From Lachnospiraceae bacterium (GTDB lineage Bacteria > Bacillota > Clostridia > Lachnospirales > Lachnospiraceae), in assembly GCA_017411305.1 (NCBI GenBank), contig JAFQQI010000120.1, forward strand, positions 1 to 64,000: DNA of 64,000 nt, read 5' to 3'. Every line of letters starts with the position of its first letter. The first letter of the stretch is position 1. The notes beneath the pieces were generated by a model. The model worked only from the letters and a program-made list of their open reading frames with translations, did not search any database and was not told the DNA's origin. Positions 1 to 64,000 of this stretch are shown in pieces. The translations under genes were made by a program, and so were the position numbers.

Positions 1-1998
1 GGACGATATTGTCTGACCTCCAATCTTAGTGAGAGCATTGTTGATGGCAGTCATGTTCAGATACATTAGGGAAAGCTGACCGCATGCCGGGATGTACCAA
101 TCGGTATAACCCTGGTTCTCTGTTGCCGTCTGATTGAAGATTCTACACCATGTGGCCATATTGGCGTAAGTGGTGTAACTGTCAGTATCTGAAGCCGCCA
201 GTAATGCTGCTGTGTTTGCCTTGCCGTTGAAGTCCCCGAGTGCCGTTCCGCTTGTCCAAGTAGTGATATCACTTGACAAGTTGTTGGATGAACTTGCATA
301 GCTGCCATTTGCCTGTGGTAAATAACCCCAAGTCCATGATGATGAATTGCCACCTACTTGAGTATAATTAGTAATACTTGTATTGTCAGAACCATACATA
401 CCCCAGTAGAAGTAAGTGTAACCGGTATTGCTTGCACCGTCAGATTCGTAAGCAGCCTTGATGGATGTGGTATTCTTGGTTTCGTTCTTCTCAATCCAGA
501 ACTTATGTTCACCGACAACCAAAGCTACAGCAATGCAACTTTCATCCGCATTGGCTACATCTATCAATGCTCCAGTTGATGAAACTGCGTAAACTCCTGC
601 TGTCGCAACTACCGGAATATCTTCTACACCGTCAAATGTTACAGTATAAGCTGTTGTTTGATTTTTGATTGTGATTGTTCTGACACCAGTCTCACTGTTC
701 AATGATTGGGTCATTGTTGCAGAACCGCTACCGCTAACTTCTTTTACTCGTTTTCCTTCAACAGTAGGGGTAGCAGTGATTGTTACCGTACCGTCTGCCG
801 CTACGGATTTAGTTACGGTCATACCGGATTGGTCACCAGCTAATACGAGTTGGTAACTTGTACCTGCAAAGTTGACGGTTACGTTGGACTGAAGGCTACT
901 TACTGTAACTGTTCGGATTCCGCTTGTTGCATCGATGGATTGTGAAACGGTTGCAGTACCTTCATAGCTGACTTCATTTACGGGTTTGCCATAGACGAAT
1001 GGCACAGCTTTGATCGTTAATGTTGTACCGCTGACAGTATTGGCCAAAGCTATATCTGTAAGGTTTCCGGCAATGGTCACTTTATATCCGAGATCAATTA
1101 CCGGATTACCTGATTCGTTGTAACCCCAATCGCCTACGGTTACACCTGACAATTCAAGGCTTGTTGAATTGACGGTAACAGTGTATTTATAGATATTGCT
1201 TTTGGATAGTGTCAGGGCATCGGTCGTAACGGAATATGTCTTTCCATCAATAACTACTTTCAGAGTCAGAGCTGCGTTTGTTCCTGTTGGAACCACAATA
1301 ACATCGGCATTCTGTTCGGTTGTTGTAAGCGAAATGCCTTTGGTCACAGATATTTCATTTCCACTGCCGGTAAAATTACTGAGTGTCCCGGTCTTGGAAT
1401 TCATGGTAGCTCCTGTAGCTGCAGCTGTACTTGTTACGGATACGGAAGTAACTGTACCTGTTCCTGTATATGTTCCTTTCTTCAAGGCGAAACGGATGGC
1501 AGAAAGAGCATGATTCATGGTTATATCCACTTCTGATTCCGCATCATATACACCGGTTACTTCTGTAGCATACATATAGTCAGTCTGTGTGCCAGTTTCA
1601 ACCGGAACTGCTGTAATGTCGGTTACGCTTGAAGAGTATGGATAATATGCATATACATTACCCGGAGTGGCTGAAAGTAGGATATTACTGCTCCCTGTCC
1701 AAGTCTGAGAGGTTGTACCATCAGCTGTAAACTTGATGTTAGAATAAGTCTTCCCGTCATAAGCGTTGCCGTCAGAGGCAAGTAAGGTTACCCCTATTTC
1801 GCTGTTGTCCGGTAAGTAGGTTTCTTCAATCAATGCCCTCGAAGCCGTAATTGCGGATGTATTGACATTGAGTTTCAACTGGTTTTGGGAACTGGTCAGT
1901 TCATTCAACTGTCCCTCCTGGTCTGAAGTGCAAGCCGTAAAAGTATAATTCACGACAGTCATTGCCATAATAAAGGCATAGAAAAATAACTTTCTCAT
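1..1998 (-). CDS. Fimbrillin-like surface lipoprotein, C-terminus beyond window edge
   Basis: The frame is open from an ATG at 1998 to the left edge (666 codons), so the protein is incomplete. It starts with a hydrophobic signal ending in TFTAC (Cys23, probable lipidation site). Residues about 30-335 resemble fimbrillin/Mfa-like subunits, with the family pattern NHALSAIRF and YYPYSSSVTDI. Two repeated modules of about 75 residues follow (each with an SQSI/TQSL...G.RT(V/I)T core). The visible end has WYIPACGQL, a DUF1566-like signature also present in the lipoprotein at 28794-29462. It is likely an outer-membrane-anchored adhesin or minor fimbrial subunit. It is transcribed from a family-2 promoter (2034-2059). 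Family is clear; the exact role is inferred. Confidence 0.8.
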   Translation of the reverse strand, partial: MRKLFFYAFIMAMTVVNYTFTACTSDQEGQLNELTSSQNQLKLNVNTSAITASRALIEETYLPDNSEIGVTLLASDGNAYDGKTYSNIKFTADGTTSQTWTGSSNILLSATPGNVYAYYPYSSSVTDITAVPVETGTQTDYMYATEVTGVYDAESEVDITMNHALSAIRFALKKGTYTGTGTVTSVSVTSTAAATGATMNSKTGTLSNFTGSGNEISVTKGISLTTTEQNADVIVVPTGTNAALTLKVVIDGKTYSVTTDALTLSKSNIYKYTVTVNSTSLELSGVTVGDWGYNESGNPVIDLGYKVTIAGNLTDIALANTVSGTTLTIKAVPFVYGKPVNEVSYEGTATVSQSIDATSGIRTVTVSSLQSNVTVNFAGTSYQLVLAGDQSGMTVTKSVAADGTVTITATPTVEGKRVKEVSGSGSATMTQSLNSETGVRTITIKNQTTAYTVTFDGVEDIPVVATAGVYAVSSTGALIDVANADESCIAVALVVGEHKFWIEKNETKNTTSIKAAYESDGASNTGYTYFYWGMYGSDNTSITNYTQVGGNSSSWTWGYLPQANGSYASSSNNLSSDITTWTSGTALGDFNGKANTAALLAASDTDSYTTYANMATWCRIFNQTATENQGYTDWYIPACGQLSLMYLNMTAINNALTKIGGQTISS

Positions 1999-2033
1999 CT
2001 TACATAATTTTAATTGATTAAAATAATTTGTCG

Positions 2034-2059
2034 CAAATTAAATGTGGCGTGTTATCAAA
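2034..2059 (-). promoter_or_regulatory. Family-2 repeated promoter, copy A
   Basis: On the minus strand TTTTTTGATAAC is followed, after exactly 15 bases from TTTG, by TAATTTGCG. Four other sites (22414, 22995, 41126, 41262) have the same layout. It points at the fimbrillin gene starting at 1998. The function as a promoter is inferred from resemblance to Bacteroides TTTG / TAnnTTTG elements and from its position after a terminator. Confidence 0.6.
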
Positions 2060-2083
2060 AAACTCACTTCTGGTAAAAAGGTG

Positions 2084-2117
2084 CAAAAAAAGTCCCGTGA
2101 TTCACATCACAGGACTT
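2084..2117 (-). terminator. Intrinsic terminator, conserved cassette copy A
   Basis: A 12-bp stem (2090-2101 with 2106-2117, loop tcac) is followed on the minus strand by seven T. The stop codon of the gene at 2107-2385 lies inside the stem. The same hairpin recurs at 22463-22497 and 41177-41209, each time directly before a family-2 promoter. Confidence 0.8.
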
Positions 2118-2385
2118 CCTTGTCTTCATTCACACATTGTTGTAATTCATCTTGTATGCTCAATATTGTCTTTATTGATTTTTTCAATTTTTCATTTTCT
2201 TTCTTCAGCCGGTTCCTATCATCCATTGTTTCCTTATACAGTTTCACGATTCTTGAGTATCCTTTACATACAGCCAACATGGCCTTTGAAGCTTGCTTAT
2301 ATCCGGTTTCTCTGATGGCAGTCTGTATAGCCTCCCTATCATCATCTGTAAGATTCCGTATAAGGACATTCTTTATCTGTAACAT
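2107..2385 (-). CDS. Small coiled-coil protein with possible ribbon-helix-helix N-terminus
   Basis: 92 residues. The first ~45 (IKNVLIRNLTDDDREAI...) look like a short strand followed by helices, as in ribbon-helix-helix DNA-binding proteins; residues 50-85 are a charged coiled coil. It may be a DNA-binding accessory protein; this is only a pattern-level guess. The ATG at 2385 is preceded by aacaatagggaag, a purine-rich word seen before several starts in this window. It ends in the terminator at 2084-2117. No specific family recognised. Confidence 0.55.
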   Translation of the reverse strand: MLQIKNVLIRNLTDDDREAIQTAIRETGYKQASKAMLAVCKGYSRIVKLYKETMDDRNRLKKENEKLKKSIKTILSIQDELQQCVNEDKEVL

Positions 2386-2395
2386 GACTTCTTCC

Positions 2396-2890
2396 CTATT
2401 GTTGTTCTGATAACAAATGACATAATTCTTTGGATTCCTTCCATGTGTTTGGCTTTATTGATAACAAAGTTTCCAATTCTTTTCTTGTCAAGTTCCGGCA
2501 TATCTTCTGGCAAATACGCTGTATATTCTCTTCCTCTTCAAGAGAACGGGTTGGTTCCGTTCCTTCTGTGATGACAGCCCATAATTGAAAGGATTCATCT
2601 TCAAAATATTTGTCCTTCTTACCGGACTTATATTCCTTTATAGCCCAGCCAACCGTGAATAACGTCATTATCAATGATATAATGACATATTTCAGATCTC
2701 CGTTCTCTATCAATCCATTATAAATCCAAATTCCTGTCGAGATTATGGCCACAATAGTTCCAATAGGAATAATGACCATCCATCCGTCCAGTTTTTTATT
2801 TATAATCACAGAACCGGCTGACAACATTACGATACCCAGACTTCCGTAAAAAGTCCCTTTAATTACATCCAAAAAAGTTATAGCATCCAT
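2396..2890 (-). CDS. Four-helix membrane protein of unknown function
   Basis: 164 residues from the ATG at 2890 (a TTG six bases upstream is a less likely start). Hydrophobic segments lie at about residues 10-28, 36-54 and 66-85 in the N-terminal half; the C-terminal ~75 residues are soluble, acidic and helical (SLEEEENIQRICQKICRNLTRKELETLL). It sits just upstream of the coiled-coil gene and downstream of a 46-residue membrane protein, probably in one leftward unit. No family recognised. Confidence 0.55.
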   Translation of the reverse strand: MDAITFLDVIKGTFYGSLGIVMLSAGSVIINKKLDGWMVIIPIGTIVAIISTGIWIYNGLIENGDLKYVIISLIMTLFTVGWAIKEYKSGKKDKYFEDESFQLWAVITEGTEPTRSLEEEENIQRICQKICRNLTRKELETLLSIKPNTWKESKELCHLLSEQQ

Positions 2891-2919
2891 AATCAAATGT
2901 TATTAGAAACAGTCCTTAT

Positions 2920-3060
2920 TCATTTTTTGGTAATATCACCACGTCTGCGGTGATATTCGTCCAACATCTCCTTGTTCCGCTTGTATATACCCCATCCTCT
3001 CGCTGCGAGTATACCTCCTATCAAAGCTAACACTAATGGTAAAAAATTGATCAATTCCAT
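2920..3060 (-). CDS. 46-residue single-pass membrane protein
   Basis: Short frame MELINFLPLVLALIGGILAA... with one hydrophobic segment at residues 3-21, followed by a basic tail (RGWGIYKRNK, YHRRRG). It lies between the tRNA and a membrane-protein gene on the same strand with ordinary spacing. No homolog recognised. Its size makes the call uncertain, but the membrane segment plus basic tail and the lack of any competing gene support it. Confidence 0.45.
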   Translation of the reverse strand: MELINFLPLVLALIGGILAARGWGIYKRNKEMLDEYHRRRGDITKK

Positions 3061-3085
3061 ATTATTACAAATATTACGTTTATAG

Positions 3086-3157
3086 TACTCCGAAGGGGAA
3101 TCGAACCCCTATTGAGCGTTTAGGAAACGCTTGTTCTATCCGTTGAACTATCGGAGC
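3086..3157 (-). tRNA. tRNA-Arg (anticodon CCU)
   Basis: 72-nt cloverleaf on the minus strand: acceptor GCTCCGA/TCGGAGT, D arm GTTC...GAAC, anticodon stem AGCGT/ACGCT with loop TTCCTAA (anticodon CCT), T arm AGGGG TTCGATT CCCCT, discriminator A. CCA is not encoded. It reads AGG codons. Its position inside plasmid genes means it travels with the element. Confidence 0.93.
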
Positions 3158-3163
3158 TTAAAT

Positions 3164-3469
3164 TTAAACTAACTTTATAGAGTTTTTGATATTATATAAT
3201 GAATCATTTCCTTCATCCGTTTTTCTGTACTTTATGATTTCTTCCGGTGAAATGTCCAGTTCTTCCAGAATGGAAGACATCAGTTCTTTCTTGAAGAAAT
3301 GCTTGTCCTCGTCCGAATATGTAAAGGTATTGTCAACACCCATGTGTATAAGCATAAGCACCGCCTGTCCCAACCATATTTGGGTATCCCCGTTCATTTC
3401 AGGCATTTTAATGATGCTTTTTGAAATTTCTTCCTTTCGTTTTTTCTTTATGGTCAATGATTTATCCAT
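3164..3469 (-). CDS. Hypothetical acidic helical protein
   Basis: 101 residues beginning MDKSLTIKKKRKEEI. The start is a clear ATG at 3469. The sequence is soluble, helix-rich, with an amphipathic middle (TQIWLGQAVLMLIHMGVD) and an acidic C-terminal half with many lysines. It ends six bases before the tRNA on the same strand, so the two may be co-transcribed. No family recognised. Confidence 0.55.
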   Translation of the reverse strand: MDKSLTIKKKRKEEISKSIIKMPEMNGDTQIWLGQAVLMLIHMGVDNTFTYSDEDKHFFKKELMSSILEELDISPEEIIKYRKTDEGNDSLYNIKNSIKLV

Positions 3470-3515
3470 GATGTCAATGAATATTTTTGAGAATACAATT
3501 CGAAAAGACTAAATC

Positions 3516-3869
3516 TTATTTTATTTTATGGTCTAATTGATGATTGTTATCCAATGACAATTCATCATTTATCTTTTCAACAACAGTCATCAATCCGTCC
3601 ACAGTTGCAACGGAACACTCGTAAAGAGTTTTTCGTGGGCCTTCGAAATAAAGATGTATGTCAATTCTTTTCAACCCCTTGAAATGAATTTTCCGTTCCT
3701 CCCCGCAAATCTGTGTAGGTACACTTATAGGTTTCTTGAAACGACTGAAACCTTTTTCTTCCATTTTGCTGAGTTCAGCAATAATATCATCTTTCAGATT
3801 ATTGTATTTTTGTGTCAACGAGTTTTTTGATTGTCTTGCCAATCTCTTTATTTCTTTTCTTGTTTCCAT
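3516..3869 (-). CDS. Hypothetical basic protein
   Basis: 117 residues from an ATG at 3869. The N-terminal half is strongly basic and helical (RKEIKRLARQSKNSLTQKY); the C-terminal half has strands (KIHFKGLKRIDIHLYFEG). It is one of a run of leftward small genes between 5 and 2 kb with short gaps. I do not recognise the family. Nothing suggests membrane location. Confidence 0.55.
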   Translation of the reverse strand: METRKEIKRLARQSKNSLTQKYNNLKDDIIAELSKMEEKGFSRFKKPISVPTQICGEERKIHFKGLKRIDIHLYFEGPRKTLYECSVATVDGLMTVVEKINDELSLDNNHQLDHKIK

Positions 3870-3889
3870 TGTTTCTTAATTTAATTATA

Positions 3890-4252
3890 CTATTTTAGTT
3901 GAATTTTCTTCCAAATGTCTTTAAATTGAGTTACCGCATATTCCACTAACTCTGGTGACTTCAACTGAAGACGACTTCCGTGTCCACCCACAGCACTATG
4001 CAGACCATATTTTGTGCCGAACCAAGTGAATTCTCCTGTAACCATGTAGAACCAGGGATAATACTTTCTTCCATCATTGTCCCAGTTTGGTTTCCAACCT
4101 TCATTAAGAGCTTCGATGATAACATACATCTTATACAAAGCCTCGAAGTGCTCTTGCATATCTTCAGGAAAGATGGAAAAGTCCGGTGTTTCTGTCCGTC
4201 CTGTTGCAGCTTGAGCGTCTTCAAACGTTTTTATTCTGTCTCTGATATCCAT
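3890..4252 (-). CDS. Conserved hypothetical protein of mobile elements
   Basis: 120 residues with a highly patterned C-terminal half: WKPNWDNDGRKYYPWFYM, FTWFGTKYGLHSAVGGHGSR. Proteins with this aromatic-rich signature are, as far as I recall, common in Bacteroidales phages and plasmids, without known function. It is soluble. The start is the ATG at 4252. It belongs to the leftward small-gene cluster. Confidence 0.65.
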   Translation of the reverse strand: MDIRDRIKTFEDAQAATGRTETPDFSIFPEDMQEHFEALYKMYVIIEALNEGWKPNWDNDGRKYYPWFYMVTGEFTWFGTKYGLHSAVGGHGSRLQLKSPELVEYAVTQFKDIWKKIQLK

Positions 4253-4279
4253 AATTTACTAATGTGACATGTATGAAAT

Positions 4280-4516
4280 TTAATCCGGAAGTTTCACCTT
4301 TTCCGATTCTTCTTTTTGGAATGCACGGAAATCCGGAATGACATTCCCCTCAAGGTCTTTGATGAATTCACTTCTGCATCCCAGGCTGCGAGCTTCGGCC
4401 GCATACGCCATAAGAGCGGTCATAGCACAGGCATCCGTACCGGTCAATACGAAAACGGGTATTTCATTCTCAACGCATCTGTTGAGCAATCTTCTCTGGT
4501 CTTTTGTTGCTGCCAT
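4280..4516 (-). CDS. Hypothetical protein
   Basis: 78 residues starting MAATKDQRRLLNRCVENEIPVFVLTG. The ATG at 4516 is preferred to a TTG two codons upstream. The sequence VFVLTGTDACAMTALMAYAAEA suggests a compact alpha/beta protein. It follows a 51-residue gene by 18 bases on the same strand. No family is recognised with confidence. Confidence 0.5.
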   Translation of the reverse strand: MAATKDQRRLLNRCVENEIPVFVLTGTDACAMTALMAYAAEARSLGCRSEFIKDLEGNVIPDFRAFQKEESEKVKLPD

Positions 4517-4534
4517 ATTCAATGTTTTTCTATG

Positions 4535-4690
4535 TTAAACATTAGGGAAGATATTATTTATTTCCTGCTTCATTTCGGCAATAATATTATCCATCCTTTC
4601 ATATTCCATTTTTCCGGCTTCATAGGAAGTGTCGATACAATCCCTACAGAACTCAAGTCTCTTTATTCTTTCTTCCAACGTTTCTTTCAT
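4535..4690 (-). CDS. 51-residue helical protein
   Basis: Short frame MKETLEERIKRLEFCRDCIDTSYEAG... entirely helical and charged, with a CRDC pair at residues 15-18. The start ATG at 4690 touches the end of the upstream gene (stop ends at 4692), which suggests translational coupling within the operon driven by promoter 4935-4966. No known family. Confidence 0.45.
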   Translation of the reverse strand: MKETLEERIKRLEFCRDCIDTSYEAGKMEYERMDNIIAEMKQEINNIFPNV

Positions 4691-4691
4691 C

Positions 4692-4910
4692 TTATTTTTC
4701 TATTTTAATTGTTTTATGGTATATGTGACATACGGATTTGTATGGACACTTTCCCTGTTCCGCTTGAATATGAACCGCATGCCATTTCTCCCATTCCTTT
4801 ACATTGTCTCTGGTGAGGAAAACAATAAGCTGCATACAGTTGAATCCTCTTTCTTTTTGCGGCTTTTCCCCAGTCACATTTACCAACCCGTTACTTATCG
4901 GTCTTTTCAT
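4692..4910 (-). CDS. Small Cys-containing hypothetical protein
   Basis: 72 residues from ATG 4910 (MKRPISNGLVNVTGEKP). A longer reading begins upstream, but it overlaps the -7 promoter element (4935-4942), so the internal ATG is chosen. The C-terminal part has WEKWHAVHIQAEQGKCPYKSVCHIYHK, with two Cys and two His that could bind metal. It is the first gene after a family-1 promoter. Function unknown. Confidence 0.5.
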   Translation of the reverse strand: MKRPISNGLVNVTGEKPQKERGFNCMQLIVFLTRDNVKEWEKWHAVHIQAEQGKCPYKSVCHIYHKTIKIEK

Positions 4911-4934
4911 TGCACATATTCTTTGTTTATGACG

Positions 4935-4966
4935 CAAAGATATGAATAATAAATGATACTACCAAA
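4935..4966 (-). promoter_or_regulatory. Family-1 repeated promoter P1
   Basis: Minus strand: TTTG (4963-4966), 20-bp spacer, TATCTTTG (4935-4942): the Bacteroides -33/-7 pattern. The spacer GTAGTATCATTTATTATT is nearly identical in four other promoters of the window (P2-P5), so it probably also holds a regulator site. It drives the gene at 4910. Confidence 0.75.
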
Positions 4967-5023
4967 TAATATTATAAAAATATATAGATAATGATTTATA
5001 TATTTATATCTATATATAAAAAA
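4967..5023. other. AT-rich intergenic tract
   Basis: Almost pure A/T, with overlapping tatata palindromes, between the end of the zinc-ribbon gene and promoter P1. No gene seen. Similar tracts occur at 53676-53794, 55346-55418 and 23033-23100. Confidence 0.5.
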
Positions 5024-5860
5024 TTATATAAGTTTTATTTGGAATTCATCATTCAGAAGCATGGCTCTTTGGATTATATGTCCGTCTTTGGTTTTGAATT
5101 CCTTGATTCCTGTTTTTCGTTGTGAACATAACATCTTGACATCCTCTATTGTTGTTTTTCTGCCGAATATGTTCCGCCATATAACAAAATCACATTTAAC
5201 GAGCATATTCCGGAAATTGCTGCAATTATATCCCTTTATTCCGGCATAAATGATTCCTCCGCATTTCGGACAAGTACATATTTTCCCGTCAAGGGTAAAA
5301 TTCCCGTTCTCCTGTAATACCAGGCATGAAGAGAATTCCTTCCCGTTGGCCATGAATCCGTCAAGGACTTCCGTACGTCCGAATTCAAGACATTCTTCCG
5401 CTTCCGTAAGGTTTATCTTCCTTCCGCAAATTTCCTTCGGAATCCATACCCCACAATGTTCACTACCTTCCTTGAAGAAATTTTCACACGCATATCCTTT
5501 TTGCATCTCCTTTACTATTCCTCCGCATTTGGGACATCTCACGTTAAGAACGGCATTTTCTCCAATCACTTTTACTTTGTTCCCTACTATCTTCAGGATG
5601 GCAGTAAACGGTATTCCTGCCAGTGTATGGAAATTACGTTTGCCTGTTTCCCCTGCTGTTATAAGTTCAACGGCATCTTCTTCCGTCAAGGTATATCCGT
5701 CATACGACTGGAAGATTGTGAACGTGCATTTATCCTGCAAGTTCTTGAAATAGTCACAGGTCCATCCAGCTGAACCTTGTAACATTTGTCCTTTCCTGCA
5801 TATAGGACATTCCCCTATTCGATGAAGGACAACTTCTTCGGGTAAATCATTCTGGTTCAT
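5024..5860 (-). CDS. Triple topoisomerase-type zinc-ribbon protein
   Basis: 278 residues made of three repeats of a Cys4 module (CPIC...CDYFKNLQDKC; CPKC...CENFFKEGSEHC; CPKC...CSNFRNMLVKC), each followed by a helix-strand unit with T.E(D/E)(A)..L. This matches the C-terminal domain of the topoisomerase III encoded at 61323-63431 (CPKCGGKI...CRCEDKENC). It has no catalytic topoisomerase part, so it may bind DNA or act with the topoisomerase. It is the last gene of the long leftward operon. Start ATG 5860 lies four bases after the preceding stop. Confidence 0.75.
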   Translation of the reverse strand: MNQNDLPEEVVLHRIGECPICRKGQMLQGSAGWTCDYFKNLQDKCTFTIFQSYDGYTLTEEDAVELITAGETGKRNFHTLAGIPFTAILKIVGNKVKVIGENAVLNVRCPKCGGIVKEMQKGYACENFFKEGSEHCGVWIPKEICGRKINLTEAEECLEFGRTEVLDGFMANGKEFSSCLVLQENGNFTLDGKICTCPKCGGIIYAGIKGYNCSNFRNMLVKCDFVIWRNIFGRKTTIEDVKMLCSQRKTGIKEFKTKDGHIIQRAMLLNDEFQIKLI

Positions 5861-5864
5861 AATA

Positions 5865-6551
5865 TCAACGGCTCATTCGGTCAATGTCTCTTTTTATCTG
5901 GTTTTTGATGTTCTCGCAATTTACAAGCATATAGTACTCTTTCGGTGCGAGGTGGCGTGCTATATCAGCCCAACGGTACACCCTTATCTGATATTTCAAG
6001 GCGGTCAGGTTCCGGTTGATGGTGGAAAGTCTTCTCGTTACCTGTGTAAGAATGGCATTCCTTTCGGCAGAATTAAGTAGAACGGTTCCGTCGCTTTTAG
6101 TTACCAGTCCGGAGATATAGCCATAAAGGGCACTTGTTTCCTGTGTTATTTTTGAATATTGTTTGGAAACCACGGTAGAAACGATAGCACCCTGTGGATG
6201 TCCGACAATGGCATCCGTACATCCTCTAAGATTGTTGTATATCTGAGTTATCAGATCTCCGCAACGGTAGATATCATATGCGTTTCTGATAATGCTCTGC
6301 GTTTCCTTCAGATAATTGTACATCTTTTCTTCATATTGTCGGATTTCATCCAACTGGACAGATATGCCGGTATTGATACCGATAATCTGCAGCTGTTTGT
6401 CGTTTTCCTTCTTCAACTGGTTTTCCAGTGTTGTCTTCTCAAGTGCGACCGCTGCCGTAAGTGCCGGGTCAGTCTGTATCTGTGCCTTTGTCGTTTGTCC
6501 TATTGCCGCCAACAGAAAAAGGCATAATAATTTAGCGATTGGTGATTTCAT
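5865..6551 (-). CDS. Periplasmic VirB5/TraI-like conjugation protein
   Basis: 228 residues from ATG 6551; longer upstream starts lie inside the preceding gene. It has a cleavable signal (LLCLFLLAAIGQTTKAQ), then a long helical body opening IQTDPALTAAVALEKTTLENQL and a middle with many Gln/Asn. Helical periplasmic proteins of this build act as VirB5-like pilus-tip or TraI-type components in Bacteroidetes conjugation systems. It overlaps the upstream bPH gene by 20 bases. The family assignment is tentative; a secreted helical protein is clear. Confidence 0.6.
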   Translation of the reverse strand: MKSPIAKLLCLFLLAAIGQTTKAQIQTDPALTAAVALEKTTLENQLKKENDKQLQIIGINTGISVQLDEIRQYEEKMYNYLKETQSIIRNAYDIYRCGDLITQIYNNLRGCTDAIVGHPQGAIVSTVVSKQYSKITQETSALYGYISGLVTKSDGTVLLNSAERNAILTQVTRRLSTINRNLTALKYQIRVYRWADIARHLAPKEYYMLVNCENIKNQIKRDIDRMSR

Positions 6552-7002
6552 AGATTTTCTTCTTCTCTTTACATTGTTCGACATGGGTACTGAGGAATTC
6601 CACAATTCTTACGTTTTCCTGTATACCGAAAATTATCAGAATCGGATGGCTCTTGTCACCGGATGTTATGACCACTTCCTTTATCCCGAATATTTGTTGG
6701 ATAAAGTTCTGCTGTTCTCTATAGTCTATTATCCGGTACAGTTCCATATAATCCGTTGTACGTTGGAAAATGCCTCTTGCAAACTTTATCTGTGTTTCCG
6801 AGATTGACCAGGTGATGGTATTCAGGTAATACAGTCTGCCAAGCAGATATGCGAAGCATCCTAATGATACTGCCAATCCGCATAGCATGAAGAATTTGTC
6901 CGGTAATCCTATGCATATTGTGGATACCGCCCATAGCAGCAAGCATCTGAATCCGTCAACGAACAGTTGCTTCATGGAAGGTTTCAGAATTATTTGGTTC
7001 AT
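6532..7002 (-). CDS. Membrane protein with bacterial PH-like domain
   Basis: 156 residues: two membrane segments (about residues 18-58) followed by a domain with the bPH2/DUF304 look (ARGIFQRTTDYMELYRIIDYREQQNFIQQIFGIKEVVI), as in YdbS-like proteins. The start overlaps the stop of the Toprim gene by ATGA, and its end overlaps the next start, so translation is coupled. A role in the envelope, perhaps at the transfer apparatus, is inferred from context. Confidence 0.7.
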   Translation of the reverse strand: MNQIILKPSMKQLFVDGFRCLLLWAVSTICIGLPDKFFMLCGLAVSLGCFAYLLGRLYYLNTITWSISETQIKFARGIFQRTTDYMELYRIIDYREQQNFIQQIFGIKEVVITSGDKSHPILIIFGIQENVRIVEFLSTHVEQCKEKKKIYEITNR

Positions 7003-8240
7003 AATTTCCGTCCTCCCCGTCTTTGTTCCGATTCATATTCCATTTTTCTGTTCGCTTCCTCCTTTTCCTTTTCCCTGTTTCCTTCCTTTACCATCAGTAC
7101 ATCGTTCCAGTCCTTCATCGGCTCCGGAGCTTTCCATACCGTGAGTTTTTCCCTCAATCCGCTTCTTTCCCTGAAAGAATCATAAGAAAGCTTTTCCAAT
7201 GGGACGGTAAATGCCTTTTCTCCTAAAGTAAAGCAAACATGTTGTCCGTCTGAAAATTCCTTTATCTGACATTTCAAGTCTTTTCCCGCCATGATTGAGG
7301 CTGTTCTGCAATCATAGATGATACCGTTCAGGTCATTGTCGAAATGTAGGACAGGTTCTGCACCGGGAAAAGTTTCAAGCAGCTTCTTCATTTGTCCGTC
7401 TGCGAATGTTCCTCCGAATGAAACGAAAATACATTCATCCAGTTTGAGTCTAAGTCTGTTCACTTGTACAAACGCCATTATATCCAATGCACTTTCTGCA
7501 ATATGGATTTCATGAATCAATCCGGCATGCGGATGTGTTCCGAGGTATGCCATCCAACACGCATTGCTTGAGTTCGTCCCCTTTGCCTTTGACTTGAAGT
7601 TGTTGTATCCTCTCAGCTCATAACCTGCTATATCATCATTTCCTGGAATACGATAGGGAAAGGCAAGGTTCTTGAAATGGTACTTGCTTTGCTTGTCATG
7701 TACCATCTCTATGGAATTTCGGAACAACTCTGCCGTTTCTCTGCTGATACCTCTTTGGGAAAGGAATTTCATGGCACTTTCCACATTACCCTGTTCCCTG
7801 TCATATCTGTCGATGTCGAAGTCATCCGTCATGTCTTCTTCTTCCTTGTATTTACCCAGGAAATTTTCAATTTTGTAGTCCGGGTCTTCCACCACATTGG
7901 CCAGACTTGCCAATACTTTGTTGATGGCATCTATTTCATTTCTTGCTCCAGCTGCCTGTGTAAAGGATGCAAGGTTTTCCCTGACAAAACTGATAAGGTC
8001 CCCGGAATCAACTTTCCCGGAGAGACTTCTTCTCCAATAACCCTGTGTTGCATTGTCATGAGGGTTTTTTATATAGATACTGTCCAACTCACCGCCTTTC
8101 CCGTCCGGAAGAATGAAATGGGGCTGTGTCTTGCTTCCTTTCTTCAATCTGCCTTTCGACGGATCATACTTGTATCCGATATGTATTGCGGCATCAATGA
8201 CACCGACACGTTCCTTGTAATATGCATAGTCATACTTCAT
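6999..8240 (-). CDS. TraP-like DUF3991/Toprim primase-family protein
   Basis: 413 residues. The N-terminal ~130 residues match the DUF3991 part (TQPHFILPDGKGG...YWRRSLSGKVDSGDLISFV); residues ~240-340 form a Toprim domain with IHIAESALDIMAF and a DNDLNG acidic motif; KDWNDVL lies near the end. This is the arrangement of TraP-type DNA primase proteins of Bacteroides conjugative elements, which likely prime the complementary strand in recipients. No DnaG-type zinc finger is visible. ATGA overlap with the upstream gene. The tail is basic (RRGGRKL). Confidence 0.8.
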   Translation of the reverse strand: MKYDYAYYKERVGVIDAAIHIGYKYDPSKGRLKKGSKTQPHFILPDGKGGELDSIYIKNPHDNATQGYWRRSLSGKVDSGDLISFVRENLASFTQAAGARNEIDAINKVLASLANVVEDPDYKIENFLGKYKEEEDMTDDFDIDRYDREQGNVESAMKFLSQRGISRETAELFRNSIEMVHDKQSKYHFKNLAFPYRIPGNDDIAGYELRGYNNFKSKAKGTNSSNACWMAYLGTHPHAGLIHEIHIAESALDIMAFVQVNRLRLKLDECIFVSFGGTFADGQMKKLLETFPGAEPVLHFDNDLNGIIYDCRTASIMAGKDLKCQIKEFSDGQHVCFTLGEKAFTVPLEKLSYDSFRERSGLREKLTVWKAPEPMKDWNDVLMVKEGNREKEKEEANRKMEYESEQRRGGRKL

Positions 8241-9667
8241 ATACCCATTCCTTTCTTGTTTTCTTTGTTTATGCGGAGAATCGCTTCATCCGCCTTTTCC
8301 TTTATTTTTCCGTTGGTTTCTGTGAGTTCCTTCATTATCTCCTCTTTCCTTTCTTGTTTTCCTTGTAGCTGAAATTCTTTCGAGCGGAAGTCCGTGTAAA
8401 GATTCTTGAGGTCATATTTGCTCAGGAATGTATCACGCTCCAAATTTAGGGTTTTATTTCCATATATATCGGAAATGCCTTGAAAACCTTTCCTTGCAAT
8501 CCATTCCAGTTTTTCCCTGTCCGGAGAAGTTTTTGTAGGAACCTTTTTCATTTCCCTGTCATTTTTCCGCTCCTTGTAGTATTCCTGGATACAGGACGGT
8601 TTGGTCACGTCTATCCTCACACCGAATTCATTGCCTTTCTTGTCTTTCAGCATAAGGAGTTCTCCCCTTTTTAATTTTTCTACATCTGCTGGAGATAGCT
8701 GCACCCCCTTTATCCATCTTGGCAGTCTTACATCATTCGCATTGAGAGAAAGTAGGTTCCCGTTCTCCATATACCAATATCTTGAATTCTTCCCGTCCTG
8801 TTTGAATACGGTCAGTCCTTGCTCCAGTGCTTTTTTCTCCGTTTTCTTCAGGGCATTGTCTTTCATCAGCTTGTCATATAGCCCGGTTTTTTTCAGAGTG
8901 ACAAGTAAAATGATGGCTCCTGATGGTGATATGACGAGTCCGGCTGCGGCTATCAGTGCCAGTTTCTTCGCATTGGAAACCAGTTGTGAGTTCGTTGTAC
9001 CCCCAGCCCAGCTTGTAGGAATAAAGAGTTTTCCTTTCCCTGCCGTTTCCCCTTGTGCCATACGGATATAGTTCATTTCATTTTCGTCAAGGAATCTGAC
9101 GGCTTCTTCCGAATCCTCGATACATATTCCTTCCTTTGCCGTGAATTTACCCGAGATGTTGATTTTACCGTCTTTCACAGTGTAATCAATATGGTTCTTC
9201 TCCAGTTCTTTCCGTCTTTTTGCGGTATTTTCCAAAACGAAGGTGAAGTTCTTTCCGTCGGTTTTCAATGTTTCCAAGTCGGTAAGCCCTAATTCTTCCG
9301 CAGTCCTTTCGTCTATTCCGAAACTCTCAAGCTGCTGTTTTAGCAACTCGATTTTTTTTCTTTCATCCATCCTTTCCCCGATGGCATTTTCAATGTCCAC
9401 TCCGTTTTCGGCCAGTATTTTCCTGCAAGTGTTCTCAATTTCCGTTTCAACGGATTTGGATGTTTCCACGAGTTCCTTTACCTTATCGGTATCTTCACAG
9501 TAGAAAAGTTCCTTTTCAGTTTCTTCCAGAATATCGGCCAGTTCCTTCAGGTCTGCCGCTTTGAGGAATTTCTCCTTTTCTTCCTTTGAATAGTTGAAAA
9601 GGCTCTCGTCCAATTTTCCGTTCCTCATTACTATCTCGATGAGACGGTTTTCAAATTTTTCATCCAT
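8237..9667 (-). CDS. DUF3945-containing plasmid protein with membrane hairpin
   Basis: 476 residues. The N-terminal ~160 are acidic coiled coil; residues ~235-257 are hydrophobic (LALIAAAGLVISPSGAIILLV); a DUF3945-type module follows (VQLSPADVEKLKRGELLML..KKGNEFGVRID); the C-terminus is basic coiled coil. Such proteins are typical of Bacteroidetes conjugative plasmids and have no known activity. It lies between the JAB protein gene and the Toprim gene and overlaps the latter by 4 bases. Confidence 0.7.
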   Translation of the reverse strand: MDEKFENRLIEIVMRNGKLDESLFNYSKEEKEKFLKAADLKELADILEETEKELFYCEDTDKVKELVETSKSVETEIENTCRKILAENGVDIENAIGERMDERKKIELLKQQLESFGIDERTAEELGLTDLETLKTDGKNFTFVLENTAKRRKELEKNHIDYTVKDGKINISGKFTAKEGICIEDSEEAVRFLDENEMNYIRMAQGETAGKGKLFIPTSWAGGTTNSQLVSNAKKLALIAAAGLVISPSGAIILLVTLKKTGLYDKLMKDNALKKTEKKALEQGLTVFKQDGKNSRYWYMENGNLLSLNANDVRLPRWIKGVQLSPADVEKLKRGELLMLKDKKGNEFGVRIDVTKPSCIQEYYKERKNDREMKKVPTKTSPDREKLEWIARKGFQGISDIYGNKTLNLERDTFLSKYDLKNLYTDFRSKEFQLQGKQERKEEIMKELTETNGKIKEKADEAILRINKENKKGMGI

Positions 9668-9684
9668 AAGCCCAAATATTATAA

Positions 9685-11277
9685 TTATCTCTTCAATCCT
9701 CTTTCGGTCAGTTCATTTATACCTTTCGGGAAGTATTTCTCCGCCAGTTCCTCCTTTGACAGCTTTCCTTCAATGAATTTCTTCATTTCATTCTTCCTGA
9801 GTCTCTCTGCCGGTAGATAGTTCCCGTCCATCTTCACCCGTATCAAAGCCGTCCCGTCTGCAGTCGGTATGATGTCTATTTTCTGCCAGACTTTCCTGTT
9901 GTCCTCATACCCGATGAACGGTCTACGTTCATTGTTCTCAAGTATTCCTTCGTCGGATGCGGATTTCCATCCGATACCGTCCGATATGACACAGTCAGCA
10001 AGTTTGACGGTCCTTCCGCTTGCCCTGTTAACAAGTTCGTTCAGGTAGCTTGCACTCATCATCATCCTGTTCTCCGTATCTTTTCCGTAGATGATGGCAG
10101 CACATCCTCCGGCTGTGATGGTAGTATCCGCCATATAGTCAGCAATCCTTTCAAGGTTGCTTTTTGACAGTTCGCTGACCGGTATATGAAAGTTCCCGAG
10201 CACTTTCATGTTTGCGTTCAGAACAAGGAATGCATATTTTTCCCTTTCTCCGAACCGTTGGGAAGAAAGGAACATGGCCACGTCCCTGCTGCATGTTATC
10301 TGCATCATGTCAAGCAGTTTGTATTCCTTATTGAATACCATCCGGTCGAAGGAGAATACTGGAATTTCCACCATATCCTCATTCTTCTGTCTTTCATCAA
10401 ATACAAAGCAGTCCTGTATGCTGTCGCTGAATATTCCGTATGCACCGGTATCACTGTTTAGAATGATACCCGGTTGCAGCTTGTTCCCGAAAGATTCCTT
10501 CATCCGCATCCAAAGTTCCTTGTCTTCCATGGACGCAAGTACTCTTCCCGACGGATGGTTGTGAACCAGATATATTTTCTCCGGTTTGAATTTCCTGTTT
10601 GCTTTCACTGCAGCCGCTACATCCACTGCTGTCGAGAGCATGGAACCTATACCCGTTTCGAGAATGATACATTCCTTGCCTTTCGTCATGACGATGAAGG
10701 AATGTTCCGTACTCTTGCTTTCCAGTTGACGGAATATCCATGCCACATCTTCTGCATTCCGGATCCTTTCCCTTCCCATGAATGAAAAGTTTCCTTTCAG
10801 AGTGAATACCCTTTCAGCATGTGACATGTTCCCCGGCATCAGTCTCTTACCGAAATCCTCGTCAAATGCCGTCATCCGTGAAGCGGTATTTCCTTTTCTA
10901 TTCATGAACTTTGCATATTCACCTTTATGTACTTCTATGATACGGTTGATTTCTCCCGTATCGGTGACATTTCTTTTTTTCCTGTTTGCAAAGGCCGCCA
11001 TTGACACATCCGTTGACCTGTCAGGCTTGAAGTTGCCAAGGAGGAACGCAACCTGTTTGTCGCTTCTTCCCTCCATCCGTCCGGTATTCCCTATATGATA
11101 GTCCTCCAGTACAAGATTCCCGTTTTTCTTTGGGGATTCCCTATACCGGTCTATTGCTGCTGAAAGCCATTCTTTCCAAATATTTTCCCTGTCCTTTTCT
11201 TCATATATGTCAGTGACGAGTATTTCCGTTTCCGTTTTCAACAGAATTACGCCTCCGTAAAAATTTCCCTTTTCCAT
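9685..11277 (-). CDS. RadC/JAB-domain protein with shared C-terminal plasmid module
   Basis: 530 residues. A JAB/MPN+ metallopeptidase-like core is marked by VHNHPSG near residue 240, followed by the conserved Ser/Asp region of RadC-type proteins. The C-terminal ~65 residues (LIRVKMDGNYL...KEELAEKYF) match modules in HipA, the ArdC-like and the DpnD/PcfM-like proteins of this window, and the protein ends GLKR. RadC-like proteins are common in mobile-element defence and anti-defence loci; the substrate is unknown. A 33-bp piece inside it (10894-10926) is repeated exactly downstream of hipA. Confidence 0.75.
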   Translation of the reverse strand: MEKGNFYGGVILLKTETEILVTDIYEEKDRENIWKEWLSAAIDRYRESPKKNGNLVLEDYHIGNTGRMEGRSDKQVAFLLGNFKPDRSTDVSMAAFANRKKRNVTDTGEINRIIEVHKGEYAKFMNRKGNTASRMTAFDEDFGKRLMPGNMSHAERVFTLKGNFSFMGRERIRNAEDVAWIFRQLESKSTEHSFIVMTKGKECIILETGIGSMLSTAVDVAAAVKANRKFKPEKIYLVHNHPSGRVLASMEDKELWMRMKESFGNKLQPGIILNSDTGAYGIFSDSIQDCFVFDERQKNEDMVEIPVFSFDRMVFNKEYKLLDMMQITCSRDVAMFLSSQRFGEREKYAFLVLNANMKVLGNFHIPVSELSKSNLERIADYMADTTITAGGCAAIIYGKDTENRMMMSASYLNELVNRASGRTVKLADCVISDGIGWKSASDEGILENNERRPFIGYEDNRKVWQKIDIIPTADGTALIRVKMDGNYLPAERLRKNEMKKFIEGKLSKEELAEKYFPKGINELTERGLKR

Positions 11278-11290
11278 AATCGACCTTCAT

Positions 11291-12004
11291 TTATCTTTTC
11301 ATTGTCCGTCTGCCGGCTTCTTCCATTCCGGAAGACATGTCTTTCGACGGTTTTTCCTCCCTTGCTCTTTCTGTGATGGAACCGGTGATGCTATAATGAG
11401 GGATTCTGCTTCCCTCGGTAATGATGCTGCCTTCCTTTACGGTTACCTCATTGCCTATTGTCGTACCGTTTCCTATTTTTGACATACTTTCTATACGTGT
11501 CTTTTCTCCTATAAAAAGATTGTCGCCCAGTTCCGAATGTTCCTCCACCTCTGAGCTGTTGTTTATGATGCTGTATCGACCTATGGTACAATGCCCTGCT
11601 ATATGGCAGTTTTTCCCGATTTCCCCTCCTTCCTTGATGGTCACATCATTTTTCACGAAAGCATTGAAACCGACAAAAGAATCCTTCTCCATTGTCACAT
11701 TTCCCAACAGGCAGGCTTTTTCCGCAACTATCGCCATATTGCCGATTTTGCATCCGCTCCCAATATATGCACCTTTATCGATGACCGCTTCATCCCCTAT
11801 TGATGTTCCGTTTTCAATGGTGCATCCATCGCCGAGCATGGTCATATAGCCGAGTTTGACCGTTTCTCCTATGCGTATTTTCCTTTCTTCCAGTTCAGGC
11901 ATAATTTCACTGATGGAATAGAATCGTCTTTCTCTCCAGTCATTCATGTTCCCCTCCTGGAGATACACTACGTTCCTTCTTGTATTTTCATCGTTTCTTT
12001 CCAT
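11291..12004 (-). CDS. Left-handed beta-helix (hexapeptide repeat) protein
   Basis: 237 residues from ATG 12004, one base after the stop of the preceding gene; a TTG start 21 bases upstream is judged less likely. More than 15 hexapeptide-like turns of [LIV]-G-x-x-x-x form run from residue ~40 to ~205 (IGDEAVIDKGAYIGSGCKIG). Most relatives are acyltransferases or gamma-carbonic anhydrases; here no clear catalytic His is assignable, so it may be purely structural. The tail is basic (RRTMKR). Unusual in a conjugative operon. Confidence 0.75.
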   Translation of the reverse strand: MERNDENTRRNVVYLQEGNMNDWRERRFYSISEIMPELEERKIRIGETVKLGYMTMLGDGCTIENGTSIGDEAVIDKGAYIGSGCKIGNMAIVAEKACLLGNVTMEKDSFVGFNAFVKNDVTIKEGGEIGKNCHIAGHCTIGRYSIINNSSEVEEHSELGDNLFIGEKTRIESMSKIGNGTTIGNEVTVKEGSIITEGSRIPHYSITGSITERAREEKPSKDMSSGMEEAGRRTMKR

Positions 12005-12005
12005 C

Positions 12006-13160
12006 CTATCTTTTGTGGGAAACAACCCTTTCCCTATTGTTCGTCAGTTCTGATTCGAAATATTTTGCGGCAAGCAATATCTTGTCCTTTCCTCCGAGCA
12101 TTTCTTCCTTGTCCTTTTCGGTCATTTTGCAGCCCAGTGTCGCTTTTCCGTCCAGAAAGCATCTTATGTTGATTTTTCCGTCCGATGACGGATAGAATCT
12201 CACATTTTCGATTCTCTTGTACAGGGGCTTTTCCTTATGGATTGAAAGGATGGATGAAAGTCTTTTCTCCTCCCCTTTCCGTATATCCATTCCTTTGATT
12301 ATTTCCATCACTTCCCGGTACGGGACATTTTCTATCTGGAGATTGTCAAGCATGTCCGTCCTTAACGGAACCTTTACCCTTACCCCCTTCATGTCTTCAT
12401 TTCCGTTCAGCATGACCGTAGCGGCATTCACATCCGACGGGTATCCCCTGTTCCCGAGCATATTGCTGTAATAGGTATGTGAATCCGCGAATATTAGGGA
12501 ATAGTCTTTTGGAAGCAATGCCAGTGATGCTTTAAGTTCCCCGTATTGAACCAGTAAATCATTGTTGAAGTCGTCCAATAATCCGTCAAATTCCCGTTCC
12601 TCTTCATTTTGTGATTCACATTGCTCCATTTTAACAAGATGTGCAATGCTTTCTTTGGCAAGGTTTATTTCCACTCCTTCAGGGAACAATGAAAGTAATC
12701 TTTCAGTTACGTCATTATTGTCGTAGAGGATGACTTCCTTCCCCTTTTCAATCGTTTCCAATTCCGCTTTCGGATATTTCCTGATGATTCTATCGAGGTA
12801 GTCATCGCCCGAAAGGACAAGTTCACACCTTCTGACCATTTCTTCCGCTATAACCTTTGCTTCATTCTCCCCGGAAGCGGAGATGTCCACCTTTTTCTGT
12901 AGAACTTCAATGACGGAGAACAGATGTTCCTTTTCACCCGACAACTTCTTTGGCAAGGTCTGTTCAGTCAAGTAGAAGAAGTTTTCATTCTCCGCTGTGA
13001 AATTCCTTTCAATGAAATCACCGTCATCAAGTACAATTTCTTCTTTTTGTATGCGTTCATCAAGGATTCTTTCCGCTTCCGTACTGTTTTCCGCTTTGAT
13101 GGAAATGTCCCTTGCAAGAAGTTCCGTTACGGTTATCTGATAAAACTTGTTTTCCTTCAT
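12006..13160 (-). CDS. Tandem DpnD/PcfM-like domain protein
   Basis: 384 residues. Two copies of a ~55-residue unit occur at 5-58 and 80-130 (YQITVTELLARDISIKAEN...EIVLDDGDFIERNF; HLFSVIEVLQKKVDISASG...ELVLSGDDYLDRII), which match the DpnD/PcfM pattern of small proteins found with conjugation and restriction genes. An acidic middle follows. The last ~65 residues carry the plasmid C-terminal module (NIRCFLDG...LAAKYFESEL), ending SHKR. The role is unknown; I infer a recipient-side or regulatory function from the neighbours. Confidence 0.65.
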   Translation of the reverse strand: MKENKFYQITVTELLARDISIKAENSTEAERILDERIQKEEIVLDDGDFIERNFTAENENFFYLTEQTLPKKLSGEKEHLFSVIEVLQKKVDISASGENEAKVIAEEMVRRCELVLSGDDYLDRIIRKYPKAELETIEKGKEVILYDNNDVTERLLSLFPEGVEINLAKESIAHLVKMEQCESQNEEEREFDGLLDDFNNDLLVQYGELKASLALLPKDYSLIFADSHTYYSNMLGNRGYPSDVNAATVMLNGNEDMKGVRVKVPLRTDMLDNLQIENVPYREVMEIIKGMDIRKGEEKRLSSILSIHKEKPLYKRIENVRFYPSSDGKINIRCFLDGKATLGCKMTEKDKEEMLGGKDKILLAAKYFESELTNNRERVVSHKR

Positions 13161-13205
13161 GTTTCCGTTTTTGTACAGGGGGCGGAATTCCGTCCCCTGC
13201 CGGTT

Positions 13206-15809
13206 TTATCTTGAAATTCCTTTCTTCACTTCCTGTTTCTGCCCATCCAGCTCGTTCTTGAAATATTTTGCCGCCAGTTCCGCTTTACGCATTTCCTTGT
13301 CTTCCGGCGACATTTCCTTGAATCCCTCAAAGAAGGCTCTTGTATGTTGCGGTCTTACTCTTGTACCGGTCATCTGCACGCCGTCGATCTTGCAGCGGAC
13401 AGCATAGGTCTTTCCGTCCTGCATCTTGTACACGCTTGTATCGGTAATCCTTGCTTTTGTTTCCGGTGTTATTTTGGGCAGCGGTTTCGGGAAATAGAGT
13501 GCCTTCAGCTGTTCCCTTCGTTTGTTGACCTCATCTATACCCTGTCCTTTCAAACCTTCGAAATACTGTTTCGTGTCTTCGTCGGACATCTGGCGAGTCT
13601 TGCTTCGTACACCGTTTTCTACAAAATAGACACCATATTTTCCATTGTCCATCTTATAGACGTTGATACCGTCCTTCATTTCTTTCTTAGATTCATTTTT
13701 TTCTTCCATATCCATATCTGTTTTAGAGTTAGAAATTCCATTTTCCTTTTGTATTGCAGCCATTCTGTCCTCTTTTTCCTTCAGCATCCTTGCTGCATAG
13801 TCTTCCAGTTCTTCTTCCGTCAGCCATTGCGGCTTTTCATCCAGGCTGTACCAGAATCCTTTCATAGCCTGTATCTGTTCTTCTACATTTTTTGCCCACA
13901 GCTGTTCTTCGGATCCGTGATTTTCAAGATAATATTTGCAGTCCTCCACCATTCTTCCGAGAAGCATGTAACTATGCCGGACATCTCTTTCATCCATCAC
14001 AGTTTTTTCCTGTATTTCCCCTCTTTCCATGGTTTTGTTCTTTTCGTATTCCTCGATGTCCATATATTTTTCAGGTTCATCGGAAATGATAGTCCTCCCA
14101 GAACATACATAATGTTTGCCATCTACCGTTTCCAACGAATATCTCTGTTCTGTACCGGAAACGGGATTAAGTTCGATTTTGCTTGGAGGATTCAAAGGAT
14201 CCAATGCCAGTTTACCGTCATCTGCAAGCAGGTTACCGGTTCTTGCGGTTTCTTCTATCCTTGCCTTGTTCTCCGGTGTGAACTCCTTGTATATGGTAAC
14301 TTGTCTGTCGCATGATATATGTCCCTTGTATTCGAGATCGCCCTCTTCCCAAAAGGAAATTCCGTTTCCGAGATAAGCGGAATGGAGCTTCTTCCCTTGT
14401 TCCGTCGATACATTCCTCCTCAGTTCTGCAGGCGGAAGATCGCATATGGCCACTTTCTCTCCTGCACGCACCAGTTTCGGCAGGAAAGTATCAAGCATCT
14501 CAGCCGGGAACGATGCGTAGGGTATCTTCCTTTCATCCCCGAATTCCCTGTTGCTACGTATGATACCGAGCAGCTCTGCACATCTTATTGCATCCGCGTT
14601 GAAAACCTCATACACTTTCGTGTTCCTGAAAAGCAATATGGCGTTCGGGAAGCGTTTCTTCAGCGTTTCAAAGGAAAGCCGGTCCGTATTGTCATTGTCG
14701 CTTCCTGCTGTCCTTCTTGCAACTGCATCCTTGATGCTGAAATTCTCCAGCTCGGAAACTGAAGGAATACGTCTGGCGTTCTCTTCATTCCTCCTTTCTA
14801 TGAATTCGCCTATATTCTTTATGGTGTTTTCCTTAATTTTTTCCCTTACTTCCTGGTTGCATACATTTTCCTGTATCAAGTTTGCCGCCTTGGAGACATC
14901 TCCGAGTATGCTCATGATGAATTGCGGTTGTTCCTTCAGCGTGTCTATCCATGATTGCAGATAGGCGACATTGTTATCCTGTATGGTGGAAGTCAGCCCC
15001 ATAACATTCATGCTCAATGCCGCCGTCAATTCTGCAACCAGTTCTTCCCTTGCATAGCCTTTATCCCCGAAGGTATTGTTCATTTCCCTGTTCAACCTTT
15101 GCTCCGAACCGGTGGAATGGGCCATTTCATGAAGTAATGTCCCATAGAATTCCTCCCCGTCCTTGAATTGTTGTTTCAAAGGTATGGTGATGCTGTCTTT
15201 GGAAATACTATAGAATGCACTGTTGGATTTTGTCACGTTCACGGGACATATCCATGAATTGTTCTCCAGCATATAGTCCAGTTCCGGGCATACGGTTATA
15301 CCTTCATTGTTGACAAGTTTTGAAAGATTGAATCTTTCCTTTATTTTCTCCCACCTTTCCGGTTTCACTTCCGGGAGCGTTGTCTGTTCCACATTGAAGA
15401 CGTTGAAGTATTTGATGAACGGTACAACCTTATACCGTTCTTTCTCCGAATCAGAAAGTTTTCTGTAATCATCTATACTTATCCTTTCTCCGGATTCTCT
15501 GTCTTTTACTGAAAAGTTCCAGAAATGCACAGGAAAGGATGTTTCTCCTTTCTTTACGGAAACGCCTTCCTCCATTGCTTGCTTGAATGTCATATATACG
15601 GGTGTGGTATATTTCTTTTCTTCCTGCAACATGAGCAGCATAAGGCTGTTCCAGCCGCCATATGCTCTTCCGTTCAAGTTTTCAGGGAGTGCGGCAGCCG
15701 TACAGTTCAGCCAAGGCTGTTTCCAGTCAAGAGCCATGCTTTCCATTTTCCTTATCATCATTTCCGCAAATACGGTGATGTTCTTGTCTTCAATTCTGGA
15801 ATTCTTCAT
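13206..15809 (-). CDS. ArdC-like antirestriction protein with zincin domain
   Basis: 867 residues. Residues 1-~130 match the ArdC N-terminal ssDNA-binding domain (WKQPW...LNGRAYGGWNSLML...YMTFKQA). A zincin metallopeptidase-like domain follows with HEMAHSTG near residue 230 (HExxH) and YAREELVAELTAA. The C-terminal half has low-complexity charged linkers and two copies of the plasmid module (VYKMDNGKYGVYF...QYFEG; VRCKIDGVQM...ELAAKYFKNEL). ArdC proteins protect entering DNA from restriction, and IncW ArdC is related to a transported primase domain. It is the second gene of the operon. Confidence 0.85.
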   Translation of the reverse strand: MKNSRIEDKNITVFAEMMIRKMESMALDWKQPWLNCTAAALPENLNGRAYGGWNSLMLLMLQEEKKYTTPVYMTFKQAMEEGVSVKKGETSFPVHFWNFSVKDRESGERISIDDYRKLSDSEKERYKVVPFIKYFNVFNVEQTTLPEVKPERWEKIKERFNLSKLVNNEGITVCPELDYMLENNSWICPVNVTKSNSAFYSISKDSITIPLKQQFKDGEEFYGTLLHEMAHSTGSEQRLNREMNNTFGDKGYAREELVAELTAALSMNVMGLTSTIQDNNVAYLQSWIDTLKEQPQFIMSILGDVSKAANLIQENVCNQEVREKIKENTIKNIGEFIERRNEENARRIPSVSELENFSIKDAVARRTAGSDNDNTDRLSFETLKKRFPNAILLFRNTKVYEVFNADAIRCAELLGIIRSNREFGDERKIPYASFPAEMLDTFLPKLVRAGEKVAICDLPPAELRRNVSTEQGKKLHSAYLGNGISFWEEGDLEYKGHISCDRQVTIYKEFTPENKARIEETARTGNLLADDGKLALDPLNPPSKIELNPVSGTEQRYSLETVDGKHYVCSGRTIISDEPEKYMDIEEYEKNKTMERGEIQEKTVMDERDVRHSYMLLGRMVEDCKYYLENHGSEEQLWAKNVEEQIQAMKGFWYSLDEKPQWLTEEELEDYAARMLKEKEDRMAAIQKENGISNSKTDMDMEEKNESKKEMKDGINVYKMDNGKYGVYFVENGVRSKTRQMSDEDTKQYFEGLKGQGIDEVNKRREQLKALYFPKPLPKITPETKARITDTSVYKMQDGKTYAVRCKIDGVQMTGTRVRPQHTRAFFEGFKEMSPEDKEMRKAELAAKYFKNELDGQKQEVKKGISR

Positions 15810-15831
15810 GATAAATACATTTTCCCGTCAT

Positions 15832-16566
15832 TTAAAAGGTTCTTCCCCTTGAATAACCTTTTCCTCTTTCCTGTTCCCTTTCCCTTTCCATTTCTTTCCG
15901 GTATTCCCATCCGTTTTCGGAGGTCTGCCAATATCCTGTTGCACCCGGTGTTATTCTGTCCCATTCAACCAGTTTCTTAATTCTCCATTCGTCAAGGTCA
16001 CCTTTGATGACCTTGAATCCTGTACGGTCATTGAGATCTACACCAACTGTTACGGTCGTATCTTCCATATGGATTTCGACAGGTTCCCCGTTCCGTAAGC
16101 GTTCTTTCTGTTCTCCACCGATCACTGCTTCCCCTATGGCATCAGGTATATGTATTTCACTTGCCTTTACATGCATGACAGTGTTCGTTTCCTTGTCAAG
16201 CTGGAGGTAGCACCGTTCCGTCCCGTTCCCTCTGTCTATGGATTTAACTATGGTTTGGTTGTCTTTAAGTTTTCCCAGTTCCTTCTCTGTCAATGAAAAG
16301 TCATTTCTTATTTCCTTCATTGAAGGGAATATTCGTAGTGCGGTCGTACCGTCCGCATTCCTGTGGAGCTTAACTTTTGCAGGAAGGGAATAAATCTTCC
16401 CGTTCTTGCCTTCAATACTGAGTTTCATCAATGGAGACAATCTGCCTGTAAGTAGATTGTCCAATGCTTTCTTTGGCAGATCAAGGAAAGCTTCTTTCGC
16501 TATGCCGTATTGTTCCAGCTCTCCGAATGGTATTTCTTTTGCCTTAAACAAGTTTTTCATATTCAT
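15832..16566 (-). CDS. DUF4099/DUF3945 plasmid protein
   Basis: 244 residues. It opens with a DUF4099-like segment (IPFGELEQYGIAKEAFLDLPKKALDNLLTGRLS) and continues with a DUF3945-like segment (SLTEKELGKLKDNQTIVKSI...RCYLQLDKETN). The C-terminal 25 residues are Arg/Glu-rich. Proteins of this pair of families are frequent first genes in Bacteroidetes plasmid operons; function unknown. It starts the 16.6-5 kb leftward operon, under a promoter whose -7 box overlaps that of the divergent M23 gene. Confidence 0.75.
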   Translation of the reverse strand: MNMKNLFKAKEIPFGELEQYGIAKEAFLDLPKKALDNLLTGRLSPLMKLSIEGKNGKIYSLPAKVKLHRNADGTTALRIFPSMKEIRNDFSLTEKELGKLKDNQTIVKSIDRGNGTERCYLQLDKETNTVMHVKASEIHIPDAIGEAVIGGEQKERLRNGEPVEIHMEDTTVTVGVDLNDRTGFKVIKGDLDEWRIKKLVEWDRITPGATGYWQTSENGWEYRKEMEREREQERGKGYSRGRTF

Positions 16567-16582
16567 AAAAAGAATAAAATGA

Positions 16583-16603
16583 TTATCTTTGCAGCAAAGA
16601 TAA
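16583..16603. promoter_or_regulatory. Palindromic overlapping divergent -7 elements
   Basis: A perfect 21-bp palindrome: TTATCTTTGC, a single A, then GCAAAGATAA. Each arm is a TAnnTTTG -7 element, one facing the M23 gene and one facing the DUF4099 gene, so the two promoters overlap head to head. No convincing TTTG -33 was seen on either side at 20 bp. Confidence 0.65.
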
Positions 16604-16620
16604 GTCTAAATATTCATTAT

Positions 16621-17313
16621 ATGAAACAAAAGAGAATTGTTTTTTTGCTGTTTTTTTCACTGATTCTTGTAAACCGTCTGCCAGCACAGTTTTATACGGT
16701 CAAGAAAAAAAAGGACGCTGTCCGCGTTTATTCATCAGGTGAAATATCTGATGACAAGGTATTCAACCATATGACGGAATCCATCCGTAAAAATCCACTT
16801 TCGGATACCCTGTCATCCCGTCATTCCTCCGCTTTGGAAGAACTCATGAATAACAGGCTTCTGTTTTCTTCCCCGCTGGAGAATGATACGCTTATTGTTA
16901 CTTCACATTATGGCCACCGTCCGGATCCCTTTAGCGGAAAGCTTAAGTTTCATACGGGAACGGATTATCTTACTTTTTCTGAAAATGTGTATGCCATGAT
17001 GCCAGGACGTATAAAATCTGTCGGTTACAAGAGGAAATTGGGAAATTATATTGAAATAGAACATGGTGATTTCACCGTACTTTATGGACATCTCTATACT
17101 GTCATAGGAAGAAAAGGGGATTCCTTGGATGCCGGACAGTCTGTTGGAATATCGGGAAGTACCGGTCGCAGTACCGGAGAGCATCTTCATATTGAGGTAA
17201 AATACAAGGGGAAGCGGATGAATCCGCATCCTTTTGTACTCTATATCTGTAATTACGTGAAATACTTGAGGAACGCCATTTCCGTATCCGGTACGGATTC
17301 GGGAAAGCCGTAG
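16621..17313 (+). CDS. Secreted M23 (LytM-type) peptidoglycan peptidase
   Basis: 230 residues from ATG 16621; an upstream in-frame start lies before the promoter and is rejected. A signal peptide (VFLLFFSLILVNRLPAQ) leads to a LytM domain with the zinc motif HTGTD (HxxxD) and HLHIEV (HxH), and SHYGHRPDPFSG typical of M23. It likely opens peptidoglycan for assembly of the transfer channel, as VirB1-type hydrolases do. It is the only rightward gene in the first 25 kb and ends at a terminator (17339-17378). Confidence 0.85.
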   Translation: MKQKRIVFLLFFSLILVNRLPAQFYTVKKKKDAVRVYSSGEISDDKVFNHMTESIRKNPLSDTLSSRHSSALEELMNNRLLFSSPLENDTLIVTSHYGHRPDPFSGKLKFHTGTDYLTFSENVYAMMPGRIKSVGYKRKLGNYIEIEHGDFTVLYGHLYTVIGRKGDSLDAGQSVGISGSTGRSTGEHLHIEVKYKGKRMNPHPFVLYICNYVKYLRNAISVSGTDSGKP

Positions 17314-17338
17314 AATCATTGAAAAGCTTGTGTAATGG

Positions 17339-17378
17339 GAATCCCCTGTATCAGCATTTATGCCGATGCAGGGGATTC
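17339..17378 (+). terminator. Intrinsic terminator after the M23 gene
   Basis: A 10-bp perfect stem (17339-17348 with 17369-17378) with a 20-base loop lies 25 bases after the stop codon. The short T-run is imperfect. The remaining bases up to 17521 hold no supported gene. Confidence 0.6.
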
Positions 17379-17521
17379 TTATTATGCGATTATAAGAGAT
17401 TCTACCAACAGTAGGGAAATGATTTTGTCAGGTGGGTGTACGCATCCCCTTTTCATCAGCATTCATGCCGTTGCAAAGGGGATATGTGCATTCGCCGTCC
17501 TTATTCTTCTTTTCCCGTTAT

Positions 17522-17821
17522 TCACGGACATTCTTCCGCCACTTCTTTTGCGGCAGTTTCCGCTTTCAGAAGCTGCTCATGGGTGAGTGCATGAATGCAC
17601 TCTATTATAAGCCGTTGCATAGCTATTATCCTCCATTCCCGACGGCTTTCTTCATTCTTTATGGCGTTACAGGCACACGCATCAAGGAAGTTTTCCAAAG
17701 AATCCTTTACTTCTTTTGTAAGGGTTGTCTTGTCTGATTTAGCCCATGCTATAAGAATGTCATGGGCTGTTGTCATTGCATCACCTTTAATGTTCATAAA
17801 CTTATCTTTTCTTCCTTTCAT
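17522..17821 (-). CDS. Hypothetical helical protein
   Basis: 99 residues, helical and soluble (MTTAHDILIAWAKSDKTTLTKEVKDSLENFLDACACNAI), with Cys pairs near residues 50 and 73. Its ATG at 17821 overlaps the stop of the upstream gene (ATGA), so the two are translationally coupled. No family recognised. Confidence 0.55.
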   Translation of the reverse strand: MKGRKDKFMNIKGDAMTTAHDILIAWAKSDKTTLTKEVKDSLENFLDACACNAIKNEESRREWRIIAMQRLIIECIHALTHEQLLKAETAAKEVAEECP

Positions 17822-18180
17822 TTTTTGTTGTTTTCAATCAAATTCTGCTTTCCAATGCAGTTCCGGCTGTGAAATAATTGTTTGATTTCCTTTGCAGTCA
17901 ATTTGGAAACGACTGATGTACGCAGATTATCATCAGAGTAACCTTTGATCTTTTCCAGTTCACGGAAATATTTGTCCATATAAAAGATTCTTTCTTCAGC
18001 ATCTGTTATGCTTTCAATCTTGCAGTACAAATATGTGATGGCATCTATCTGTTCCCGTGTTCTTGCTACATGAATCAATCCGTCTATATAACGCATTTCT
18101 TCAACAGTTAATTTATGTGGATTGAATGCTTCCGGATTCAACAACACTGATTCCGGTATTTCTATATTCATTTTCTTCAT
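17818..18180 (-). CDS. Hypothetical protein
   Basis: 120 residues (MKKMNIEIPESVLLNPEAFNPHKLTVEEMRYIDGLIHVARTREQIDAITYLY...). It is helical, with pattern ERIFYMDKYFRELEKIKGY. It precedes the 99-residue gene with a 4-base overlap and lies 65 bases downstream of hipA on the same strand. It could belong to the hipBA operon. No family recognised. Confidence 0.55.
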   Translation of the reverse strand: MKKMNIEIPESVLLNPEAFNPHKLTVEEMRYIDGLIHVARTREQIDAITYLYCKIESITDAEERIFYMDKYFRELEKIKGYSDDNLRTSVVSKLTAKEIKQLFHSRNCIGKQNLIENNKK

Positions 18181-18220
18181 TAGTCAGTCAAATTTTAATT
18201 ATAACAATTTAATTGTATTG

Positions 18221-18253
18221 TTTTCTATTCATGAACTTTGCATATTCACCTTT
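18221..18253. repeat. 33-bp exact copy of an internal JAB-gene segment
   Basis: Bases 18221-18253 are identical to 10894-10926, which lies inside the RadC/JAB gene (encoding EYAKFMNRK). Here the copy spans the hipA stop codon and the intergenic DNA. This looks like a recombination scar that gave hipA its present 3' end. Confidence 0.75.
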
Positions 18254-19853
18254 TCAGTGTACATTTCTTCGTGTTATCAAGCTCATTCTTGAAATATTTC
18301 TCCGCCAGTTCCGCTTTCAGATTGGCTATGTCCGATTTGTTCCCGGACAATTTCACTTCTTCATATCTTTTTTTGTCCTTTTGGGAAAGATTCTCACCCA
18401 TCTGCCAGTTACCGTCGATCTTGCACCGTATTTTGGTTTCCATGGCAGATTTGATAATGGTTATATCAGAAATCCTTTCCTTTCTTTCGTTGGAACTATT
18501 TGTGTTCACAGATTCGTTCTTCACTTTTTTTTGAATGATTTTTTCCGGAGGAAGCAACAGCCTATGATTGTTTGCAATCAGATTGGCATGATTTTCATGT
18601 ACGCCACAATTCTTTGCATATTCCTTCCATCTGCTGACAACATCCACAATTTCCCCAATGATGTAGTCTGTATTCTTTATATCCATTCTTGAACCGACTT
18701 CTGCCAAGTCAGACCAGGTGAAATTGTCCCTTTTCCCGTTTATGGACATTTGATGTGTATCCGTCCATTGTCCTTTCGGAGAATAGGCATAACAGATGTC
18801 ATAGGCGGGTGAAAGTGTCCAATGTCCTTTCCTGTCCATCAAGAAGCTATGGTTCTTTGTATGGTCATCATGATTACGGGAAATTACATTGAATACCATT
18901 CTCCGGAAGAACTGTTCCATTTCATCATAGTTCAGTCCCAGTTTTCGCATGACTCGGAATGCTTCTTCATACGAATGGAGGGAATTTCTATCATAATGGG
19001 CTATAGCTGCTAATGTCTGTGAATGTATTTTTTCCCCGCTGTCTGTCCGGTCAAATCTTTTTGTCATGAAATGATAGGAATCCCGTTCCTGTAGAAGTCT
19101 GCATTCCGTCATTTGAATGCTACAGTCAACAGCCATTTTATGATAGGCATATTCGATGTTTCCTATTCCTTTGGGATGATCAATTTTTTCTCCGTTTTCT
19201 TCGAACGTAGTGCCGTCAAATTTCAACAGCCAATAAGTGAATTCTTCCGGTGCCTTGACCTGACCGGAACGGACTTCATTTGTCTGTTCATCAAGGGCGA
19301 TAAGGGCTTTGGGTTTTGCTCCACCGGCCGAAGTACCTACTTTCAAGATATCTAATATGGCTTTATCCTCCTGTCTGATGTTTTCTTTGAACGCTTCTCT
19401 GTCACGGAATACCTTGTCCGCCAAATCAACGAGACTTTCCATTCTTAGTACCGTTGATTCATTCAGTTCCTTTATATCCCTGCTCGGATAAAATTCCAAT
19501 GCTCCCATTGCTCTGCAACCTATATAGCAAAGTCGGTCCAATGGTGTGATGCTCTTATCAGAGACACCACGGGCGGCAAACCATGTGTCTATGATTTCAT
19601 TCCCATATTTATCCGGAAGTGAATCGGCTATCATCCCCGGCAATCCCTTGAAACAATCGTTCCTGTTGGAAGGGAATGTATAGATGAAATCCATCAAGGA
19701 CTTTTTCAATGGCATGATGATTGGAGAAACATCGAGTCCGGTTCTGAAGAAATCGGGATAATATTGAAACTCAGCCAAACCTCTCTTTTCATTCCATGAC
19801 AACAGTCCTACATTCTTGCCATACAGTTTGACATCAACTACCAGTTCATTCAT
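18246..19853 (-). CDS. hipA: HipA-family Ser/Thr kinase toxin with plasmid C-terminal extension
   Basis: 535 residues, about 90 longer than typical HipA. Kinase hallmarks are present: Gly-rich loop VGTSAGGAKPKAL (~residue 173), catalytic NHDDHTKNHS (~330) and SPAYDI (~350). HipA kinases of this class phosphorylate tRNA synthetases or related targets and cause dormancy. The extra C-terminus (from ~440) has a Lys-rich linker and then the module TKIRCKIDGNWQ...ELAEKYFKNEL shared with the ArdC-like, DpnD/PcfM and JAB proteins, ending TLKR. hipB is directly upstream, overlapping by 8 bases. Function as a toxin is inferred from family. Confidence 0.88.
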   Translation of the reverse strand: MNELVVDVKLYGKNVGLLSWNEKRGLAEFQYYPDFFRTGLDVSPIIMPLKKSLMDFIYTFPSNRNDCFKGLPGMIADSLPDKYGNEIIDTWFAARGVSDKSITPLDRLCYIGCRAMGALEFYPSRDIKELNESTVLRMESLVDLADKVFRDREAFKENIRQEDKAILDILKVGTSAGGAKPKALIALDEQTNEVRSGQVKAPEEFTYWLLKFDGTTFEENGEKIDHPKGIGNIEYAYHKMAVDCSIQMTECRLLQERDSYHFMTKRFDRTDSGEKIHSQTLAAIAHYDRNSLHSYEEAFRVMRKLGLNYDEMEQFFRRMVFNVISRNHDDHTKNHSFLMDRKGHWTLSPAYDICYAYSPKGQWTDTHQMSINGKRDNFTWSDLAEVGSRMDIKNTDYIIGEIVDVVSRWKEYAKNCGVHENHANLIANNHRLLLPPEKIIQKKVKNESVNTNSSNERKERISDITIIKSAMETKIRCKIDGNWQMGENLSQKDKKRYEEVKLSGNKSDIANLKAELAEKYFKNELDNTKKCTLKR

Positions 19854-20160
19854 AATTGTCTTCCTTTGTTTTTTTAATTCTCTGTTTCTTCTTGCCCATC
19901 AGTTTCTTCATAAGCAGGGGGCTTCTTGGAGGTTCCGGAATGAATTCATCCAGATTGTCCAGCATATCCAGCACCCTCATTATTCTCAGATAACTGTCAA
20001 ACATGATGTTCTGTCCTTTTTCTATACGGGAAACCGTACTGATGTTGACACCGGCATATCTGGCCATTTCTGCCTGTTGCAAATTTCTCCGCAAACGATA
20101 CTCTTTCAGTCTTTCCCCCAATGTCTGAAGGATAGCTGCGTTCGTCATCTCATTCCACAT
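19846..20160 (-). CDS. hipB: HipB-like XRE antitoxin/repressor
   Basis: 104 residues. An XRE helix-turn-helix covers ~12-66 (LGERLKEYRLRRNLQQAEMARYAGVNISTVSRIEKGQN). The C-terminal ~25 residues are basic (KKQRIKKTKED). It overlaps hipA by 8 bases, the usual hipBA order. A 22-bp palindrome covers the region of its own promoter, consistent with autorepression. Confidence 0.88.
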   Translation of the reverse strand: MWNEMTNAAILQTLGERLKEYRLRRNLQQAEMARYAGVNISTVSRIEKGQNIMFDSYLRIMRVLDMLDNLDEFIPEPPRSPLLMKKLMGKKKQRIKKTKEDNYE

Positions 20161-20184
20161 AACTATAAATCCTGTAATTCACTG

Positions 20185-20219
20185 CAAATATAACTATAAT
20201 AATGCATAAATGCAATATT
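20185..20219 (-). promoter_or_regulatory. hipBA promoter with palindromic operator
   Basis: The -7 element TATATTTG (minus strand, 20185-20192) is preceded, across a 20-bp gap, by ATTG in place of TTTG. A near-perfect palindrome at 20198-20219 centred on TGCATTTATGCA overlaps the spacer and -33 position, the expected place for HipB binding. Confidence 0.6.
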
Positions 20220-20269
20220 AAAGCAGAAAATAAAGATTAAAGTGCAATATTGAATGATTAAATCAACAT

Positions 20270-20698
20270 TTATTCTTCCAGTAATGCTTTGGAGGAATCC
20301 ATTCCTCTCTTCAAATAGATATCGAGTTTGTTCAGTGACTTGTTGATGTCGGCTTTCACCTCTGCGATATTTTTCTCCATCTGTTCTTTCATCACATCGA
20401 GTTTTTCATGTACAATGGAATTCATATGCGGTTTTCTCATCAGCATATCCTTGTCCTGACTGGTAATGTTCCATGCCTTGTCATCAAGCAGTACGTCAAT
20501 GGAAACGTACTGTCTGTAGAAATGAAGGAACTGCAGTAAAGCTCCCGCACTGATTGACGTGCCGTTCTCCATTCTTGTTACGGTAAGTTGTGTCACTCCC
20601 ATTTTGGCTGCCAGTTCCGCTTGTGTCAGTCCGAACATAAGCCTTATTTCCTTGAATCTTGATCCAAGAGTCTTCAAATCCTTGTTTTCTTTTTCCAT
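20270..20698 (-). CDS. XRE-family regulator with coiled-coil tail
   Basis: 142 residues from ATG 20698 (MEKENKDLKTLG). An earlier ATG at 20734 overlaps both the previous gene and a -7-like TAACTTTG, so the later one is preferred. An XRE domain occupies ~10-70 (FKEIRLMFGLTQAELAAKMGVTQLTVTRMENG); the C-terminal half is coiled coil. It could regulate the neighbouring small genes or hipBA. Intergenic DNA to hipB contains the hip operator only. Confidence 0.7.
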   Translation of the reverse strand: MEKENKDLKTLGSRFKEIRLMFGLTQAELAAKMGVTQLTVTRMENGTSISAGALLQFLHFYRQYVSIDVLLDDKAWNITSQDKDMLMRKPHMNSIVHEKLDVMKEQMEKNIAEVKADINKSLNKLDIYLKRGMDSSKALLEE

Positions 20699-20720
20699 GA
20701 CAATAAATTTGTCGGCAAAG

Positions 20721-21122
20721 TTACGGATTTTCATTTTTTCTCAATCCCTTATTCATGACATAATCGGTCTTCAATTCTGAATATCTTTTTTCCATATCCT
20801 TGAATCCTTCGCTTTTCCTCAGTTCGCTCCTTTCCTTCTTGGTCATTTTCCGGAAATTCCTGATGATATCCTGTTTATGTGAAATTACTTGTTGCAATTC
20901 AGTTATTGTCCTTTCCTTTCTTTCCAGTTCTTTGATTAAATGTTCAATCCTTACTTCTTCCGGTACATATTCATTGAGTCTTGTCTCTTCCTGGTTTGAT
21001 TCTATATAATCCTGAAGATATGTCATTCCTTCAATGAAGGTCTTGGTGTCACCTCCCCCATTTCTTATAAACTCCAACAAGAGTTTCTTCTTTACTTTAC
21101 TGAAATCGATTGTTAGTTCCAT
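20721..21122 (-). CDS. Coiled-coil protein, paralog of 57856-58272
   Basis: 133 residues (MELTIDFSKVKKKLLLEFIRNGGG). It shares LQDYIESNQEETRLNEYV and the general build with the protein at 57856-58272; the DNA is identical over 54 bp (20965-21018 and 58115-58168). The rest is charged coiled coil with KKERSELRK. Its start codon abuts the right end of the tnpB element, so the element sits between this gene and its original promoter. Function unknown. Confidence 0.6.
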   Translation of the reverse strand: MELTIDFSKVKKKLLLEFIRNGGGDTKTFIEGMTYLQDYIESNQEETRLNEYVPEEVRIEHLIKELERKERTITELQQVISHKQDIIRNFRKMTKKERSELRKSEGFKDMEKRYSELKTDYVMNKGLRKNENP

Positions 21123-21123
21123 G

Positions 21124-22390
21124 GTGAACTACCCCTAAGCTAAAGACTTAGGGGCTTCTAAGTTACATTTACTTATCGCTTTTCCCGCTTCGCGGTGCCG
21201 TTGCTTTTTAGGTGCCGAAGCACGGTCATCCACAAGAGGACACTCCACGGGCTTGACTTCCGGACGTTCCATCCGTAGGGTCGCAAGACCAAAATTCTTG
21301 ATATTCACACTGGCGTTATGGTCGCGGTCGTGGCTTGCTCCACATTCGGGGCAAGTCCAATGCCGCACCGATAGCGTCAGAGTTTTGTTGATATATCCGC
21401 AACAACTGCACTGCTTACTGCTCGGTTGAAATCTTCCTATCTCTACAAGGTTGATTCCGTACCACTGGCATTTGTAGGCAAGCAAGGTATAGAACATACC
21501 GATACCTGCATCGCTGATATCGTATGCCAAATGCTTGTTGCGTACCATTCCCTTTACATTCAAGTCCTCCACGCAGATTGTTCCTACTTGGTTCTCGTGC
21601 GTCAATCTATGGGTTATCTTATGGAGGTAGTCGAGACGCTTTCTCGCTACTCTTGAATGTGCTTTTGCTATTCTTTGTTTTGTTTCATTGAATGCTTTCG
21701 AGCCTTTCTTTTTCTTGGATAGCTTTCGTCCGAGAAGTTTTAGCTTCCGCTTTTCTTCTTTTAGGAAGTGAACGGCTGCAAACTCTTCCCCATAGCTGCA
21801 TACGGCAAAAGTTTTCAATCCCGTATCGATACCGATAGTGGTATCATCCGTTACAAGCTTCTTCGGCAAAGGTTTCTCAAACGTATCCACAAGGATACTT
21901 GCATAGTATCTTCCATCCTTTTCCTTGGAGATAGTCACATCGTGAATTTTGTCGCCCTTGAATTTGCGGTGAAAGACTGTCGGGATGTTCTTTGCTTTCG
22001 GGATATTCAGCACGCCTCGTTTGAAATCCACCGAACAATGCTGTGGGTTGTGGAACGACTGGCGGTCGTGCTTGCTCTTGAAGTTCGGATACTTGCCGTT
22101 CTTCTTGAAGAAGTTCTGATAGGCTGTATCGAGATTGCGTATCGCCATTTGAAGGGCTTGCGAGTTAACTTCGCCAAGCCATTCTTTCTCCGCTTTCAGT
22201 TCCAATTTCATCCGGTTGGTCAAGGCGACCACCCCGATGCTTTCCTTTTTCTCCTTATACAGATTGCTCTTGATGTCAAGACCCCAGTTATAGACCACAC
22301 GCACACAGCCGAAGGTCTTGGCGAACAAAACCTTCTGCTCATCGGTGGGGTAGATTCTATATTTGTAGGCTCTTAGCATAATGGTACAAA
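21124..22390 (-). mobile_element. IS200/IS605-type tnpB-only element
   Basis: The element holds tnpB but no tnpA. Its right end has the typical hairpin (21132-21139 pairing with 21147-21154, loop of seven) followed by GTAGTTCAC, beyond which the flank begins with CATGGAAC. The flank is where an omega-RNA guide would be read. The left end cannot be fixed from sequence alone; it lies upstream of 22379 and close to the 52-bp repeat that begins at 22391. Confidence 0.7.
21135..22379 (-). CDS. tnpB: TnpB RNA-guided nuclease
   Basis: 414 residues from ATG 22379 (MLRAYKYRIYPTDEQ); a TTG start further upstream would add promoter DNA. RuvC residues are visible: GIDTGLKTFAV (Asp), ICVEDLNVKGM (Glu), and DRDHNAS (Asp) after a Cys4 zinc ribbon (CSCCG...CPECG). 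All catalytic motifs look intact. TnpB with omega-RNA from the element's 3' end cuts sites matching its flank and favours element retention. The stop lies inside the right-end hairpin. Confidence 0.92.
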   Translation of the reverse strand: MLRAYKYRIYPTDEQKVLFAKTFGCVRVVYNWGLDIKSNLYKEKKESIGVVALTNRMKLELKAEKEWLGEVNSQALQMAIRNLDTAYQNFFKKNGKYPNFKSKHDRQSFHNPQHCSVDFKRGVLNIPKAKNIPTVFHRKFKGDKIHDVTISKEKDGRYYASILVDTFEKPLPKKLVTDDTTIGIDTGLKTFAVCSYGEEFAAVHFLKEEKRKLKLLGRKLSKKKKGSKAFNETKQRIAKAHSRVARKRLDYLHKITHRLTHENQVGTICVEDLNVKGMVRNKHLAYDISDAGIGMFYTLLAYKCQWYGINLVEIGRFQPSSKQCSCCGYINKTLTLSVRHWTCPECGASHDRDHNASVNIKNFGLATLRMERPEVKPVECPLVDDRASAPKKQRHREAGKAISKCNLEAPKSLA

Positions 22391-22442
22391 ATATGCTTAT
22401 TTGTTTCTCCGCACAAAATAAGTGGGCGACGTTATCAAAAAA
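22391..22442. repeat. 52-bp direct repeat, copy 1 (contains family-2 promoter B)
   Basis: Identical to 22972-23023. It includes CAAAATA (22414-22420) and CAAA (22436-22439), 15 bases apart, i.e. the TATTTTG / TTTG elements of a family-2 promoter reading left into tnpB. Confidence 0.8.
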
Positions 22443-22462
22443 TTCACTTTTGGAAGAAAGGT

Positions 22463-22497
22463 GCAAAAAAAGTCCCGTGATTCACATCACAGGACTT
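22463..22497 (-). terminator. Intrinsic terminator, conserved cassette copy B
   Basis: The same hairpin as at 2084-2117 (stem 22470-22481 with 22486-22497, seven T on the minus strand). It would end transcripts from the gene at 22595-22972. The ~95 bases between it and that gene hold no further feature I can support. Confidence 0.8.
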
Positions 22498-22594
22498 CCA
22501 TTTCTGATTTATGCGAATGTCTGCTTCCTCTTGAAGCAGTAAATATTGTATGAGTAAAGAGTTTGTATATCTTGCCGGTCATTTCCCGGTTCTT

Positions 22595-22972
22595 TTATTT
22601 CTTGTAATCTTTCCATACCTTATTGGGAAAATCTTTCTTGATTCTTTTTATATATTCTTCCAGTTCTTCTTCCTTATGTCTTTCCTTGCAGAAGAAAACA
22701 CCAAAATCCAGGGCCAATTCAATGAATGCTTCCATCTGTTTTGGATATAGTTTGACTGATAGAAATTCTTCATCGCTATCCTTGAATTTCTTCACCATGC
22801 TGTAGTTCTGTAGTCCTTTCTTCAATATTTGAAGATAATCATACTGATAAAATTCTTTTTGTTCAGGATGTTCTTCAAAATGTTCCGTTGCCAGACTTAT
22901 CAAATTGTTTATTTCAGCGAATCTACTTCCCGTCAATATGAATTCTTTTCCATTTTCATTGTTGTTCCACAT
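22595..22972 (-). CDS. Hypothetical acidic helical protein
   Basis: 125 residues from ATG 22972 (MWNNNENGKEFILTGSRFAEI). A longer TTG reading would run through the promoter repeat. The protein is soluble with charged helices (EEHPEQKEFYQYDYLQIL; KERHKEEELEEYIKRI). It is driven by the family-2 promoter B' (22995-23020). No family recognised. Confidence 0.5.
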   Translation of the reverse strand: MWNNNENGKEFILTGSRFAEINNLISLATEHFEEHPEQKEFYQYDYLQILKKGLQNYSMVKKFKDSDEEFLSVKLYPKQMEAFIELALDFGVFFCKERHKEEELEEYIKRIKKDFPNKVWKDYKK

Positions 22973-23023
22973 ATGCTTATTTGTTTCTCCGCACAAAATA
23001 AGTGGGCGACGTTATCAAAAAAG
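22972..23023. repeat. 52-bp direct repeat, copy 2 (contains family-2 promoter B')
   Basis: Exact copy of 22391-22442, overlapping the start codon of the gene at 22972. CAAAATA at 22995-23001 and CAAA at 23017-23020 give the same 15-bp spacing. The DNA upstream differs from copy 1 and matches that of copy D (41297-41345). Confidence 0.8.
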
Positions 23024-23115
23024 TAACTTTTAGGAAATAATTATAAAATTATAAATGGATATAATTATATAATTCTAAAAATAAATAATTATATAATTAT
23101 TATAAAGGAGGAATT

Positions 23116-23141
23116 AAAAAATCCCGCCATAGGACGGGATT
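23116..23141 (-). terminator. Intrinsic terminator before promoter B'
   Basis: Stem AATCCCG / CGGGATT (23120-23126 with 23135-23141) with an 8-base loop and five T on the minus strand. It lies between the CRISPR array and the AT-rich tract, so leftward CRISPR transcripts would stop here. Confidence 0.7.
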
Positions 23142-23217
23142 ATACCATTAAAATCAAATTCTGTAAGTTACAATATTATCGGCAATTATCTGAACGATAG
23201 CTTGTTATGTAAAATCT

Positions 23218-23565
23218 ATTGGTTTTTATGGTTTCAAATACTAAAATGAAAGCAAATCACAACCGATTTGACCAATGAGGTAAAATTATATCCATTGGTT
23301 TTTATGGTTTCAAATACTAAAATGAAAGCAAATCACAACACGTATTTGTGAAATTATTCAGCTTGCTTGATTGGTTTTTATGGTTTCAAATACTAAAATG
23401 AAAGCAAATCACAACAATTTCGTATATTGAATGGAAGCAGCTTCATTGGTTTTTATGGTTTCAAATACTAAAATGAAAGCAAATCACAACTTAAACGACC
23501 GTTTCTTAAAATAGATTTAATTGGTTTTTATGGTTTCAAATACTAAAATGAAAGCAAATCACAAC
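23218..23565 (-). CRISPR. Orphan CRISPR array, five 46-bp repeats, four spacers
   Basis: Five identical 46-bp repeats at 23218-23263, 23294-23339, 23370-23415, 23445-23490 and 23520-23565, separated by unrelated spacers of 30, 30, 29 and 29 bp. Read on the minus strand the repeat begins GTTGTGATTTGCTTTC and continues with TTTTAGTATTTG, closely resembling type II-C (Cas9) repeats of Bacteroides, which are 46-48 bp with ~30-bp spacers. No cas gene or tracrRNA-like anti-repeat was found in the window. The last repeat base is part of the stop codon of the adjacent gene. Strand is inferred from repeat similarity. Confidence 0.85.
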
Positions 23566-24119
23566 TATGCTGTTCGTCTGATAATATTCAAACAGCTTCT
23601 TATTTCTTCAAAAGTATTGCTATCTTCAACAAGAACATGTATGTTTGGACATTGTATCTTGTCTGTTTGAATAAGGAGATGGAATCTGCCTTTGTTGTTC
23701 TTGTAAGATGACGAAACTCTTCTGCTTGTAGCTCCACCTATTGCACCTCCCACGTTACCAAAAAGCAGCCAACCCAAAAGAGAACGCTTTACCATATTGG
23801 AATTGTCCGTTTCATACACTTCATGTTCCTGTGGTATGCGTACATCCACTATATTATTCCAATCCAATAGTTGTCCTTCAAGGTATAGCATCCTTTTATC
23901 CTCATATATGAGCATATATTTGTCCTCGTATCGGATAATTCTTGAAGGTTTTCCATACATCACAATGCTTCCACTCAACCGTTCGTTATAATCCTTTTCT
24001 GCTTTCTGTTCATTCTTCTTTTGGATATAAACTTTAATTATCACCCATATAATCAATATAGGAAGTAAAATTGGTAGAAACCAAATTGCAACAACAATAA
24101 TTATTAGCCAAATTAACAT
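23565..24119 (-). CDS. Membrane-anchored hypothetical protein
   Basis: 184 residues. One long hydrophobic N-terminal region (about 3-30), a basic coiled stretch, then a soluble beta-rich domain (IVMYGKPSRIIRYEDKYMLIYEDKRMLYL) and a Gly-rich segment LLFGNVGGAIGGATSRR. The stop TAG shares its last base with CRISPR repeat five, so the array is directly downstream and could be read from this gene's promoter. No family recognised. Confidence 0.6.
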   Translation of the reverse strand: MLIWLIIIVVAIWFLPILLPILIIWVIIKVYIQKKNEQKAEKDYNERLSGSIVMYGKPSRIIRYEDKYMLIYEDKRMLYLEGQLLDWNNIVDVRIPQEHEVYETDNSNMVKRSLLGWLLFGNVGGAIGGATSRRVSSSYKNNKGRFHLLIQTDKIQCPNIHVLVEDSNTFEEIRSCLNIIRRTA

Positions 24120-24140
24120 ATTTGATGTATTAAATTATTT

Positions 24141-24503
24141 TTAAAATCCGTTTCGTCTATTTTCTTCATCTATTTCAATAGCTCTATACCAATTTTCTTC
24201 AAAGATGTTGGTCGTTTTAGTTTCATTCCAACCCTTTCTGAAAGAATTGCTTGTAAACCAGAAGTAACCAACAACAGCAGCCAATATATATACCAAATAC
24301 GGTTCAATTAAGATGAAGAATTCATAGACTCCCCACCCTGCCAATACTACACCTGCCATCAGCAGTATCAATCCGGAAATACCATGCCGGTTTCTGTACC
24401 CGACAAGAAACTTCACCAGTTTATACACTGCTTTAAGCAACAGACAACCCATCACTCCTACCAGTACAAGGACTATGATTCTTTCAATAAAAAGAGCATC
24501 CAT
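24141..24503 (-). CDS. Multi-pass membrane protein
   Basis: 120 residues with three hydrophobic segments (~8-30, 43-62, 66-85) and a charged C-terminus ending EENRRNGF. It is the first gene after family-1 promoter P2 and is followed after 21 bases by the membrane protein at 23565-24119. No family recognised. Confidence 0.6.
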   Translation of the reverse strand: MDALFIERIIVLVLVGVMGCLLLKAVYKLVKFLVGYRNRHGISGLILLMAGVVLAGWGVYEFFILIEPYLVYILAAVVGYFWFTSNSFRKGWNETKTTNIFEENWYRAIEIDEENRRNGF

Positions 24504-24585
24504 ATATACCTCCTATTCTAAAAATTCCGGAATATGCAAATGGGACAGATTACACACTTCTTTCCGCAAAGTATATTCCACATTG

Positions 24586-24617
24586 CAAATATACAAATAA
24601 TAAATGATAGTATCAAA
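24586..24617 (-). promoter_or_regulatory. Family-1 repeated promoter P2
   Basis: Minus strand TTTG (24614-24617), 20-bp spacer, TATATTTG (24586-24593). The spacer reads ATACTATCATTTATTATTTG, matching the other family-1 spacers. Confidence 0.75.
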
Positions 24618-24690
24618 TATTATGATAAAAATTTTGGTATAGGAATTGAATTCTTATTGTATGTGGTTTGAAATACACCTTTCCCTGCCG

Positions 24691-24888
24691 TTATTCACCT
24701 TTCTTCATCAGAATATAATAGTCCACTGTCCTATGGAAATTTTCAATGAATTCCCTCATTCCTTTTCCTTCAAAACGTATGTCCTCTTCTATTCCAAGAA
24801 TTTCTCCCCAGAAAACCCATCTTTTCTTGTCCAATTTAACGGAACAACTGTAACCGTTATATTCCAGTGTTTCTTCTTTTTCCTTCAT
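24691..24888 (-). CDS. HicB-like solitary antitoxin-fold protein
   Basis: 65 residues. LEYNGYSCSVKLDKKRWVFWGEILGIEEDIRFEGKG...IENFHRTVDYYI fits the HicB RNase-H-like fold (Y.G......D.....G.V.GI.D...F.G....E....F...VD.Y). The C-terminal DNA-binding part of classic HicB is missing, and there is no adjacent HicA toxin. It may be a regulator or a remnant. A TATCTTTG -7 box lies just upstream. Confidence 0.65.
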   Translation of the reverse strand: MKEKEETLEYNGYSCSVKLDKKRWVFWGEILGIEEDIRFEGKGMREFIENFHRTVDYYILMKKGE

Positions 24889-24964
24889 AAAACAGAATTT
24901 TTCGCAAAGATAGGCAAAACTATAGGAAAAGCAATCCCGTTTGTCAAAATGCTGGACGTTTTTA

Positions 24965-24996
24965 TTTGCTCAATTCATCTTGAATACCTATTTTTG
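24965..24996 (+). promoter_or_regulatory. Promoter of the fic gene
   Basis: TTTG (24965-24968), 20-bp gap, TATTTTTG (24989-24996): a complete Bacteroides -33/-7 pair. The predicted transcript start falls at about 25003, directly before the three phased repeats. Confidence 0.75.
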
Positions 24997-25003
24997 CAAC
25001 AAA

Positions 25004-25062
25004 AACTTGTAATTGCACAACAAAATAAACTTGTAACTGCAAAGCAATAAAAACTTGTAATT
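25004..25062 (+). repeat. Three phased AACTTGTAA repeats in the fic leader
   Basis: AACTTGTAAYT occurs at 25004-25014, 25028-25038 and 25052-25062, spaced exactly 24 bp (about two helical turns plus), filling the 5' leader up to the start codon. This looks like an operator for cooperative binding on one DNA face, or an RNA-level site. Confidence 0.65.
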
Positions 25063-25073
25063 CTATAATAATT

Positions 25074-26585
25074 ATGGCAACGATAGCAGAAAAGATGGCA
25101 GAATCCCTTGAAATCCTCCATCAATTACAGAAAGACAGCGAGCGGGTTGTATTGAGCGGTACTAAACAAATAAGTAGAACACACCTTACCCGTTTACTGA
25201 ATGCCGGTTATTTACAGGAAGTGATGAAAGGATGGTACATTTCATCTAAACCCGGAACGGAAGGTGATACAACCGTTTGGTATACCTCCTATTGGTATTT
25301 CATTGCCAAATATGCTACTGAACGGTTCAATGATTCCTGGTGCTTGACAGCGGAACAGTCTCTGGATCTTTATTCGGGTAGAACTACTGTTCCTGTCCAA
25401 ACCATAGTCCGTTCTCCAAACGGTAAAAATAACCTTGTCAATCTGATGTACGGGACTTCACTCTTTGATTTGAAGGCCGAACTTCCATCAATTATCCATA
25501 AGCATGAACTTTATGGATTGAACATGTATACTCTTGAAGAAGCGTTAATTTACGCTTCCCCAACCTACTTCCAGTCGAGTGAAATTTCTGCTCGGATATG
25601 TCTGTCCATGATAAAGGACGTTTCAGGTATAGTGAAAATATTGTCCGACAAAGGGGCTTCTTCCCGTGCCGGAAGACTTGCCGGGGCGTTCCGTAATATG
25701 GGTAATGAAAAGGCCGCTGAAAGCATCCTGCAATTCATGAAGAAAATCGGATACACCGTAACGGAAGAAGATCCTTTCAATGTTGCCATGAAAACGGTTT
25801 TGCCAACCAATCTGTCACCTTATGCAAACCGTTTGCGTCTGATGTGGGAGAAAATGAAAGAGACGGTGAAGAATGTCTTTCCTTCCATTCCGGAACAAAC
25901 GAAGTCTGTTGATGAATATTTGAAACTGGTTGATGAGAAATATTTGGAGGATGCATATCATTCCCTTTCGATAGAGGGCTACCGTATATCCCAGGAATTG
26001 ATAGAGAAGGTACGTTCCGGAGATTGGAAGCCGGACAAGGAAGACAAGGAACACAAAAATGCATTGGTAGCACGTGGATATTACCAGGCTTTCCAAGCTG
26101 TGAAAAGAACTGTTGCTGACATCATCAATGGAGATAATGCAGGGGATGCCGTAGAAAAGGCACATGGGGACTGGTATTTCGAAATGTGGTATCCGTTCGT
26201 TGAAGCGAATCTGTTGAAGCCTTCAGATTTGGCGGGTTATCGGACGGGGCAGGTTTATATTAGGGGGTCTTTGCATACCCCACTTCCTCCAACAGCCATC
26301 AATGATGCAATGGAAACGCTTTTTGACCTTCTGAAAAATGAAGAGGATTCAAGGGTACGGGCAGTATTGGGACATTTTTTCTTTGTCTATATCCATCCTT
26401 ATATGGATGGTAACGGACGCATGGGAAGATTTCTTCTGAATGCGATGCTTGCTTCAGGAGGTTATAACTGGACTATTGTACCTGTTGAAAGGAGAAAGGA
26501 ATATATGGCTGCCTTGGAAAAGGCAAGTGTCGACGAAGACATTTCGGACTTTACAAGGATTATCGCTGAGTTGGCGAGTTGTTAA
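25074..26585 (+). CDS. Fic-domain AMP transferase with AbiEi-like N-terminus
   Basis: 503 residues. Residues 1-~190 look like an AbiEi-type winged helix and nucleotidyltransferase-antitoxin domain (SRTHLTRLLNAGYLQEVMKGWYI). The Fic core has HPYMDGNGRMGR (~residue 442), the complete catalytic motif. An inhibitory helix motif SxxxEG (HSLSIEGYRIS) lies before the core, as in auto-inhibited Fic proteins. Such proteins AMPylate targets and act in TA-like modules. Expressed alone from its own promoter, with phased repeats in the leader, and convergent with the coupling-protein gene. Confidence 0.85.
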   Translation: MATIAEKMAESLEILHQLQKDSERVVLSGTKQISRTHLTRLLNAGYLQEVMKGWYISSKPGTEGDTTVWYTSYWYFIAKYATERFNDSWCLTAEQSLDLYSGRTTVPVQTIVRSPNGKNNLVNLMYGTSLFDLKAELPSIIHKHELYGLNMYTLEEALIYASPTYFQSSEISARICLSMIKDVSGIVKILSDKGASSRAGRLAGAFRNMGNEKAAESILQFMKKIGYTVTEEDPFNVAMKTVLPTNLSPYANRLRLMWEKMKETVKNVFPSIPEQTKSVDEYLKLVDEKYLEDAYHSLSIEGYRISQELIEKVRSGDWKPDKEDKEHKNALVARGYYQAFQAVKRTVADIINGDNAGDAVEKAHGDWYFEMWYPFVEANLLKPSDLAGYRTGQVYIRGSLHTPLPPTAINDAMETLFDLLKNEEDSRVRAVLGHFFFVYIHPYMDGNGRMGRFLLNAMLASGGYNWTIVPVERRKEYMAALEKASVDEDISDFTRIIAELASC

Positions 26586-26597
26586 GCAGATATCAAT

Positions 26598-26623
26598 GAA
26601 GCCGCCCATAATTGAGCGGCTTC
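26598..26623. terminator. Terminator between fic and the coupling-protein gene
   Basis: Perfect 8-bp stem GAAGCCGC / GCGGCTTC (26598-26605 with 26616-26623) with a 10-base loop, in the 41 bases between two convergent genes. It probably serves both. Confidence 0.75.
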
Positions 26624-26626
26624 ATT

Positions 26627-28786
26627 TCATTCTTCTTCCGTGTCGTCCTGATGAAGAATCTTGTCACATACATCCTGTACTTCCTGAACTATCCTGCGGT
26701 AATTGGCCGTAAGAAGTTCATTCTTTTTCTTCTCATTCCCGAACACATAGAATTTCGGAAGTTCCTTGTACATTTTCTCCTCGTTCTTGATGGCCTCCAT
26801 GTCAAAGTTCGTCTTGGCAAAGAATTTGGAATGCCTGAATTCATCTTCACTTTCCACGTCCACCTTATTTCTCCTTCCCAATTTCAGTTTTCTGAAACTT
26901 CTTGCGGTCATCCCACATAACCAACCTGCCTGCATGTTGGCTATCTTGTCCGGTGGAACAAGTGGCATCATTTCCTCATTCATGGATATGGTTGTCTGGT
27001 CACGAGTGACCGAAACGCCCTTTTTAATTTGTTTGATTTTCCCGAACACGTCATTCGAAAGCCATTCTACGGTTTCCTTTCCGCTGGTGGCTGCAATAAC
27101 TACATTACCGAATATATTCAGCAATGAATTGGACTGTTCCTTTCCATAGTCCTTTTCCAGCTGTTCCTTACTCTGGAATCCCAATGCCACCGATACTTTA
27201 TTGGAACGTGCCGTACCTTGTAAACGGTCAATTCTGTTGAAATAGAGTGTCGGAAGTTCGTCCACGATTATCGAACAGGGATTGTTCTTTCCCTCACCTG
27301 TATTCACTTCCGAGACAAGACGGTTTAGAATGACTGCATTCAAGGCGGTTATGATTTCTTCCATTGCCGGGTCATTGGCTATCAGCAGATATGAAGGTTG
27401 TTTCGGGTCGGAAATTTTCAGGTCAAACTCGTCACCTGAAAGGATCCAGTACGCTTCCTTGGTAATGAGACGCCCAAGATATACACGCAATGTACCCGCC
27501 ATACCTTCAAGCTGGTCCATGGCCTTGTTTTTGAAGGCTGTGATATAAGGTGCCATCAACGGTGCTACATTCTCATCCGTGTCAAGGACAGTAAAGATGG
27601 TCTCATACTGTTGAAGCAGAAAAGTAAGTACATGGGGGAGATCACCGTATCTTCCGTTCCATCGGTAGAGTTCCTTTTCCACATCATTTTCATCCGTATA
27701 ATATATCTCTTCCTTTCCATCCACAACCCGTTTCTTTTCTGTCAGGATATTCCAATCCTTGTCATATGGCTGCATGTCATAATGCACCCAAAAATAGATG
27801 GATGCTGCAAGAAAGTTTTCCGCCGCTTTTTTGAAGAAGTCATCCGCTCCTCCACCTCCGGGTTTTCCTCCTTTCATAAGTGCCTGAATGAGAGTTACGG
27901 CTGTTTCCGAAGCCTTTCCGACAGAATCGATATATTTATGTTGGATGGGATTCACTCTTTTGGAAAATTCCACATCGACGAAATTGATGACATTGAATGT
28001 TGCGTGTTCAGGTATTCTTTTCAATTTTTTGTTTTTTTCGAAATGATAGAAAAGTTTCCTCGCAAGTGTCGGGAACTTATAGTCATAGACGCACATTGAC
28101 CATCCTTTGGCCGCTTCCTGACGAATGAGGGGTTCAATGATGGAGAATGTCTTACCGGAACCGGGAACACCTACTACCCATATACCTCTGAACGGCTGCT
28201 CAATATTTATCCAACCGTTGTTCATCTTTTTATTGTAGTAAAACAGGGTAGGAATGTTGATTGACTCCGGTGTTTCCACCTTCTTCCGTTCCTGTTCGAA
28301 CGCTTCCCCATCCCAATTCATTCTGTCCTTCATCAGTCCGTGTTTAATTGCCTTGGAAATATTGTCCAGTGCCACATGTACCGCAATCGTTCCGACAAGG
28401 GAAAGAATCATGTAAAGTGTGTAATTTGTCCCAATTCCGAAGAGGGGGTAATCAATAACCATCCTGTACATCCATACGGACAGGATGGTAATGATAAGCC
28501 CGGATATGAACGGTACGGCCACATGCCGTTGTGGGTCAAATTCCAGATCCTTTTTTGCCTTAGTTCCAATACAAGTGACACACACCATAAGGATGATGGC
28601 CAGTCTGCTATATATGAGATTGTCGTATATACCGAATCTGGCTATCTTTCCGACAATGGTATGGAAGAGTGTTCCCGGTTCAATGAACGGGAACGGTACA
28701 TACACAAGAAATTCCAAAATCAACATGATATAGACAGTAGTCCTGAATATCTTGTATATCTGCTGGATTTCCTTACTCTCTTCCAT
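26627..28786 (-). CDS. Type IV coupling protein (VirD4/TraG family)
   Basis: 719 residues. The N-terminal ~165 residues have four membrane segments. The ATPase domain has Walker A GVPGSGKT (~residue 208) and a Walker B region near CSIIVDELPTLYF (~510). The Gly-rich insert KGGKPGGGGADDFF is typical of the Bacteroidetes coupling proteins (called MobC in CTnDOT). It links the relaxosome to the secretion channel. It is the last gene of the mating-pair operon, 7 bases after a lipoprotein gene. Confidence 0.9.
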   Translation of the reverse strand: MEESKEIQQIYKIFRTTVYIMLILEFLVYVPFPFIEPGTLFHTIVGKIARFGIYDNLIYSRLAIILMVCVTCIGTKAKKDLEFDPQRHVAVPFISGLIITILSVWMYRMVIDYPLFGIGTNYTLYMILSLVGTIAVHVALDNISKAIKHGLMKDRMNWDGEAFEQERKKVETPESINIPTLFYYNKKMNNGWINIEQPFRGIWVVGVPGSGKTFSIIEPLIRQEAAKGWSMCVYDYKFPTLARKLFYHFEKNKKLKRIPEHATFNVINFVDVEFSKRVNPIQHKYIDSVGKASETAVTLIQALMKGGKPGGGGADDFFKKAAENFLAASIYFWVHYDMQPYDKDWNILTEKKRVVDGKEEIYYTDENDVEKELYRWNGRYGDLPHVLTFLLQQYETIFTVLDTDENVAPLMAPYITAFKNKAMDQLEGMAGTLRVYLGRLITKEAYWILSGDEFDLKISDPKQPSYLLIANDPAMEEIITALNAVILNRLVSEVNTGEGKNNPCSIIVDELPTLYFNRIDRLQGTARSNKVSVALGFQSKEQLEKDYGKEQSNSLLNIFGNVVIAATSGKETVEWLSNDVFGKIKQIKKGVSVTRDQTTISMNEEMMPLVPPDKIANMQAGWLCGMTARSFRKLKLGRRNKVDVESEDEFRHSKFFAKTNFDMEAIKNEEKMYKELPKFYVFGNEKKKNELLTANYRRIVQEVQDVCDKILHQDDTEEE

Positions 28787-28793
28787 TTCTTTT

Positions 28794-29462
28794 TCACTTG
28801 ATGGTGATGAACGGTCTCACCGGATAGGATTCATTTTTCATGGCATATCTTACCCTTCCTTCCTGCATGGAAACACAGTACATATAGAGAATCTTGGTGT
28901 TCTCGCTTGCCCCGTCCTGTGTGGATGATATGTACCATTCTTCTTCCATCGGTTGGCCACCGATAAGTTCCAGTCCTTTCTTTATGACAAGTCCGCCCTT
29001 TGAAACTTGCAGAAGTTCTCCACATGATGGGAGGTGCCATCCTGTCACTCCGGCCGTTCTATATGATGAAGCAGCTTCTGCTGCCGGAACACCAATCATT
29101 TCTTCCATATAGAGGTTCATCAGAGCAGCCGTGTTCTCCTTCCCGTCCATTTTCGTTATATCGGACCCTACACCCGAAACATTCATCAATGAATCGCAAT
29201 AGCAATGGCTACCAATGTCTTCTTTTCCTACGGCTATTGCCTTGTATGCATCATTTTCCCCTCCGGTCATCACTATAATCCCGATTCCGTTCATGCTGTT
29301 TCCGTCATAGGCATCCTGCGGTACTATCCTACCGTCCGCACATAATATGTTTCCCGTTTTCAGGGAGTAGTCAATCACCACAGGATCACATTCCTCACAA
29401 CTGCTGATGGCGAGTGCCATACAAGCCACTAATATTGCTGTAAATACTTTCCTCAATTCCAT
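28794..29462 (-). CDS. Lipoprotein with DUF1566-like domain
   Basis: 222 residues. The signal peptide ends in LAISSC (Cys at ~22). The C-terminal half carries GWHLPSCGELLQVS...GGQPMEEEWYISSTQ, the DUF1566/Lcl-C pattern also seen at the truncated end of the 1-1998 protein. It lies between traO and the coupling-protein gene. In an operon of this type it might stabilise mating contacts at the outer membrane or act in exclusion; neither is shown. Confidence 0.7.
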   Translation of the reverse strand: MELRKVFTAILVACMALAISSCEECDPVVIDYSLKTGNILCADGRIVPQDAYDGNSMNGIGIIVMTGGENDAYKAIAVGKEDIGSHCYCDSLMNVSGVGSDITKMDGKENTAALMNLYMEEMIGVPAAEAASSYRTAGVTGWHLPSCGELLQVSKGGLVIKKGLELIGGQPMEEEWYISSTQDGASENTKILYMYCVSMQEGRVRYAMKNESYPVRPFITIK

Positions 29463-29480
29463 ATTCTATATTTATTAAAT

Positions 29481-29987
29481 TTACAAGGGAAAGCGTATGC
29501 CTACAAGAAGCCCGTTCTTGAATGTCGGCTTTCCCCAAAAAGTAACTTCATTTTTCTGCTGGAGTACAAGTTGCACCCTGTTCTTCAGCGTCATCACATA
29601 TTCAAACCCAAGTTCCACGCCCAAGGCGAAGTCCCTGTTGCATGAACCCAGGTCAACACCCATGCGGAATCTTCCTACGCTGTTCTTTCCTCTCTTGAAA
29701 GCCGGTTTGTATGCCAGCCCGAAAGCATATGAATATCTCTCCTTCCAGAAGGATTCCATACATACTTTTTCACAATCCGGACATTCGTCCCATTGTGTGG
29801 CATAGTCAACATATGCCTCCCATGCATTGTGATATGCCGTTTCCAGTTCATAGGAAGCGGTTATGTTGAAAATTCTCGGATACATCACCCCTGTATGTAT
29901 TCCAAGGTATCTGTCCTTTTCTCCTGCCTGTACCTGTATCAGTCCGAACAACAGGGAAAGGATGACAATCATTCCTTTCTTTCCCAT
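29481..29987 (-). CDS. traO: TraO-like outer-membrane conjugation protein
   Basis: 168 residues with a signal peptide (LLFGLIQVQA). It has amphipathic strands ending in aromatic or Leu residues (GVELGFEYVMTLKNRVQLVLQQKNEVTFW...GLLVGIRFPL) as in small beta-barrel proteins, and sits directly downstream of traN, the TraO position in CTnDOT-type operons. Four Cys at 69-76 (CPDCEKVC) are unusual. The gap to traN is one base. Confidence 0.7.
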   Translation of the reverse strand: MGKKGMIVILSLLFGLIQVQAGEKDRYLGIHTGVMYPRIFNITASYELETAYHNAWEAYVDYATQWDECPDCEKVCMESFWKERYSYAFGLAYKPAFKRGKNSVGRFRMGVDLGSCNRDFALGVELGFEYVMTLKNRVQLVLQQKNEVTFWGKPTFKNGLLVGIRFPL

Positions 29988-29988
29988 A

Positions 29989-30837
29989 TCAGTACCTCCA
30001 TTTTAAAGATTTGTCAAATCCGTCGGCGTTCAGTACGTCGCCGTAATCCACTCTCAGGGTTATCGTTCTTCCTGAGATGGGCTTTTCACTCATGGTGAAG
30101 GTCAGCACCTTTTCATCGGGGAAGGTAAGCTTTTCCATTACGAAAATGTTTCTGTATCCTTTCTTGAATTTCTTGATGTTCTTCATCTCAAGAACCGGTT
30201 TCAGTTCTATTTCCTGGGAGCTTGTCGCCTTGGTCTGTTTCTTGTCACAAAGCTTGATCCGTATTTCCTCAATGTCAAACTGTATTTTACTTCTGTTGTC
30301 CACGGACACGTCAAAGAAGAAGTAATTTCCGACGGTATAGAGATTGTTCAGACGGATGGAAAGTTTGTTTTCCGTATTCGACACGTCATAATACTTCTGT
30401 TTGGAATCCCAAATCATCCAACAGTATTGGAACATGCTCTTCATGTCCATGTCCACGGCCGGGTTGATATAGCTTTTCGTTTCCTCCTGTCTGATACGGT
30501 ATTCCGTTGTGGCCATATTCTTGTTTGATGTATAAATGATATTGTACTGTACGATGCTCCTTTCACCTATGATGGTCACTACGCCGAGTTTCTTTCCGTC
30601 TTCATGCTGTTTCACGGCTTTCATACGGACGATGTTATCCCCCGGTTGATTACCTACCACATCCGTTTCCTTTGCTGAAATGTCCATCATTTTTATGTTT
30701 TCCCCGGCAACGATAAATGTGGTTATTTCTTCATGTACATACATATCCCCTTTCGGGTAGATGTTCTGTGCCTTCACTGTAACTGTTCCTGCCAATGCAA
30801 TCATGCACAGGAACGCTTTAACTAATGTTCCTTTCAT
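29989..30837 (-). CDS. traN: TraN (DUF4138), VirB9-like
   Basis: 282 residues with signal peptide MKGTLVKAFLCMIALAGTVTVKAQ. A beta-rich body fits the Bacteroidetes TraN family, the presumed VirB9-like periplasmic ring component (N-terminal MYVHEEITTFIVAGENIKMMDIS; C-terminal KFKKGYRNIFVMEKLTFPDEK). It lies 13 bases after traM. Confidence 0.85.
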   Translation of the reverse strand: MKGTLVKAFLCMIALAGTVTVKAQNIYPKGDMYVHEEITTFIVAGENIKMMDISAKETDVVGNQPGDNIVRMKAVKQHEDGKKLGVVTIIGERSIVQYNIIYTSNKNMATTEYRIRQEETKSYINPAVDMDMKSMFQYCWMIWDSKQKYYDVSNTENKLSIRLNNLYTVGNYFFFDVSVDNRSKIQFDIEEIRIKLCDKKQTKATSSQEIELKPVLEMKNIKKFKKGYRNIFVMEKLTFPDEKVLTFTMSEKPISGRTITLRVDYGDVLNADGFDKSLKWRY

Positions 30838-30850
30838 CTTTATATGATAT

Positions 30851-31996
30851 TTATTGTTTACTGATAAGATATACTTCCGTATTGTATTTTATCTTCGCCT
30901 TGTTTTTACGGATATTCTTTGATATGGCCGAAGTCGTGGCTTGGAAAGCCTGTTGGAGCGACTGCATGGCTACGCTTTCCAGGCTCTGGTCACCTGTAGA
31001 GTTCATGTTCAGGTTCATGTTCATGGCCCCGGCTCCTACATCCTTCGCCAAATCCCTGAAAGAACTGCTTGGAACAAAGAACCCTTCCTGACAGTCGAGG
31101 TCATATACATTCAGTTCCACTTTGGTTATCTCTCCGCCCACCATCATGGACTTGACCTGAGCCTTAACTCGCTGTGCGGAGAATCCGGTTACATTGGCAT
31201 ATACATAAGTTCCTTTCGGAACAATCGTGCCGTCTATTTCCACATCATCGGAAAGACGAATTCTCAATCTGCTTCCGTCCTTGACTTTCACCATCTCATC
31301 CACTCTCGCCCTTATAAGCTGCGGTCTGTTGTTTCCCTCTTCTACCGTATTGAAGAATCGTTCGTTCGCCCTATCCACTTTGGTAACTTCTGCCGGAGCA
31401 TTAGCCGCCGCTATGCTGTCCGCTATCTGTTTCCTTAATTCAGCCAGTTCAGCCTTGCGTATTTCAGCCTGTTTTTCCTCTTCCGTCAGGATTTTTTCCC
31501 CGTTGGCCATCCGCTGTATAAGCTGCATCTGTTTGGTCAATGCATCCATTTCCCTGTTGTTGCTGATTTCCGGTGTAGCCACGTTCACTCTCTTTTCCCG
31601 TTGTCTCAGTCTCTCGTTCTCCCGAATCATTTCCTTCATCCGTTCTTCTTCAATCTTCCGGATCTGGTTCAATGAATCTATCAGAGCCATTTCCCTTTCA
31701 TCATAGGAACTTTCCAGTTCCGTTTTCTTTTCCAGTTCCATTTCCACGCTTTCCACTCCGGTATAGTCCGTCACTTTTCCGTAGTCATCGAGCATTGACT
31801 GGTATTTGGACTTTATCTTCACCTTGTCCAACTGCACTTCCGGCAAAGAGGTGTTCACATCTTCCGTAATGACGGTAGTGTCTTCCTTTGCCGTAAAATC
31901 CATCATGGCGAAAACTTGATATGCGATGAACAATACCGGCAGTATGCTTGCCGCCGGAATGATATATTTCATCTTTCTGAAATTTATTTTCTTCAT
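30851..31996 (-). CDS. traM: TraM, VirB10-like channel protein
   Basis: 381 residues. A single N-terminal membrane anchor (YIIPAASILPVLFIAYQVFAM), a long coiled-coil/charged linker (~70-200) and a C-terminal beta domain (RIRLSDDVEIDGTIVPKGTYVYANVTGFSAQRV) match TraM of conjugative transposons, a VirB10-like inner-to-outer membrane connector. It overlaps the upstream gene by 4 bases. Confidence 0.9.
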   Translation of the reverse strand: MKKINFRKMKYIIPAASILPVLFIAYQVFAMMDFTAKEDTTVITEDVNTSLPEVQLDKVKIKSKYQSMLDDYGKVTDYTGVESVEMELEKKTELESSYDEREMALIDSLNQIRKIEEERMKEMIRENERLRQREKRVNVATPEISNNREMDALTKQMQLIQRMANGEKILTEEEKQAEIRKAELAELRKQIADSIAAANAPAEVTKVDRANERFFNTVEEGNNRPQLIRARVDEMVKVKDGSRLRIRLSDDVEIDGTIVPKGTYVYANVTGFSAQRVKAQVKSMMVGGEITKVELNVYDLDCQEGFFVPSSSFRDLAKDVGAGAMNMNLNMNSTGDQSLESVAMQSLQQAFQATTSAISKNIRKNKAKIKYNTEVYLISKQ

Positions 31997-32667
31997 TTGT
32001 TTTCCTCCTTTCTTTCCATTTCTTTCGTATCAATGAGTTCCATAATCAGTTTCATCCTGCTTATGTAGGAATTCAGTTCGAGAGAATCCTTTCTTGTGAG
32101 TTCCTGTTTTCTCTTCAGTTCCTCCACCTTTGTTCCGAGTATTTCCATCTCTTCATAGAGGGAGATTTCTTCTTCTTCCTGTCTGACGGGATTTCTTTCT
32201 ATCATAATCTGCTCCAGTCTTTCCATCTTTCCGCAAATTTCCATGATTTCAATGGAATCCTGTCTTGTCAGGCTATCCTTACTGAATTTTCTCTCCAGCT
32301 GCTTGTCAAGGCTCATGAATTCCTCATACAGTGCTTTCATTTCCTGGTTCAATGCGTCCTTGCTTGTATCTTTCGGCATGGCCACGGTCTTGATGTCTTC
32401 GGCCGTATCGCTGAAGATGCTTCCGATGCCTGAAAATATGATATTCAAGGCCAAGCAACCAATGATGATACCGAACAGCAGGGTGAAGAATGTCTTCGGA
32501 TAGTTGTTTGCGAACCGGTTGAGATTTCTAATCCTGTCATCGATGCGGATTTTTTCCCCGAATCGTTCCCCTGCCTCACAGCATTTCTTCGCCCATTCCT
32601 GTTCTTTCCTCTGCTTTTCCTCCAGTTCTTCTGGAGTAAGCTTCTTCTTGAAATTGAATAATCCCAT
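31993..32667 (-). CDS. Membrane coiled-coil protein in the traL position
   Basis: 224 residues. A basic N-terminus (LFNFKKKLTPEELEEKQRKEQEWAKKC), one membrane segment (~60-82), and a long periplasmic-type coiled coil with two repeats of (L)TR(K/Q)DS(L/I)E(L/I). It occupies the place of TraL between traK and traM but is about twice as long as usual TraL proteins, so it may be an extended or replaced version. Overlap ATGA with traM. Confidence 0.6.
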   Translation of the reverse strand: MGLFNFKKKLTPEELEEKQRKEQEWAKKCCEAGERFGEKIRIDDRIRNLNRFANNYPKTFFTLLFGIIIGCLALNIIFSGIGSIFSDTAEDIKTVAMPKDTSKDALNQEMKALYEEFMSLDKQLERKFSKDSLTRQDSIEIMEICGKMERLEQIMIERNPVRQEEEEISLYEEMEILGTKVEELKRKQELTRKDSLELNSYISRMKLIMELIDTKEMERKEENK

Positions 32668-32669
32668 AA

Positions 32670-33287
32670 TTAGAATGCGTTTTTCGTTTTATACTCCAGA
32701 TCCTTGTTCTGCAAGGTCCGGTAATTGATTATCATCAACCCGTGCGGATTATTTTCCGTTCTTGTTGACTTGCTGATTTTCCCGGTTGTAACCAGTTCTC
32801 GGTAGAGGATGGATGTTCTCCTCTCGATGCGTTGTTTCCCATAATAAATGAACGACATATCATCCTTGTTGAACTTGATGGAATCCGTCATGATGGCGAA
32901 TGTCGCTGATGCGGAAATGATGTTTGAGTAGAATCCTTTTTCCTGTAAGGTATTCTTCTGTGCCAATCCGGATTCATCAATCAGATACATGGATTTTTCT
33001 ATGTTGTGGTTGATATACTTGTCGTCCGGTGCAAGGGTGAAGAAAAGTTGATGGAAGAGGTTGATATGTGCTTTCGCTTCCACCTCTATTGTCAGTTCCT
33101 CATCCACTTGTTTGGCAAGAATGGGTGTATCCTCGTCCAATACATAGATTCTTTTTCTCTCCGCCTGTGCGAAGGAGAAGGCCTTCAGTACCACGAGCAC
33201 ACAGAATATGAATGCCCCTACGATTGTTCCGATGGTAACGTATGTGTTCCATCTCTTCATTTTGTCTAAGTCTTCAATGAATGGCAT
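32670..33287 (-). CDS. traK: TraK, VirB8-like protein
   Basis: 205 residues. One N-terminal membrane helix (TYVTIGTIVGAFIFCVLVVL) and a periplasmic domain with EAKAHINLFHQLFFTLAPD and RTSILYRELVTTGKI match the TraK family of Bacteroidetes elements, considered VirB8-like assembly factors. It is two bases from the next gene. Confidence 0.9.
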   Translation of the reverse strand: MPFIEDLDKMKRWNTYVTIGTIVGAFIFCVLVVLKAFSFAQAERKRIYVLDEDTPILAKQVDEELTIEVEAKAHINLFHQLFFTLAPDDKYINHNIEKSMYLIDESGLAQKNTLQEKGFYSNIISASATFAIMTDSIKFNKDDMSFIYYGKQRIERRTSILYRELVTTGKISKSTRTENNPHGLMIINYRTLQNKDLEYKTKNAF

Positions 33288-33304
33288 AATTGATATCTTT
33301 AAGT

Positions 33305-34354
33305 TTATAATGTTCCCTTACTAACTGTACCGGTAGCTTTGCTTGAAGTACCTTGTATGAAGTGATTGGCTGATTGTATCGCTGTTGATGGTATTGCCCA
33401 ACTTGCAATCTCCGGAACGGTTCTTAAAGCCCATGCACCGACCACCATACCGATAATGGTCTGTATGGTTGTTCCTAATCCGGAACTCCAATAATTCCAT
33501 ATGCCGGATTCTCCTTCACTTATTGCTGTAAGGGTAGCCGTATCAACCTGTATTCCGTATTTCATCAACTGCATGGAGAGTATCATGACGAGATACGCCA
33601 TTGCCCCGTAAAGTGATACCGATACCATTTTCCCGACCCATTGTGTCCATGTATCTTTCCATGCGGGGAGGATGGAACATACGATATAAATAGGTCCGAA
33701 CATTACAAGCACAGTTGTATAGATGGCTTTCAAGAGAAAGATGAAATATACATGACATTGCCAGAATAATTCTCCAATCCAGACGATTGCACTTTCAATG
33801 AGATTGGCGAAATATGCTTCTTTTGCTGCTAACCAGCCAGTGATGTTATCTGTAATAGTTTCAAACCCATCGCTTATATAATCACCTATTTGCGACATAA
33901 AACTCTTATCCTCACTACCTTCTGCAGCCCGTTCTGCTTCTGCTACGGCAGCTCTTTTCTCTCTTCTTGCTTCCGCTACGTTGTCGGCAGCTTTTTGTCT
34001 TTCTTCCCTTAATTCCACAACCCTTGTCTTTTCCTGTTCAAATTTCTGTTGGAACCAGTCTTCTATCAGATTTCCCGGAGCACAGACAATGGAAACGACA
34101 CCGGTCCATTGGCTCAGAATAAAGGCAAACAGTATCGGTCTTGCGATGGTAAGTATCTCAAACTTACCGTTCAGTGTCATCATCTTGTAGGCTTGTATGG
34201 CTGCAACTATCAAAGCGAAGATTGCACCCAAACCGGATGCAGCACTTATCAGTACGGTCATGTTTGAATTTGCAAAAGTCTCAAGGTAATTGGCCAGCTC
34301 TATCATATGGTCATTGATAAAGTCCAGACCTAATGTTGCGTCCAGTGGTGTCAT
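33305..34354 (-). CDS. traJ: TraJ, VirB6-like membrane protein (paralog 1)
   Basis: 349 residues. Multiple membrane segments flank a charged coiled coil at ~110-150. Conserved core: GELFWQCHVYFIFLLKAIYTTVLVMFGPIYIVCSILPAWKDTWTQW..MVSVSLYGAMAYL, shared almost word for word with the protein at 35028-36596. TraJ proteins are the presumed VirB6-like inner-membrane channel parts. It lies 17 bases upstream of traK in transcription. Confidence 0.88.
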   Translation of the reverse strand: MTPLDATLGLDFINDHMIELANYLETFANSNMTVLISAASGLGAIFALIVAAIQAYKMMTLNGKFEILTIARPILFAFILSQWTGVVSIVCAPGNLIEDWFQQKFEQEKTRVVELREERQKAADNVAEARREKRAAVAEAERAAEGSEDKSFMSQIGDYISDGFETITDNITGWLAAKEAYFANLIESAIVWIGELFWQCHVYFIFLLKAIYTTVLVMFGPIYIVCSILPAWKDTWTQWVGKMVSVSLYGAMAYLVMILSMQLMKYGIQVDTATLTAISEGESGIWNYWSSGLGTTIQTIIGMVVGAWALRTVPEIASWAIPSTAIQSANHFIQGTSSKATGTVSKGTL

Positions 34355-35028
34355 TCTTCAGTTCCTCCTCTAATAAATTTGTCCATCATTTGAATCTTTG
34401 CAACCTTGCCGGTCAGTACCGCCAATTTTTCCAAAGACCTGTTTTCATTCTCATAAGCCACAATTTTCTTGGCATTGTCCATATGCGTGTTCCGTATATC
34501 GCTTACATTGTCAAGGATTCTGTTATATTCCATCCGGAAATTGCTTGCCGTCTCTCCGTCCATGGCTTCAAGATTGTCGGTAATCTGTTGTTTCAGTCTG
34601 TCCCTTGTATCTTTTGTGATGCTGTAGGAAACTTCCAGGCTCCTGTCCGCTATTGTAGCCAAATCCCCCTTGTAAACGGTGTTCCAATATTCATCCTCTT
34701 TCTTTGAATAGGAAGATTCAAGGATATGGGTAACGGTAGCTTCGCTACGGAGTCCGGTCATTTGTCTCCATTTCTCATTCACATAGTTGTCTCCACCTAT
34801 GCCTATACCTCCGGGACCGTTGTCATGCACACCCAAACCCGGTATAGGAATTTTGATTCCCAGAACACGCTTGTAATCCCAGGAGTAGTAATACGACCTT
34901 GGAGTGAATTTCCATTGTTTGTACTCCATTGAAGCCCATTGGTTGTAATTGTCCTTGTCATGTTGGGCGTACATGTGCTGCAACCCCAACGTTGCAGTCA
35001 TAAGGACGAGGATCATTTTCCGTCTCAT
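34351..35028 (-). CDS. Secreted conjugation-operon protein (DUF5045-like)
   Basis: 225 residues with a signal peptide (MILVLMTATLGLQHMYAQ). The N-terminal motif YYYSWDYKRVLGIKIPIPGLGVHDNG is distinctive; I associate it with DUF5045-type proteins of Bacteroides conjugation loci, from memory. The rest is helical. It lies between the two traJ paralogs and overlaps or abuts both (4-base overlap on one side, 1 base on the other), so stoichiometric production with them is likely. Confidence 0.65.
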   Translation of the reverse strand: MRRKMILVLMTATLGLQHMYAQHDKDNYNQWASMEYKQWKFTPRSYYYSWDYKRVLGIKIPIPGLGVHDNGPGGIGIGGDNYVNEKWRQMTGLRSEATVTHILESSYSKKEDEYWNTVYKGDLATIADRSLEVSYSITKDTRDRLKQQITDNLEAMDGETASNFRMEYNRILDNVSDIRNTHMDNAKKIVAYENENRSLEKLAVLTGKVAKIQMMDKFIRGGTEE

Positions 35029-36596
35029 TATTTCTTTCTTTTCCTTTTTCTGTTTTCCAGTTCCTTTTCCAGTTTCTCCAGTTCTTCAGAAATATTCCTG
35101 TACGAACCGGTATCATATCCCTTTTCAATCATATATACATCCAAATATCCTTCTTCCATGGCCTTTTCATATTCCTCCAAGTCCTTCTTCAGCTTTTCTC
35201 TTCGCTTTTCCTGTTCCTCGTCATCCTTGAACCATGAAGGATTGTCTTCTTCCCTATCGTTACCATTCTTTTCCTCCTTGTCTTCTGAAAGCTTTTCCTT
35301 TGCGTCCTTTAATTCATCAGTATTCTTTTCCGTAGCATCTGAAGCAGCTGCCTTTCCATTTGATGTTCCTGTAGCGGCAGTCGTTCCAGCTGTCGTTCCG
35401 GTAGAAGCTCCGGCGGAAGTTCCGCTTGCTCCTGCAGCCGAACTTGCTCCGGCTGCTGCACCTGCTCCCATGGTAGCAACGGCTACCGCTGTCTTTGCGG
35501 CCAGCTTGACACTTTCCTTATAAACTTTCAATCCACCCCCGATAAAGCTGTTGACGCTTCTTGCAACCGATGATGGTATTGCCCATGTCGCTACCGACGG
35601 TACCATATACAAGGCGGCTGAACCGGTGAACAAGGCTATCAGATACAGTGAAAGCGTACCCAACAAATCACTTTTGTACTTGATGAAGGAATACAGTACC
35701 GTTTCTTCCCTTCCTGCCTGTTCCAATGTGGATATGTCTGTGACCAGTCCGAACTCAATCAGTTTCATGGCAATGGTCATGATGAGATATGCCATTGCCC
35801 CGTACAGCGACACCGATATCATCCTGCCTATCCAAGTGGCCCATTCGTCTTTCCATACAGGAAGTATGCAACAGGCTATCGTGACAGGTCCGAAGAATAC
35901 CAGTACCGCAAGGTATATATTCTTGATAAGGAAGATGAAATAGCAGCTCACTTCCCATGTTATTTCCCCTATCCACATGATCAGCCATTCCCAAAACTGT
36001 GAATCATAGGAATTGGTGATGATGAGTCCGCTTGCCGCCAGTTCCATCCCGTCGGGATAATACATATCCCCGAATTTTTCGGAAAGCGTGTTTGACACGT
36101 CATCATCACCGTCATCAATGTCCGTGTCCGCCGTATTCTGTGCTTCCACGCTCTCTTCCGTCCTGTTCATGACTTCCGCCTTTGCCGCTTCCGTTCTCAG
36201 TCTGCCGATGATGTCAAGAGAAGCCGCACTCCTCTTGTCCCTTAACCTGCCCAGTTCATTCGCCTGGTATTCGTACATGTATTTCATGCTGTCCTCTATG
36301 GGTTCCGTCAGGGAATGGAGGCAGGTCGTTACCCAGTACCAGTTTGCCAGTACGAAAGCTACCAAAACGGGCCGTAGCAGGGCAAGGATATCAATGCCCT
36401 CTTCCTGTATCATGGCACGATAGGCTATCCTTGCGACAATGACCAATGAGAAAACCGCTCCAAGTGCCAGTCCGGCATCCTGAAGTGTCCCCCACAATCC
36501 ACCGTCCAGACTCCAGATATAGTTTTCCATTTCCTCGTCGAATTGCTGCATCGACGAGAATATCAGTTTGCTGTCAACCTGCAATGGTAGTGTCAT
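35028..36596 (-). CDS. traJ: Second TraJ/VirB6-like protein with long charged tail
   Basis: 522 residues. Membrane core as in traJ paralog 1 (WIGEITWEVSCYFIFLIKNIYLAVLVFFGPVTIACCILPVWKDEWATW). From ~380 the C-terminus is an Ala/Gly/Ser/Thr-rich stretch (GASSAAGASGTSAGASTGTT) followed by ~110 residues of charged coiled coil ending in Lys/Arg (ENRKRKRKK). Two VirB6-type proteins with different tails in one operon is not the basic CTnDOT arrangement. Confidence 0.85.
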   Translation of the reverse strand: MTLPLQVDSKLIFSSMQQFDEEMENYIWSLDGGLWGTLQDAGLALGAVFSLVIVARIAYRAMIQEEGIDILALLRPVLVAFVLANWYWVTTCLHSLTEPIEDSMKYMYEYQANELGRLRDKRSAASLDIIGRLRTEAAKAEVMNRTEESVEAQNTADTDIDDGDDDVSNTLSEKFGDMYYPDGMELAASGLIITNSYDSQFWEWLIMWIGEITWEVSCYFIFLIKNIYLAVLVFFGPVTIACCILPVWKDEWATWIGRMISVSLYGAMAYLIMTIAMKLIEFGLVTDISTLEQAGREETVLYSFIKYKSDLLGTLSLYLIALFTGSAALYMVPSVATWAIPSSVARSVNSFIGGGLKVYKESVKLAAKTAVAVATMGAGAAAGASSAAGASGTSAGASTGTTAGTTAATGTSNGKAAASDATEKNTDELKDAKEKLSEDKEEKNGNDREEDNPSWFKDDEEQEKRREKLKKDLEEYEKAMEEGYLDVYMIEKGYDTGSYRNISEELEKLEKELENRKRKRKK

Positions 36597-37267
36597 AGTC
36601 CGCCAATCTCCCTTTTTATACCGTTCAAAATCCGAGTATCATCCACAAGTTCCCAAAAGAACTTCCCTCTCTCGAAAAGGTTGGCTTTGCCGAGGTGCAT
36701 CATCGCCTTTGCATAGAAATTGAAATTGCTGAGTTTCCGTCTCATGGCACTCAGTTCCTTCTGGATGAAGTTGGTGAAGTCTTTTCTCTGCTGCATGGTT
36801 GCCATGGTAATGTCCAGTCCGGCACTGACTGTAAAGACACTCAAGGCCACTATCTTGCCGGTCATTTCCCCGAATTCCTTATGCAGTTCCAGTGCCTTCT
36901 TTGAAATTCTCGGGTAATCCAGCCCTGCCTTCAGCGAAAGTTCCACCGCTTTCGTTTCCATTTCCACCACTTCTTTCGTGAGTGCGGTGATATGTACCAT
37001 ATCCGCTGCGAAAGTGACATATGAATACACGTCCCCCATTCTCTTGCTTGTCTTTTTCACCAGTTCGCTGAATGAATTGGATTTTGCACTTTCATTCAGT
37101 GACGTGGAAGCTTTCAATCCGTCGTACTCCTCTCTTGTCCTTAGCTTGTTTGACAGCGACTTATGTGTGGAGATTAGCATCTCCAGCAAAGTGTAGTCCG
37201 TGGCGTGTATCTCCTGCACCGAAAAGAGCATGAGAACTGCCGTCAATATGTATAGCTTTCCTTTCAT
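36593..37267 (-). CDS. Periplasmic helical conjugation protein
   Basis: 224 residues from ATG 37267 (MKGKLYILTAVLMLFSVQEIHA, a signal peptide); longer readings from upstream start codons overlap the previous gene. The mature part is all helical (SFSELVKKTSKRMGDVYSYVTFAADMVHI...). With its neighbour at 37288 it occupies the traH/traI region between traG and traJ, where VirB5-like proteins are found. Family assignment by position only. Confidence 0.65.
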   Translation of the reverse strand: MKGKLYILTAVLMLFSVQEIHATDYTLLEMLISTHKSLSNKLRTREEYDGLKASTSLNESAKSNSFSELVKKTSKRMGDVYSYVTFAADMVHITALTKEVVEMETKAVELSLKAGLDYPRISKKALELHKEFGEMTGKIVALSVFTVSAGLDITMATMQQRKDFTNFIQKELSAMRRKLSNFNFYAKAMMHLGKANLFERGKFFWELVDDTRILNGIKREIGGL

Positions 37268-37287
37268 GATAATCCTTGGCTTTATCG

Positions 37288-38052
37288 TTATTTCCATGGT
37301 GGGTTGTCGATGCTGTACTTGAGCTGCTGCAGTTTGCTCTGCATCCCCATTGCCCAATAATAGTCATATCCCAGTGAAGAGTTCCTTATCAGATCCCTCC
37401 ATGTATAGTTACAGTTCAGCTTGAATGCTATGATATCCACTGCCCTTCTAAGGCGGCGAAGTCCGTAGAAGGTATTGTTGCATATCCTTATCCTTTCATC
37501 GGCCAGTATAAGGTTCGTTCCGTCCTTCGTGTCGAAGGCTTCCGGATTCACCACCTTACCCTGAAGCAAGTCCTCTATGCTTGTCTTGAATGGGTTCGGT
37601 ACCTTCCCGTTCATGGCGATGACCACCATCTGTTCGACCAGTCCGGTGGCTTCCGCAACCACCTCCGCCCCTTTCCGGTAGCAGAAGGCGGCATTCTCCG
37701 GATGATTCCTTGCATTGTCTATCATTCTGTTTATCGACCTCATGAGTCTGCCGATTTCAACACACACCGCCTTATAGGCCGCCCCTTCCCTCTTCAGGTT
37801 TCCCAGGCTTTCCCTTGCCAGCATGTCCGCTGACTTCATCACGTTCCGGACAGTCACTTTACTGAGGAGTTTCTGTCTGTTGCTTCTTGTGGAATCCACC
37901 TGTGCCGTATAAAGGATTTCATTCCCTTCCGCCACACCGGTATTGCTGATAACCTGTTCGGTTGTCTTCTTGTCATAGACGACCTTGTATTGTCCGTACA
38001 TTGTTCCGCATCCAGCACAAAGAATGAATGCCATAATATAAAATAGTTTCAT
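37288..38052 (-). CDS. Secreted helical protein in traH/traI position
   Basis: 254 residues with a signal (MKLFYIMAFILCAGCGTMYGQ; a lipobox-like Cys is also present). Helical body with paired Arg patterns (IGRLMRSINRMIDNARNHPENAAFCYRKG). It follows traG by 14 bases and carries a purine-rich leader (aacaatagggaaaggaggt) that gives it a strong ribosome binding site. VirB5-like role inferred from position. Confidence 0.65.
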   Translation of the reverse strand: MKLFYIMAFILCAGCGTMYGQYKVVYDKKTTEQVISNTGVAEGNEILYTAQVDSTRSNRQKLLSKVTVRNVMKSADMLARESLGNLKREGAAYKAVCVEIGRLMRSINRMIDNARNHPENAAFCYRKGAEVVAEATGLVEQMVVIAMNGKVPNPFKTSIEDLLQGKVVNPEAFDTKDGTNLILADERIRICNNTFYGLRRLRRAVDIIAFKLNCNYTWRDLIRNSSLGYDYYWAMGMQSKLQQLKYSIDNPPWK

Positions 38053-38066
38053 ACTACCTCCTTTCC

Positions 38067-40964
38067 CTATTGTTTAAGCACCCTTTCGTCCCGTACAATC
38101 CGGTATGCGAACACGCCCTTTTCATGTTCACCGTAATATTCCCAGTCTTCATAATACTTTTTTGTCCCGGTCTTCTCGTCACCGTAATGGGAAGCATATA
38201 TTTCGATGGCCCGGTTCATTATGCGGGCATATTTCTCCGCCTTGGACTTTTCCCCGCAACAGGCAATCCAATCTTCACAGAAACGGCTGATGGCCGTCTC
38301 GTAATCCCCGTATTTCTTCAGGTATCGTTTCAACGCATCCTTTTCTATGCGTTCGGTGGTATATGCCATATACGACTGAGGAGATTCCTCCACACCGAAC
38401 ACGTCACCCTTGTTCCCGCGTCTGATATAGACTTCCTTGAAGAATCCTCTACCTGCCTTGTTGTCAAGCGTGTTTATAGTCCATATCTTCCGCTGTTCCA
38501 CTTCCGACAGTCCGAGCATCCTTGCAATTTCTTCGTATCTTTCCTTGAACTTGGACTGGTCAAGCAAGATGGTAATGTCCGAGTTGTTGACGATGGCTTC
38601 CTTCACGGTCGGGTTTGAAATGATGTCGTTGACTTCCTGCGTGACCACTCCCACGATACCCCAGAATTTTCTCACTGTCTTGTACAGGTAGAGGATATAT
38701 CCTGCCATCATTGGCGAGGATATCGCTTTCCAGGCTTCTTCGATGATGAGTGCCTTACGGTTGCTTTTCAGTCTCATCTTCTGGATGAACACGTCCATGA
38801 TAATCAAGGTCACGATAGGGAAAAGGATGGGGTCATCCTTTATCGCATCGATTTCAAAAACAATAAAGGACTGGTCGAACAGTGAGCCTTCCATATCCTT
38901 GTTCAGTGTCTTCTCGAACTTTCCACCCTTGTAGAACGCTCCCAGTAGATAGGAGAATTCCTTCATATTGAAGCTGATGCCTTTCGTATCGCAAAGGATC
39001 GGGATGTACCGGATGGAGAAGTCATAGAATGAGTTGAAGGACAGTTCCGTTACCTTGATGCTTTTCAGCCTGTCTTCAAGGAGCTGTATCTGCCTGTCAA
39101 TTTTCTGGTCTATCTTCTTCAGCTTGGCTTCTTTCGGGTCATCCAGTTCCGCACGGGTAAAGCCGTTTTCCGAGAGGATACGCTGTATCGCTGTAGTGGC
39201 GTTTATCTTTTCCCCTCCTTCCCCTTTTACTGCGAGCTGTTCCAGCTTCTTGACCTTATCGGCTATCTTCTTCCTTTCGGAGAGTTCCTCCTCCGACAAT
39301 TCATAGCTTTCGTTGGAAAGCTGTAGGCTCATGAGTTCCTTCATCTCCTTGCGTTTCTCTTCGGTGTAGCCTTGGAACGGAGTGAAGTAGAAGTCATAGT
39401 AAACCTTGATGGTCTCATCAATGATGCTGTCCTCCAGTTTGCTTACCGCACCGTTTGAACCTTTCCATATCAGGAGTATCAATGATTTCAGGAAGTTCTG
39501 CTTCTCGATGTTGTATTCCTCCCTGTTGATGTAGAAAGGATTCATCGTTATCGGGTTTTCTTCCGAGTAGGATATGTATGTACCCTTGAAATATTGGCAC
39601 AGTGCCTCGTAGGAATTACCGGTGTCAATCATGACTACATCCGTCTTCTGCTCATGCATCTGTCTTACGACTGAATTCATATGGAATGACTTTCCGCTTC
39701 CGGAAGGTCCGAAACATACGAAGTTGGAGTTCTGTGTAAGCTTCAGTTCTCCTTCCTTCCCGGTGATGTCAATGAAGATGGGTACGCCCTGCCGGTCCGT
39801 ATAGCTGATTTTAAGAGGTGTGTTTTCGGAAACCTTCATTCTTTCCTTGGTGAGAAAGCACACTGCCGCATCGTGCAGGCAAAGAAACTTGCTGTACGAT
39901 TCAAGTGAAAAGGCGTTGCCGGGGAAATTGTTGATGAACAGTTCCAGTTGGTTGTAGGCGTTCTTGTTGATTGTAATGCCCTGGTCATAGAACTGTTTCT
40001 CCAGATAATTGAATGCCTTTTCCATATGATGTTCATCGTTGTCTGTCACTATCATGACAGTAAAGTTCGTATAGACAAGCAGACGGTTCTCTACAGCGAT
40101 GTCATGGATGACGTTCTCGATATCCTTTGCGGCCAGCAGGTTTGCAGGATCCGGAAAATTCTTCTTGCGGTTCATGTTGGCATTCAGTTTGCCGTTCTCT
40201 TTCCGTTGGTTGGGAATGATGATGTTCTGCGTATATACGACGCATTCCGCTTCCGGTACCGTCCCCATAAATGAGAACAGGTCAACCGGCAGTCCCTTGT
40301 TCATGGAGAAAGGTTTTATCTGCGGTGGAAGCAGCACTTCGTCAATGTCCACCAAATCAATCATCTTGATAATCTTTTCTCCGCATTTCACATGGTTGTC
40401 CATGTGCTTGAAATTGTTCAGTGAGAATTTTCCTTTCTTGAAGGAAACACCCAGGTATCTTTTGAGGTATTCGGTAATCTCCCTTGAGTCGAGGATATGG
40501 AAGGAAACCTTTTCCCCGATAAGTATATCTTGTATCTTCTGGAGCTTGTTCCAGAACTCGCCCCATTTCTTCTTGTCAAAGAGATAGAAGGAGGAACGTT
40601 TCAGTTCCTGTGTGATGATGATGTAGCTTGTCAGTGCCGTATATTCCCTGCCTTCAAAATAGCTCATGTATGACCGGCTGAGGAACGGAGTGTTTTCAGG
40701 AAGTTCCGTGTGGAAACTCTGCTTACAGAATATGTCCTGTTTCTGCAAGGCATAACCGTCGCCGAGTGTCTTCAGCAGACTGGTGTAAATTTCGCAAGCC
40801 TTGTAGTACGCATCAATATCCGCACAATACTGTTCTACCGGGTTGTCAATCCTGATAATGACGGAGAAATTGCCTTTGCGGGTGTAGGCTACCCCTACTC
40901 CCGGCATTTCGTCCTTTACCGCCTGGTACAGTCCGTCAAATTGTGTCTTCTTGTTCTTAGCCAT
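38067..40964 (-). CDS. traG: TraG, VirB4-like conjugation ATPase
   Basis: 965 residues, longer than the ~830 usual for CTnDOT TraG because of an acidic coiled insert at ~540-640 (ELSEEELSERKKIADKVKKLEQL). Walker A GPSGSGKSFHMN (~420), Walker B ALIIEEAWKAI (~740), and the C-terminal GDVFGVEESPQSYMAY. It powers pilus/channel assembly. Its ATG overlaps the stop of a 46-codon frame (TAATG). First long gene of the mating-pair operon. Confidence 0.92.
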   Translation of the reverse strand: MAKNKKTQFDGLYQAVKDEMPGVGVAYTRKGNFSVIIRIDNPVEQYCADIDAYYKACEIYTSLLKTLGDGYALQKQDIFCKQSFHTELPENTPFLSRSYMSYFEGREYTALTSYIIITQELKRSSFYLFDKKKWGEFWNKLQKIQDILIGEKVSFHILDSREITEYLKRYLGVSFKKGKFSLNNFKHMDNHVKCGEKIIKMIDLVDIDEVLLPPQIKPFSMNKGLPVDLFSFMGTVPEAECVVYTQNIIIPNQRKENGKLNANMNRKKNFPDPANLLAAKDIENVIHDIAVENRLLVYTNFTVMIVTDNDEHHMEKAFNYLEKQFYDQGITINKNAYNQLELFINNFPGNAFSLESYSKFLCLHDAAVCFLTKERMKVSENTPLKISYTDRQGVPIFIDITGKEGELKLTQNSNFVCFGPSGSGKSFHMNSVVRQMHEQKTDVVMIDTGNSYEALCQYFKGTYISYSEENPITMNPFYINREEYNIEKQNFLKSLILLIWKGSNGAVSKLEDSIIDETIKVYYDFYFTPFQGYTEEKRKEMKELMSLQLSNESYELSEEELSERKKIADKVKKLEQLAVKGEGGEKINATTAIQRILSENGFTRAELDDPKEAKLKKIDQKIDRQIQLLEDRLKSIKVTELSFNSFYDFSIRYIPILCDTKGISFNMKEFSYLLGAFYKGGKFEKTLNKDMEGSLFDQSFIVFEIDAIKDDPILFPIVTLIIMDVFIQKMRLKSNRKALIIEEAWKAISSPMMAGYILYLYKTVRKFWGIVGVVTQEVNDIISNPTVKEAIVNNSDITILLDQSKFKERYEEIARMLGLSEVEQRKIWTINTLDNKAGRGFFKEVYIRRGNKGDVFGVEESPQSYMAYTTERIEKDALKRYLKKYGDYETAISRFCEDWIACCGEKSKAEKYARIMNRAIEIYASHYGDEKTGTKKYYEDWEYYGEHEKGVFAYRIVRDERVLKQ

Positions 40965-41104
40965 TATAATCTCCTTTTCTTTTTTGTATATTTCCGGTAA
41001 CTGTCCACTGTATAGCTTATTTCCATGATAATTCTTGCCATACCCTCCTTTGTCCTATGGACGGAACTTGTCCGGAACTTGACTTCCACTTTATTTTTTT
41101 TCAT
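40964..41104 (-). CDS. 46-residue basic leader protein of traG
   Basis: Frame MKKNKVEVKFRTSSVHRTKEGMARIIMEISYTVDSYRKYTKKKRRL with stop TAA sharing its last A with the traG start. It has 15 Lys/Arg, no hydrophobic segment, and starts right after family-2 promoter C. It may be a small regulatory or DNA-binding protein, or serve translational coupling to traG. No family recognised. Confidence 0.5.
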   Translation of the reverse strand: MKKNKVEVKFRTSSVHRTKEGMARIIMEISYTVDSYRKYTKKKRRL

Positions 41105-41125
41105 CTTCTTATATCATTATAGCCG

Positions 41126-41151
41126 CAAATTTCGTTTGTGTTGTTATCAAA
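41126..41151 (-). promoter_or_regulatory. Family-2 repeated promoter, copy C
   Basis: TTTTTTGATAAC with TTTG at 41148-41151 (minus), then 15 bases, then AAATTTGCGG (41126-41132). It would drive the whole traG-to-coupling-protein operon. Confidence 0.6.
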
Positions 41152-41176
41152 AAATTCACTTTTGAGAAAAAGGTGT

Positions 41177-41209
41177 AAAAAAAGTCCCGTGATTCACATC
41201 ACAGGACTT
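41177..41209 (-). terminator. Intrinsic terminator, conserved cassette copy C
   Basis: The same 12-bp hairpin as at 2084 and 22463 (stem 41182-41193 with 41198-41209), followed by a T-run on the minus strand. It sits between promoters D and C, so promoter D makes only a short (~60-nt) transcript unless there is read-through. Confidence 0.8.
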
Positions 41210-41261
41210 CTCGTTTACTTTTTTTTCATATCATTTATGAAAAAGCATTTCTATTCTTCCG

Positions 41262-41287
41262 CAAAATAAATCCATCTCGTTATCAAA
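41262..41287 (-). promoter_or_regulatory. Family-2 repeated promoter, copy D
   Basis: TTTG 41284-41287 and TATTTTG 41262-41268 (minus), spacing 15. Upstream AT-rich DNA (41297-41345) matches that of copy B' (23033-23079). It reads into a terminator without an evident gene, so it may produce a short RNA. Confidence 0.55.
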
Positions 41288-41371
41288 AAAGTAACCTTTA
41301 GGAAATAATTATAAAATTATAAATGGATATATTTATATAATTATATATTTTTATATGTATATAAATAAGAA

Positions 41372-41397
41372 ACCCCGTGTTTCACAACACAGGATTC
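41372..41397 (-). terminator. Terminator after the CoiA-like gene region
   Basis: Stem 41372-41382 with 41387-41397 (one wobble), loop TCAC, T-rich on the minus strand. It would end the fimbrial/CoiA transcript. The ~80 bases between it and the CoiA-like stop hold nothing else I can support. Confidence 0.6.
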
Positions 41398-41476
41398 CAA
41401 TGTTTTACTAATGTCTTATATGTAATTTTCTACTCACTTTCACCGTTCTGGTTTTCATAAACTAGAAGCGGGTTAT

Positions 41477-42586
41477 TTATTGTTGGACTATATGTAAATC
41501 TTCTATATATTCTTTTGCGGCTACCTTCCATTTATTGGGAATTTTTCTGTCAAAGTCACCTTGGATAACTTCTGTCTTATTGTAGTTTATCCCCAACCAA
41601 TATTCTTTATTTTCATCTTTTATAATTATATCCAGAATATTTCTATAATTAGGTAATACGGCAGGTTGATGACTTATATTAGGATATTTTTTTTTAATTC
41701 CGGGGGTAACATCAAATGTTATAGCATTTTTTATTGATTCAGTTCCTAAATATAAAACTTGTTCGGGTATAGGTGTGTTTTTTTTAGGTTTAGGTACATT
41801 TGGTGTAGATTCCCGTTTTTCTGTTTTGGTATATTCAAATATTCCTTTTGAGTTGTTGAATTTGACTAGTGTATCTTTTTTTTGAATGTTAGGGGGAAAA
41901 ATATAATTTCTAAATTCTCTTCTATTATTTATATTTATGTTTGAACATAAACTATCTGTAATATCATTGTCTTGACATGAATTTAGATTAGTTTTAGTAA
42001 TAAGATTATTATACTTTCTATTTTCATTGAAATTGTAAAAACGTATTTCGTCTCTTTCTTTTAAAGGAGGAGTAAACAAATCCATTAAATTTCTTTCTAT
42101 CTCATCACTATCAGTATCTTTATTAAATTGAGGTATTCGAATTTCTATAATTGGATAACCTTCATTTAATTTATTACTTGATACTTGGTGAGTATAAAAT
42201 ATTTCTATGAAAATATCCTTCTTTTCATCATTTACATGTTTTAATAAGAGGTCAGCGGTATATACCCCTTTCCTACCTTCAACAAGACATTGTTTATATT
42301 CATCTTTTAAGTTTTCTTCGCAGAAAGAGTTTTTAATCCAATATGTCGCAGATTGTTCATATATTTCTTTAAATAATTTCTTGCTAAGTTTGTGGAAATA
42401 ACTTTCTGGATTACAATTATTTGTTGTTTGTTTATGAGCAAAGTGGTGTTTTCGGGAACCTCCTTTTCTTGCTATCATGATTTCACCACATGATATACAT
42501 TCAAATTCTGTTTCTTTACAGAATTCATCATTGATGTTAACAATTTCTTGTGTACCTTTTTTATATGCTTTATTCCAACGTACCAT
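41477..42586 (-). CDS. CoiA-like nuclease-family protein
   Basis: 369 residues. The N-terminus has FECISCGEIMIARKGGSRKHHFAHK, the CoiA-type zinc-ribbon/His signature, followed by a restriction-endonuclease-like region (VYTADLLLKHVNDEKKDIFIEIFYTHQVSSNKLNEGYPIIEIRIP). The DNA is clearly more AT-rich than the flanking fimbrial and tra genes, which suggests separate acquisition. CoiA-like proteins are linked to DNA uptake or processing; its role here is unknown. Confidence 0.7.
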   Translation of the reverse strand: MVRWNKAYKKGTQEIVNINDEFCKETEFECISCGEIMIARKGGSRKHHFAHKQTTNNCNPESYFHKLSKKLFKEIYEQSATYWIKNSFCEENLKDEYKQCLVEGRKGVYTADLLLKHVNDEKKDIFIEIFYTHQVSSNKLNEGYPIIEIRIPQFNKDTDSDEIERNLMDLFTPPLKERDEIRFYNFNENRKYNNLITKTNLNSCQDNDITDSLCSNININNRREFRNYIFPPNIQKKDTLVKFNNSKGIFEYTKTEKRESTPNVPKPKKNTPIPEQVLYLGTESIKNAITFDVTPGIKKKYPNISHQPAVLPNYRNILDIIIKDENKEYWLGINYNKTEVIQGDFDRKIPNKWKVAAKEYIEDLHIVQQ

Positions 42587-42634
42587 GTAATAAATTTTAT
42601 ATCTGTGATGATTTTATTCATCACAGATATATGA

Positions 42635-43552
42635 TTATTGAATTACCAACGGAATTTCCTCCAGTGTCCAATCCTTGATGGAAACGTTCTCAACACTGAT
42701 TTCCTCTCCGTTGAAGATAATGTTTATATCACTTAGTTTTCCCTGTTCCCAGTAATTGGCTTCTTCCGGAAGAACCAATGAATACTGCCGTCCGCTGATG
42801 GAAAGAATGATGCTGACTGGTGTAGCTTCATTCTTTCCTCCCTTGGTCGTTATGAGCATCGGCATGACAACCATACTTGTATAGCTGTCATCGTCATATT
42901 CATTATCAAGAACGATACCGATATTGTCCTTTCCGTATTCACCGAAACTGGTATTCGCAATTTTACCCGTAATGAGGTCAATCACCCCGGCTACAGGAAG
43001 ATCCTTTTCCTTTCCCTTGATGGAAATGCTTTCGAGTACCCTTTCATCCGGCATGTTCTGTTTGCGGATGTTGAATCTCAACAGACTGAGTGCCGGCTTC
43101 ATGAACACATCGATGCGGTTATAGGAGGCGTTGAAGAAATATTTTGACTTTCCATACAGATAGCTTACATCCGTATTTCCTTCCACCGGAACTTTCCTTA
43201 TATCCGCTATTGAACTGTAGGGGAAGTAGGCATATGCCTCCATATTCTCCTTACCTGCCATCACACCAGTTGACATCTTCCATTCTCCTCTTGCATAATA
43301 TGCCTTGATGTTGGAATTGAGCGTATCATTTTCTTCACTACAATTCTTGATGAACAATCCGATGCAGTCATTATCGTTGAATCCATGGTTGAACACATTG
43401 TCAACGCTGACAAGAAGTTCCATTTCAGTTTCCACCCTTTCATTCTTGCCGAGTCCCGGAACCGGATCGACAGGATAGTCATTCTCACCGCCCTTGTTGC
43501 AGGATGTGAGGACAGCCAGTCCGAATATCCAATATAATATGTTCCTTTTCAT
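42635..43552 (-). CDS. Fimbrillin-family lipoprotein (accessory subunit)
   Basis: 305 residues. Lipobox LAVLTSC (Cys 18). Fimbrillin-like features: AYAYFPYSS, VDVFMKPALSLLRFNIRK, and a terminal EISVENVSIKDWTLEEIPLV strand. It is the last gene of the fimbrial operon, where tip or accessory fimbrillins are usually encoded. Confidence 0.75.
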   Translation of the reverse strand: MKRNILYWIFGLAVLTSCNKGGENDYPVDPVPGLGKNERVETEMELLVSVDNVFNHGFNDNDCIGLFIKNCSEENDTLNSNIKAYYARGEWKMSTGVMAGKENMEAYAYFPYSSIADIRKVPVEGNTDVSYLYGKSKYFFNASYNRIDVFMKPALSLLRFNIRKQNMPDERVLESISIKGKEKDLPVAGVIDLITGKIANTSFGEYGKDNIGIVLDNEYDDDSYTSMVVMPMLITTKGGKNEATPVSIILSISGRQYSLVLPEEANYWEQGKLSDINIIFNGEEISVENVSIKDWTLEEIPLVIQ

Positions 43553-43563
43553 AAACCGTCCTT

Positions 43564-44460
43564 TTAATTGTCTATAGTTACATCTGAAGAATCATTGCTC
43601 CACTTGTCCAGTCTGATGGTACCGGCTACAGCATCCACGAAAATATATACGGTAACTTCTTCCGTATTCCAATAATGGAGCCGTGCCGAAATGTCAAGAT
43701 CCAGTTTCCTTTCAACACCCTGTGAATCCGTGAATGTGAAGTACAGGATATTCGTACCTGTCACACCGAGGAAATTGGCATAACCGGCATAGACGGTCTG
43801 ATAACCGCCTTCACAAGCCGTTGCCCTGCCCTGTTTCCGGATAGGGAAAGCGAGTACCGCTTCTTCTCCAGGAGTGATGGAAAAGTTATGGAGATTCATT
43901 TCAACCGCCAGTCCGGAGATGTCGATGATACATTTCTCCACCAGTTCCCCGCTGTCCCGGATATTGGCAATGAAGTTAATCTTCTTCAGTACCCGCTCCA
44001 TGGGAATGTACTGTTCCTGTCTTTCGTCCCCGTCAATGCTGATGTTCTGTACCCTTGCAGTATAGATCATCTCCTGCGGATTGTCCTTTATTTCCCTTTC
44101 CCCCCTTTCATTGTAGGTTGTGGGGATTTCAATCTTAGCAGTCTCGAATCTCTGACCGATTCCTTTCAGATACTTCAGGTCATGAAGGACCAGTGCATCA
44201 TATTTCCCTTCGGGAATGTCCATTTCCTCCTTCTCTTCGTCTATCTTGTAACAGTAGAAAGGTATGTTACCTTCCTGCGGAAACATATATAGCCAACAGT
44301 CCTGCAATCCAACCGGGATGCGTCCTGTTTCCGGTTCAGCCGCCGTCCATTGCGTGTTGATGATGCTGTTATTTGTCCAGCTGTCTTCCTCAAACGGTTC
44401 GCATGATGCGAACATGGAGGCTATTGCAACGACAGTCAAATACTTGAAACCTCTCATCAT
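43564..44460 (-). CDS. FimB/Mfa2-like fimbrial anchor (DUF5119-type)
   Basis: 298 residues. Lipobox IASMFASC (Cys 20). Beta-rich body with GRIPVGLQDCWLYMFPQEGNIPFYCYKIDEEKEEM...GKYDALVLHDLKYLKGIG, which I assign to the DUF5119 group found between two fimbrillin genes in Bacteroides fimbrial operons. It likely anchors or terminates the fimbria at the outer membrane. It is 4 bases downstream of the next fimbrillin stop. Confidence 0.7.
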   Translation of the reverse strand: MMRGFKYLTVVAIASMFASCEPFEEDSWTNNSIINTQWTAAEPETGRIPVGLQDCWLYMFPQEGNIPFYCYKIDEEKEEMDIPEGKYDALVLHDLKYLKGIGQRFETAKIEIPTTYNERGEREIKDNPQEMIYTARVQNISIDGDERQEQYIPMERVLKKINFIANIRDSGELVEKCIIDISGLAVEMNLHNFSITPGEEAVLAFPIRKQGRATACEGGYQTVYAGYANFLGVTGTNILYFTFTDSQGVERKLDLDISARLHYWNTEEVTVYIFVDAVAGTIRLDKWSNDSSDVTIDN

Positions 44461-44464
44461 CCTA

Positions 44465-45385
44465 TTATTTTACAGGTGAAACGACCACATTACCCTTGTC
44501 TGTAATTTCCCATTCGTTTACCGAAACGGTAGATACGGACATTTCCGTAGCGTTCATGGTCAGTGTGAAGTTATATATATAGCCTTGCTTGAACTCTTCG
44601 CTCATAGTACCCGATGCGGTGTATTCCTTACCGTCAACGGTAAGCGTAAAGGCAACACCCTTCTCTTTCAGACCGTTCGGAACGACCATCAGTTCCGTGA
44701 TGTTGCCCTCGCCTGTCATCGTATAATTTCCGCTCCATGATACGGAAGAACCGGCATTCTTCACACCCGCCAAAGCTCCCGTTCCTACATTCATGGTTGC
44801 CTCGGTACCGAAGCCGTCCGAAGCTATGCTGATGGCGGTTACTTTCCCTGTACCGGTATATGTTCCCATAACGGTAGTCACACTTACGGCAGAAAGTGCA
44901 TGTTTCATGCTGAAGTTCACGGTTGCTTCTGCATTGGAAAGACCTTCCACCCATCCGCTGTACATATAGTCCGTCTGAGTGTCAGTTTCAACCGGAATGG
45001 CTGAAATGTCTGTTACACCCGTTGAATACGGATAATATGCGGCTGCTTTACCTTCTGTGGATGAAAGGAGTATCTTTCCACCGTCCCATTCCTGTGATTC
45101 CTCTTCCCCTGTTGCGGTAAACTTCACATTCTTGTAATCGAAACCGTCATAACTGTTGCCGTCGGCATCGGTAACGGTAACTCCGATGGTTGAACCGTCG
45201 GGAAGATAGGTTCCTTTCTGGATGCTCCTTGAACCGTTGACCCATCCGATTGTCGTACCGATGGTAAGGTCCTTCACATGTGCATTGTTGACTTCCAGCA
45301 TTTCAGTGTCCTCGTTTGTACAGGATACTGCCATCAATGAAGCTGCCATTGCGGCAACATACATCATAAAATTCTTCTTTTCCAT
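44465..45385 (-). CDS. Fimbrillin-family subunit
   Basis: 306 residues. Lipobox LMAVSC (Cys 22). Fimbrillin hallmarks: GTYLPDGSTIGVTVTDADGNSYDG, AAYYPYSTGVTDISAIPVETDTQTDYMYSG, MKHALSAVSV, and a final SVNEWEITDKGNVVV strand. Its N-terminal half is very similar in layout to that of the 1-1998 protein. Confidence 0.85.
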   Translation of the reverse strand: MEKKNFMMYVAAMAASLMAVSCTNEDTEMLEVNNAHVKDLTIGTTIGWVNGSRSIQKGTYLPDGSTIGVTVTDADGNSYDGFDYKNVKFTATGEEESQEWDGGKILLSSTEGKAAAYYPYSTGVTDISAIPVETDTQTDYMYSGWVEGLSNAEATVNFSMKHALSAVSVTTVMGTYTGTGKVTAISIASDGFGTEATMNVGTGALAGVKNAGSSVSWSGNYTMTGEGNITELMVVPNGLKEKGVAFTLTVDGKEYTASGTMSEEFKQGYIYNFTLTMNATEMSVSTVSVNEWEITDKGNVVVSPVK

Positions 45386-45397
45386 ATCGTAATATTA

Positions 45398-47170
45398 TTA
45401 GTTATACAGTTGGTTATAGAGATTGTTCTCCTTTATCAGTTCCGCTATTTCCGGGTCAAGTTCCCCCCGTTCAATCTTGCTTTCGTCCATCTTGCAGCTT
45501 TTCAGGAAAAGCTGTACCGCCAACTCGTCCATATTGAGCCTTGCGTAAAGGACTGCAAGCAGATATTCCCTGTCCGCCGTTTCCGGCTGTTCAAGAAGTA
45601 TGTTCACTGCCGTACCGTTATATCCCAAGGACATATAACATATGGCGGTATTCATGTCCCGGTACTCAAGGAGTTTCGGCATTGCCTCCTTATATTTCCT
45701 TTCATCCATCAACTTTATCGCTTCAGCATATTCCGTATCAATTACATCGGTGTACATCACGTCTTCCACCATACCTCTGCGTGAGAGATGGAATACAAAG
45801 TCCACCGTTCTGAGCTTCGGATAATATTCCATTTTCAGTTTCTTGTAAACGGCAGGGAAAGCCACGGATATTTTCCGTTCCCGTTCATCAGGATCCTGTG
45901 TTTTTTTAATCAAGGCCAATATGTCTTCCTTCTGCTCGATATCGCTTTCAGACAGCATCTGCATCAATTTGTCCCAATTTTCAGCCTTATACTGTACCTT
46001 CACCAAATCAACGGTTTCGGCATTGCTCTGTAGTGCCGGTTCAAGATATTTCTTGAGTGATACGGCACGTTTTTCGGCCAGTATTTTGTTCGCCTGGAAC
46101 GATCCTTCCGGTGAGCATGCCGGTATGAGTACGATGGAGTCCACGATAAATTCGTTACCCTCGTTGATTTCCTTCATTTTCCGGTAGACTTTCTCTATCT
46201 CTTCCCTGTTGTTGTGCAGTGTATCATCCACAACTGTACTTCCTGCTGGGAAGTGGATATATGCACTTGTTGTTTCAGTTACTTTTCTTTCCACCGTTTC
46301 ACGGATATATCTCGGTTTCCTGTCAAGGAACTGTGTCATGGATGAAATGAAATAGTTCAGTGTATCACCGCTACGAAGGTGGTAGGTTGCCATTCCCAAG
46401 TCTTCCACTTTCGCAGTGAAGTACAGTTTCAGTTTCCGTCTCATCTCTTCCGTCCGGAAATCCTGTTTGTAGTAATATTCCAGATTTTTCCGGTTCTTTA
46501 CGATGGTATCAAGAACCCATGATCGGTTGTACCGTTCGTTTCCTTCCGTCCATAGGTCAAGTTCCCTTACCAATACATCCGTGGTACTGTCATTCCTGTA
46601 GAAATATGGGTAGAAATCCTTTCTTCTTTCCACCCTCTTCTTGTTTTTATTGATTCTTCTGTTCAGTTTCCTTTCTTCATACCATTTCCTTCTTCCCTCC
46701 ATATTCCGGAATTGTTCACCGGCCACCACGACGGATTTCAGTTCATGTTTCTCTCCTTCATTGTCAAGAGTAGGATGTATTGTCACCCTCCAGTCCTTTT
46801 TAGTATATGTTTCCGGAACGCTAACCATGAAGGAGATGGTAATGTTCCCGTTCCTCTCTGGTACGGTCTTGGACTTTGCCGTTACAGTCACCTCGTCAAG
46901 CTGCGAGGTAAGCATGTATTCCCCGTTCGTGCTGTCACGCACTGATGTCATTACGGTCTTCTCCTGTCCGTCCTTATCCTTGAATGTTATATGTTTTCCC
47001 GTTTCCACCTTGTTTTCTTCCGTCTTTTTTTCGGCGTTTGCAGGTTGTCGTACATTGACCAGTCCGCTCACCATATAGGCTTCCTCCAGTCTGCGTTGTG
47101 TAGAACATCCGGACAGGATGGAAAAGGCGATGACCGGCATCAATATCGGTAAGGCATGTATCTTTTTCAT
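45398..47170 (-). CDS. DUF3868/OmpA-like fimbrial-operon lipoprotein
   Basis: 590 residues. Lipobox FSILSGC (Cys 22). A beta-rich N-terminal region with a strongly basic stretch at ~185-205, an OmpA-like peptidoglycan-binding segment (~330-420: FPAGSTVVDDTLHNNREEIEKVY...VLIPACSPEGSFQANKILAEKRAVSL) and a helical TPR-like C-terminus. This is the DUF3868-type partner of fimbrillins. It probably links the fimbrial base to the cell wall. Confidence 0.75.
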   Translation of the reverse strand: MKKIHALPILMPVIAFSILSGCSTQRRLEEAYMVSGLVNVRQPANAEKKTEENKVETGKHITFKDKDGQEKTVMTSVRDSTNGEYMLTSQLDEVTVTAKSKTVPERNGNITISFMVSVPETYTKKDWRVTIHPTLDNEGEKHELKSVVVAGEQFRNMEGRRKWYEERKLNRRINKNKKRVERRKDFYPYFYRNDSTTDVLVRELDLWTEGNERYNRSWVLDTIVKNRKNLEYYYKQDFRTEEMRRKLKLYFTAKVEDLGMATYHLRSGDTLNYFISSMTQFLDRKPRYIRETVERKVTETTSAYIHFPAGSTVVDDTLHNNREEIEKVYRKMKEINEGNEFIVDSIVLIPACSPEGSFQANKILAEKRAVSLKKYLEPALQSNAETVDLVKVQYKAENWDKLMQMLSESDIEQKEDILALIKKTQDPDERERKISVAFPAVYKKLKMEYYPKLRTVDFVFHLSRRGMVEDVMYTDVIDTEYAEAIKLMDERKYKEAMPKLLEYRDMNTAICYMSLGYNGTAVNILLEQPETADREYLLAVLYARLNMDELAVQLFLKSCKMDESKIERGELDPEIAELIKENNLYNQLYN

Positions 47171-47172
47171 GA

Positions 47173-47418
47173 TTATTCCGTTTCCTCTTCAAATGAGATT
47201 GTCAGTTCCCATTTGAAATTGTTCGTATAATAGTAACTGTTCATAATCTTGTCGAACTTGACGATAGCACCGAGTTCCTCCAGTTCGTATAGTTTCTTGG
47301 ACAGGGTTACAGGGTTCACCTTCATTTCCTTGGCCAGTTGTGCCCGTCCTCCGGTCCGACCTTTCTCAATCCTTTTGTGAAGCTTGTACAGTCGCTTCAT
47401 GTTGCTCATAAAATCCAT
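47173..47418 (-). CDS. Small winged-helix regulator within the fimbrial operon
   Basis: 81 residues. Residues ~8-55 form a helix-turn-helix (LHKRIEKGRTGGRAQLAKEMKVNPVTLSKKLYELEELGAIVKFDK) of winged-helix type. It lies between the DUF3575 and DUF3868 genes with 2- and 14-base gaps, so it is co-transcribed with them and likely controls the fimbrial operon. Confidence 0.7.
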   Translation of the reverse strand: MDFMSNMKRLYKLHKRIEKGRTGGRAQLAKEMKVNPVTLSKKLYELEELGAIVKFDKIMNSYYYTNNFKWELTISFEEETE

Positions 47419-47432
47419 ACCCTCCTTGTTTT

Positions 47433-47978
47433 TTAAAATAGATAATTGAAGCTAACGTCAAACTTTGCGGGAAAAATTCTGAATCCACGTTCATTTCCGT
47501 AGTTTCGTGAATTGCTTTTCCATCCGCATTTGTCATAGTCCGCATATCCGGCACCTACACCCACTTCCATTTCCACATTTATCCTTTTGCCGAGAATCCA
47601 GCTGTAACCACCTCCGATACCGCCACCGAAACATCTGCCGTCATAACGATATTTATGATTCATCCATCCACCTACATGAAATCTTGAAGCGATGCCATAG
47701 GCAGAGATGAACCAGTTTGTATGTGGAGATAGCAACCAGTATCTTGCTCCAGGCATGACCGTCAGTTGCTGGAATCTTGAATTGTCATTGAACTTGAAAG
47801 GGTTGTATAACACCGGAAGATGTAGGGAAACTCTTTTGCCTACAACACAGTTTATTTCCACATTGGGCGTTGCTGTCAGCCACATTGTACCGCTTGTCCT
47901 TACACCGATGGACTGTGCAAAAGTTATTGCGGTAAAGGCTATAGACATTATATGAATACAAAACAATCTCTTATTCAT
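47433..47978 (-). CDS. DUF3575 outer-membrane protein
   Basis: 181 residues with signal MNKRLFCIHIMSIAFTAITFAQ. It has the DUF3575 pattern: GTMWLTATPNVEINCVVGKRVSLHLPVLYNPF, PGARYWLLSPHTNWFISAYGIASRFHVGG, GGIGGGYSWILGKRINVEMEVGVGAGYADYDKCG. It is a small beta-barrel typical of the first accessory gene of Bacteroides fimbrial operons. Confidence 0.85.
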   Translation of the reverse strand: MNKRLFCIHIMSIAFTAITFAQSIGVRTSGTMWLTATPNVEINCVVGKRVSLHLPVLYNPFKFNDNSRFQQLTVMPGARYWLLSPHTNWFISAYGIASRFHVGGWMNHKYRYDGRCFGGGIGGGYSWILGKRINVEMEVGVGAGYADYDKCGWKSNSRNYGNERGFRIFPAKFDVSFNYLF

Positions 47979-48000
47979 AGGGCTTCACTGATTATGGGAA

Positions 48001-48025
48001 GAGGGGAAACGGTACATCTCCCCTC
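48001..48025 (-). promoter_or_regulatory. Hairpin after the major fimbrillin gene
   Basis: Perfect 7-bp stem GAGGGGA / TCCCCTC (48001-48007 with 48019-48025). On the minus strand the T-run precedes, not follows, it, so it is more likely an mRNA-stabilising or partial attenuation hairpin that lets the first gene be made in excess. Confidence 0.45.
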
Positions 48026-48043
48026 CTCTTAAAAAAAATACAA

Positions 48044-49054
48044 TTAGTTGTTGTCCGGAGTCTGAATATCACCACCTGTCAGCGGAACGTCTACCCATTG
48101 GGTAATTTCAACAGAAGTCAATGAGAGGCCAGTACCTTTCAAAGTAAATGTATATTGGTAATTGTTACCGGCAGCATAACCTGCAGCCAATGCCGGGATA
48201 TCCAAAGTATAGTCTTTATTATCAACGGTTACTGTAACCTCTGCATCATCAGCTGCAACGGCTGCAACCGGATAGAGCAAGAGACGTGGCAATTTATCAG
48301 CAGCAGTCACATCCATCAAAGTATTTTCAGCATCCGGAGCCAAAGTAATACCAGCAGTAGCAGCTTCACCACCAGTAATAACACCGTCAGCGATATTCAT
48401 GGCAGCGTTACCAATCATGATGGCAGACTTACCGGTCTTGTTCTTCAAAACAATCTTAGAAACCTTACCTTCACCCGGATAAGTAACAGTATTGTCAATA
48501 GTCTGTATGAACTTGAAAGAAACCATAGCCAAAGCGTGGTTCATGGTCAAGTTTACAGTTGGTAATGCATTCGAGATACCTGTTACCGGTGTAGCCCACA
48601 TATAGTCTGTCTGGGTATCGTCTTTTGTACCATCCGATTGTCCTGTACCTTGGTTAGCCAATACGGTAGTAGCAATTTCGGCAGGGTTTGTGTTGGCTGC
48701 ATTATACGGATAGTTTGCATAAACTACACCTTCAACTGAGGAAAGGATGATCGGTTGTGTAGCACTCCAGGTTGCACCTTGTGTATACTGGACATTTTCA
48801 GTAGATACCCCGTTAGCGTCATCATTGTATGCTGTATAGCCGGAAGTACCACGGTAGATATACAAACCGAGAGATTCCCCGTTTGAGAACGCATCAGCTG
48901 TGATACCTGCACGGCTTGTGATGTTTTCCAAGCCGACACTTGAAATCTGCAACTGGTTAGGTGTACTGTTGTTTACTACATCGTCATCATTGTTACATGA
49001 TGTCATTCCTACGAAAGCTGCTGCGAAAGCAGCCATTACATAAAACTTTTTCAT
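48044..49054 (-). CDS. Major fimbrillin
   Basis: 336 residues. Signal with lipobox FVGMTSC (Cys 20). Fimbrillin signatures: ANYPYNAANTNPAEIATTV, DTQTDYMWATPVTGISNALPTVNLTMNHALAMVSFKF, LLLYPVAAV and a last strand TSVEITQWVDVPLTGG. The codon choice and Ala/Thr-rich composition differ from the neighbours, as expected for a highly expressed surface polymer. First gene of the fimbrial operon, directly after traF. Confidence 0.85.
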   Translation of the reverse strand: MKKFYVMAAFAAAFVGMTSCNNDDDVVNNSTPNQLQISSVGLENITSRAGITADAFSNGESLGLYIYRGTSGYTAYNDDANGVSTENVQYTQGATWSATQPIILSSVEGVVYANYPYNAANTNPAEIATTVLANQGTGQSDGTKDDTQTDYMWATPVTGISNALPTVNLTMNHALAMVSFKFIQTIDNTVTYPGEGKVSKIVLKNKTGKSAIMIGNAAMNIADGVITGGEAATAGITLAPDAENTLMDVTAADKLPRLLLYPVAAVAADDAEVTVTVDNKDYTLDIPALAAGYAAGNNYQYTFTLKGTGLSLTSVEITQWVDVPLTGGDIQTPDNN

Positions 49055-49100
49055 TTGATTTGAATTTTGAATTTAATGATTATAAAATTGATAAGACCTA

Positions 49101-49394
49101 TCAGGTCGTTTTGATTAAGTTGGTCACGATCCAAGTACCTTTATATTCCTTTCGGTTATGCAGTCCTTTCTTTATATTCTTGTTGATTCGATATATTCCG
49201 AATCCGAGAACGGACGCACCTACCAACAGTGCTATGAAGAAGCCGAAGAAAGAAAGGCATATTCCGACAGATACCAGGATAGCAAAGAAAGTCCCTGCCC
49301 CCCAAAGTATGTTCTGTCCTTTCAGACCGAACATGATAAGTGGTTTTTGCAAGCCTCTGTAGACGTTATATGACTGGTATTCTTCCGCTTCCAT
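49101..49394 (-). CDS. traF: TraF (DUF4133), VirB3-like
   Basis: 97 residues. NVYRGLQKPLIMFGLKGQNILWGAGTFFAILVSVGI...FFIALLVGASVLGFGIYRINKNIKKGLHNRKEYKG: the TraF pattern with two membrane segments (29-50, 53-73). It is an inner-membrane component of the transfer channel. Thirty bases after traE. Confidence 0.92.
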   Translation of the reverse strand: MEAEEYQSYNVYRGLQKPLIMFGLKGQNILWGAGTFFAILVSVGICLSFFGFFIALLVGASVLGFGIYRINKNIKKGLHNRKEYKGTWIVTNLIKTT

Positions 49395-49424
49395 TTCTCT
49401 GGTTATTGAATTGTTACCATTGGA

Positions 49425-49781
49425 TTATTCGAAGAACAACGGCAATGCTTGAGCTGCTGCAATGAGGAATATACATGAACCGACAATCAGCATGATTGAC
49501 TTCTTTACGTCCTGTTCCTCGTTGTTCATCTTGATAAACACACTTATCGCACCACCAAGTACGACTACCCCTGCAATGGCATAGATTAGATTCTGCACCA
49601 TCGGGATATAAGCCTTGATTTCGGTTGTCACCTGTGCGATTGCACCTTGTCCTGCTGCCCCGTTCTGTGCGAAAGCAACAAAGGACATCATCATAGTCAA
49701 GAGGAACATACATGCTCTTTGAGCTATACTTTTCATCCCCTTGACTGCGTTCGTTACGAACTTTCTGATTCCTGTTCTCAT
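49425..49781 (-). CDS. traE: TraE (DUF4134), VirB2-like pilin
   Basis: 118 residues. Signal (FLLTMMMSFVAFA) then two hydrophobic helices (VQNLIYAIAGVVVLGGAISVFI; SIMLIVGSCIFLIAAAQALPLFF) and NEEQDVKKS between them: the TraE family of conjugative transposons, presumed conjugative pilin. Confidence 0.92.
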   Translation of the reverse strand: MRTGIRKFVTNAVKGMKSIAQRACMFLLTMMMSFVAFAQNGAAGQGAIAQVTTEIKAYIPMVQNLIYAIAGVVVLGGAISVFIKMNNEEQDVKKSIMLIVGSCIFLIAAAQALPLFFE

Positions 49782-49811
49782 TTCTTTTAAATTAGTTAAT
49801 ATTATTGTTGA

Positions 49812-50180
49812 TTACGCCGTAGCCGGTATTATGCCTCTGAAGAAATTCTCACCTGTTTCCTCTTCAAAAATTTTCTTGAGTTCCAATGAAGAGAACCCCC
49901 CGCAATAGTTTACTTCTATTGTTTCTTTTTGATTTTCTTCTTCGTTTTCTTCAGCCGGTACAGGATTGTCCTGTTCCTGTTCTCCACCTGCCTTATACCC
50001 GGTGAGGATTTCCGCATCTTTAGGGACATAGCTGTCCACGGAGTCGGAAATGTCAATATCCTCCCCTCTATCTTCATTATTACTTGTCTTGCCGGACATA
50101 TAAAGGTCGTATCCTATCATACCGGCGAAGTACAATGTATATACGCCCATTACCCCTGCTGCAAATTCATAAAAGCCCAT
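49812..50180 (-). CDS. Membrane-anchored acidic protein in traC/traD position
   Basis: 122 residues. One N-terminal membrane segment (AAGVMGVYTLYFAGMIGYDLYM), then a very acidic linker (EQEQDNPVPAEENEEENQKE) and CGGFSSLELKKIFEEETGENFF. It precedes traE by 30 bases. Its ATG is only 7 bases from the left 35-bp inverted repeat, and no clear TAnnTTTG facing it was seen in the 90 bases upstream. In the flipped arrangement it would follow the TraB-like gene by about 40 bases. Confidence 0.6.
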   Translation of the reverse strand: MGFYEFAAGVMGVYTLYFAGMIGYDLYMSGKTSNNEDRGEDIDISDSVDSYVPKDAEILTGYKAGGEQEQDNPVPAEENEEENQKETIEVNYCGGFSSLELKKIFEEETGENFFRGIIPATA

Positions 50181-50187
50181 ATCTTAA

Positions 50188-50222
50188 TCTTCTCATTAAA
50201 CGACCGATTTGTGAAACAATTA
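50188..50222. repeat. 35-bp inverted repeat, left copy (putative crossover site)
   Basis: Perfect reverse complement of 57102-57136. It contains an imperfect dyad (TTAAACGACCGA / TTGTTTCACAAA arms) of the size used by serine invertases. It lies between the traC-position gene and the serine recombinase gene. Confidence 0.85.
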
Positions 50223-50242
50223 AATTGCTGGGGCTATCTTTG
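50208..50242 (+). promoter_or_regulatory. Promoter of the serine recombinase
   Basis: TATCTTTG at 50235-50242 is a full -7 element 25 bases before the ATG. A TTTG at 50208-50211 lies inside the inverted repeat at a 23-bp spacing, slightly long. Recombinase binding at the crossover site would therefore overlap its own promoter. Confidence 0.55.
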
Positions 50243-50266
50243 CAGTCGATTTTAAGAAATTAGGAT

Positions 50267-50866
50267 ATGAAAATTGGATACGCACGAGTTAGTACAAAGG
50301 ATCAAAATTTTGATTTGCAAATTTCAGCCTTAGAAAAGGCTGGATGTGAGATTATCTATAAAGAAAAAAGAAGTGCCGTAAAGGATAGACCAGAATTAGA
50401 AAGAATGATGGAGTATCTTAGAAGTGGAGATATAGTCGTCGTTTGGAAACTTGATCGTTTGGCACGTTCATTGCAACATATTTTGTTCTTAATAGAAGAG
50501 TTGAAAAGAAGAAATATAAGAATAATTAGTTTGTCTGAAGGAGTTGATACGGATACTCCTACAGGAAAATTCTTTTTGTCAATTACGGGTGCTTTTGCTG
50601 AATTAGAACGTAATTTGATTGTAGAGAGGACGCAGGCAGGATTACAGGCGGCCAGAGAGAGAGGGGTGAAATTAGGACGGAGAGAAGGTATTAGTGAAGA
50701 AAGAAAGGTTATAATGGAGGCAGCTTGTAACCTTTACAGGGATAGTGAAATGACTACACCGGATATATGTGCATCATTGGGTATGTCTTCGGCAACTCTA
50801 TATCGTTACCTTAAACTTTATGGGATAGCCAAAAAAAACAATCCGGGGAGAAGGAAAAAAAATTAA
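50267..50866 (+). CDS. Serine recombinase (resolvase/invertase family)
   Basis: 199 residues. Catalytic N-terminal domain with YARVSTKDQ (Ser9) and VWKLDRLARS (Arg pair), then helix E and a C-terminal helix-turn-helix (TPDICASLGMSSATLYRYLKLYG). It has the length and layout of Hin/Gin/TnpR-type small serine recombinases. It begins 45 bases inside the left 35-bp inverted repeat, so it is the natural candidate for inverting 50.2-57.1 kb. Convergent with repA; the two stop codons overlap. Confidence 0.88.
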   Translation: MKIGYARVSTKDQNFDLQISALEKAGCEIIYKEKRSAVKDRPELERMMEYLRSGDIVVVWKLDRLARSLQHILFLIEELKRRNIRIISLSEGVDTDTPTGKFFLSITGAFAELERNLIVERTQAGLQAARERGVKLGRREGISEERKVIMEAACNLYRDSEMTTPDICASLGMSSATLYRYLKLYGIAKKNNPGRRKKN

Positions 50867-52011
50867 ACTTCTTCAAGGAATAGAATAGATGTTTGCGACA
50901 TATCTTTTACAAGATTCTTAATGGTTGAATATACATATTTCCCCTTGTGAATAACATTGCAATCAGGCTTTGCAAAGAATTCTACAAGTTGTGATATTTT
51001 TTCAAGTACAGGCAAATGGTTTTCTATTGTTATCAAATTGCTTATTTCAGTGGCCATCTTTTCATCCATTAAAATATAGCTACCTCGGAGAAGGTCGTTT
51101 ACTTGGCGTTTCTTCAGTTCTAAGCCACCTTGCATTTGGCTACTTAAAGAATATGTATTTATGATTTTAAAAACCAAGTTGTCAGGTTCACCTGCTTTAC
51201 GTTTGCCTGGAGCATATTGTTTGTCATATTCAAAGTAGAAATCGGCTTTTCCGTTATGAGCCATTTCTTTCATCTCCTTTTGGGCTGGAACTATAACACG
51301 TTTAACAAAATCCTTAAATTCTGAATATGAATTTTCCAATCTTAGATACCTCCTTAATGATTCCATTTTTACAGTACAACCTCCTTCCTCTGCAAAAGCA
51401 GAAAGGTACAGACAGAATCGAGGAGTATATGCGTTAGTGGCTGATAAAATAGTATATTGTAAGAATTTGGTAAAACCGAATTCCATATTCAATAACATTG
51501 TAGCTGTTGTCTTTTTTATCTTTATGTAAACGTTATCTACACGCCCACTTTCTGGCAAGCGAACACTACATAAATTGTCAAATTCTCGCCATATTTTCTG
51601 ATTTTTATCTCTTACAGGTATTTCCACTGGAATCGTTACTAACATTTTAAGAGCTTCTTTTAATTGTCTGTATTGATTCCTATGAACTCCAAAACTATTC
51701 ATTGGTATCTTTAGCAAGATGGAACTTGGATCACTTTCATCAAGAAAGTCTGAAGAAGAGAATAATGTATTTTCAGTTGAGATTTTATTATAATGGTTGT
51801 ATATAGCTTCCTGTATGTTTTCTTGTAATGCACCGATAATTCGGACAAAAATTTTTGATTGAATAAGGGTGTAATTATACCGCATAAAAGTTACAGCGGT
51901 TGGTTGAACCAACCATACCAGTTCATTTTTATCTTGAGAAGGAAGCGGAACAGGTAATGTCTGTCTTGATATTCTTCTTTTATTGCTATTATTACTGTTC
52001 AAGGAAGTCAT
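50863..52011 (-). CDS. repA: Plasmid replication initiator (Rep_3 family)
   Basis: 382 residues. Two winged-helix-type halves: N-terminal VWLVQPTAVTFMRYNYTLIQSKIFVRIIGALQENIQEAI and a middle with ATNAYTPRFCLYLSAFAEEGG..VKMESLRRYLRLENSYSEFKDFVKRVIVPAQKEM, the initiator signature of Rep_3 proteins. It would bind the iterons at 52524-52874. Preceded by an XRE gene that overlaps its start by 20 bases. Confidence 0.88.
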   Translation of the reverse strand: MTSLNSNNSNKRRISRQTLPVPLPSQDKNELVWLVQPTAVTFMRYNYTLIQSKIFVRIIGALQENIQEAIYNHYNKISTENTLFSSSDFLDESDPSSILLKIPMNSFGVHRNQYRQLKEALKMLVTIPVEIPVRDKNQKIWREFDNLCSVRLPESGRVDNVYIKIKKTTATMLLNMEFGFTKFLQYTILSATNAYTPRFCLYLSAFAEEGGCTVKMESLRRYLRLENSYSEFKDFVKRVIVPAQKEMKEMAHNGKADFYFEYDKQYAPGKRKAGEPDNLVFKIINTYSLSSQMQGGLELKKRQVNDLLRGSYILMDEKMATEISNLITIENHLPVLEKISQLVEFFAKPDCNVIHKGKYVYSTIKNLVKDMSQTSILFLEEV

Positions 52012-52414
52012 ATTTAGGCTTGAGATTGAATTCTATATTTTTTTGCAAAGCAGATAGGTACGACAATAAAGTGTCACGTCTATACCCTCTTCCCTTTTCA
52101 ATGCTGATAATTCTACTTGGTGTTATCGATGCTTTTACTTGAATATCGAATTGTGTCATCTGACATTCTTTACGGATGGACGTTAATTCGTTTCCTAAAT
52201 CTTCAAGTGTCTTTATTTCTTTATTGTTCAATATGAATTGATAACCTAAAGCTTGGATGTATATAAGTAAACTGATTACATTATAGTTGGAACCAGTTTC
52301 TATATTATTCAATACAACTTTTTGGAGAGGAGTTATCCCCTCAGGAAAAACAACCTTTAATTGTTTTTCATTTCGTAAATACTGTATTTTCTTTTCGATT
52401 TCCTGAAGAGTCAT
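51992..52414 (-). CDS. XRE-type regulator upstream of repA
   Basis: 140 residues from ATG 52414; an earlier in-frame start codon lies within promoter P4 and is rejected. The C-terminal half has an XRE helix-turn-helix (LTSIRKECQMTQFDIQVKASITPSRIISIEKGRGY). The N-terminal half is helical. It likely controls repA copy-number expression, with which it is co-transcribed. Confidence 0.75.
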   Translation of the reverse strand: MTLQEIEKKIQYLRNEKQLKVVFPEGITPLQKVVLNNIETGSNYNVISLLIYIQALGYQFILNNKEIKTLEDLGNELTSIRKECQMTQFDIQVKASITPSRIISIEKGRGYRRDTLLSYLSALQKNIEFNLKPKYDFLEQ

Positions 52415-52431
52415 AAGTTTATATTTTGCCA

Positions 52432-52463
52432 CAAAAATAGCAATAATAAACGATACTACCAAA
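52432..52463 (-). promoter_or_regulatory. Family-1 repeated promoter P4
   Basis: Minus strand TTTG (52460-52463), 20-bp spacer GTAGTATCGTTTATTATTGC, TATTTTTG (52432-52439). It drives the XRE-repA pair. Confidence 0.75.
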
Positions 52464-52523
52464 TTATAAACAAGTTATTTGCTTATGGTATAAAAGTTTA
52501 TATTTGTCCGTTTTCTTTACCTT

Positions 52524-52874
52524 GTGTGTAATCTGTCCCATTTAAGTGTGTAATTTGCAGTAGGATGAAGTGTGTAATCTGTCCCATTTGTCGTACACAA
52601 TCTTTGAGAGAGGGTTTACAGATGTAAAAAAACGAGAAAATCGGCTCTTAAAATCTTTCTATAAATCCTTAATTTATCGCTATTTTGAGCCAAATTCCCT
52701 TATTTTGTAAATATAAACGAAAATAGTGTGTAATCTGTCCCATTTGCGATTTTGGAAGTGTGTAATCTGTCCCATTTGCAAAAAATGTGTGTGTAATTTG
52801 TCCCAATTAAGTGTGTAATTTGTCCCAATTAAGTGTGTAATCTGTCCCAATTAAGTGTGTAATTTGTCCCATTT
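52524..52874. other. Iteron replication origin
   Basis: Eight full 20-bp iterons GTGTGTAATYTGTCCCAWTT start at 52524, 52570, 52726, 52758, 52789, 52811, 52833 and 52855, plus a partial one at 52546. The last four are in strict 22-bp register. AT-rich DNA follows (52920-52960). Together with the Rep_3 gene this is the expected oriV. Confidence 0.88.
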
Positions 52875-53174
52875 GTAGTATGTAAACATACTGATTTCCA
52901 ATAAGTTACAGAACCCTAATACTTCTTAATATATAATTAATATATATCTAATACCTTTTTTCAATTTTCATTTTCGACGATTATAGACATAAAGCGGAGC
53001 CTTAAAACAATCTAACAATCCATGCGGCATATAAAAAACAAATGTTCTGCTTATGCAAAGATAATAAAAACAACAATAGGGAAGAAATTAAGTCTGTCAT
53101 GTTTTAAAGTGTTTCTAAATGTTAAAATTCGTTTTTACTTTCCCTGCCGTATAGTTTCTTATTAGGAAAAGAAG

Positions 53175-53182
53175 TATATTTG
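53175..53182 (+). promoter_or_regulatory. Possible mob promoter -7 element
   Basis: TATATTTG, followed by CTTGCGG, lies 107 bases before the mobC start. No matching TTTG -33 was found at 20 bp. Weak call. Confidence 0.35.
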
Positions 53183-53198
53183 CTTGCGGAAATAAATA

Positions 53199-53237
53199 GC
53201 AAGATGTGTTTTTGTGTACACAAAAACCTTATCTTGC
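53199..53237. other. Inverted repeat before mobC, candidate oriT or regulator site
   Basis: GCAAGAT...TTTTTGTG-TA-CACAAAAA...ATCTTGC: a 39-bp two-part palindrome in the non-coding DNA upstream of mobC and the relaxase gene, where oriT is normally placed in small Bacteroides mobilisable plasmids. No T-run follows, so it is not a simple terminator. The nick site cannot be assigned from sequence. Confidence 0.45.
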
Positions 53238-53288
53238 CGGATAAACCGGGACAAATTATTTCGCAACTCAATAATTTTCTAATGTTAT

Positions 53289-53675
53289 ATGACGGAGAAA
53301 AAGAACAAAACCAGGCAGTTACATATAAGACTAACGGAAGAACAGGAAAAGCTTATAAAATCGAAGGCTGTTAATTATCCCACTCTATCAGGATATATAT
53401 TGGATGCAGCTCTTCATTTTGATGATAAGAATGGGATACGAAAATTAGAGGTTATAGAATCTTGGGCTTCAGAATATCAAAAATGGAAAAATGACATCTC
53501 TCATTTGTCTTCCAATATAAATCAGTTGGCTCATTATTGTAACCAATGTAAAGCTAATGGTATTTTAAACAATTCCGTTGTCGAGGAAAACAATAAGTTG
53601 ATGAAGGAGTGGAATAATATTTCCGGTAAGATAGTTGAATTCCAAAAATGGCTTGTTAGGTTTGCTAAAAAATAA
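53289..53675 (+). CDS. mobC: MobC-like relaxosome accessory protein
   Basis: 128 residues. The N-terminal ribbon-helix-helix (RQLHIRLTEEQEKLIKSKAVNYPTLSGYILDAAL) and helical C-terminus with SSNINQLAHYCNQ..ANG...N match MobC proteins, in which NINQLA is the recurrent motif. It helps the relaxase open oriT. The relaxase gene follows after an AT-rich gap of 119 bases. Confidence 0.9.
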   Translation: MTEKKNKTRQLHIRLTEEQEKLIKSKAVNYPTLSGYILDAALHFDDKNGIRKLEVIESWASEYQKWKNDISHLSSNINQLAHYCNQCKANGILNNSVVEENNKLMKEWNNISGKIVEFQKWLVRFAKK

Positions 53676-53794
53676 TTTTATATATTTATGATTATATAAG
53701 TTTAGATATTTATGGATATATAGTTTTATAATTATAGAAATATATAATTATATATATTTTTAAATGTATATAGAAATAATTATATAAGTATAAA
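53676..53794. other. AT-rich gap between mobC and the relaxase gene
   Basis: Nearly pure A/T with repeated tatata/ataatta runs. No gene or clear promoter element seen. Confidence 0.5.
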
Positions 53795-55345
53795 ATGATT
53801 GTTCGAATTCTGAAGGGTTCAAGTTCTTTTTCTGCCGTGGGTTATAATGAAGAGCGGGTTAAGAATGGTGAAGGACAGTTGCTATGTTCCAATAATTTTG
53901 GTTCAACAGCAAATGTTCTATTTACTAAACCGTCAGATTATAAAAATTACTTAAAGGATTGGAGTAGCAGAAATAGTAGGATAAAATCACCACAGTTACA
54001 TGTTACAATATCATGTAAAGACAAATCTTATAATCCTGAAGAACTTAAAGAAATTGGGATAAAGTGGTTAGAAAAAATGGGGTATGGTTCTAATCCTTAT
54101 ATGATTTATTTTCATTCTAACACAAAGAATAACCATATTCACATCATAACTTCAAGAATAGATGGACAGGGAAGAAAAATCAATGATAGTTATGAAAAAG
54201 AAAGATCAGTGAGAATACTGGATAGCATTATTGGTTTGGATAGATATGCTTTGCTTAGGAAGGAAATAGCTAAAGCTTTAAAATATTCGTATACATCAGA
54301 AAAACAATTTTGTCTTATTCTTGAAAGTAGAGGATTCCGTGTATTTGATAGTGGTAAGAGTCTTAAAATATTATCTGGCGGAGAAAATGTAGAAATTGAT
54401 AAAGAGTTAATAAATTTCTGCATGAACAAATACAGACATGAACTTACGAAACAGGAAAAGAGTAAATTATATGCTTTGATAAAGAAATACTCAACAATTC
54501 TTCCCAAAGATGAATTTTCTGAATTTATGAAAATGAAATTTGGACTTAATTTCATATATATGGGTAAGAAAGACAGTCCTTATGGTTATTGTATCGTTGA
54601 TGACGCTAATAAGCGTGTCTATAAAGGAAGTGAAATCTGTTCTTTAAAATTATTGCTTTCCAATCTTGAACGCAATAAGGAAATCGATGTGGAAATAGAA
54701 GTGTTGCTTAAAGATTATTTTTACAGAAACAGATATGCAAATTCAAAGGAACTAAATCATATGTTAGGCAAATATAGAATGAAATATTATGATGGGAAGA
54801 TTATCAATAAATATACTAAGGAAACTAAACTGGTAATGCCAAGAGCTTTCAATGAATTTATAGCTTATAATAATAAACTGCGTTATGTAAGTAATGTATA
54901 TAATCCTCAAACAAATGGTGAATATGAATATTTGAGTAAAAGATTTGTTATCAAAATAGAAGATTTAAAAAGAATTGGTTGTAAATCTTCTGTTAATGAT
55001 AACTCTTATTATAAAGAATTGATTGAGGAAATATTAAAACTAAATGGAAATCTAAGAGATGAATTGAACTCTTTAGGTATTAGTGTCAGAAAAGTCGGGC
55101 AGGAATTTATTTTTATCGACGATGATAGGGATGTTGTTTACAGCAATGAAAGAATAGGTCTTAATTATTCTTTGTTAGAAGAATCGATGACTTTAGATGT
55201 ACCTGTAAGATTCTACGATAACGATGAATTTGCTACCAATAATAATGAAGAACTCATAGATGTAATAGATTCATTGAGTGATATGATATATGTTAATACA
55301 TCAATGGGTGGTGGTGATAATCCTAAAAAACGACGGAGGAGATAA
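53795..55345 (+). CDS. mobA: Relaxase/mobilisation nuclease
   Basis: 516 residues. The N-terminal ~160 residues carry the relaxase motifs: a Tyr-containing start region (SFSAVGYNEERV), QLHVTISC, and NNHIHIITSRID (HxH metal-binding motif III). The rest is a long helical domain, and the C-terminus is basic (KKRRRR). The layout fits MOB_P-type relaxases of Bacteroides mobilisable plasmids. AT-rich compared with the tra operon, which suggests the replication-mobilisation block had a different origin. Confidence 0.88.
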   Translation: MIVRILKGSSSFSAVGYNEERVKNGEGQLLCSNNFGSTANVLFTKPSDYKNYLKDWSSRNSRIKSPQLHVTISCKDKSYNPEELKEIGIKWLEKMGYGSNPYMIYFHSNTKNNHIHIITSRIDGQGRKINDSYEKERSVRILDSIIGLDRYALLRKEIAKALKYSYTSEKQFCLILESRGFRVFDSGKSLKILSGGENVEIDKELINFCMNKYRHELTKQEKSKLYALIKKYSTILPKDEFSEFMKMKFGLNFIYMGKKDSPYGYCIVDDANKRVYKGSEICSLKLLLSNLERNKEIDVEIEVLLKDYFYRNRYANSKELNHMLGKYRMKYYDGKIINKYTKETKLVMPRAFNEFIAYNNKLRYVSNVYNPQTNGEYEYLSKRFVIKIEDLKRIGCKSSVNDNSYYKELIEEILKLNGNLRDELNSLGISVRKVGQEFIFIDDDRDVVYSNERIGLNYSLLEESMTLDVPVRFYDNDEFATNNNEELIDVIDSLSDMIYVNTSMGGGDNPKKRRRR

Positions 55346-55418
55346 TTATAAATGTTTATAAATATATAGTTTTAGATTTATATATTGATATGTTTATAGA
55401 AATTTTTTTTCGTTATTA

Positions 55419-55450
55419 TTTGGTAGTATTATTTATTATTCTTACATTTG
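55419..55450 (+). promoter_or_regulatory. Family-1 repeated promoter P5
   Basis: Plus strand TTTG (55419-55422), 20-bp spacer GTAGTATTATTTATTATTCT, TACATTTG (55443-55450). It drives the lipoprotein-parA-traB-like genes and is inside the presumed invertible segment. Confidence 0.75.
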
Positions 55451-55489
55451 CAAAAAATTATAATTGTTTCACTTATTAAATGTAGATTT

Positions 55490-55954
55490 ATGAAAAAATT
55501 AATTTGGGTAGTAATGGCTGCCATTTTAAGTTTTGGTATTGTGTCTTGTTCCAGTTCTGATGATGACCCCACAGAACAAGTTTCCAAAAACAAGGGAATC
55601 TTTAAAGTTGTGGTAACTCAAACAGGTGAATTGGATAAATTTGTTTTTTCTTCTTCTGTGAATGGGGGGGATGCTGCAAAAACAGGAGTTTTTGAAAGTG
55701 GTACTTCTAAAGATTTAGGGATGGCTTATCAGTTAACCGATGCTGAAGCTTGTAGAAATACCTATTCTTATCAAACAGACAAAAATGGAATGTTGCTGAT
55801 GGCAACAGTTGGTGTCTATGCAAAAGATGGATATGAGGATAAAAAGATAACTATAAATATGAAATTGTATCTTGACAATAAAATTTTGGGTGAAAAAGAA
55901 GAAACTTTTTCAGAAGGAGTTATCCAGATAAATTCTCATGATTATGTAAACTAA
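55490..55954 (+). CDS. Small lipoprotein of unknown function
   Basis: 154 residues from ATG 55490; an upstream start would fall within the promoter leader. Signal MKKLIWVVMAAILSFGIVSC with a clear lipobox, then SSSDDDP and a beta-rich domain (GIFKVVVTQTGELDKFVFSSSVNGG). It is 11 bases upstream of parA. Surface exclusion is possible but not shown. Confidence 0.65.
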   Translation: MKKLIWVVMAAILSFGIVSCSSSDDDPTEQVSKNKGIFKVVVTQTGELDKFVFSSSVNGGDAAKTGVFESGTSKDLGMAYQLTDAEACRNTYSYQTDKNGMLLMATVGVYAKDGYEDKKITINMKLYLDNKILGEKEETFSEGVIQINSHDYVN

Positions 55955-55965
55955 ATAATAGAATT

Positions 55966-56643
55966 ATGCCTGTCATTGTATTTGCTAATCAAAAGGGGGG
56001 AGTAGGAAAATCTACTCTTGCTGTAATGTATGCCAATCATCTTTCTGGTGTCAAAAATAAAAGGGTGACTGTTTGGGAAACTGATGTCCAGAAGAGTATT
56101 TATGAACAAAGGAAGGATGATGAGTTGACTTGGGGAAAGGAAAATATGAAATATGACGTTCATTACATACAATTAGATACTCTTCAAAATTCTGAAGCAA
56201 TGATGGTAGAAGCCAAAGAGGTCTATAAAGATGATATTGTCATTATTGATGTTCCTGGTAATATAACTGATAATTATATTGCTCCTTTGTTGATTTATGC
56301 GGATTTTATTATTTGCCCATATATGTATGAAACAAAAGTTCTTCAAAGTACAACAACATTTATTAAAGTTTTGAAGAAATTGAAGAAGATGTTTCCAGAA
56401 GTAATGAATCCTAAGATTCTTTATGTTCCTAATAATATAGATCCGAGAGAAGGTACAACAAAAGAACTTGAACAGCGAATGCAGGTTGATGATATATTCA
56501 GAAAGAATGGTGGTGGAGAAGTTTTGCCTAAAATTCATCAGCGTGCCGATGTTAAGAGATTAAATACATATATGAATACTCAAAAGCAGGAATACATAAG
56601 TTCTGCATGCTTTTCTCAACTCGATAAACATATTTTAGAATAA
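55966..56643 (+). CDS. parA: ParA-family ATPase, TraA-like
   Basis: 225 residues. Walker A KGGVGKST at 10-17, VVWETDVQKS in place of the usual D.D.Q, Walker B DDIVIIDVPG. ParA-type proteins start the tra operons of CTnDOT-type elements (TraA) and also serve partition. The next gene is TraB-like, supporting TraA identity; partition is the alternative or additional role. Confidence 0.85.
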   Translation: MPVIVFANQKGGVGKSTLAVMYANHLSGVKNKRVTVWETDVQKSIYEQRKDDELTWGKENMKYDVHYIQLDTLQNSEAMMVEAKEVYKDDIVIIDVPGNITDNYIAPLLIYADFIICPYMYETKVLQSTTTFIKVLKKLKKMFPEVMNPKILYVPNNIDPREGTTKELEQRMQVDDIFRKNGGGEVLPKIHQRADVKRLNTYMNTQKQEYISSACFSQLDKHILE

Positions 56644-56702
56644 TTTTAATAATTTTATTTTCATTTTATTTCTCTGTAACAAATTAAAGCCATAATTTTG
56701 CC

Positions 56703-57104
56703 ATGTCAAATGAAAAAAATAAAAAAGGTGCTGTTTCTGCAAAGTTGCCAGGCGGCATAAGATCTTTGATATCAGATGATGATGATACTCCTATTTTGGA
56801 ACCAAAATTGAGTTCTACTACAAAAGAAGAGAAAAAAAATTCTCTTAAAAAAGGGAATTCAATATTTGAGAAAGGAATGAGTATTGAAGAAAGAATCAAA
56901 TTCTACAAGCAAAAGAGAATTGAAAAAGAATCTTTGTATGTGGATGAGGAAGTGAAACAAGTGCTAAAAGCTTATTGTTCAGCTAAAAAGGCTAATAAAT
57001 GTAAGCTTACAGAGCTTGTTTCAGCAGCATTAAGTGAATTTATTGCAAACCATAACGATATGATTAAAGAGGCTATTCAAGAGAATAAAAATTTACTTGA
57101 ATAA
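56703..57104 (+). CDS. TraB-like (DUF3408-type) protein
   Basis: 133 residues. A disordered, charged N-terminal half and a helical C-terminal domain (SLYVDEEVKQVLKAYCSAKKANKCKLTELVSAALSEFIANHNDMI) like DUF3408/ribbon-helix-helix partners of ParA. Its stop codon TAA is the first three bases of the right 35-bp repeat; the repeat would recreate the stop after inversion. Confidence 0.7.
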   Translation: MSNEKNKKGAVSAKLPGGIRSLISDDDDTPILEPKLSSTTKEEKKNSLKKGNSIFEKGMSIEERIKFYKQKRIEKESLYVDEEVKQVLKAYCSAKKANKCKLTELVSAALSEFIANHNDMIKEAIQENKNLLE

Positions 57105-57136
57105 TTGTTTCACAAATCGGTCGTTTAATGAGAAGA
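57102..57136. repeat. 35-bp inverted repeat, right copy
   Basis: Perfect reverse complement of 50188-50222. The 6.9 kb between the two copies holds recombinase, repA, origin, mob and par genes. Confidence 0.85.
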
Positions 57137-57144
57137 AATAATTA

Positions 57145-57176
57145 AAAAAGGAACACTTTTATAGGTGTTCCTTTTT
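57145..57176. terminator. Bidirectional intrinsic terminator
   Basis: Stem AAAAAGGAACAC / GTGTTCCTTTTT (57145-57156 with 57165-57176), loop of eight. It lies just outside the right inverted repeat and so stops whatever transcript points out of the segment on that side. Confidence 0.85.
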
Positions 57177-57195
57177 GCATATAACGTAATTCAGT

Positions 57196-57432
57196 TTATA
57201 GTTGTTTCGAAAAAAAACTTCTTATTATTTCTTGTCTTGTCATCATCCTCCCTTCTGAGATAAGACATTCATAAGCATCTTTTCCCCGCAATGGGAATAG
57301 GGTATGGTTAGTACTGTCAATCGTTTCGTCGGGTCTATTGGCCACAAATACATGGGTCGAGAAATCTTTTCTGTTGAATACCCAAGTATTGATATGATAA
57401 TTGTCCAATGTAACAAGTTGTTGATGCAGCAT
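57196..57432 (-). CDS. Hypothetical small protein
   Basis: 78 residues from ATG 57432 (MLHQQLVTLDNYHINTWVFNRKDFSTHVFVANRP). Beta-rich start and charged helical end. It lies 5 bases after the stop of the membrane-protein gene upstream. No family recognised. Confidence 0.45.
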   Translation of the reverse strand: MLHQQLVTLDNYHINTWVFNRKDFSTHVFVANRPDETIDSTNHTLFPLRGKDAYECLISEGRMMTRQEIIRSFFSKQL

Positions 57433-57437
57433 GTATC

Positions 57438-57701
57438 TCAAGCTTTGATTGGAGTACCGAAAACAGCCGGAAGTTCTTTCACTTTTACGATGATGGTCTT
57501 CATTGATTCTTTAACAATGGACTTGATGAAGTCTTTGCATAGCAACAGTTCCCGCTTATATACAATGGACAATATCTTTCCTAATAGGAACGGAGCGGCA
57601 AACAAAACAATCATACAATACAATGATTTGTCCAATAAATAGATGAACATTAGGGAAGTGAACAGTAATGCTACTGCAAACATTTGAATGATACTTTTCA
57701 T
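57438..57701 (-). CDS. Small membrane protein
   Basis: 87 residues with two hydrophobic segments (~5-22 and 28-48) and a basic, helical C-terminus (YKRELLLCKDFIKSIVKESMKTIIVKVKEL). First gene after family-1 promoter P3. No family recognised. Confidence 0.5.
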   Translation of the reverse strand: MKSIIQMFAVALLFTSLMFIYLLDKSLYCMIVLFAAPFLLGKILSIVYKRELLLCKDFIKSIVKESMKTIIVKVKELPAVFGTPIKA

Positions 57702-57774
57702 GTTATTCTTTATATTTTGGCTGTAAGGCTCAGCCGGGTTACTATTACAACAGGATAGCCTTCATATCCCACTG

Positions 57775-57806
57775 CAAATATATAAATAATAAATGATAGT
57801 ATCAAA
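57775..57806 (-). promoter_or_regulatory. Family-1 repeated promoter P3
   Basis: Minus strand TTTG (57803-57806), 20-bp spacer ATACTATCATTTATTATTTA, TATATTTG (57775-57782). Nearly identical to P2. Confidence 0.75.
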
Positions 57807-57855
57807 TAATAATAAATAAATATTCTGATATATATTTATTTATCTAAATTTAATT

Positions 57856-58272
57856 CTAAATATTTCCTCTTAATTGGTAGTTTTCGATAGTAAGTTGCTT
57901 GTTTTTCTCTTTTTCCTTTTCTAATTCTTCGACCAAGAATTTGATTCTTTCGTCTCTTTTGAATTCCTTGAATTCACTTTTGGAGAGGTTACTGACGGTA
58001 GCGACGGTATTCTTTAACTTGGTATTCTCTTCTTTCAGCTTATCCATTCGGGCCAGTTCCTTGTCCGCCGTTTCCAGTTGTCTTTGTAAGCAGCTTATTC
58101 TTTGTTCCTGTGTGACATATTCATTGAGTCTTGTCTCTTCCTGGTTTGATTCTATATAATCCTGAAGACACGTCATGCCCTCAAGGAATGCCTTCAATTC
58201 TTTCTCATTCCTTTTCCCTGTTGTTTCATACTCCTTCAGGAGTATTGTTTTTATATGGTTGAAATCAGTCAT
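57856..58272 (-). CDS. Coiled-coil protein, paralog of 20721-21122
   Basis: 138 residues. The shared segment LQDYIESNQEETRLNEYV (54 bp of identical DNA) is followed by a long heptad-repeat coiled coil (EQRISCLQRQLETADKELARMDKLKEENTKLKN). It overlaps the end of the upstream recombinase gene by 8 bases. Function unknown; two copies in one element suggest they form or compete in oligomers. Confidence 0.6.
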   Translation of the reverse strand: MTDFNHIKTILLKEYETTGKRNEKELKAFLEGMTCLQDYIESNQEETRLNEYVTQEQRISCLQRQLETADKELARMDKLKEENTKLKNTVATVSNLSKSEFKEFKRDERIKFLVEELEKEKEKNKQLTIENYQLRGNI

Positions 58273-58915
58273 TTTTTCTGTTGTTCTTATCCACCAATTC
58301 CTTCTTTATCCGTTGGATGGTGGAAACGGATTTGTTTACCAGTTTGGCCACATTTCTAATGGAATATCCTCTATTGAGTAGGGTAATGGCTTCCCTGTAT
58401 TCTTCCAGTTTCTTTTCCTTCGACTTTCTGCTTCCCGTTTTTCTCCCTAATTTTCCGCCTTTTTCTATATAGAGTTTTCTTCCGCTTTGTAGCCGGTCAA
58501 CAATACCTTGCCATTCGATATTGGACAATTCAGCGAGTATGGTCGTGATGATCGAAGTAATGGGATTTATCCTTCCATCAGGAAGCAGTGTTTCCACATT
58601 GATATTTTGGATATAGACATTGATTCTGTTTTTATGCAGTTCTTCGATTGTCTTCAGAACTTCAAGTGTAGTTCTTCCCAATCTTGATATTTCCGTTACC
58701 AGTAACATGTCTGCCTGTTGCTCGATGCAGAAGGTTATACAGTTCTGAAGAACCTCCCTTTCTGAATTTCTCTTTTTCCCGGATATGTGTTCTTCAAAGC
58801 TGCCGATAATGGCATATCCCCGGCTGATGGCGAATCGTTCAAGTTCTGCCACCTGCCGTTGTGTAGATTGCCTGTTCCCTTGGGAACTGACACGGGAATA
58901 TAGGACTACATTCAT
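58265..58915 (-). CDS. Second serine recombinase (resolvase family)
   Basis: 216 residues. Catalytic domain with LYSRVSSQGN (Ser) and VTEISRLGRTTLE, dimerisation helix and a C-terminal helix-turn-helix (LNRGYSIRNVAKLVNKSVSTIQRIKKEL). It is divergent from the first recombinase in sequence. It may resolve plasmid multimers. It lies between the Abi gene and the coiled-coil gene, all on one strand with tiny gaps. Confidence 0.85.
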   Translation of the reverse strand: MNVVLYSRVSSQGNRQSTQRQVAELERFAISRGYAIIGSFEEHISGKKRNSEREVLQNCITFCIEQQADMLLVTEISRLGRTTLEVLKTIEELHKNRINVYIQNINVETLLPDGRINPITSIITTILAELSNIEWQGIVDRLQSGRKLYIEKGGKLGRKTGSRKSKEKKLEEYREAITLLNRGYSIRNVAKLVNKSVSTIQRIKKELVDKNNRKND

Positions 58916-58917
58916 TT

Positions 58918-59589
58918 TCAGAGATACTTTGCTATTGTATCCACCACTTTGTCTATTGTAGATAAAGAATCAGGAAGGTCTTCATCTATCCAGTTTAACA
59001 ATTCCATTATTTTATCGTGCATTCCTGAAGCATAAGATAAATTCTTTCTACCATTGACAAAGCAGATGGGTTCATTATGATTTATTCTATTTCTGAATTC
59101 TCTAATCTCAATTATCCTTTTGTTGATATCGGTACGATCAATGTTTGCAGGTTTATTCTTAAATATGGATAAAGGAATACCGGATAAGACGGCATATGGT
59201 TTCTTCTCAAACATGCTATTCCAGAATCCAAGATTCTGTTCTGCAATTATTCTTCCATGAGTGATTGCTATACCATTGTCTGCAAGTTTCTTTTCCGCCT
59301 TTGTTACTTCTCCTTTCATCCAATATTTGCTTCCAAGCCTACGGTCTTGCATGAACCCGTTCTTTTGATTGATAATCCATTCCTTATCATTAAAGTGAGC
59401 TGCTAAAGCATAGTGAAGTTGATTTCTCAAAATAACTTCAAATGAACCGAGGAGAGGATGAAAAGCCTGTGCCAATTCTAAATTGGCCTGATATAATTCC
59501 ATAGCTCTTTGTTTGTTTTTTCCTACAGCCCGGAAATATTTGTTTATTCTTTGATAAGAATAAAATCTTATAAATTTTCTGTAATTCAT
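58918..59589 (-). CDS. Abi_2-like HEPN abortive-infection protein
   Basis: 223 residues from ATG 59589; an upstream start would run through the RNA region. Abi_2-type layout: MNYRKFIRFYSYQRINKYF, AMELYQANLELAQAFHPLLGSFEVILRNQLHYAL, LGFWNSMF, and FRNRINHNEPI, which has the HEPN R-x4-H ribonuclease motif. Abi_2/AbiF proteins are toxins of abortive infection, reported to be controlled by a structured RNA. A candidate RNA lies directly upstream. The recombinase stands 2 bases downstream. Confidence 0.75.
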   Translation of the reverse strand: MNYRKFIRFYSYQRINKYFRAVGKNKQRAMELYQANLELAQAFHPLLGSFEVILRNQLHYALAAHFNDKEWIINQKNGFMQDRRLGSKYWMKGEVTKAEKKLADNGIAITHGRIIAEQNLGFWNSMFEKKPYAVLSGIPLSIFKNKPANIDRTDINKRIIEIREFRNRINHNEPICFVNGRKNLSYASGMHDKIMELLNWIDEDLPDSLSTIDKVVDTIAKYL

Positions 59590-59610
59590 TGTTTTTCCAA
59601 AAAATATTCC

Positions 59611-59618
59611 TACCTTTG
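59611..59618 (+). promoter_or_regulatory. -7 element of the candidate small RNA
   Basis: TACCTTTG on the plus strand, with ATTG in the -33 position (59588-59591, 19-bp gap). It points away from the Abi gene, into the structured region. Confidence 0.5.
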
Positions 59619-59623
59619 TACCG

Positions 59624-59703
59624 TAATGCTTGGTTCCTCCTCTGTTATCAAGACATGAAACCAAGTTCAGGATATACCCATTCCATCAAGGAGTGGGTTT
59701 TTT
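59624..59703 (+). ncRNA. Candidate structured small RNA opposite the Abi gene leader
   Basis: About 80 nt. First stem CTTGGTT / AACCAAG (59629-59635 with 59659-59665); second stem ACCCATTCC / GGAGTGGGT (59676-59684 with 59690-59698) followed by a run of T, an intrinsic terminator. The single non-Watson-Crick pair is G-U on the plus strand but C-A on the minus strand, which favours a plus-strand RNA. It is antisense to the Abi leader. No open reading frame. A minus-strand structured leader remains possible. Confidence 0.5.
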
Positions 59704-59711
59704 ATTTACTG

Positions 59712-59719
59712 CAAAGATA
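59712..59719 (-). promoter_or_regulatory. -7 element for the Abi gene
   Basis: TATCTTTG on the minus strand. A transcript from here would run through the whole structured region before the Abi start at 59589, giving a ~120-nt leader complementary to the candidate RNA. Confidence 0.45.
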
Positions 59720-59838
59720 CTCTTTTTTGTTTATTCAGATGTTATTATTCCTTCTATTTCTATACATTCTTGTATCAAATTGTAAGTCAGATAGTTATTT
59801 GATTATTTAATATTTATGATAAAAATATGCTAATAATA

Positions 59839-59870
59839 TTTGTTTTTGTCAATTATTATATTTAAATTTG
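59839..59870 (+). promoter_or_regulatory. Complete promoter upstream of a short transcript
   Basis: TTTG (59839-59842), 20-bp gap, TAAATTTG (59863-59870). The transcript would run ~150 nt to the hairpin at 59982-60026. The spacer does not match family 1. Confidence 0.6.
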
Positions 59871-59941
59871 TAGAAGTTTGATTCAAAAAGAAAATCTAAG
59901 AAATAGAAATGTATTATAGATTGTAAAGCATATCAGAATGT

Positions 59942-60036
59942 AGCCTAAATGTCCTTATTGTAGTAGGGATTTTAGTATAGAAGGGACTATACCATTCGGC
60001 TATTCGAATGAGAGTTCCTTTTTTTATATCTAAATA
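59942..60036 (+). pseudogene. Degenerate mini zinc-ribbon frame
   Basis: An ATG (59938) is followed at once by TAG, after which the frame reads PKCPYCSRDFSIEG... for about 30 codons to TAA. A single-base change would give a ~32-residue CPYC protein. It overlaps the terminator. This may be a broken small gene or chance in a non-coding RNA. Confidence 0.25.
59982..60026 (+). terminator. Hairpin terminator
   Basis: Outer stem GGGACT / AGTTCC-type with an inner CATTCG / CGAATG stem, then seven T. It ends the transcript from promoter 59839. Confidence 0.65.
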
Positions 60037-60057
60037 TTAACCTTAACAATTCAAATT

Positions 60058-60120
60058 ATGGACACACTGATGCTTCTCGTTGGCTTGGTTCAGATATGGA
60101 TTATGCTGACAAAAGATTGA
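60058..60120 (+). CDS. 20-residue hydrophobic peptide
   Basis: MDTLMLLVGLVQIWIMLTKD: one short membrane segment with a charged end, between two terminators (59982-60026 and 60182-60210). The size and hydrophobicity resemble type I toxin peptides, but there is no family match and no antisense RNA was shown. Confidence 0.35.
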   Translation: MDTLMLLVGLVQIWIMLTKD

Positions 60121-60181
60121 CAACACTTTGGAAATACGACTCTCTATCTCTATTTTGGAGAGTTCCAAAGTTGCAAATGTG

Positions 60182-60210
60182 AAAAAGGAACACTGGGGGT
60201 GTTCCTTTTT
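60182..60210 (+). terminator. Intrinsic terminator
   Basis: Stem AAAAAGGAACAC / GTGTTCCTTTTT, the same stem as the terminator at 57145-57176 but with a short GGGG-containing loop. Confidence 0.8.
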
Positions 60211-60471
60211 CTCTTATATAAAATAAGAATAAAAGAGTTATGTGTTAACTCTCTACCTCTATTTTGGTCCATTTATCTACAGCCAAATCCCGCAAAAATT
60301 ACGGGCTTTCAAATATAGGGAAAATAATTTGATTTACGAAATAATAATAGAAAAAAATACAACCAAAATAAAAAATATTCCCTATTCTCTTGAAAATAAC
60401 TTTTCATTTATCTATATTTTATATAGACATCGATAGTGTCTTTAAAAATAATTAAAAAAACAATATTTGTA

Positions 60472-60654
60472 ATGATTAAACTCTCATTGAAATGTTTGGA
60501 TTTATTGGAAGTTAATTTCGAGTGTTCCGCGAATAACAGTAACGGAAACTCACAGGTTGTACCTGGTTCTTTTATAGACAGGATTGTTTCATGGTCTCTC
60601 GCCATAGGAACCTTAATAGGAATATGGAAATGTATGATTATTCCAATGTTATAA
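60472..60654 (+). CDS. 60-residue protein with C-terminal membrane segment
   Basis: From ATG 60472: MIKLSLKCLDLLEVNFECSANNSNGNSQVV, then a hydrophobic helix (VSWSLAIGTLIGIWKCMIIPML). Preceded by an AT-rich leader with TATTTG. A 20-bp repeat (60139-60158 and 60248-60267, one mismatch) links this unit to the preceding small-peptide unit. No family recognised. A GC-rich hairpin follows at about 60738-60762. Confidence 0.35.
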   Translation: MIKLSLKCLDLLEVNFECSANNSNGNSQVVPGSFIDRIVSWSLAIGTLIGIWKCMIIPML

Positions 60655-60879
60655 TTGATAATTTCTTTCCCTATTGTTGAAATGATTCCCGGTCGATGCG
60701 AAATATGAGTTGGAGAATTATGTACTATAGAATAGAGTGGGGGAGGAACGTTCTCCTCCCTTACCTTTTGTACCTATAAAAGTCAAAGATTAAAAATACA
60801 ACAACAGGGAAGTGTATTTATTATATGTTTATAGATTTATTTGAATACACTTGTTTTTTGAATACAAATTGTAACATTT

Positions 60880-61302
60880 TCATTTCTTCTCTGCCATTTT
60901 TCGGGTTGCCTCTTTGACTTTCTCTGCTGCAGCTTTCATTTCATCCAAGAAGAAGTCAGGATTGAACCGAACTTTTCTGATTGAATCTTCCTCCGTTATC
61001 ATTATGAATCTTTTTATGATTTCCATGTCAACGGGAATTCCTGAAGGAGTTACAAGCATTTCTTTCACATCTTCCGCTATGGTTTCCTGATTGTTCTTCA
61101 GATGTTCAATAACATTGTTCCACCTTCTGCTTATTTCCTGGCTGGTAGATCTGTTACCGGAAAATTCCACACGGTCAAGAATTGGAAGTATTGAATTGTA
61201 CAATTTTTCCACTGTTCCTGTAATGCTGTCTTTCTTTTGGCTTTGTGGAAATACAGTCCCTATGTTCAGAACCAATATAATAATGATGAATGATATTTTC
61301 AT
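60880..61302 (-). CDS. Secreted helical protein
   Basis: 140 residues from ATG 61302 (MKISFIIIILVLNIGTVFPQ, a signal peptide); longer readings from upstream start codons overlap the topoisomerase stop. The mature part is helical and charged (EISRRWNNVIEHLKNNQETIAEDVKEML). The leader has aacaatagggaaag before the start. Co-transcribed with topB. No family recognised. Confidence 0.55.
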   Translation of the reverse strand: MKISFIIIILVLNIGTVFPQSQKKDSITGTVEKLYNSILPILDRVEFSGNRSTSQEISRRWNNVIEHLKNNQETIAEDVKEMLVTPSGIPVDMEIIKRFIMITEEDSIRKVRFNPDFFLDEMKAAAEKVKEATRKMAEKK

Positions 61303-61322
61303 AATAATTTCTTTCCCTATTG

Positions 61323-63431
61323 TTAATTCCATTTGAATGTAAATTTCCCATCCTTACCCAATATCAGTTTTGCTTCAAAGAAATTTCCATCCTTATTCTT
61401 CAGTTTTACTTTTCCTTTGGTCTCTCCATTTTCAAGGATTTCCTTTAGATCCTTTTCGGTCAGTTTTCTCTGACATACTGTTCTCCAGAAGAAGAATCCA
61501 CAATTTTCTTTGTCCTCACATCTGCACACCTTATCTGTGACAATAATTTTTCCTCCACATTTAGGGCACTCAAGCAGTAAGTCTTTTCCCTTTTCTTGTT
61601 TTACCATGGTGGATGTGATGCGGATGGCCAGCAGTTCTTCCGTACATTTTCTGGTGTAGTTCCTTATTTCTTCATTGAATCTTTCTACACCGATTTTGCC
61701 GGATTCAATCTTACCCAATGCGTTTTCCCACTTTCCGGTCAGTTCTACATTGGCAATCTGCATATCCTTTACTTTTTCATAAAGGGCCAGTCCTTTTTCT
61801 GTTGGCAAAAGAGTTTTCTTTTCCCGGACAACATATTTTGTGCGGAGAAGTTTTTCGATTGTTTCCGCTCTTGTAGCTGGTGTACCTATTCCTATATTCT
61901 TCAATGCTTCCCGTTCTTCTTCGTTCTCCAGTTCTTTCCCTGCCGTTTCCATCAATGCAAGGAGGGAGCTTTCTGTAAGCAAAGCCGGTGCTTTTGTATT
62001 CTTATCCAAGACTTCCAGTTTCTCCAGTGGAATGATTTCATCCGTCTTCAATGAGGGTAATTGTGAATTCTCGTCTTCAGGAACATTGTTTTTCTCATTG
62101 AATACAGCTTTCCATCCGGGCACCTTTATAACACTACCTTTGGCTATTAAAGGAAAGTCATCCATTCCATCAGCGATGATATGGACGGTTGTAATGTCCT
62201 TTTCTTCTTTCGGTGATACCGTTTCAAGCATCCTTCCGAGAATCATTTCGTATAATTTCCTTTCGCCTTCCGTCATTTCACCGTCTTTTGGTGTGTTTTC
62301 CGTCGGTAGCAGAGCGTGATGGTCTGTCACTTTGGATGCATTGACAGATATTCTTCCAAGCGGTTTCCCGTTTATGGACTTTGCATAATCCGAAAATTTA
62401 GGATACAGCTCTAAATTCCTTATCAGTTCAGGCAAAGTATCATAAACATCATCAGGTATGTATCTTGAGCCTGTACGGGGATATGTAACCAGTTTCTTTT
62501 CATAGAGTGACTGGCAGAGTTTCAGTGTCATTTCAGCGGAGAATCCGTATTTGCTGTTCGCCTCTTTCTGAAGTGATGTCAAGTCATACAATAGCGGCGG
62601 CATGGAATAGCCTGGTTTCTTCTCCACTTTGCTAACTTTGATATATGCCGCTTCCCCTATTGTTCTCAGTATCTCCAGTGCATCTTCCTTATTATTGAAT
62701 TTGGTATGGTTGAATGCACAGAATTGTATTCCTGTCTTGCTGCTTGTCAGTTTCAAGGTATGGAACGGTTCAGGGATGAAATTCCTGTTTTCTATGAATC
62801 TTCTGCATATCATGGAAAGGGTAGGGGTCTGTACCCTGCCCACTGACCATACAGTACCGTCATTCACATTGATGGTTGTTGCCCGTGTTCCGTTCATCCC
62901 AATGAGCCAGTCCGCTTCAGATCGTGCTTTTCCTGCTGCGAAGAGATTGTCATATTCCGATATAGGTCTGAGATTTTTCATTCCCTCCCGGATGGACTTG
63001 TCCGTCAATGATGATATCCACAGTCTTTTTACTGTTGCTTGTATGCTCACTTGTTCCTGAATATACTCAAATATATATCTGAATATAAGTTCCCCTTCCC
63101 GTCCTGCATCGGTAGCAACGATTATCGTATCCGATTTCTTGAACAGGGATGTGATGGTCTTCAGCTGCTTTTTATAGAGCGAGTCACTTTTCTTGTCCTT
63201 GCTCTCGATTGTCCTTGTCTTGAACTTGTCCGGCAGAATGGGCAGTTTTTCCTTTTCCCATTTTTCACCATACCCGTATGCGTCCGGTGAAGCCAGTTCT
63301 ATCAGATGACCGAACGCCCAAGTTACCCAATATCCGTTTCCGGAAATGAAGCCGTCTTCCCTCTTCCTTGCACCTACTACAGCGGCTATTCCTGCTGCCA
63401 CGGAAGGTTTTTCTGCTATTATTGTTGTCAT
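61323..63431 (-). CDS. topB: DNA topoisomerase III (TopB/TraE type)
   Basis: 702 residues. Toprim domain IIAEKPSVAAGI and DAGREGELIFR at the N-terminus; active-site region VTYPRTGSRYIPDD (catalytic Tyr ~330); C-terminal Cys4 zinc ribbon (CPKCGG...CRCEDKENC) and Toprim_Crpt-like end (TEKDLKEILENGETKGKV...GKFTFKWN). A type IA enzyme that decatenates single-stranded intermediates; plasmid copies aid transfer and replication. The same C-terminal module is triplicated in the protein at 5024-5860. Confidence 0.95.
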   Translation of the reverse strand: MTTIIAEKPSVAAGIAAVVGARKREDGFISGNGYWVTWAFGHLIELASPDAYGYGEKWEKEKLPILPDKFKTRTIESKDKKSDSLYKKQLKTITSLFKKSDTIIVATDAGREGELIFRYIFEYIQEQVSIQATVKRLWISSLTDKSIREGMKNLRPISEYDNLFAAGKARSEADWLIGMNGTRATTINVNDGTVWSVGRVQTPTLSMICRRFIENRNFIPEPFHTLKLTSSKTGIQFCAFNHTKFNNKEDALEILRTIGEAAYIKVSKVEKKPGYSMPPLLYDLTSLQKEANSKYGFSAEMTLKLCQSLYEKKLVTYPRTGSRYIPDDVYDTLPELIRNLELYPKFSDYAKSINGKPLGRISVNASKVTDHHALLPTENTPKDGEMTEGERKLYEMILGRMLETVSPKEEKDITTVHIIADGMDDFPLIAKGSVIKVPGWKAVFNEKNNVPEDENSQLPSLKTDEIIPLEKLEVLDKNTKAPALLTESSLLALMETAGKELENEEEREALKNIGIGTPATRAETIEKLLRTKYVVREKKTLLPTEKGLALYEKVKDMQIANVELTGKWENALGKIESGKIGVERFNEEIRNYTRKCTEELLAIRITSTMVKQEKGKDLLLECPKCGGKIIVTDKVCRCEDKENCGFFFWRTVCQRKLTEKDLKEILENGETKGKVKLKNKDGNFFEAKLILGKDGKFTFKWN

Positions 63432-63433
63432 AG

Positions 63434-63877
63434 TTATTGTTGTTTGTAGAAATAGACATCCATATAGGCAGTTTCATTACATGACGCTATGATATAGTCC
63501 GCCATACTCCCTTTCATATTTTCTTCCAGTTTTCTTACCGCATCCTTGAAGTCTGCCGCCTGTACAAGAACAAAACATGGAGTTTTCTTTTCCTTTCCGC
63601 TTTTTTCATCAAGGACAATGAACTGTAACTTGAACTTGAACCATCTGTCAGCGTTGGAATCCGTTGAGGGCTGTATCTCCGAATAGTTCGTCCTCTTTAT
63701 GTCTGATACCTTGAATTCACCAGAAATGAAAGGGGTTATCTCTTCAATGATTCTTCCTTCGGCTTCGGTGAAGCTGAAGGCATCGACGAGGTACGGTTCC
63801 GTCACTTTCTTTTGCACTCCGTTCTCCATCGTTTTTTCATACTGAATTTTACATTCGAACCAGTTTTTTGATGCCAT
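63434..63877 (-). CDS. DUF4494 protein
   Basis: 147 residues from ATG 63877 (MASKNWFECKIQYEKTMENGVQKKVTEPYLVDAFSFTEAE). The DUF4494 pattern is clear: ...Y.VDA.SFTEAE.RI..E......EF.V..I....Y.E. and ..W.K.K. It is found with topoisomerase and other replication genes in Bacteroidales phages and plasmids; function unknown. Two bases upstream of topB in transcription. Confidence 0.85.
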   Translation of the reverse strand: MASKNWFECKIQYEKTMENGVQKKVTEPYLVDAFSFTEAEGRIIEEITPFISGEFKVSDIKRTNYSEIQPSTDSNADRWFKFKLQFIVLDEKSGKEKKTPCFVLVQAADFKDAVRKLEENMKGSMADYIIASCNETAYMDVYFYKQQ

Positions 63878-63900
63878 ATATAATAATGTTAGGAATTTCA

Positions 63901-63930
63901 AAAAAAGCCCCTTGTTTCACAACAAGAGGA
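63901..63930 (-). terminator. Intrinsic terminator at right edge
   Basis: Stem 63909-63917 with 63922-63930 and seven T on the minus strand. It ends a leftward transcript from beyond the window. The last 70 bases are too short to call a gene. Confidence 0.7.
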
Positions 63931-64000
63931 CAGTCAAACATTCTTAGTTTTTAAACGCTTCTTGTTTCTTACAGCTGCTGAATTATAAGAAACTGCTCAG

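What the first reader, a model, noticed from the sequence alone, without database searches (positions are those of the whole stretch)
50188..57136. A 6.9-kb invertible segment may switch the conjugation operon on and off
Perfect 35-bp inverted repeats bound a segment whose first gene is a Hin/TnpR-type serine recombinase. In the present orientation the parA (TraA-like) and TraB-like genes read into a bidirectional terminator (57145-57176), and the traC-position/traE/traF genes lie beyond the other repeat with no clear promoter. If the segment flips, the TraB-like stop is recreated inside the repeat and the traC-position ATG follows about 40 bases later, giving the CTnDOT-like order traA-traB-traC-traE-traF under family-1 promoter P5. 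I infer that inversion gates conjugation and the fimbrial operon behind traF. The segment also carries repA, oriV, mobC and the relaxase, so the plasmid core itself is the switch.
Basis: partly seen in the sequence, partly recalled or inferred. Interest (0 to 1): 0.92.

Follow-up and report, generated by a model that had tools for sequence, protein, structure and literature searches.

The report
Flipping plasmid core rewires conjugation operon
In a family of gut Bacteroides-type plasmids and integrated elements, a plasmid-borne enzyme appears to flip the plasmid core against the rest, connecting or disconnecting the long gene row for DNA transfer from its promoters; both arrangements are found in sequenced relatives, but the effect on transfer has not been measured.

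Summary
A perfect 35-bp inverted repeat (50188-50222/57102-57136) bounds a core of serine recombinase (SR), repA, mobC, relaxase, parA and a parB-position gene. The repeat looks like the SR's crossover site. One copy lies 7 bp before the traC-position ATG; the other contains the parB-position stop codon and is followed by a terminator.

A matched inverted pair at the same two places occurs in five other lineages: pBF9343 of Bacteroides fragilis and its kin, pBACSA01, and three MAG elements, two of them ICEs at tRNA-Ser or tmRNA. Four relatives without an SR at the junction read ParA-parB-traC-traE-traF in one line. SR-bearing ones are mostly split there (29 of 31 pBF9343-like records). One record has a 42.9-kb inverted block relative to the same plasmid in another species (with a small scar); another holds both junction types.

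Best reading: an inversion switch at the parB/traC junction that joins the T4SS operon (with fimbriae here) to the mob-par promoters, or sends those promoters into a terminator. Inversion in the family is well supported. Gating of expression, and flipping of this very plasmid, are inferred. Ten open-literature searches found no description; the 2005 pBF9343 genome paper is not held.

The parts
50188..50222 (+). Left arm of the 35-bp inverted repeat = site 1, between the traC-position gene and SR
   Evidence: dyad shared with relatives
57102..57136 (-). Right arm of the inverted repeat = site 2; its first three bases are the parB-position stop codon
   Evidence: conserved place in six lineages
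50267..50866 (+). Serine recombinase (SR), 199 aa, Resolvase PF00239; putative invertase
50863..52011 (-). repA (Rep3 domains); reads towards SR and traC in the present orientation
51992..52462 (-). 156-aa protein beside repA, no Pfam match; relatives G194 and G195 have homologues beside repA
53289..53675 (+). mobC / NikA-like relaxosome protein
53795..55345 (+). MobA/VirD2-type relaxase
55448..55954 (+). PLCC-type lipoprotein
55966..56643 (+). parA (TraA-position) ATPase
56693..56700 (+). TAnnTTTG promoter-like motif (TAATTTTG) before the parB-position gene; a motif match only
56703..57104 (+). parB/traB-position gene, 133 aa, no family match; stop inside site 2
57145..57176 (.). Bidirectional terminator hairpin just beyond site 2
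49812..50180 (-). traC-position gene, first gene of the tra operon; ATG 7 bp from site 1
   Evidence: weak homologue in G194
49425..49781 (-). traE (DUF4134)
49101..49394 (-). traF-position gene (homologous to relatives' DUF4133-position genes)
44465..49054 (-). Fimbrial block in the tra operon (Mfa_like_1, DUF3575, two more genes, Mfa_like_1)
38067..40964 (-). TraG-family ATPase (TIGR03783)
26627..34354 (-). TrbL/TraJ-like, TraM, DUF4138/TraN and coupling protein (T4SS-DNA_transf) of the tra operon

Best explanation
The 50188-57136 core is an invertible module of a conjugative plasmid. The serine recombinase encoded at its left end recombines two inverted dimeric sites (the 35-bp repeats), so the core flips relative to the rest of the plasmid. 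In the present orientation mobC-relaxase-parA-parB transcription runs through site 2 into a terminator (57145-57176), and the tra operon (traC-position gene at 50180 leftwards to the coupling protein at 26627) starts 7 bp beyond site 1 with no promoter signature of its own there. After a flip, the parB-position stop is kept inside the site and traC follows 39 nt later, so the T4SS operon (with the fimbrial genes behind traF) is read from the mob-par promoters. Shown: site pair, gene order, terminator, the same site pair in six lineages, both junction types in pBF9343-like records. Inferred: catalysis by this SR, reversibility here, and the effect on tra expression and transfer.
For: Perfect inverted pair, SR with Resolvase domain, nearest solved structures DNA invertases. 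Matched site pair at traC|SR and the parB-position stop in 6 of 6 lineages; the parB-stop match exceeds every one of the other 4785 windows of 120 nt tested over the six (offsets). Site sequence differs between lineages while the two copies within a lineage match. traC-position ATG 9-38 bp from the site core; TAnnTTTG on the traC strand between traC and the SR start in 0 of 6. Opposite orientation: CP072214 against CP072225, 42.9 kb inverted at 99.96%; CP018939 has ParB|traC, SR|TetR and traC|SR junctions. 4 of 4 relatives without an SR at the junction are collinear. Hairpins beyond site 2 with z -5.75 (window), -3.29 (G195), -3.07 (pBACSA01), -2.98 (CP072225), -2.41 (G197) and -1.71 (G194). 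Present in elements integrated at tRNA-Ser and tmRNA.
Against: No reads, expression or transfer data. No flipped copy of this plasmid: only one contig exists. 29 of 31 pBF9343-like records and the window, pBACSA01, G194, G195, G196 and G197 are in the split orientation, so flipping may be rare. CP072214 has a 175-bp duplicated traC 5' piece beside SR, so it is not a clean swap. CP018939 is a 74-kb record that ends inside a parB copy, so it may be an assembly walk over mixed isomers. In the window, repA and its neighbour read towards traC with TAnnTTTG signals at 52439 and 51697 on the minus strand, so 'off' may leak. pBF9343 itself shows no convincing hairpin after site 2 (z 0.38), and the G194 hairpin is matched by 11 of 200 shuffles. 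The two collinear Pontibacter plasmids carry another serine recombinase elsewhere, so collinear order does not mean that no such enzyme is present.
Confidence: 0.74

Rival explanations
1. The recombinase and inverted sites serve replication, as FLP/FRT do in the yeast 2-micron plasmid (recalled): flipping the core with its origin during replication amplifies copy number, and any effect on tra is incidental.
For: The core carries repA; inverted sites divide the molecule as in the 2-micron plasmid (recalled).
Against: The sites sit at the traC start and the parB-position stop in 6 of 6 lineages, which a copy-number role does not require; the pair is also kept in two chromosomally integrated elements with tyrosine integrases.
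Confidence: 0.07
2. The recombinase is a multimer resolvase like those of Tn3-type res systems; site 2 is a relic or a by-product.
For: Some relatives of the protein are Tn3-type resolvases (one plasmid context; solved Tn3 and gamma-delta resolvases). Dyads near the SR start in pBF9343, pBACSA01 and G196 resemble accessory subsites (read by eye from the sequences; the dyad scores there were weak).
Against: Resolution needs one site per monomer; here a second, inverted, sequence-matched copy is kept in 6 of 6 lineages, and inverted products are seen.
Confidence: 0.08
3. The inversion is an old, now frozen event in this plasmid; tra is expressed in the present orientation by read-through from the repA operon across antisense SR, so there is no switch here.
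For: repA and its neighbour point at traC, with no terminator seen by eye between repA and SR; TAnnTTTG at 52439 and 51697 on the minus strand; most records are in this orientation.
Against: Both site copies are still perfect over 35 bp and the SR frame is open; in pBF9343 and pBACSA01 all annotated core genes read away from traC, so read-through is not a family trait.
Confidence: 0.11

Closest known systems
pBF9343 of Bacteroides fragilis NCTC 9343 and about 30 related plasmids
   Same: Same architecture: traC|site|SR, repA, mobC, relaxase, parA, parB|site; tra operon on the other side; matched inverted sites; both orientations among records.
   Different: No nucleotide match of the window at megablast level; SR 50% and relaxase 30% identical. 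All annotated core genes of pBF9343 point the same way, whereas repA points towards traC in the window. pBF9343 has no fimbrial genes between the DUF4133 gene and the next large transfer gene.
Bacteroides invertible promoters (Mpi/Fin-type invertons)
   Same: Serine recombinase plus inverted repeats, promoter rewired to an operon (recalled; review passages PMC12632263).
   Different: The invertible piece is the whole plasmid core (6.9 kb, or equivalently the remainder), not a short promoter; SR is far below the Mpi family cut-off (65 of 272 bits).
Shufflons of IncI1/IncI2 plasmids
   Same: Plasmid-borne inversion system linked to conjugation (PMC5430464, abstract read).
   Different: Shufflons vary the PilV protein (PMC5430464 abstract) with a tyrosine recombinase, Rci (recalled); here the connection of the entire T4SS operon to its promoters is changed.
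CTnDOT-type tra operon
   Same: TraG-family ATPase (TIGR03783 above cut-off), TraM, DUF4138/TraN, DUF4134; collinear order after the flip.
   Different: CTnDOT has a fixed order (recalled); here a recombinase and sites split the order at traB/traC.

Membership tests
DNA-inversion switch (inverton) | Matched inverted sites at both ends of the segment | tested here: met
DNA-inversion switch (inverton) | Site-specific recombinase gene at the locus | tested here: met
   PF00239 3.5e-46; SR beside site 1 in 6 of 6 lineages. Activity not tested.
DNA-inversion switch (inverton) | Both orientations occur | tested here: met
   In pBF9343-like relatives; not testable for the window plasmid itself.
DNA-inversion switch (inverton) | Orientation changes expression of adjacent genes | not testable with these tools
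   No expression data; sequence logic only.
Mpi master invertase family (NF009949) | Score above the NCBIfam cut-off | tested here: not met
   65.4 bits against 272
Tn3-type resolution system | Transposase gene beside the resolvase, directly repeated res sites | tested here: not met
   No transposase among the eight segment proteins scanned; sites are inverted
Transposon with terminal inverted repeats | Target-site duplication outside the repeats | tested here: not met
   Bases beside the arms read by eye show no duplication; in relatives the same places are traC and the parB-position stop
pBF9343-like plasmid family | Same gene order around SR, mob, par and tra | tested here: met
   gene order only, no DNA-level match
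Bacteroidales (CTnDOT-type) T4SS | TraG TIGR03783, TraM, TraN/DUF4138, DUF4134 | tested here: met

The most novel reading that the evidence does not exclude
A widespread Bacteroidales conjugation switch: plasmids and ICEs carry a dedicated recombinase and a site pair installed precisely at the parB/traC junction, with the stop codon built into the site, so that flipping the core splits a clone into cells whose T4SS operon (with fimbriae, or in one ICE gliding/T9SS core genes, behind traF) is wired to the mob-par promoters and cells in which those promoters end in a terminator. Conjugation itself would then be phase-variable, heritable and bistable.
Probability: 0.62. Interest if true: 0.88.

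Novelty: new variant of a known kind. Interest (0 to 1): 0.8.

Why it matters
Why most cells of a conjugative strain do not donate is a long-standing question. A DNA switch that physically joins the T4SS operon to its promoters, or cuts it off, would give heritable donor and non-donor states, readable in any long-read data set. The same architecture is on pBF9343, the plasmid of B. fragilis NCTC 9343, and on plasmids that carry resistance genes, so it bears on how such plasmids spread in the gut. It also warns that orientation differences between deposited plasmids of this family can be biology and not assembly error.

Tried and rejected
Exact-site scans of viral contigs for the window, pBACSA01 and pBF9343 sites: 0 hits each. 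The ParA search of viral contigs found no relative. Megablast of 49000-58400 against plasmids and phages: none. tblastn of the parB-position protein against plasmids: none. The same DNA against 194 related genomes gave only short matches outside G000. Window SR in 37 genomes of the genus: best other genome 41% identical. Family-wide searches (397 genomes each) found no relative in other genomes at the cut-offs used for ParA (1e-18) and the pBF9343 SR (1e-45); the window SR at 1e-40 found one, G305.

Five more distant SR genes (G305, G010, G004, G024, G031; 34-45% by tblastn) had no par or tra genes of this set in the 12-20 kb fetched, except one weak coupling-protein match in G010. Of the 38 loci, 4 showed the tra context; the other 34 did not by tblastn with window genes, three of them having a weak relaxase match. 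In PLSDB at least 5000 records match SR (capped); of the 25 rows listed I opened 5. pBACSA01 has the arrangement; Pedobacter, Chryseobacterium, Runella and Emticicia plasmids (50-54% SR) have other neighbours, one of them a Tn3 transposon.

Control that changed the text: I had called the two Pontibacter plasmids SR-less from partial views. Reading them whole showed a 228-229-aa serine recombinase in each, 25-39% identical to the six, not at the junction; no repeat of 13 or more bases of the junction was found elsewhere in them. pBFY46 and BFG-258 show no SR by tblastn.

Transposon with terminal repeats: rejected (no target duplication seen, same places in relatives). A second dyad near the SR start as a res-like accessory site: visible by eye in three lineages, weak by score, not pursued. 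The attachment repeat of G195 is only 15 bp.

Literature: ten searches listed no paper describing this inversion. Passages were seen in PMC3090145, PMC6927303, PMC12632263, PMC11892184 and PMC8748976, and the abstract of PMC5430464. Cerdeno-Tarraga 2005 (Science) and the CTnDOT regulation paper are not held.
Full report
What is there. The window is part of a 79,332-bp contig of an 82.6% complete MAG of 2.89 Mb. A perfect 35-bp inverted repeat lies at 50188-50222 and 57102-57136, with no further copy found. Between the arms, left to right: a serine recombinase (50267-50866 +), RepA with Rep3 domains (50863-52011 -), a 156-aa protein without a Pfam match (51992-52462 -), MobC/NikA-like (53289 +), a MobA/VirD2-type relaxase (53795 +), a PLCC lipoprotein (55448 +), a ParA (55966 +) and a 133-aa protein in the parB/traB position (56703-57104 +). 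Left of the repeat, on the minus strand, follow a traC-position protein, DUF4134 (traE), the traF-position protein, a fimbrial cluster, TraG, TrbL/TraJ, TraM, DUF4138/TraN and the coupling protein. The parB-position stop is the first three bases of the right arm; the traC-position ATG is 7 bp beyond the left arm. A strong hairpin followed by U lies beyond the right arm at 57145-57176.

The site. In L046/L047, MAG elements with a 56% identical recombinase, the traC-SR interval holds TAGTTTCACAAAACGACCGATTAATGAAACTA, a dyad that shares AAACGACCGATT with the window repeat. The 35-bp repeat therefore looks like a complete dimeric recombinase site. A scan of relatives then found a second copy in each, inverted, at the parB-position stop: G194 (L093:1842), G195 (L096:10318), G197 (L087:13226) and G196 (L090:13503). 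The complete plasmid pBACSA01 of Phocaeicola salanitronis has the same arrangement, as does pBF9343. Sequences differ between lineages but match within one: 35, 18, 23, 25, 19 and 13 exact bases in the window, pBF9343, pBACSA01, G194, G195 and G197. None of the other 120-nt windows tested (1315, 602, 664, 999, 550 and 655; 4785 in all, both strands) reached the observed value. For G194, G195 and G197 these windows cover the stretches fetched, not whole elements. In five of the six the stop codon overlaps the exact shared stretch; in pBACSA01 that stretch starts 5 nt after the stop, and the stop lies in the longer copy with one mismatch. G196 and G197 have the same site sequences and count as one lineage. 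I chose the parB-stop region after seeing the hits, so the test shows uniqueness of the match, not a blind prediction.

Orientation. Where no SR lies at the junction, the order is collinear in 4 of 4 plasmids examined: pBFY46, B. ovatus BFG-258, Pontibacter akesuensis Paks1 and P. kalidii pls1 read ParA - small gene - traC - DUF4134 - DUF4133, with the relaxase just upstream (in BFG-258 other genes lie between). pBFY46 and BFG-258 show no SR; the two Pontibacter plasmids carry a different serine recombinase elsewhere. With SR beside traC, the order is broken at that junction. I read orientation for all 31 records from the strand of ParA against the strand of traC-traE-traF: 29 split, 1 collinear (NZ_CP072214.1), 1 with its best place collinear and a second place split (NZ_CP018939.1). 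Strand alone was used for 27 records; junctions were read in pBF9343, CP072225, CP072214 and CP018939. Several records are surely the same plasmid, so these are not 31 independent draws.

The two exceptions. CP072214 (B. xylanisolvens CL11T00C41) and CP072225 (B. thetaiotaomicron CL11T00C24) are the same plasmid in two species; the shared CL11T00 label suggests one human donor (inferred from the strain names). They match over 5782 and 6510 bp collinearly and over 42,902 bp inverted at 99.96%, with breakpoints at or beside the two sites. The collinear copy also keeps a 175-bp duplicate of the traC 5' end beside SR, and its ParB|traC junction has the site-2 right arm up to GAAAC, so it is not a clean central crossover; I do not know whether this is biology or assembly. 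CP018939 (B. fragilis Q1F2, 73,970 bp) has clean ParB|traC and SR|TetR junctions and a clean traC|SR junction, each with the identical 28-bp site. It contains a 19.9-kb tra block twice, an 11.9-kb core twice in opposite orientation and a 10.4-kb stretch once, and it ends inside the second parB copy, so it reads like an assembly walk through both isomers of a roughly 42-kb plasmid. Either way the deposited sequence supports both junction types.

How it works, step by step. Shown by sequence: two matched inverted sites; a recombinase gene beside one; traC-position ATG 9-38 bp from the site core in six lineages; TAnnTTTG on the traC strand between traC and the SR start in 0 of 6, and on the SR strand in 5 of 6 (the scan ran 60 nt into SR). 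TAnnTTTG starts 10-11 bp before the parB-position ATG in the window, pBF9343 and pBACSA01, the three checked. Hairpins follow site 2 with z -5.75, -3.29, -3.07, -2.98, -2.41 and -1.71 in the window, G195, pBACSA01, CP072225, G197 and G194, and none convincing in pBF9343 (z 0.38). Inferred: SR flips the core; in one state mob-par transcription ends at the terminator and tra has no promoter; in the other, tra is read from the mob-par promoters. The switch also sits in integrated elements: G194 has a 40-bp direct repeat at tRNA-Ser, and G195 a 15-bp repeat at the 3' end of tmRNA, each with a Phage_integrase-family gene next to mobC. That speaks against a purely plasmid-maintenance role. In G194 and G195 the two sites lie on different contigs, so the pair is inferred to belong to one element.

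Weak points. No reads, no expression, no transfer assay. The window contig shows one state only. In the window, G194 and G195, repA and its neighbour read towards traC, so the split state may leak; in pBF9343 and pBACSA01 the annotated core genes all point the other way. Three B. fragilis records whose traC region is 100% identical (NC_006873, CP036556, CP083624) are all split, and one paper reports a re-assembly of pBF9343 at the same length (PMC6927303, passages), which suggests slow or biased flipping in culture.

Kinship. SR proteins of the six lineages are 50-77% identical; five more distant SRs (34-45%) lack the setting in the DNA fetched. The nearest solved structures are DNA invertases 4m6f and 3uj3, over residues 1-141 (Gin, recalled). 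The protein is far below the Mpi equivalog cut-off. The fimbrial block behind traF recurs in G195 in the same order, and in G194 GldK-like (FGE-sulfatase), GldL, GldM and GldN proteins lie behind traF on the same strand, so surface-associated modules may share the gated operon. Whether TraG follows them in G194 and G195 was not checked.

Literature. Ten searches listed no open paper on inversion of the tra region in these plasmids. A 2025 inverton survey mentions one inverton group near relaxase/MobC genes together with restriction S subunits and tyrosine recombinases (PMC11892184, one passage), a different enzyme class. The IncI2 shufflon (PMC5430464, abstract) is the nearest plasmid inversion system tied to conjugation that I saw.

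Noticed in passing
L044:2758-8276 (G194 ICE): GldK-like (FGE-sulfatase), GldL, GldM and GldN genes lie behind traF of an ICE, on the tra strand, where the window has fimbrial genes.
   Followed up: partly
window 44465-49054; L045:3538-8673: Fimbrillin-like (Mfa_like_1), DUF3575, a small gene and a 590-aa protein recur in the same order behind traF in the window and in G195.
   Followed up: partly
window 58265-58915: A second, different serine recombinase (Resolvase plus HTH) on the minus strand next to an Abi_2-like gene; its target is unknown.
   Followed up: no
L106:48589-48944 (NZ_CP072214.1): A 175-bp duplicate of the traC 5' end beside SR in the collinear isomer; scar or assembly artefact.
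   Followed up: partly
NZ_CP018939.1 (L110/L111): A 74-kb 'circular' record that is probably an assembly walk over two isomers of a roughly 42-kb plasmid, ending inside a parB copy.
   Followed up: partly
L043:12558-14072 and L043:6709-12210: A reverse transcriptase (RVT_1) and a 1834-aa protein with helicase and Eco57I methylase domains on the same contig, possibly defence genes.
   Followed up: no
L098:25815-27540 and L104:13425-15150: A ketoacyl-ACP synthase III next to a TetR or HTH regulator in pBACSA01 (just beyond site 2) and in BFG-258.
   Followed up: no
L124:2586-3275 and L126:1325-2011: Near-identical 228-229-aa serine recombinases in two Pontibacter plasmids, away from the parB/traC junction; their sites are unknown.
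   Followed up: partly
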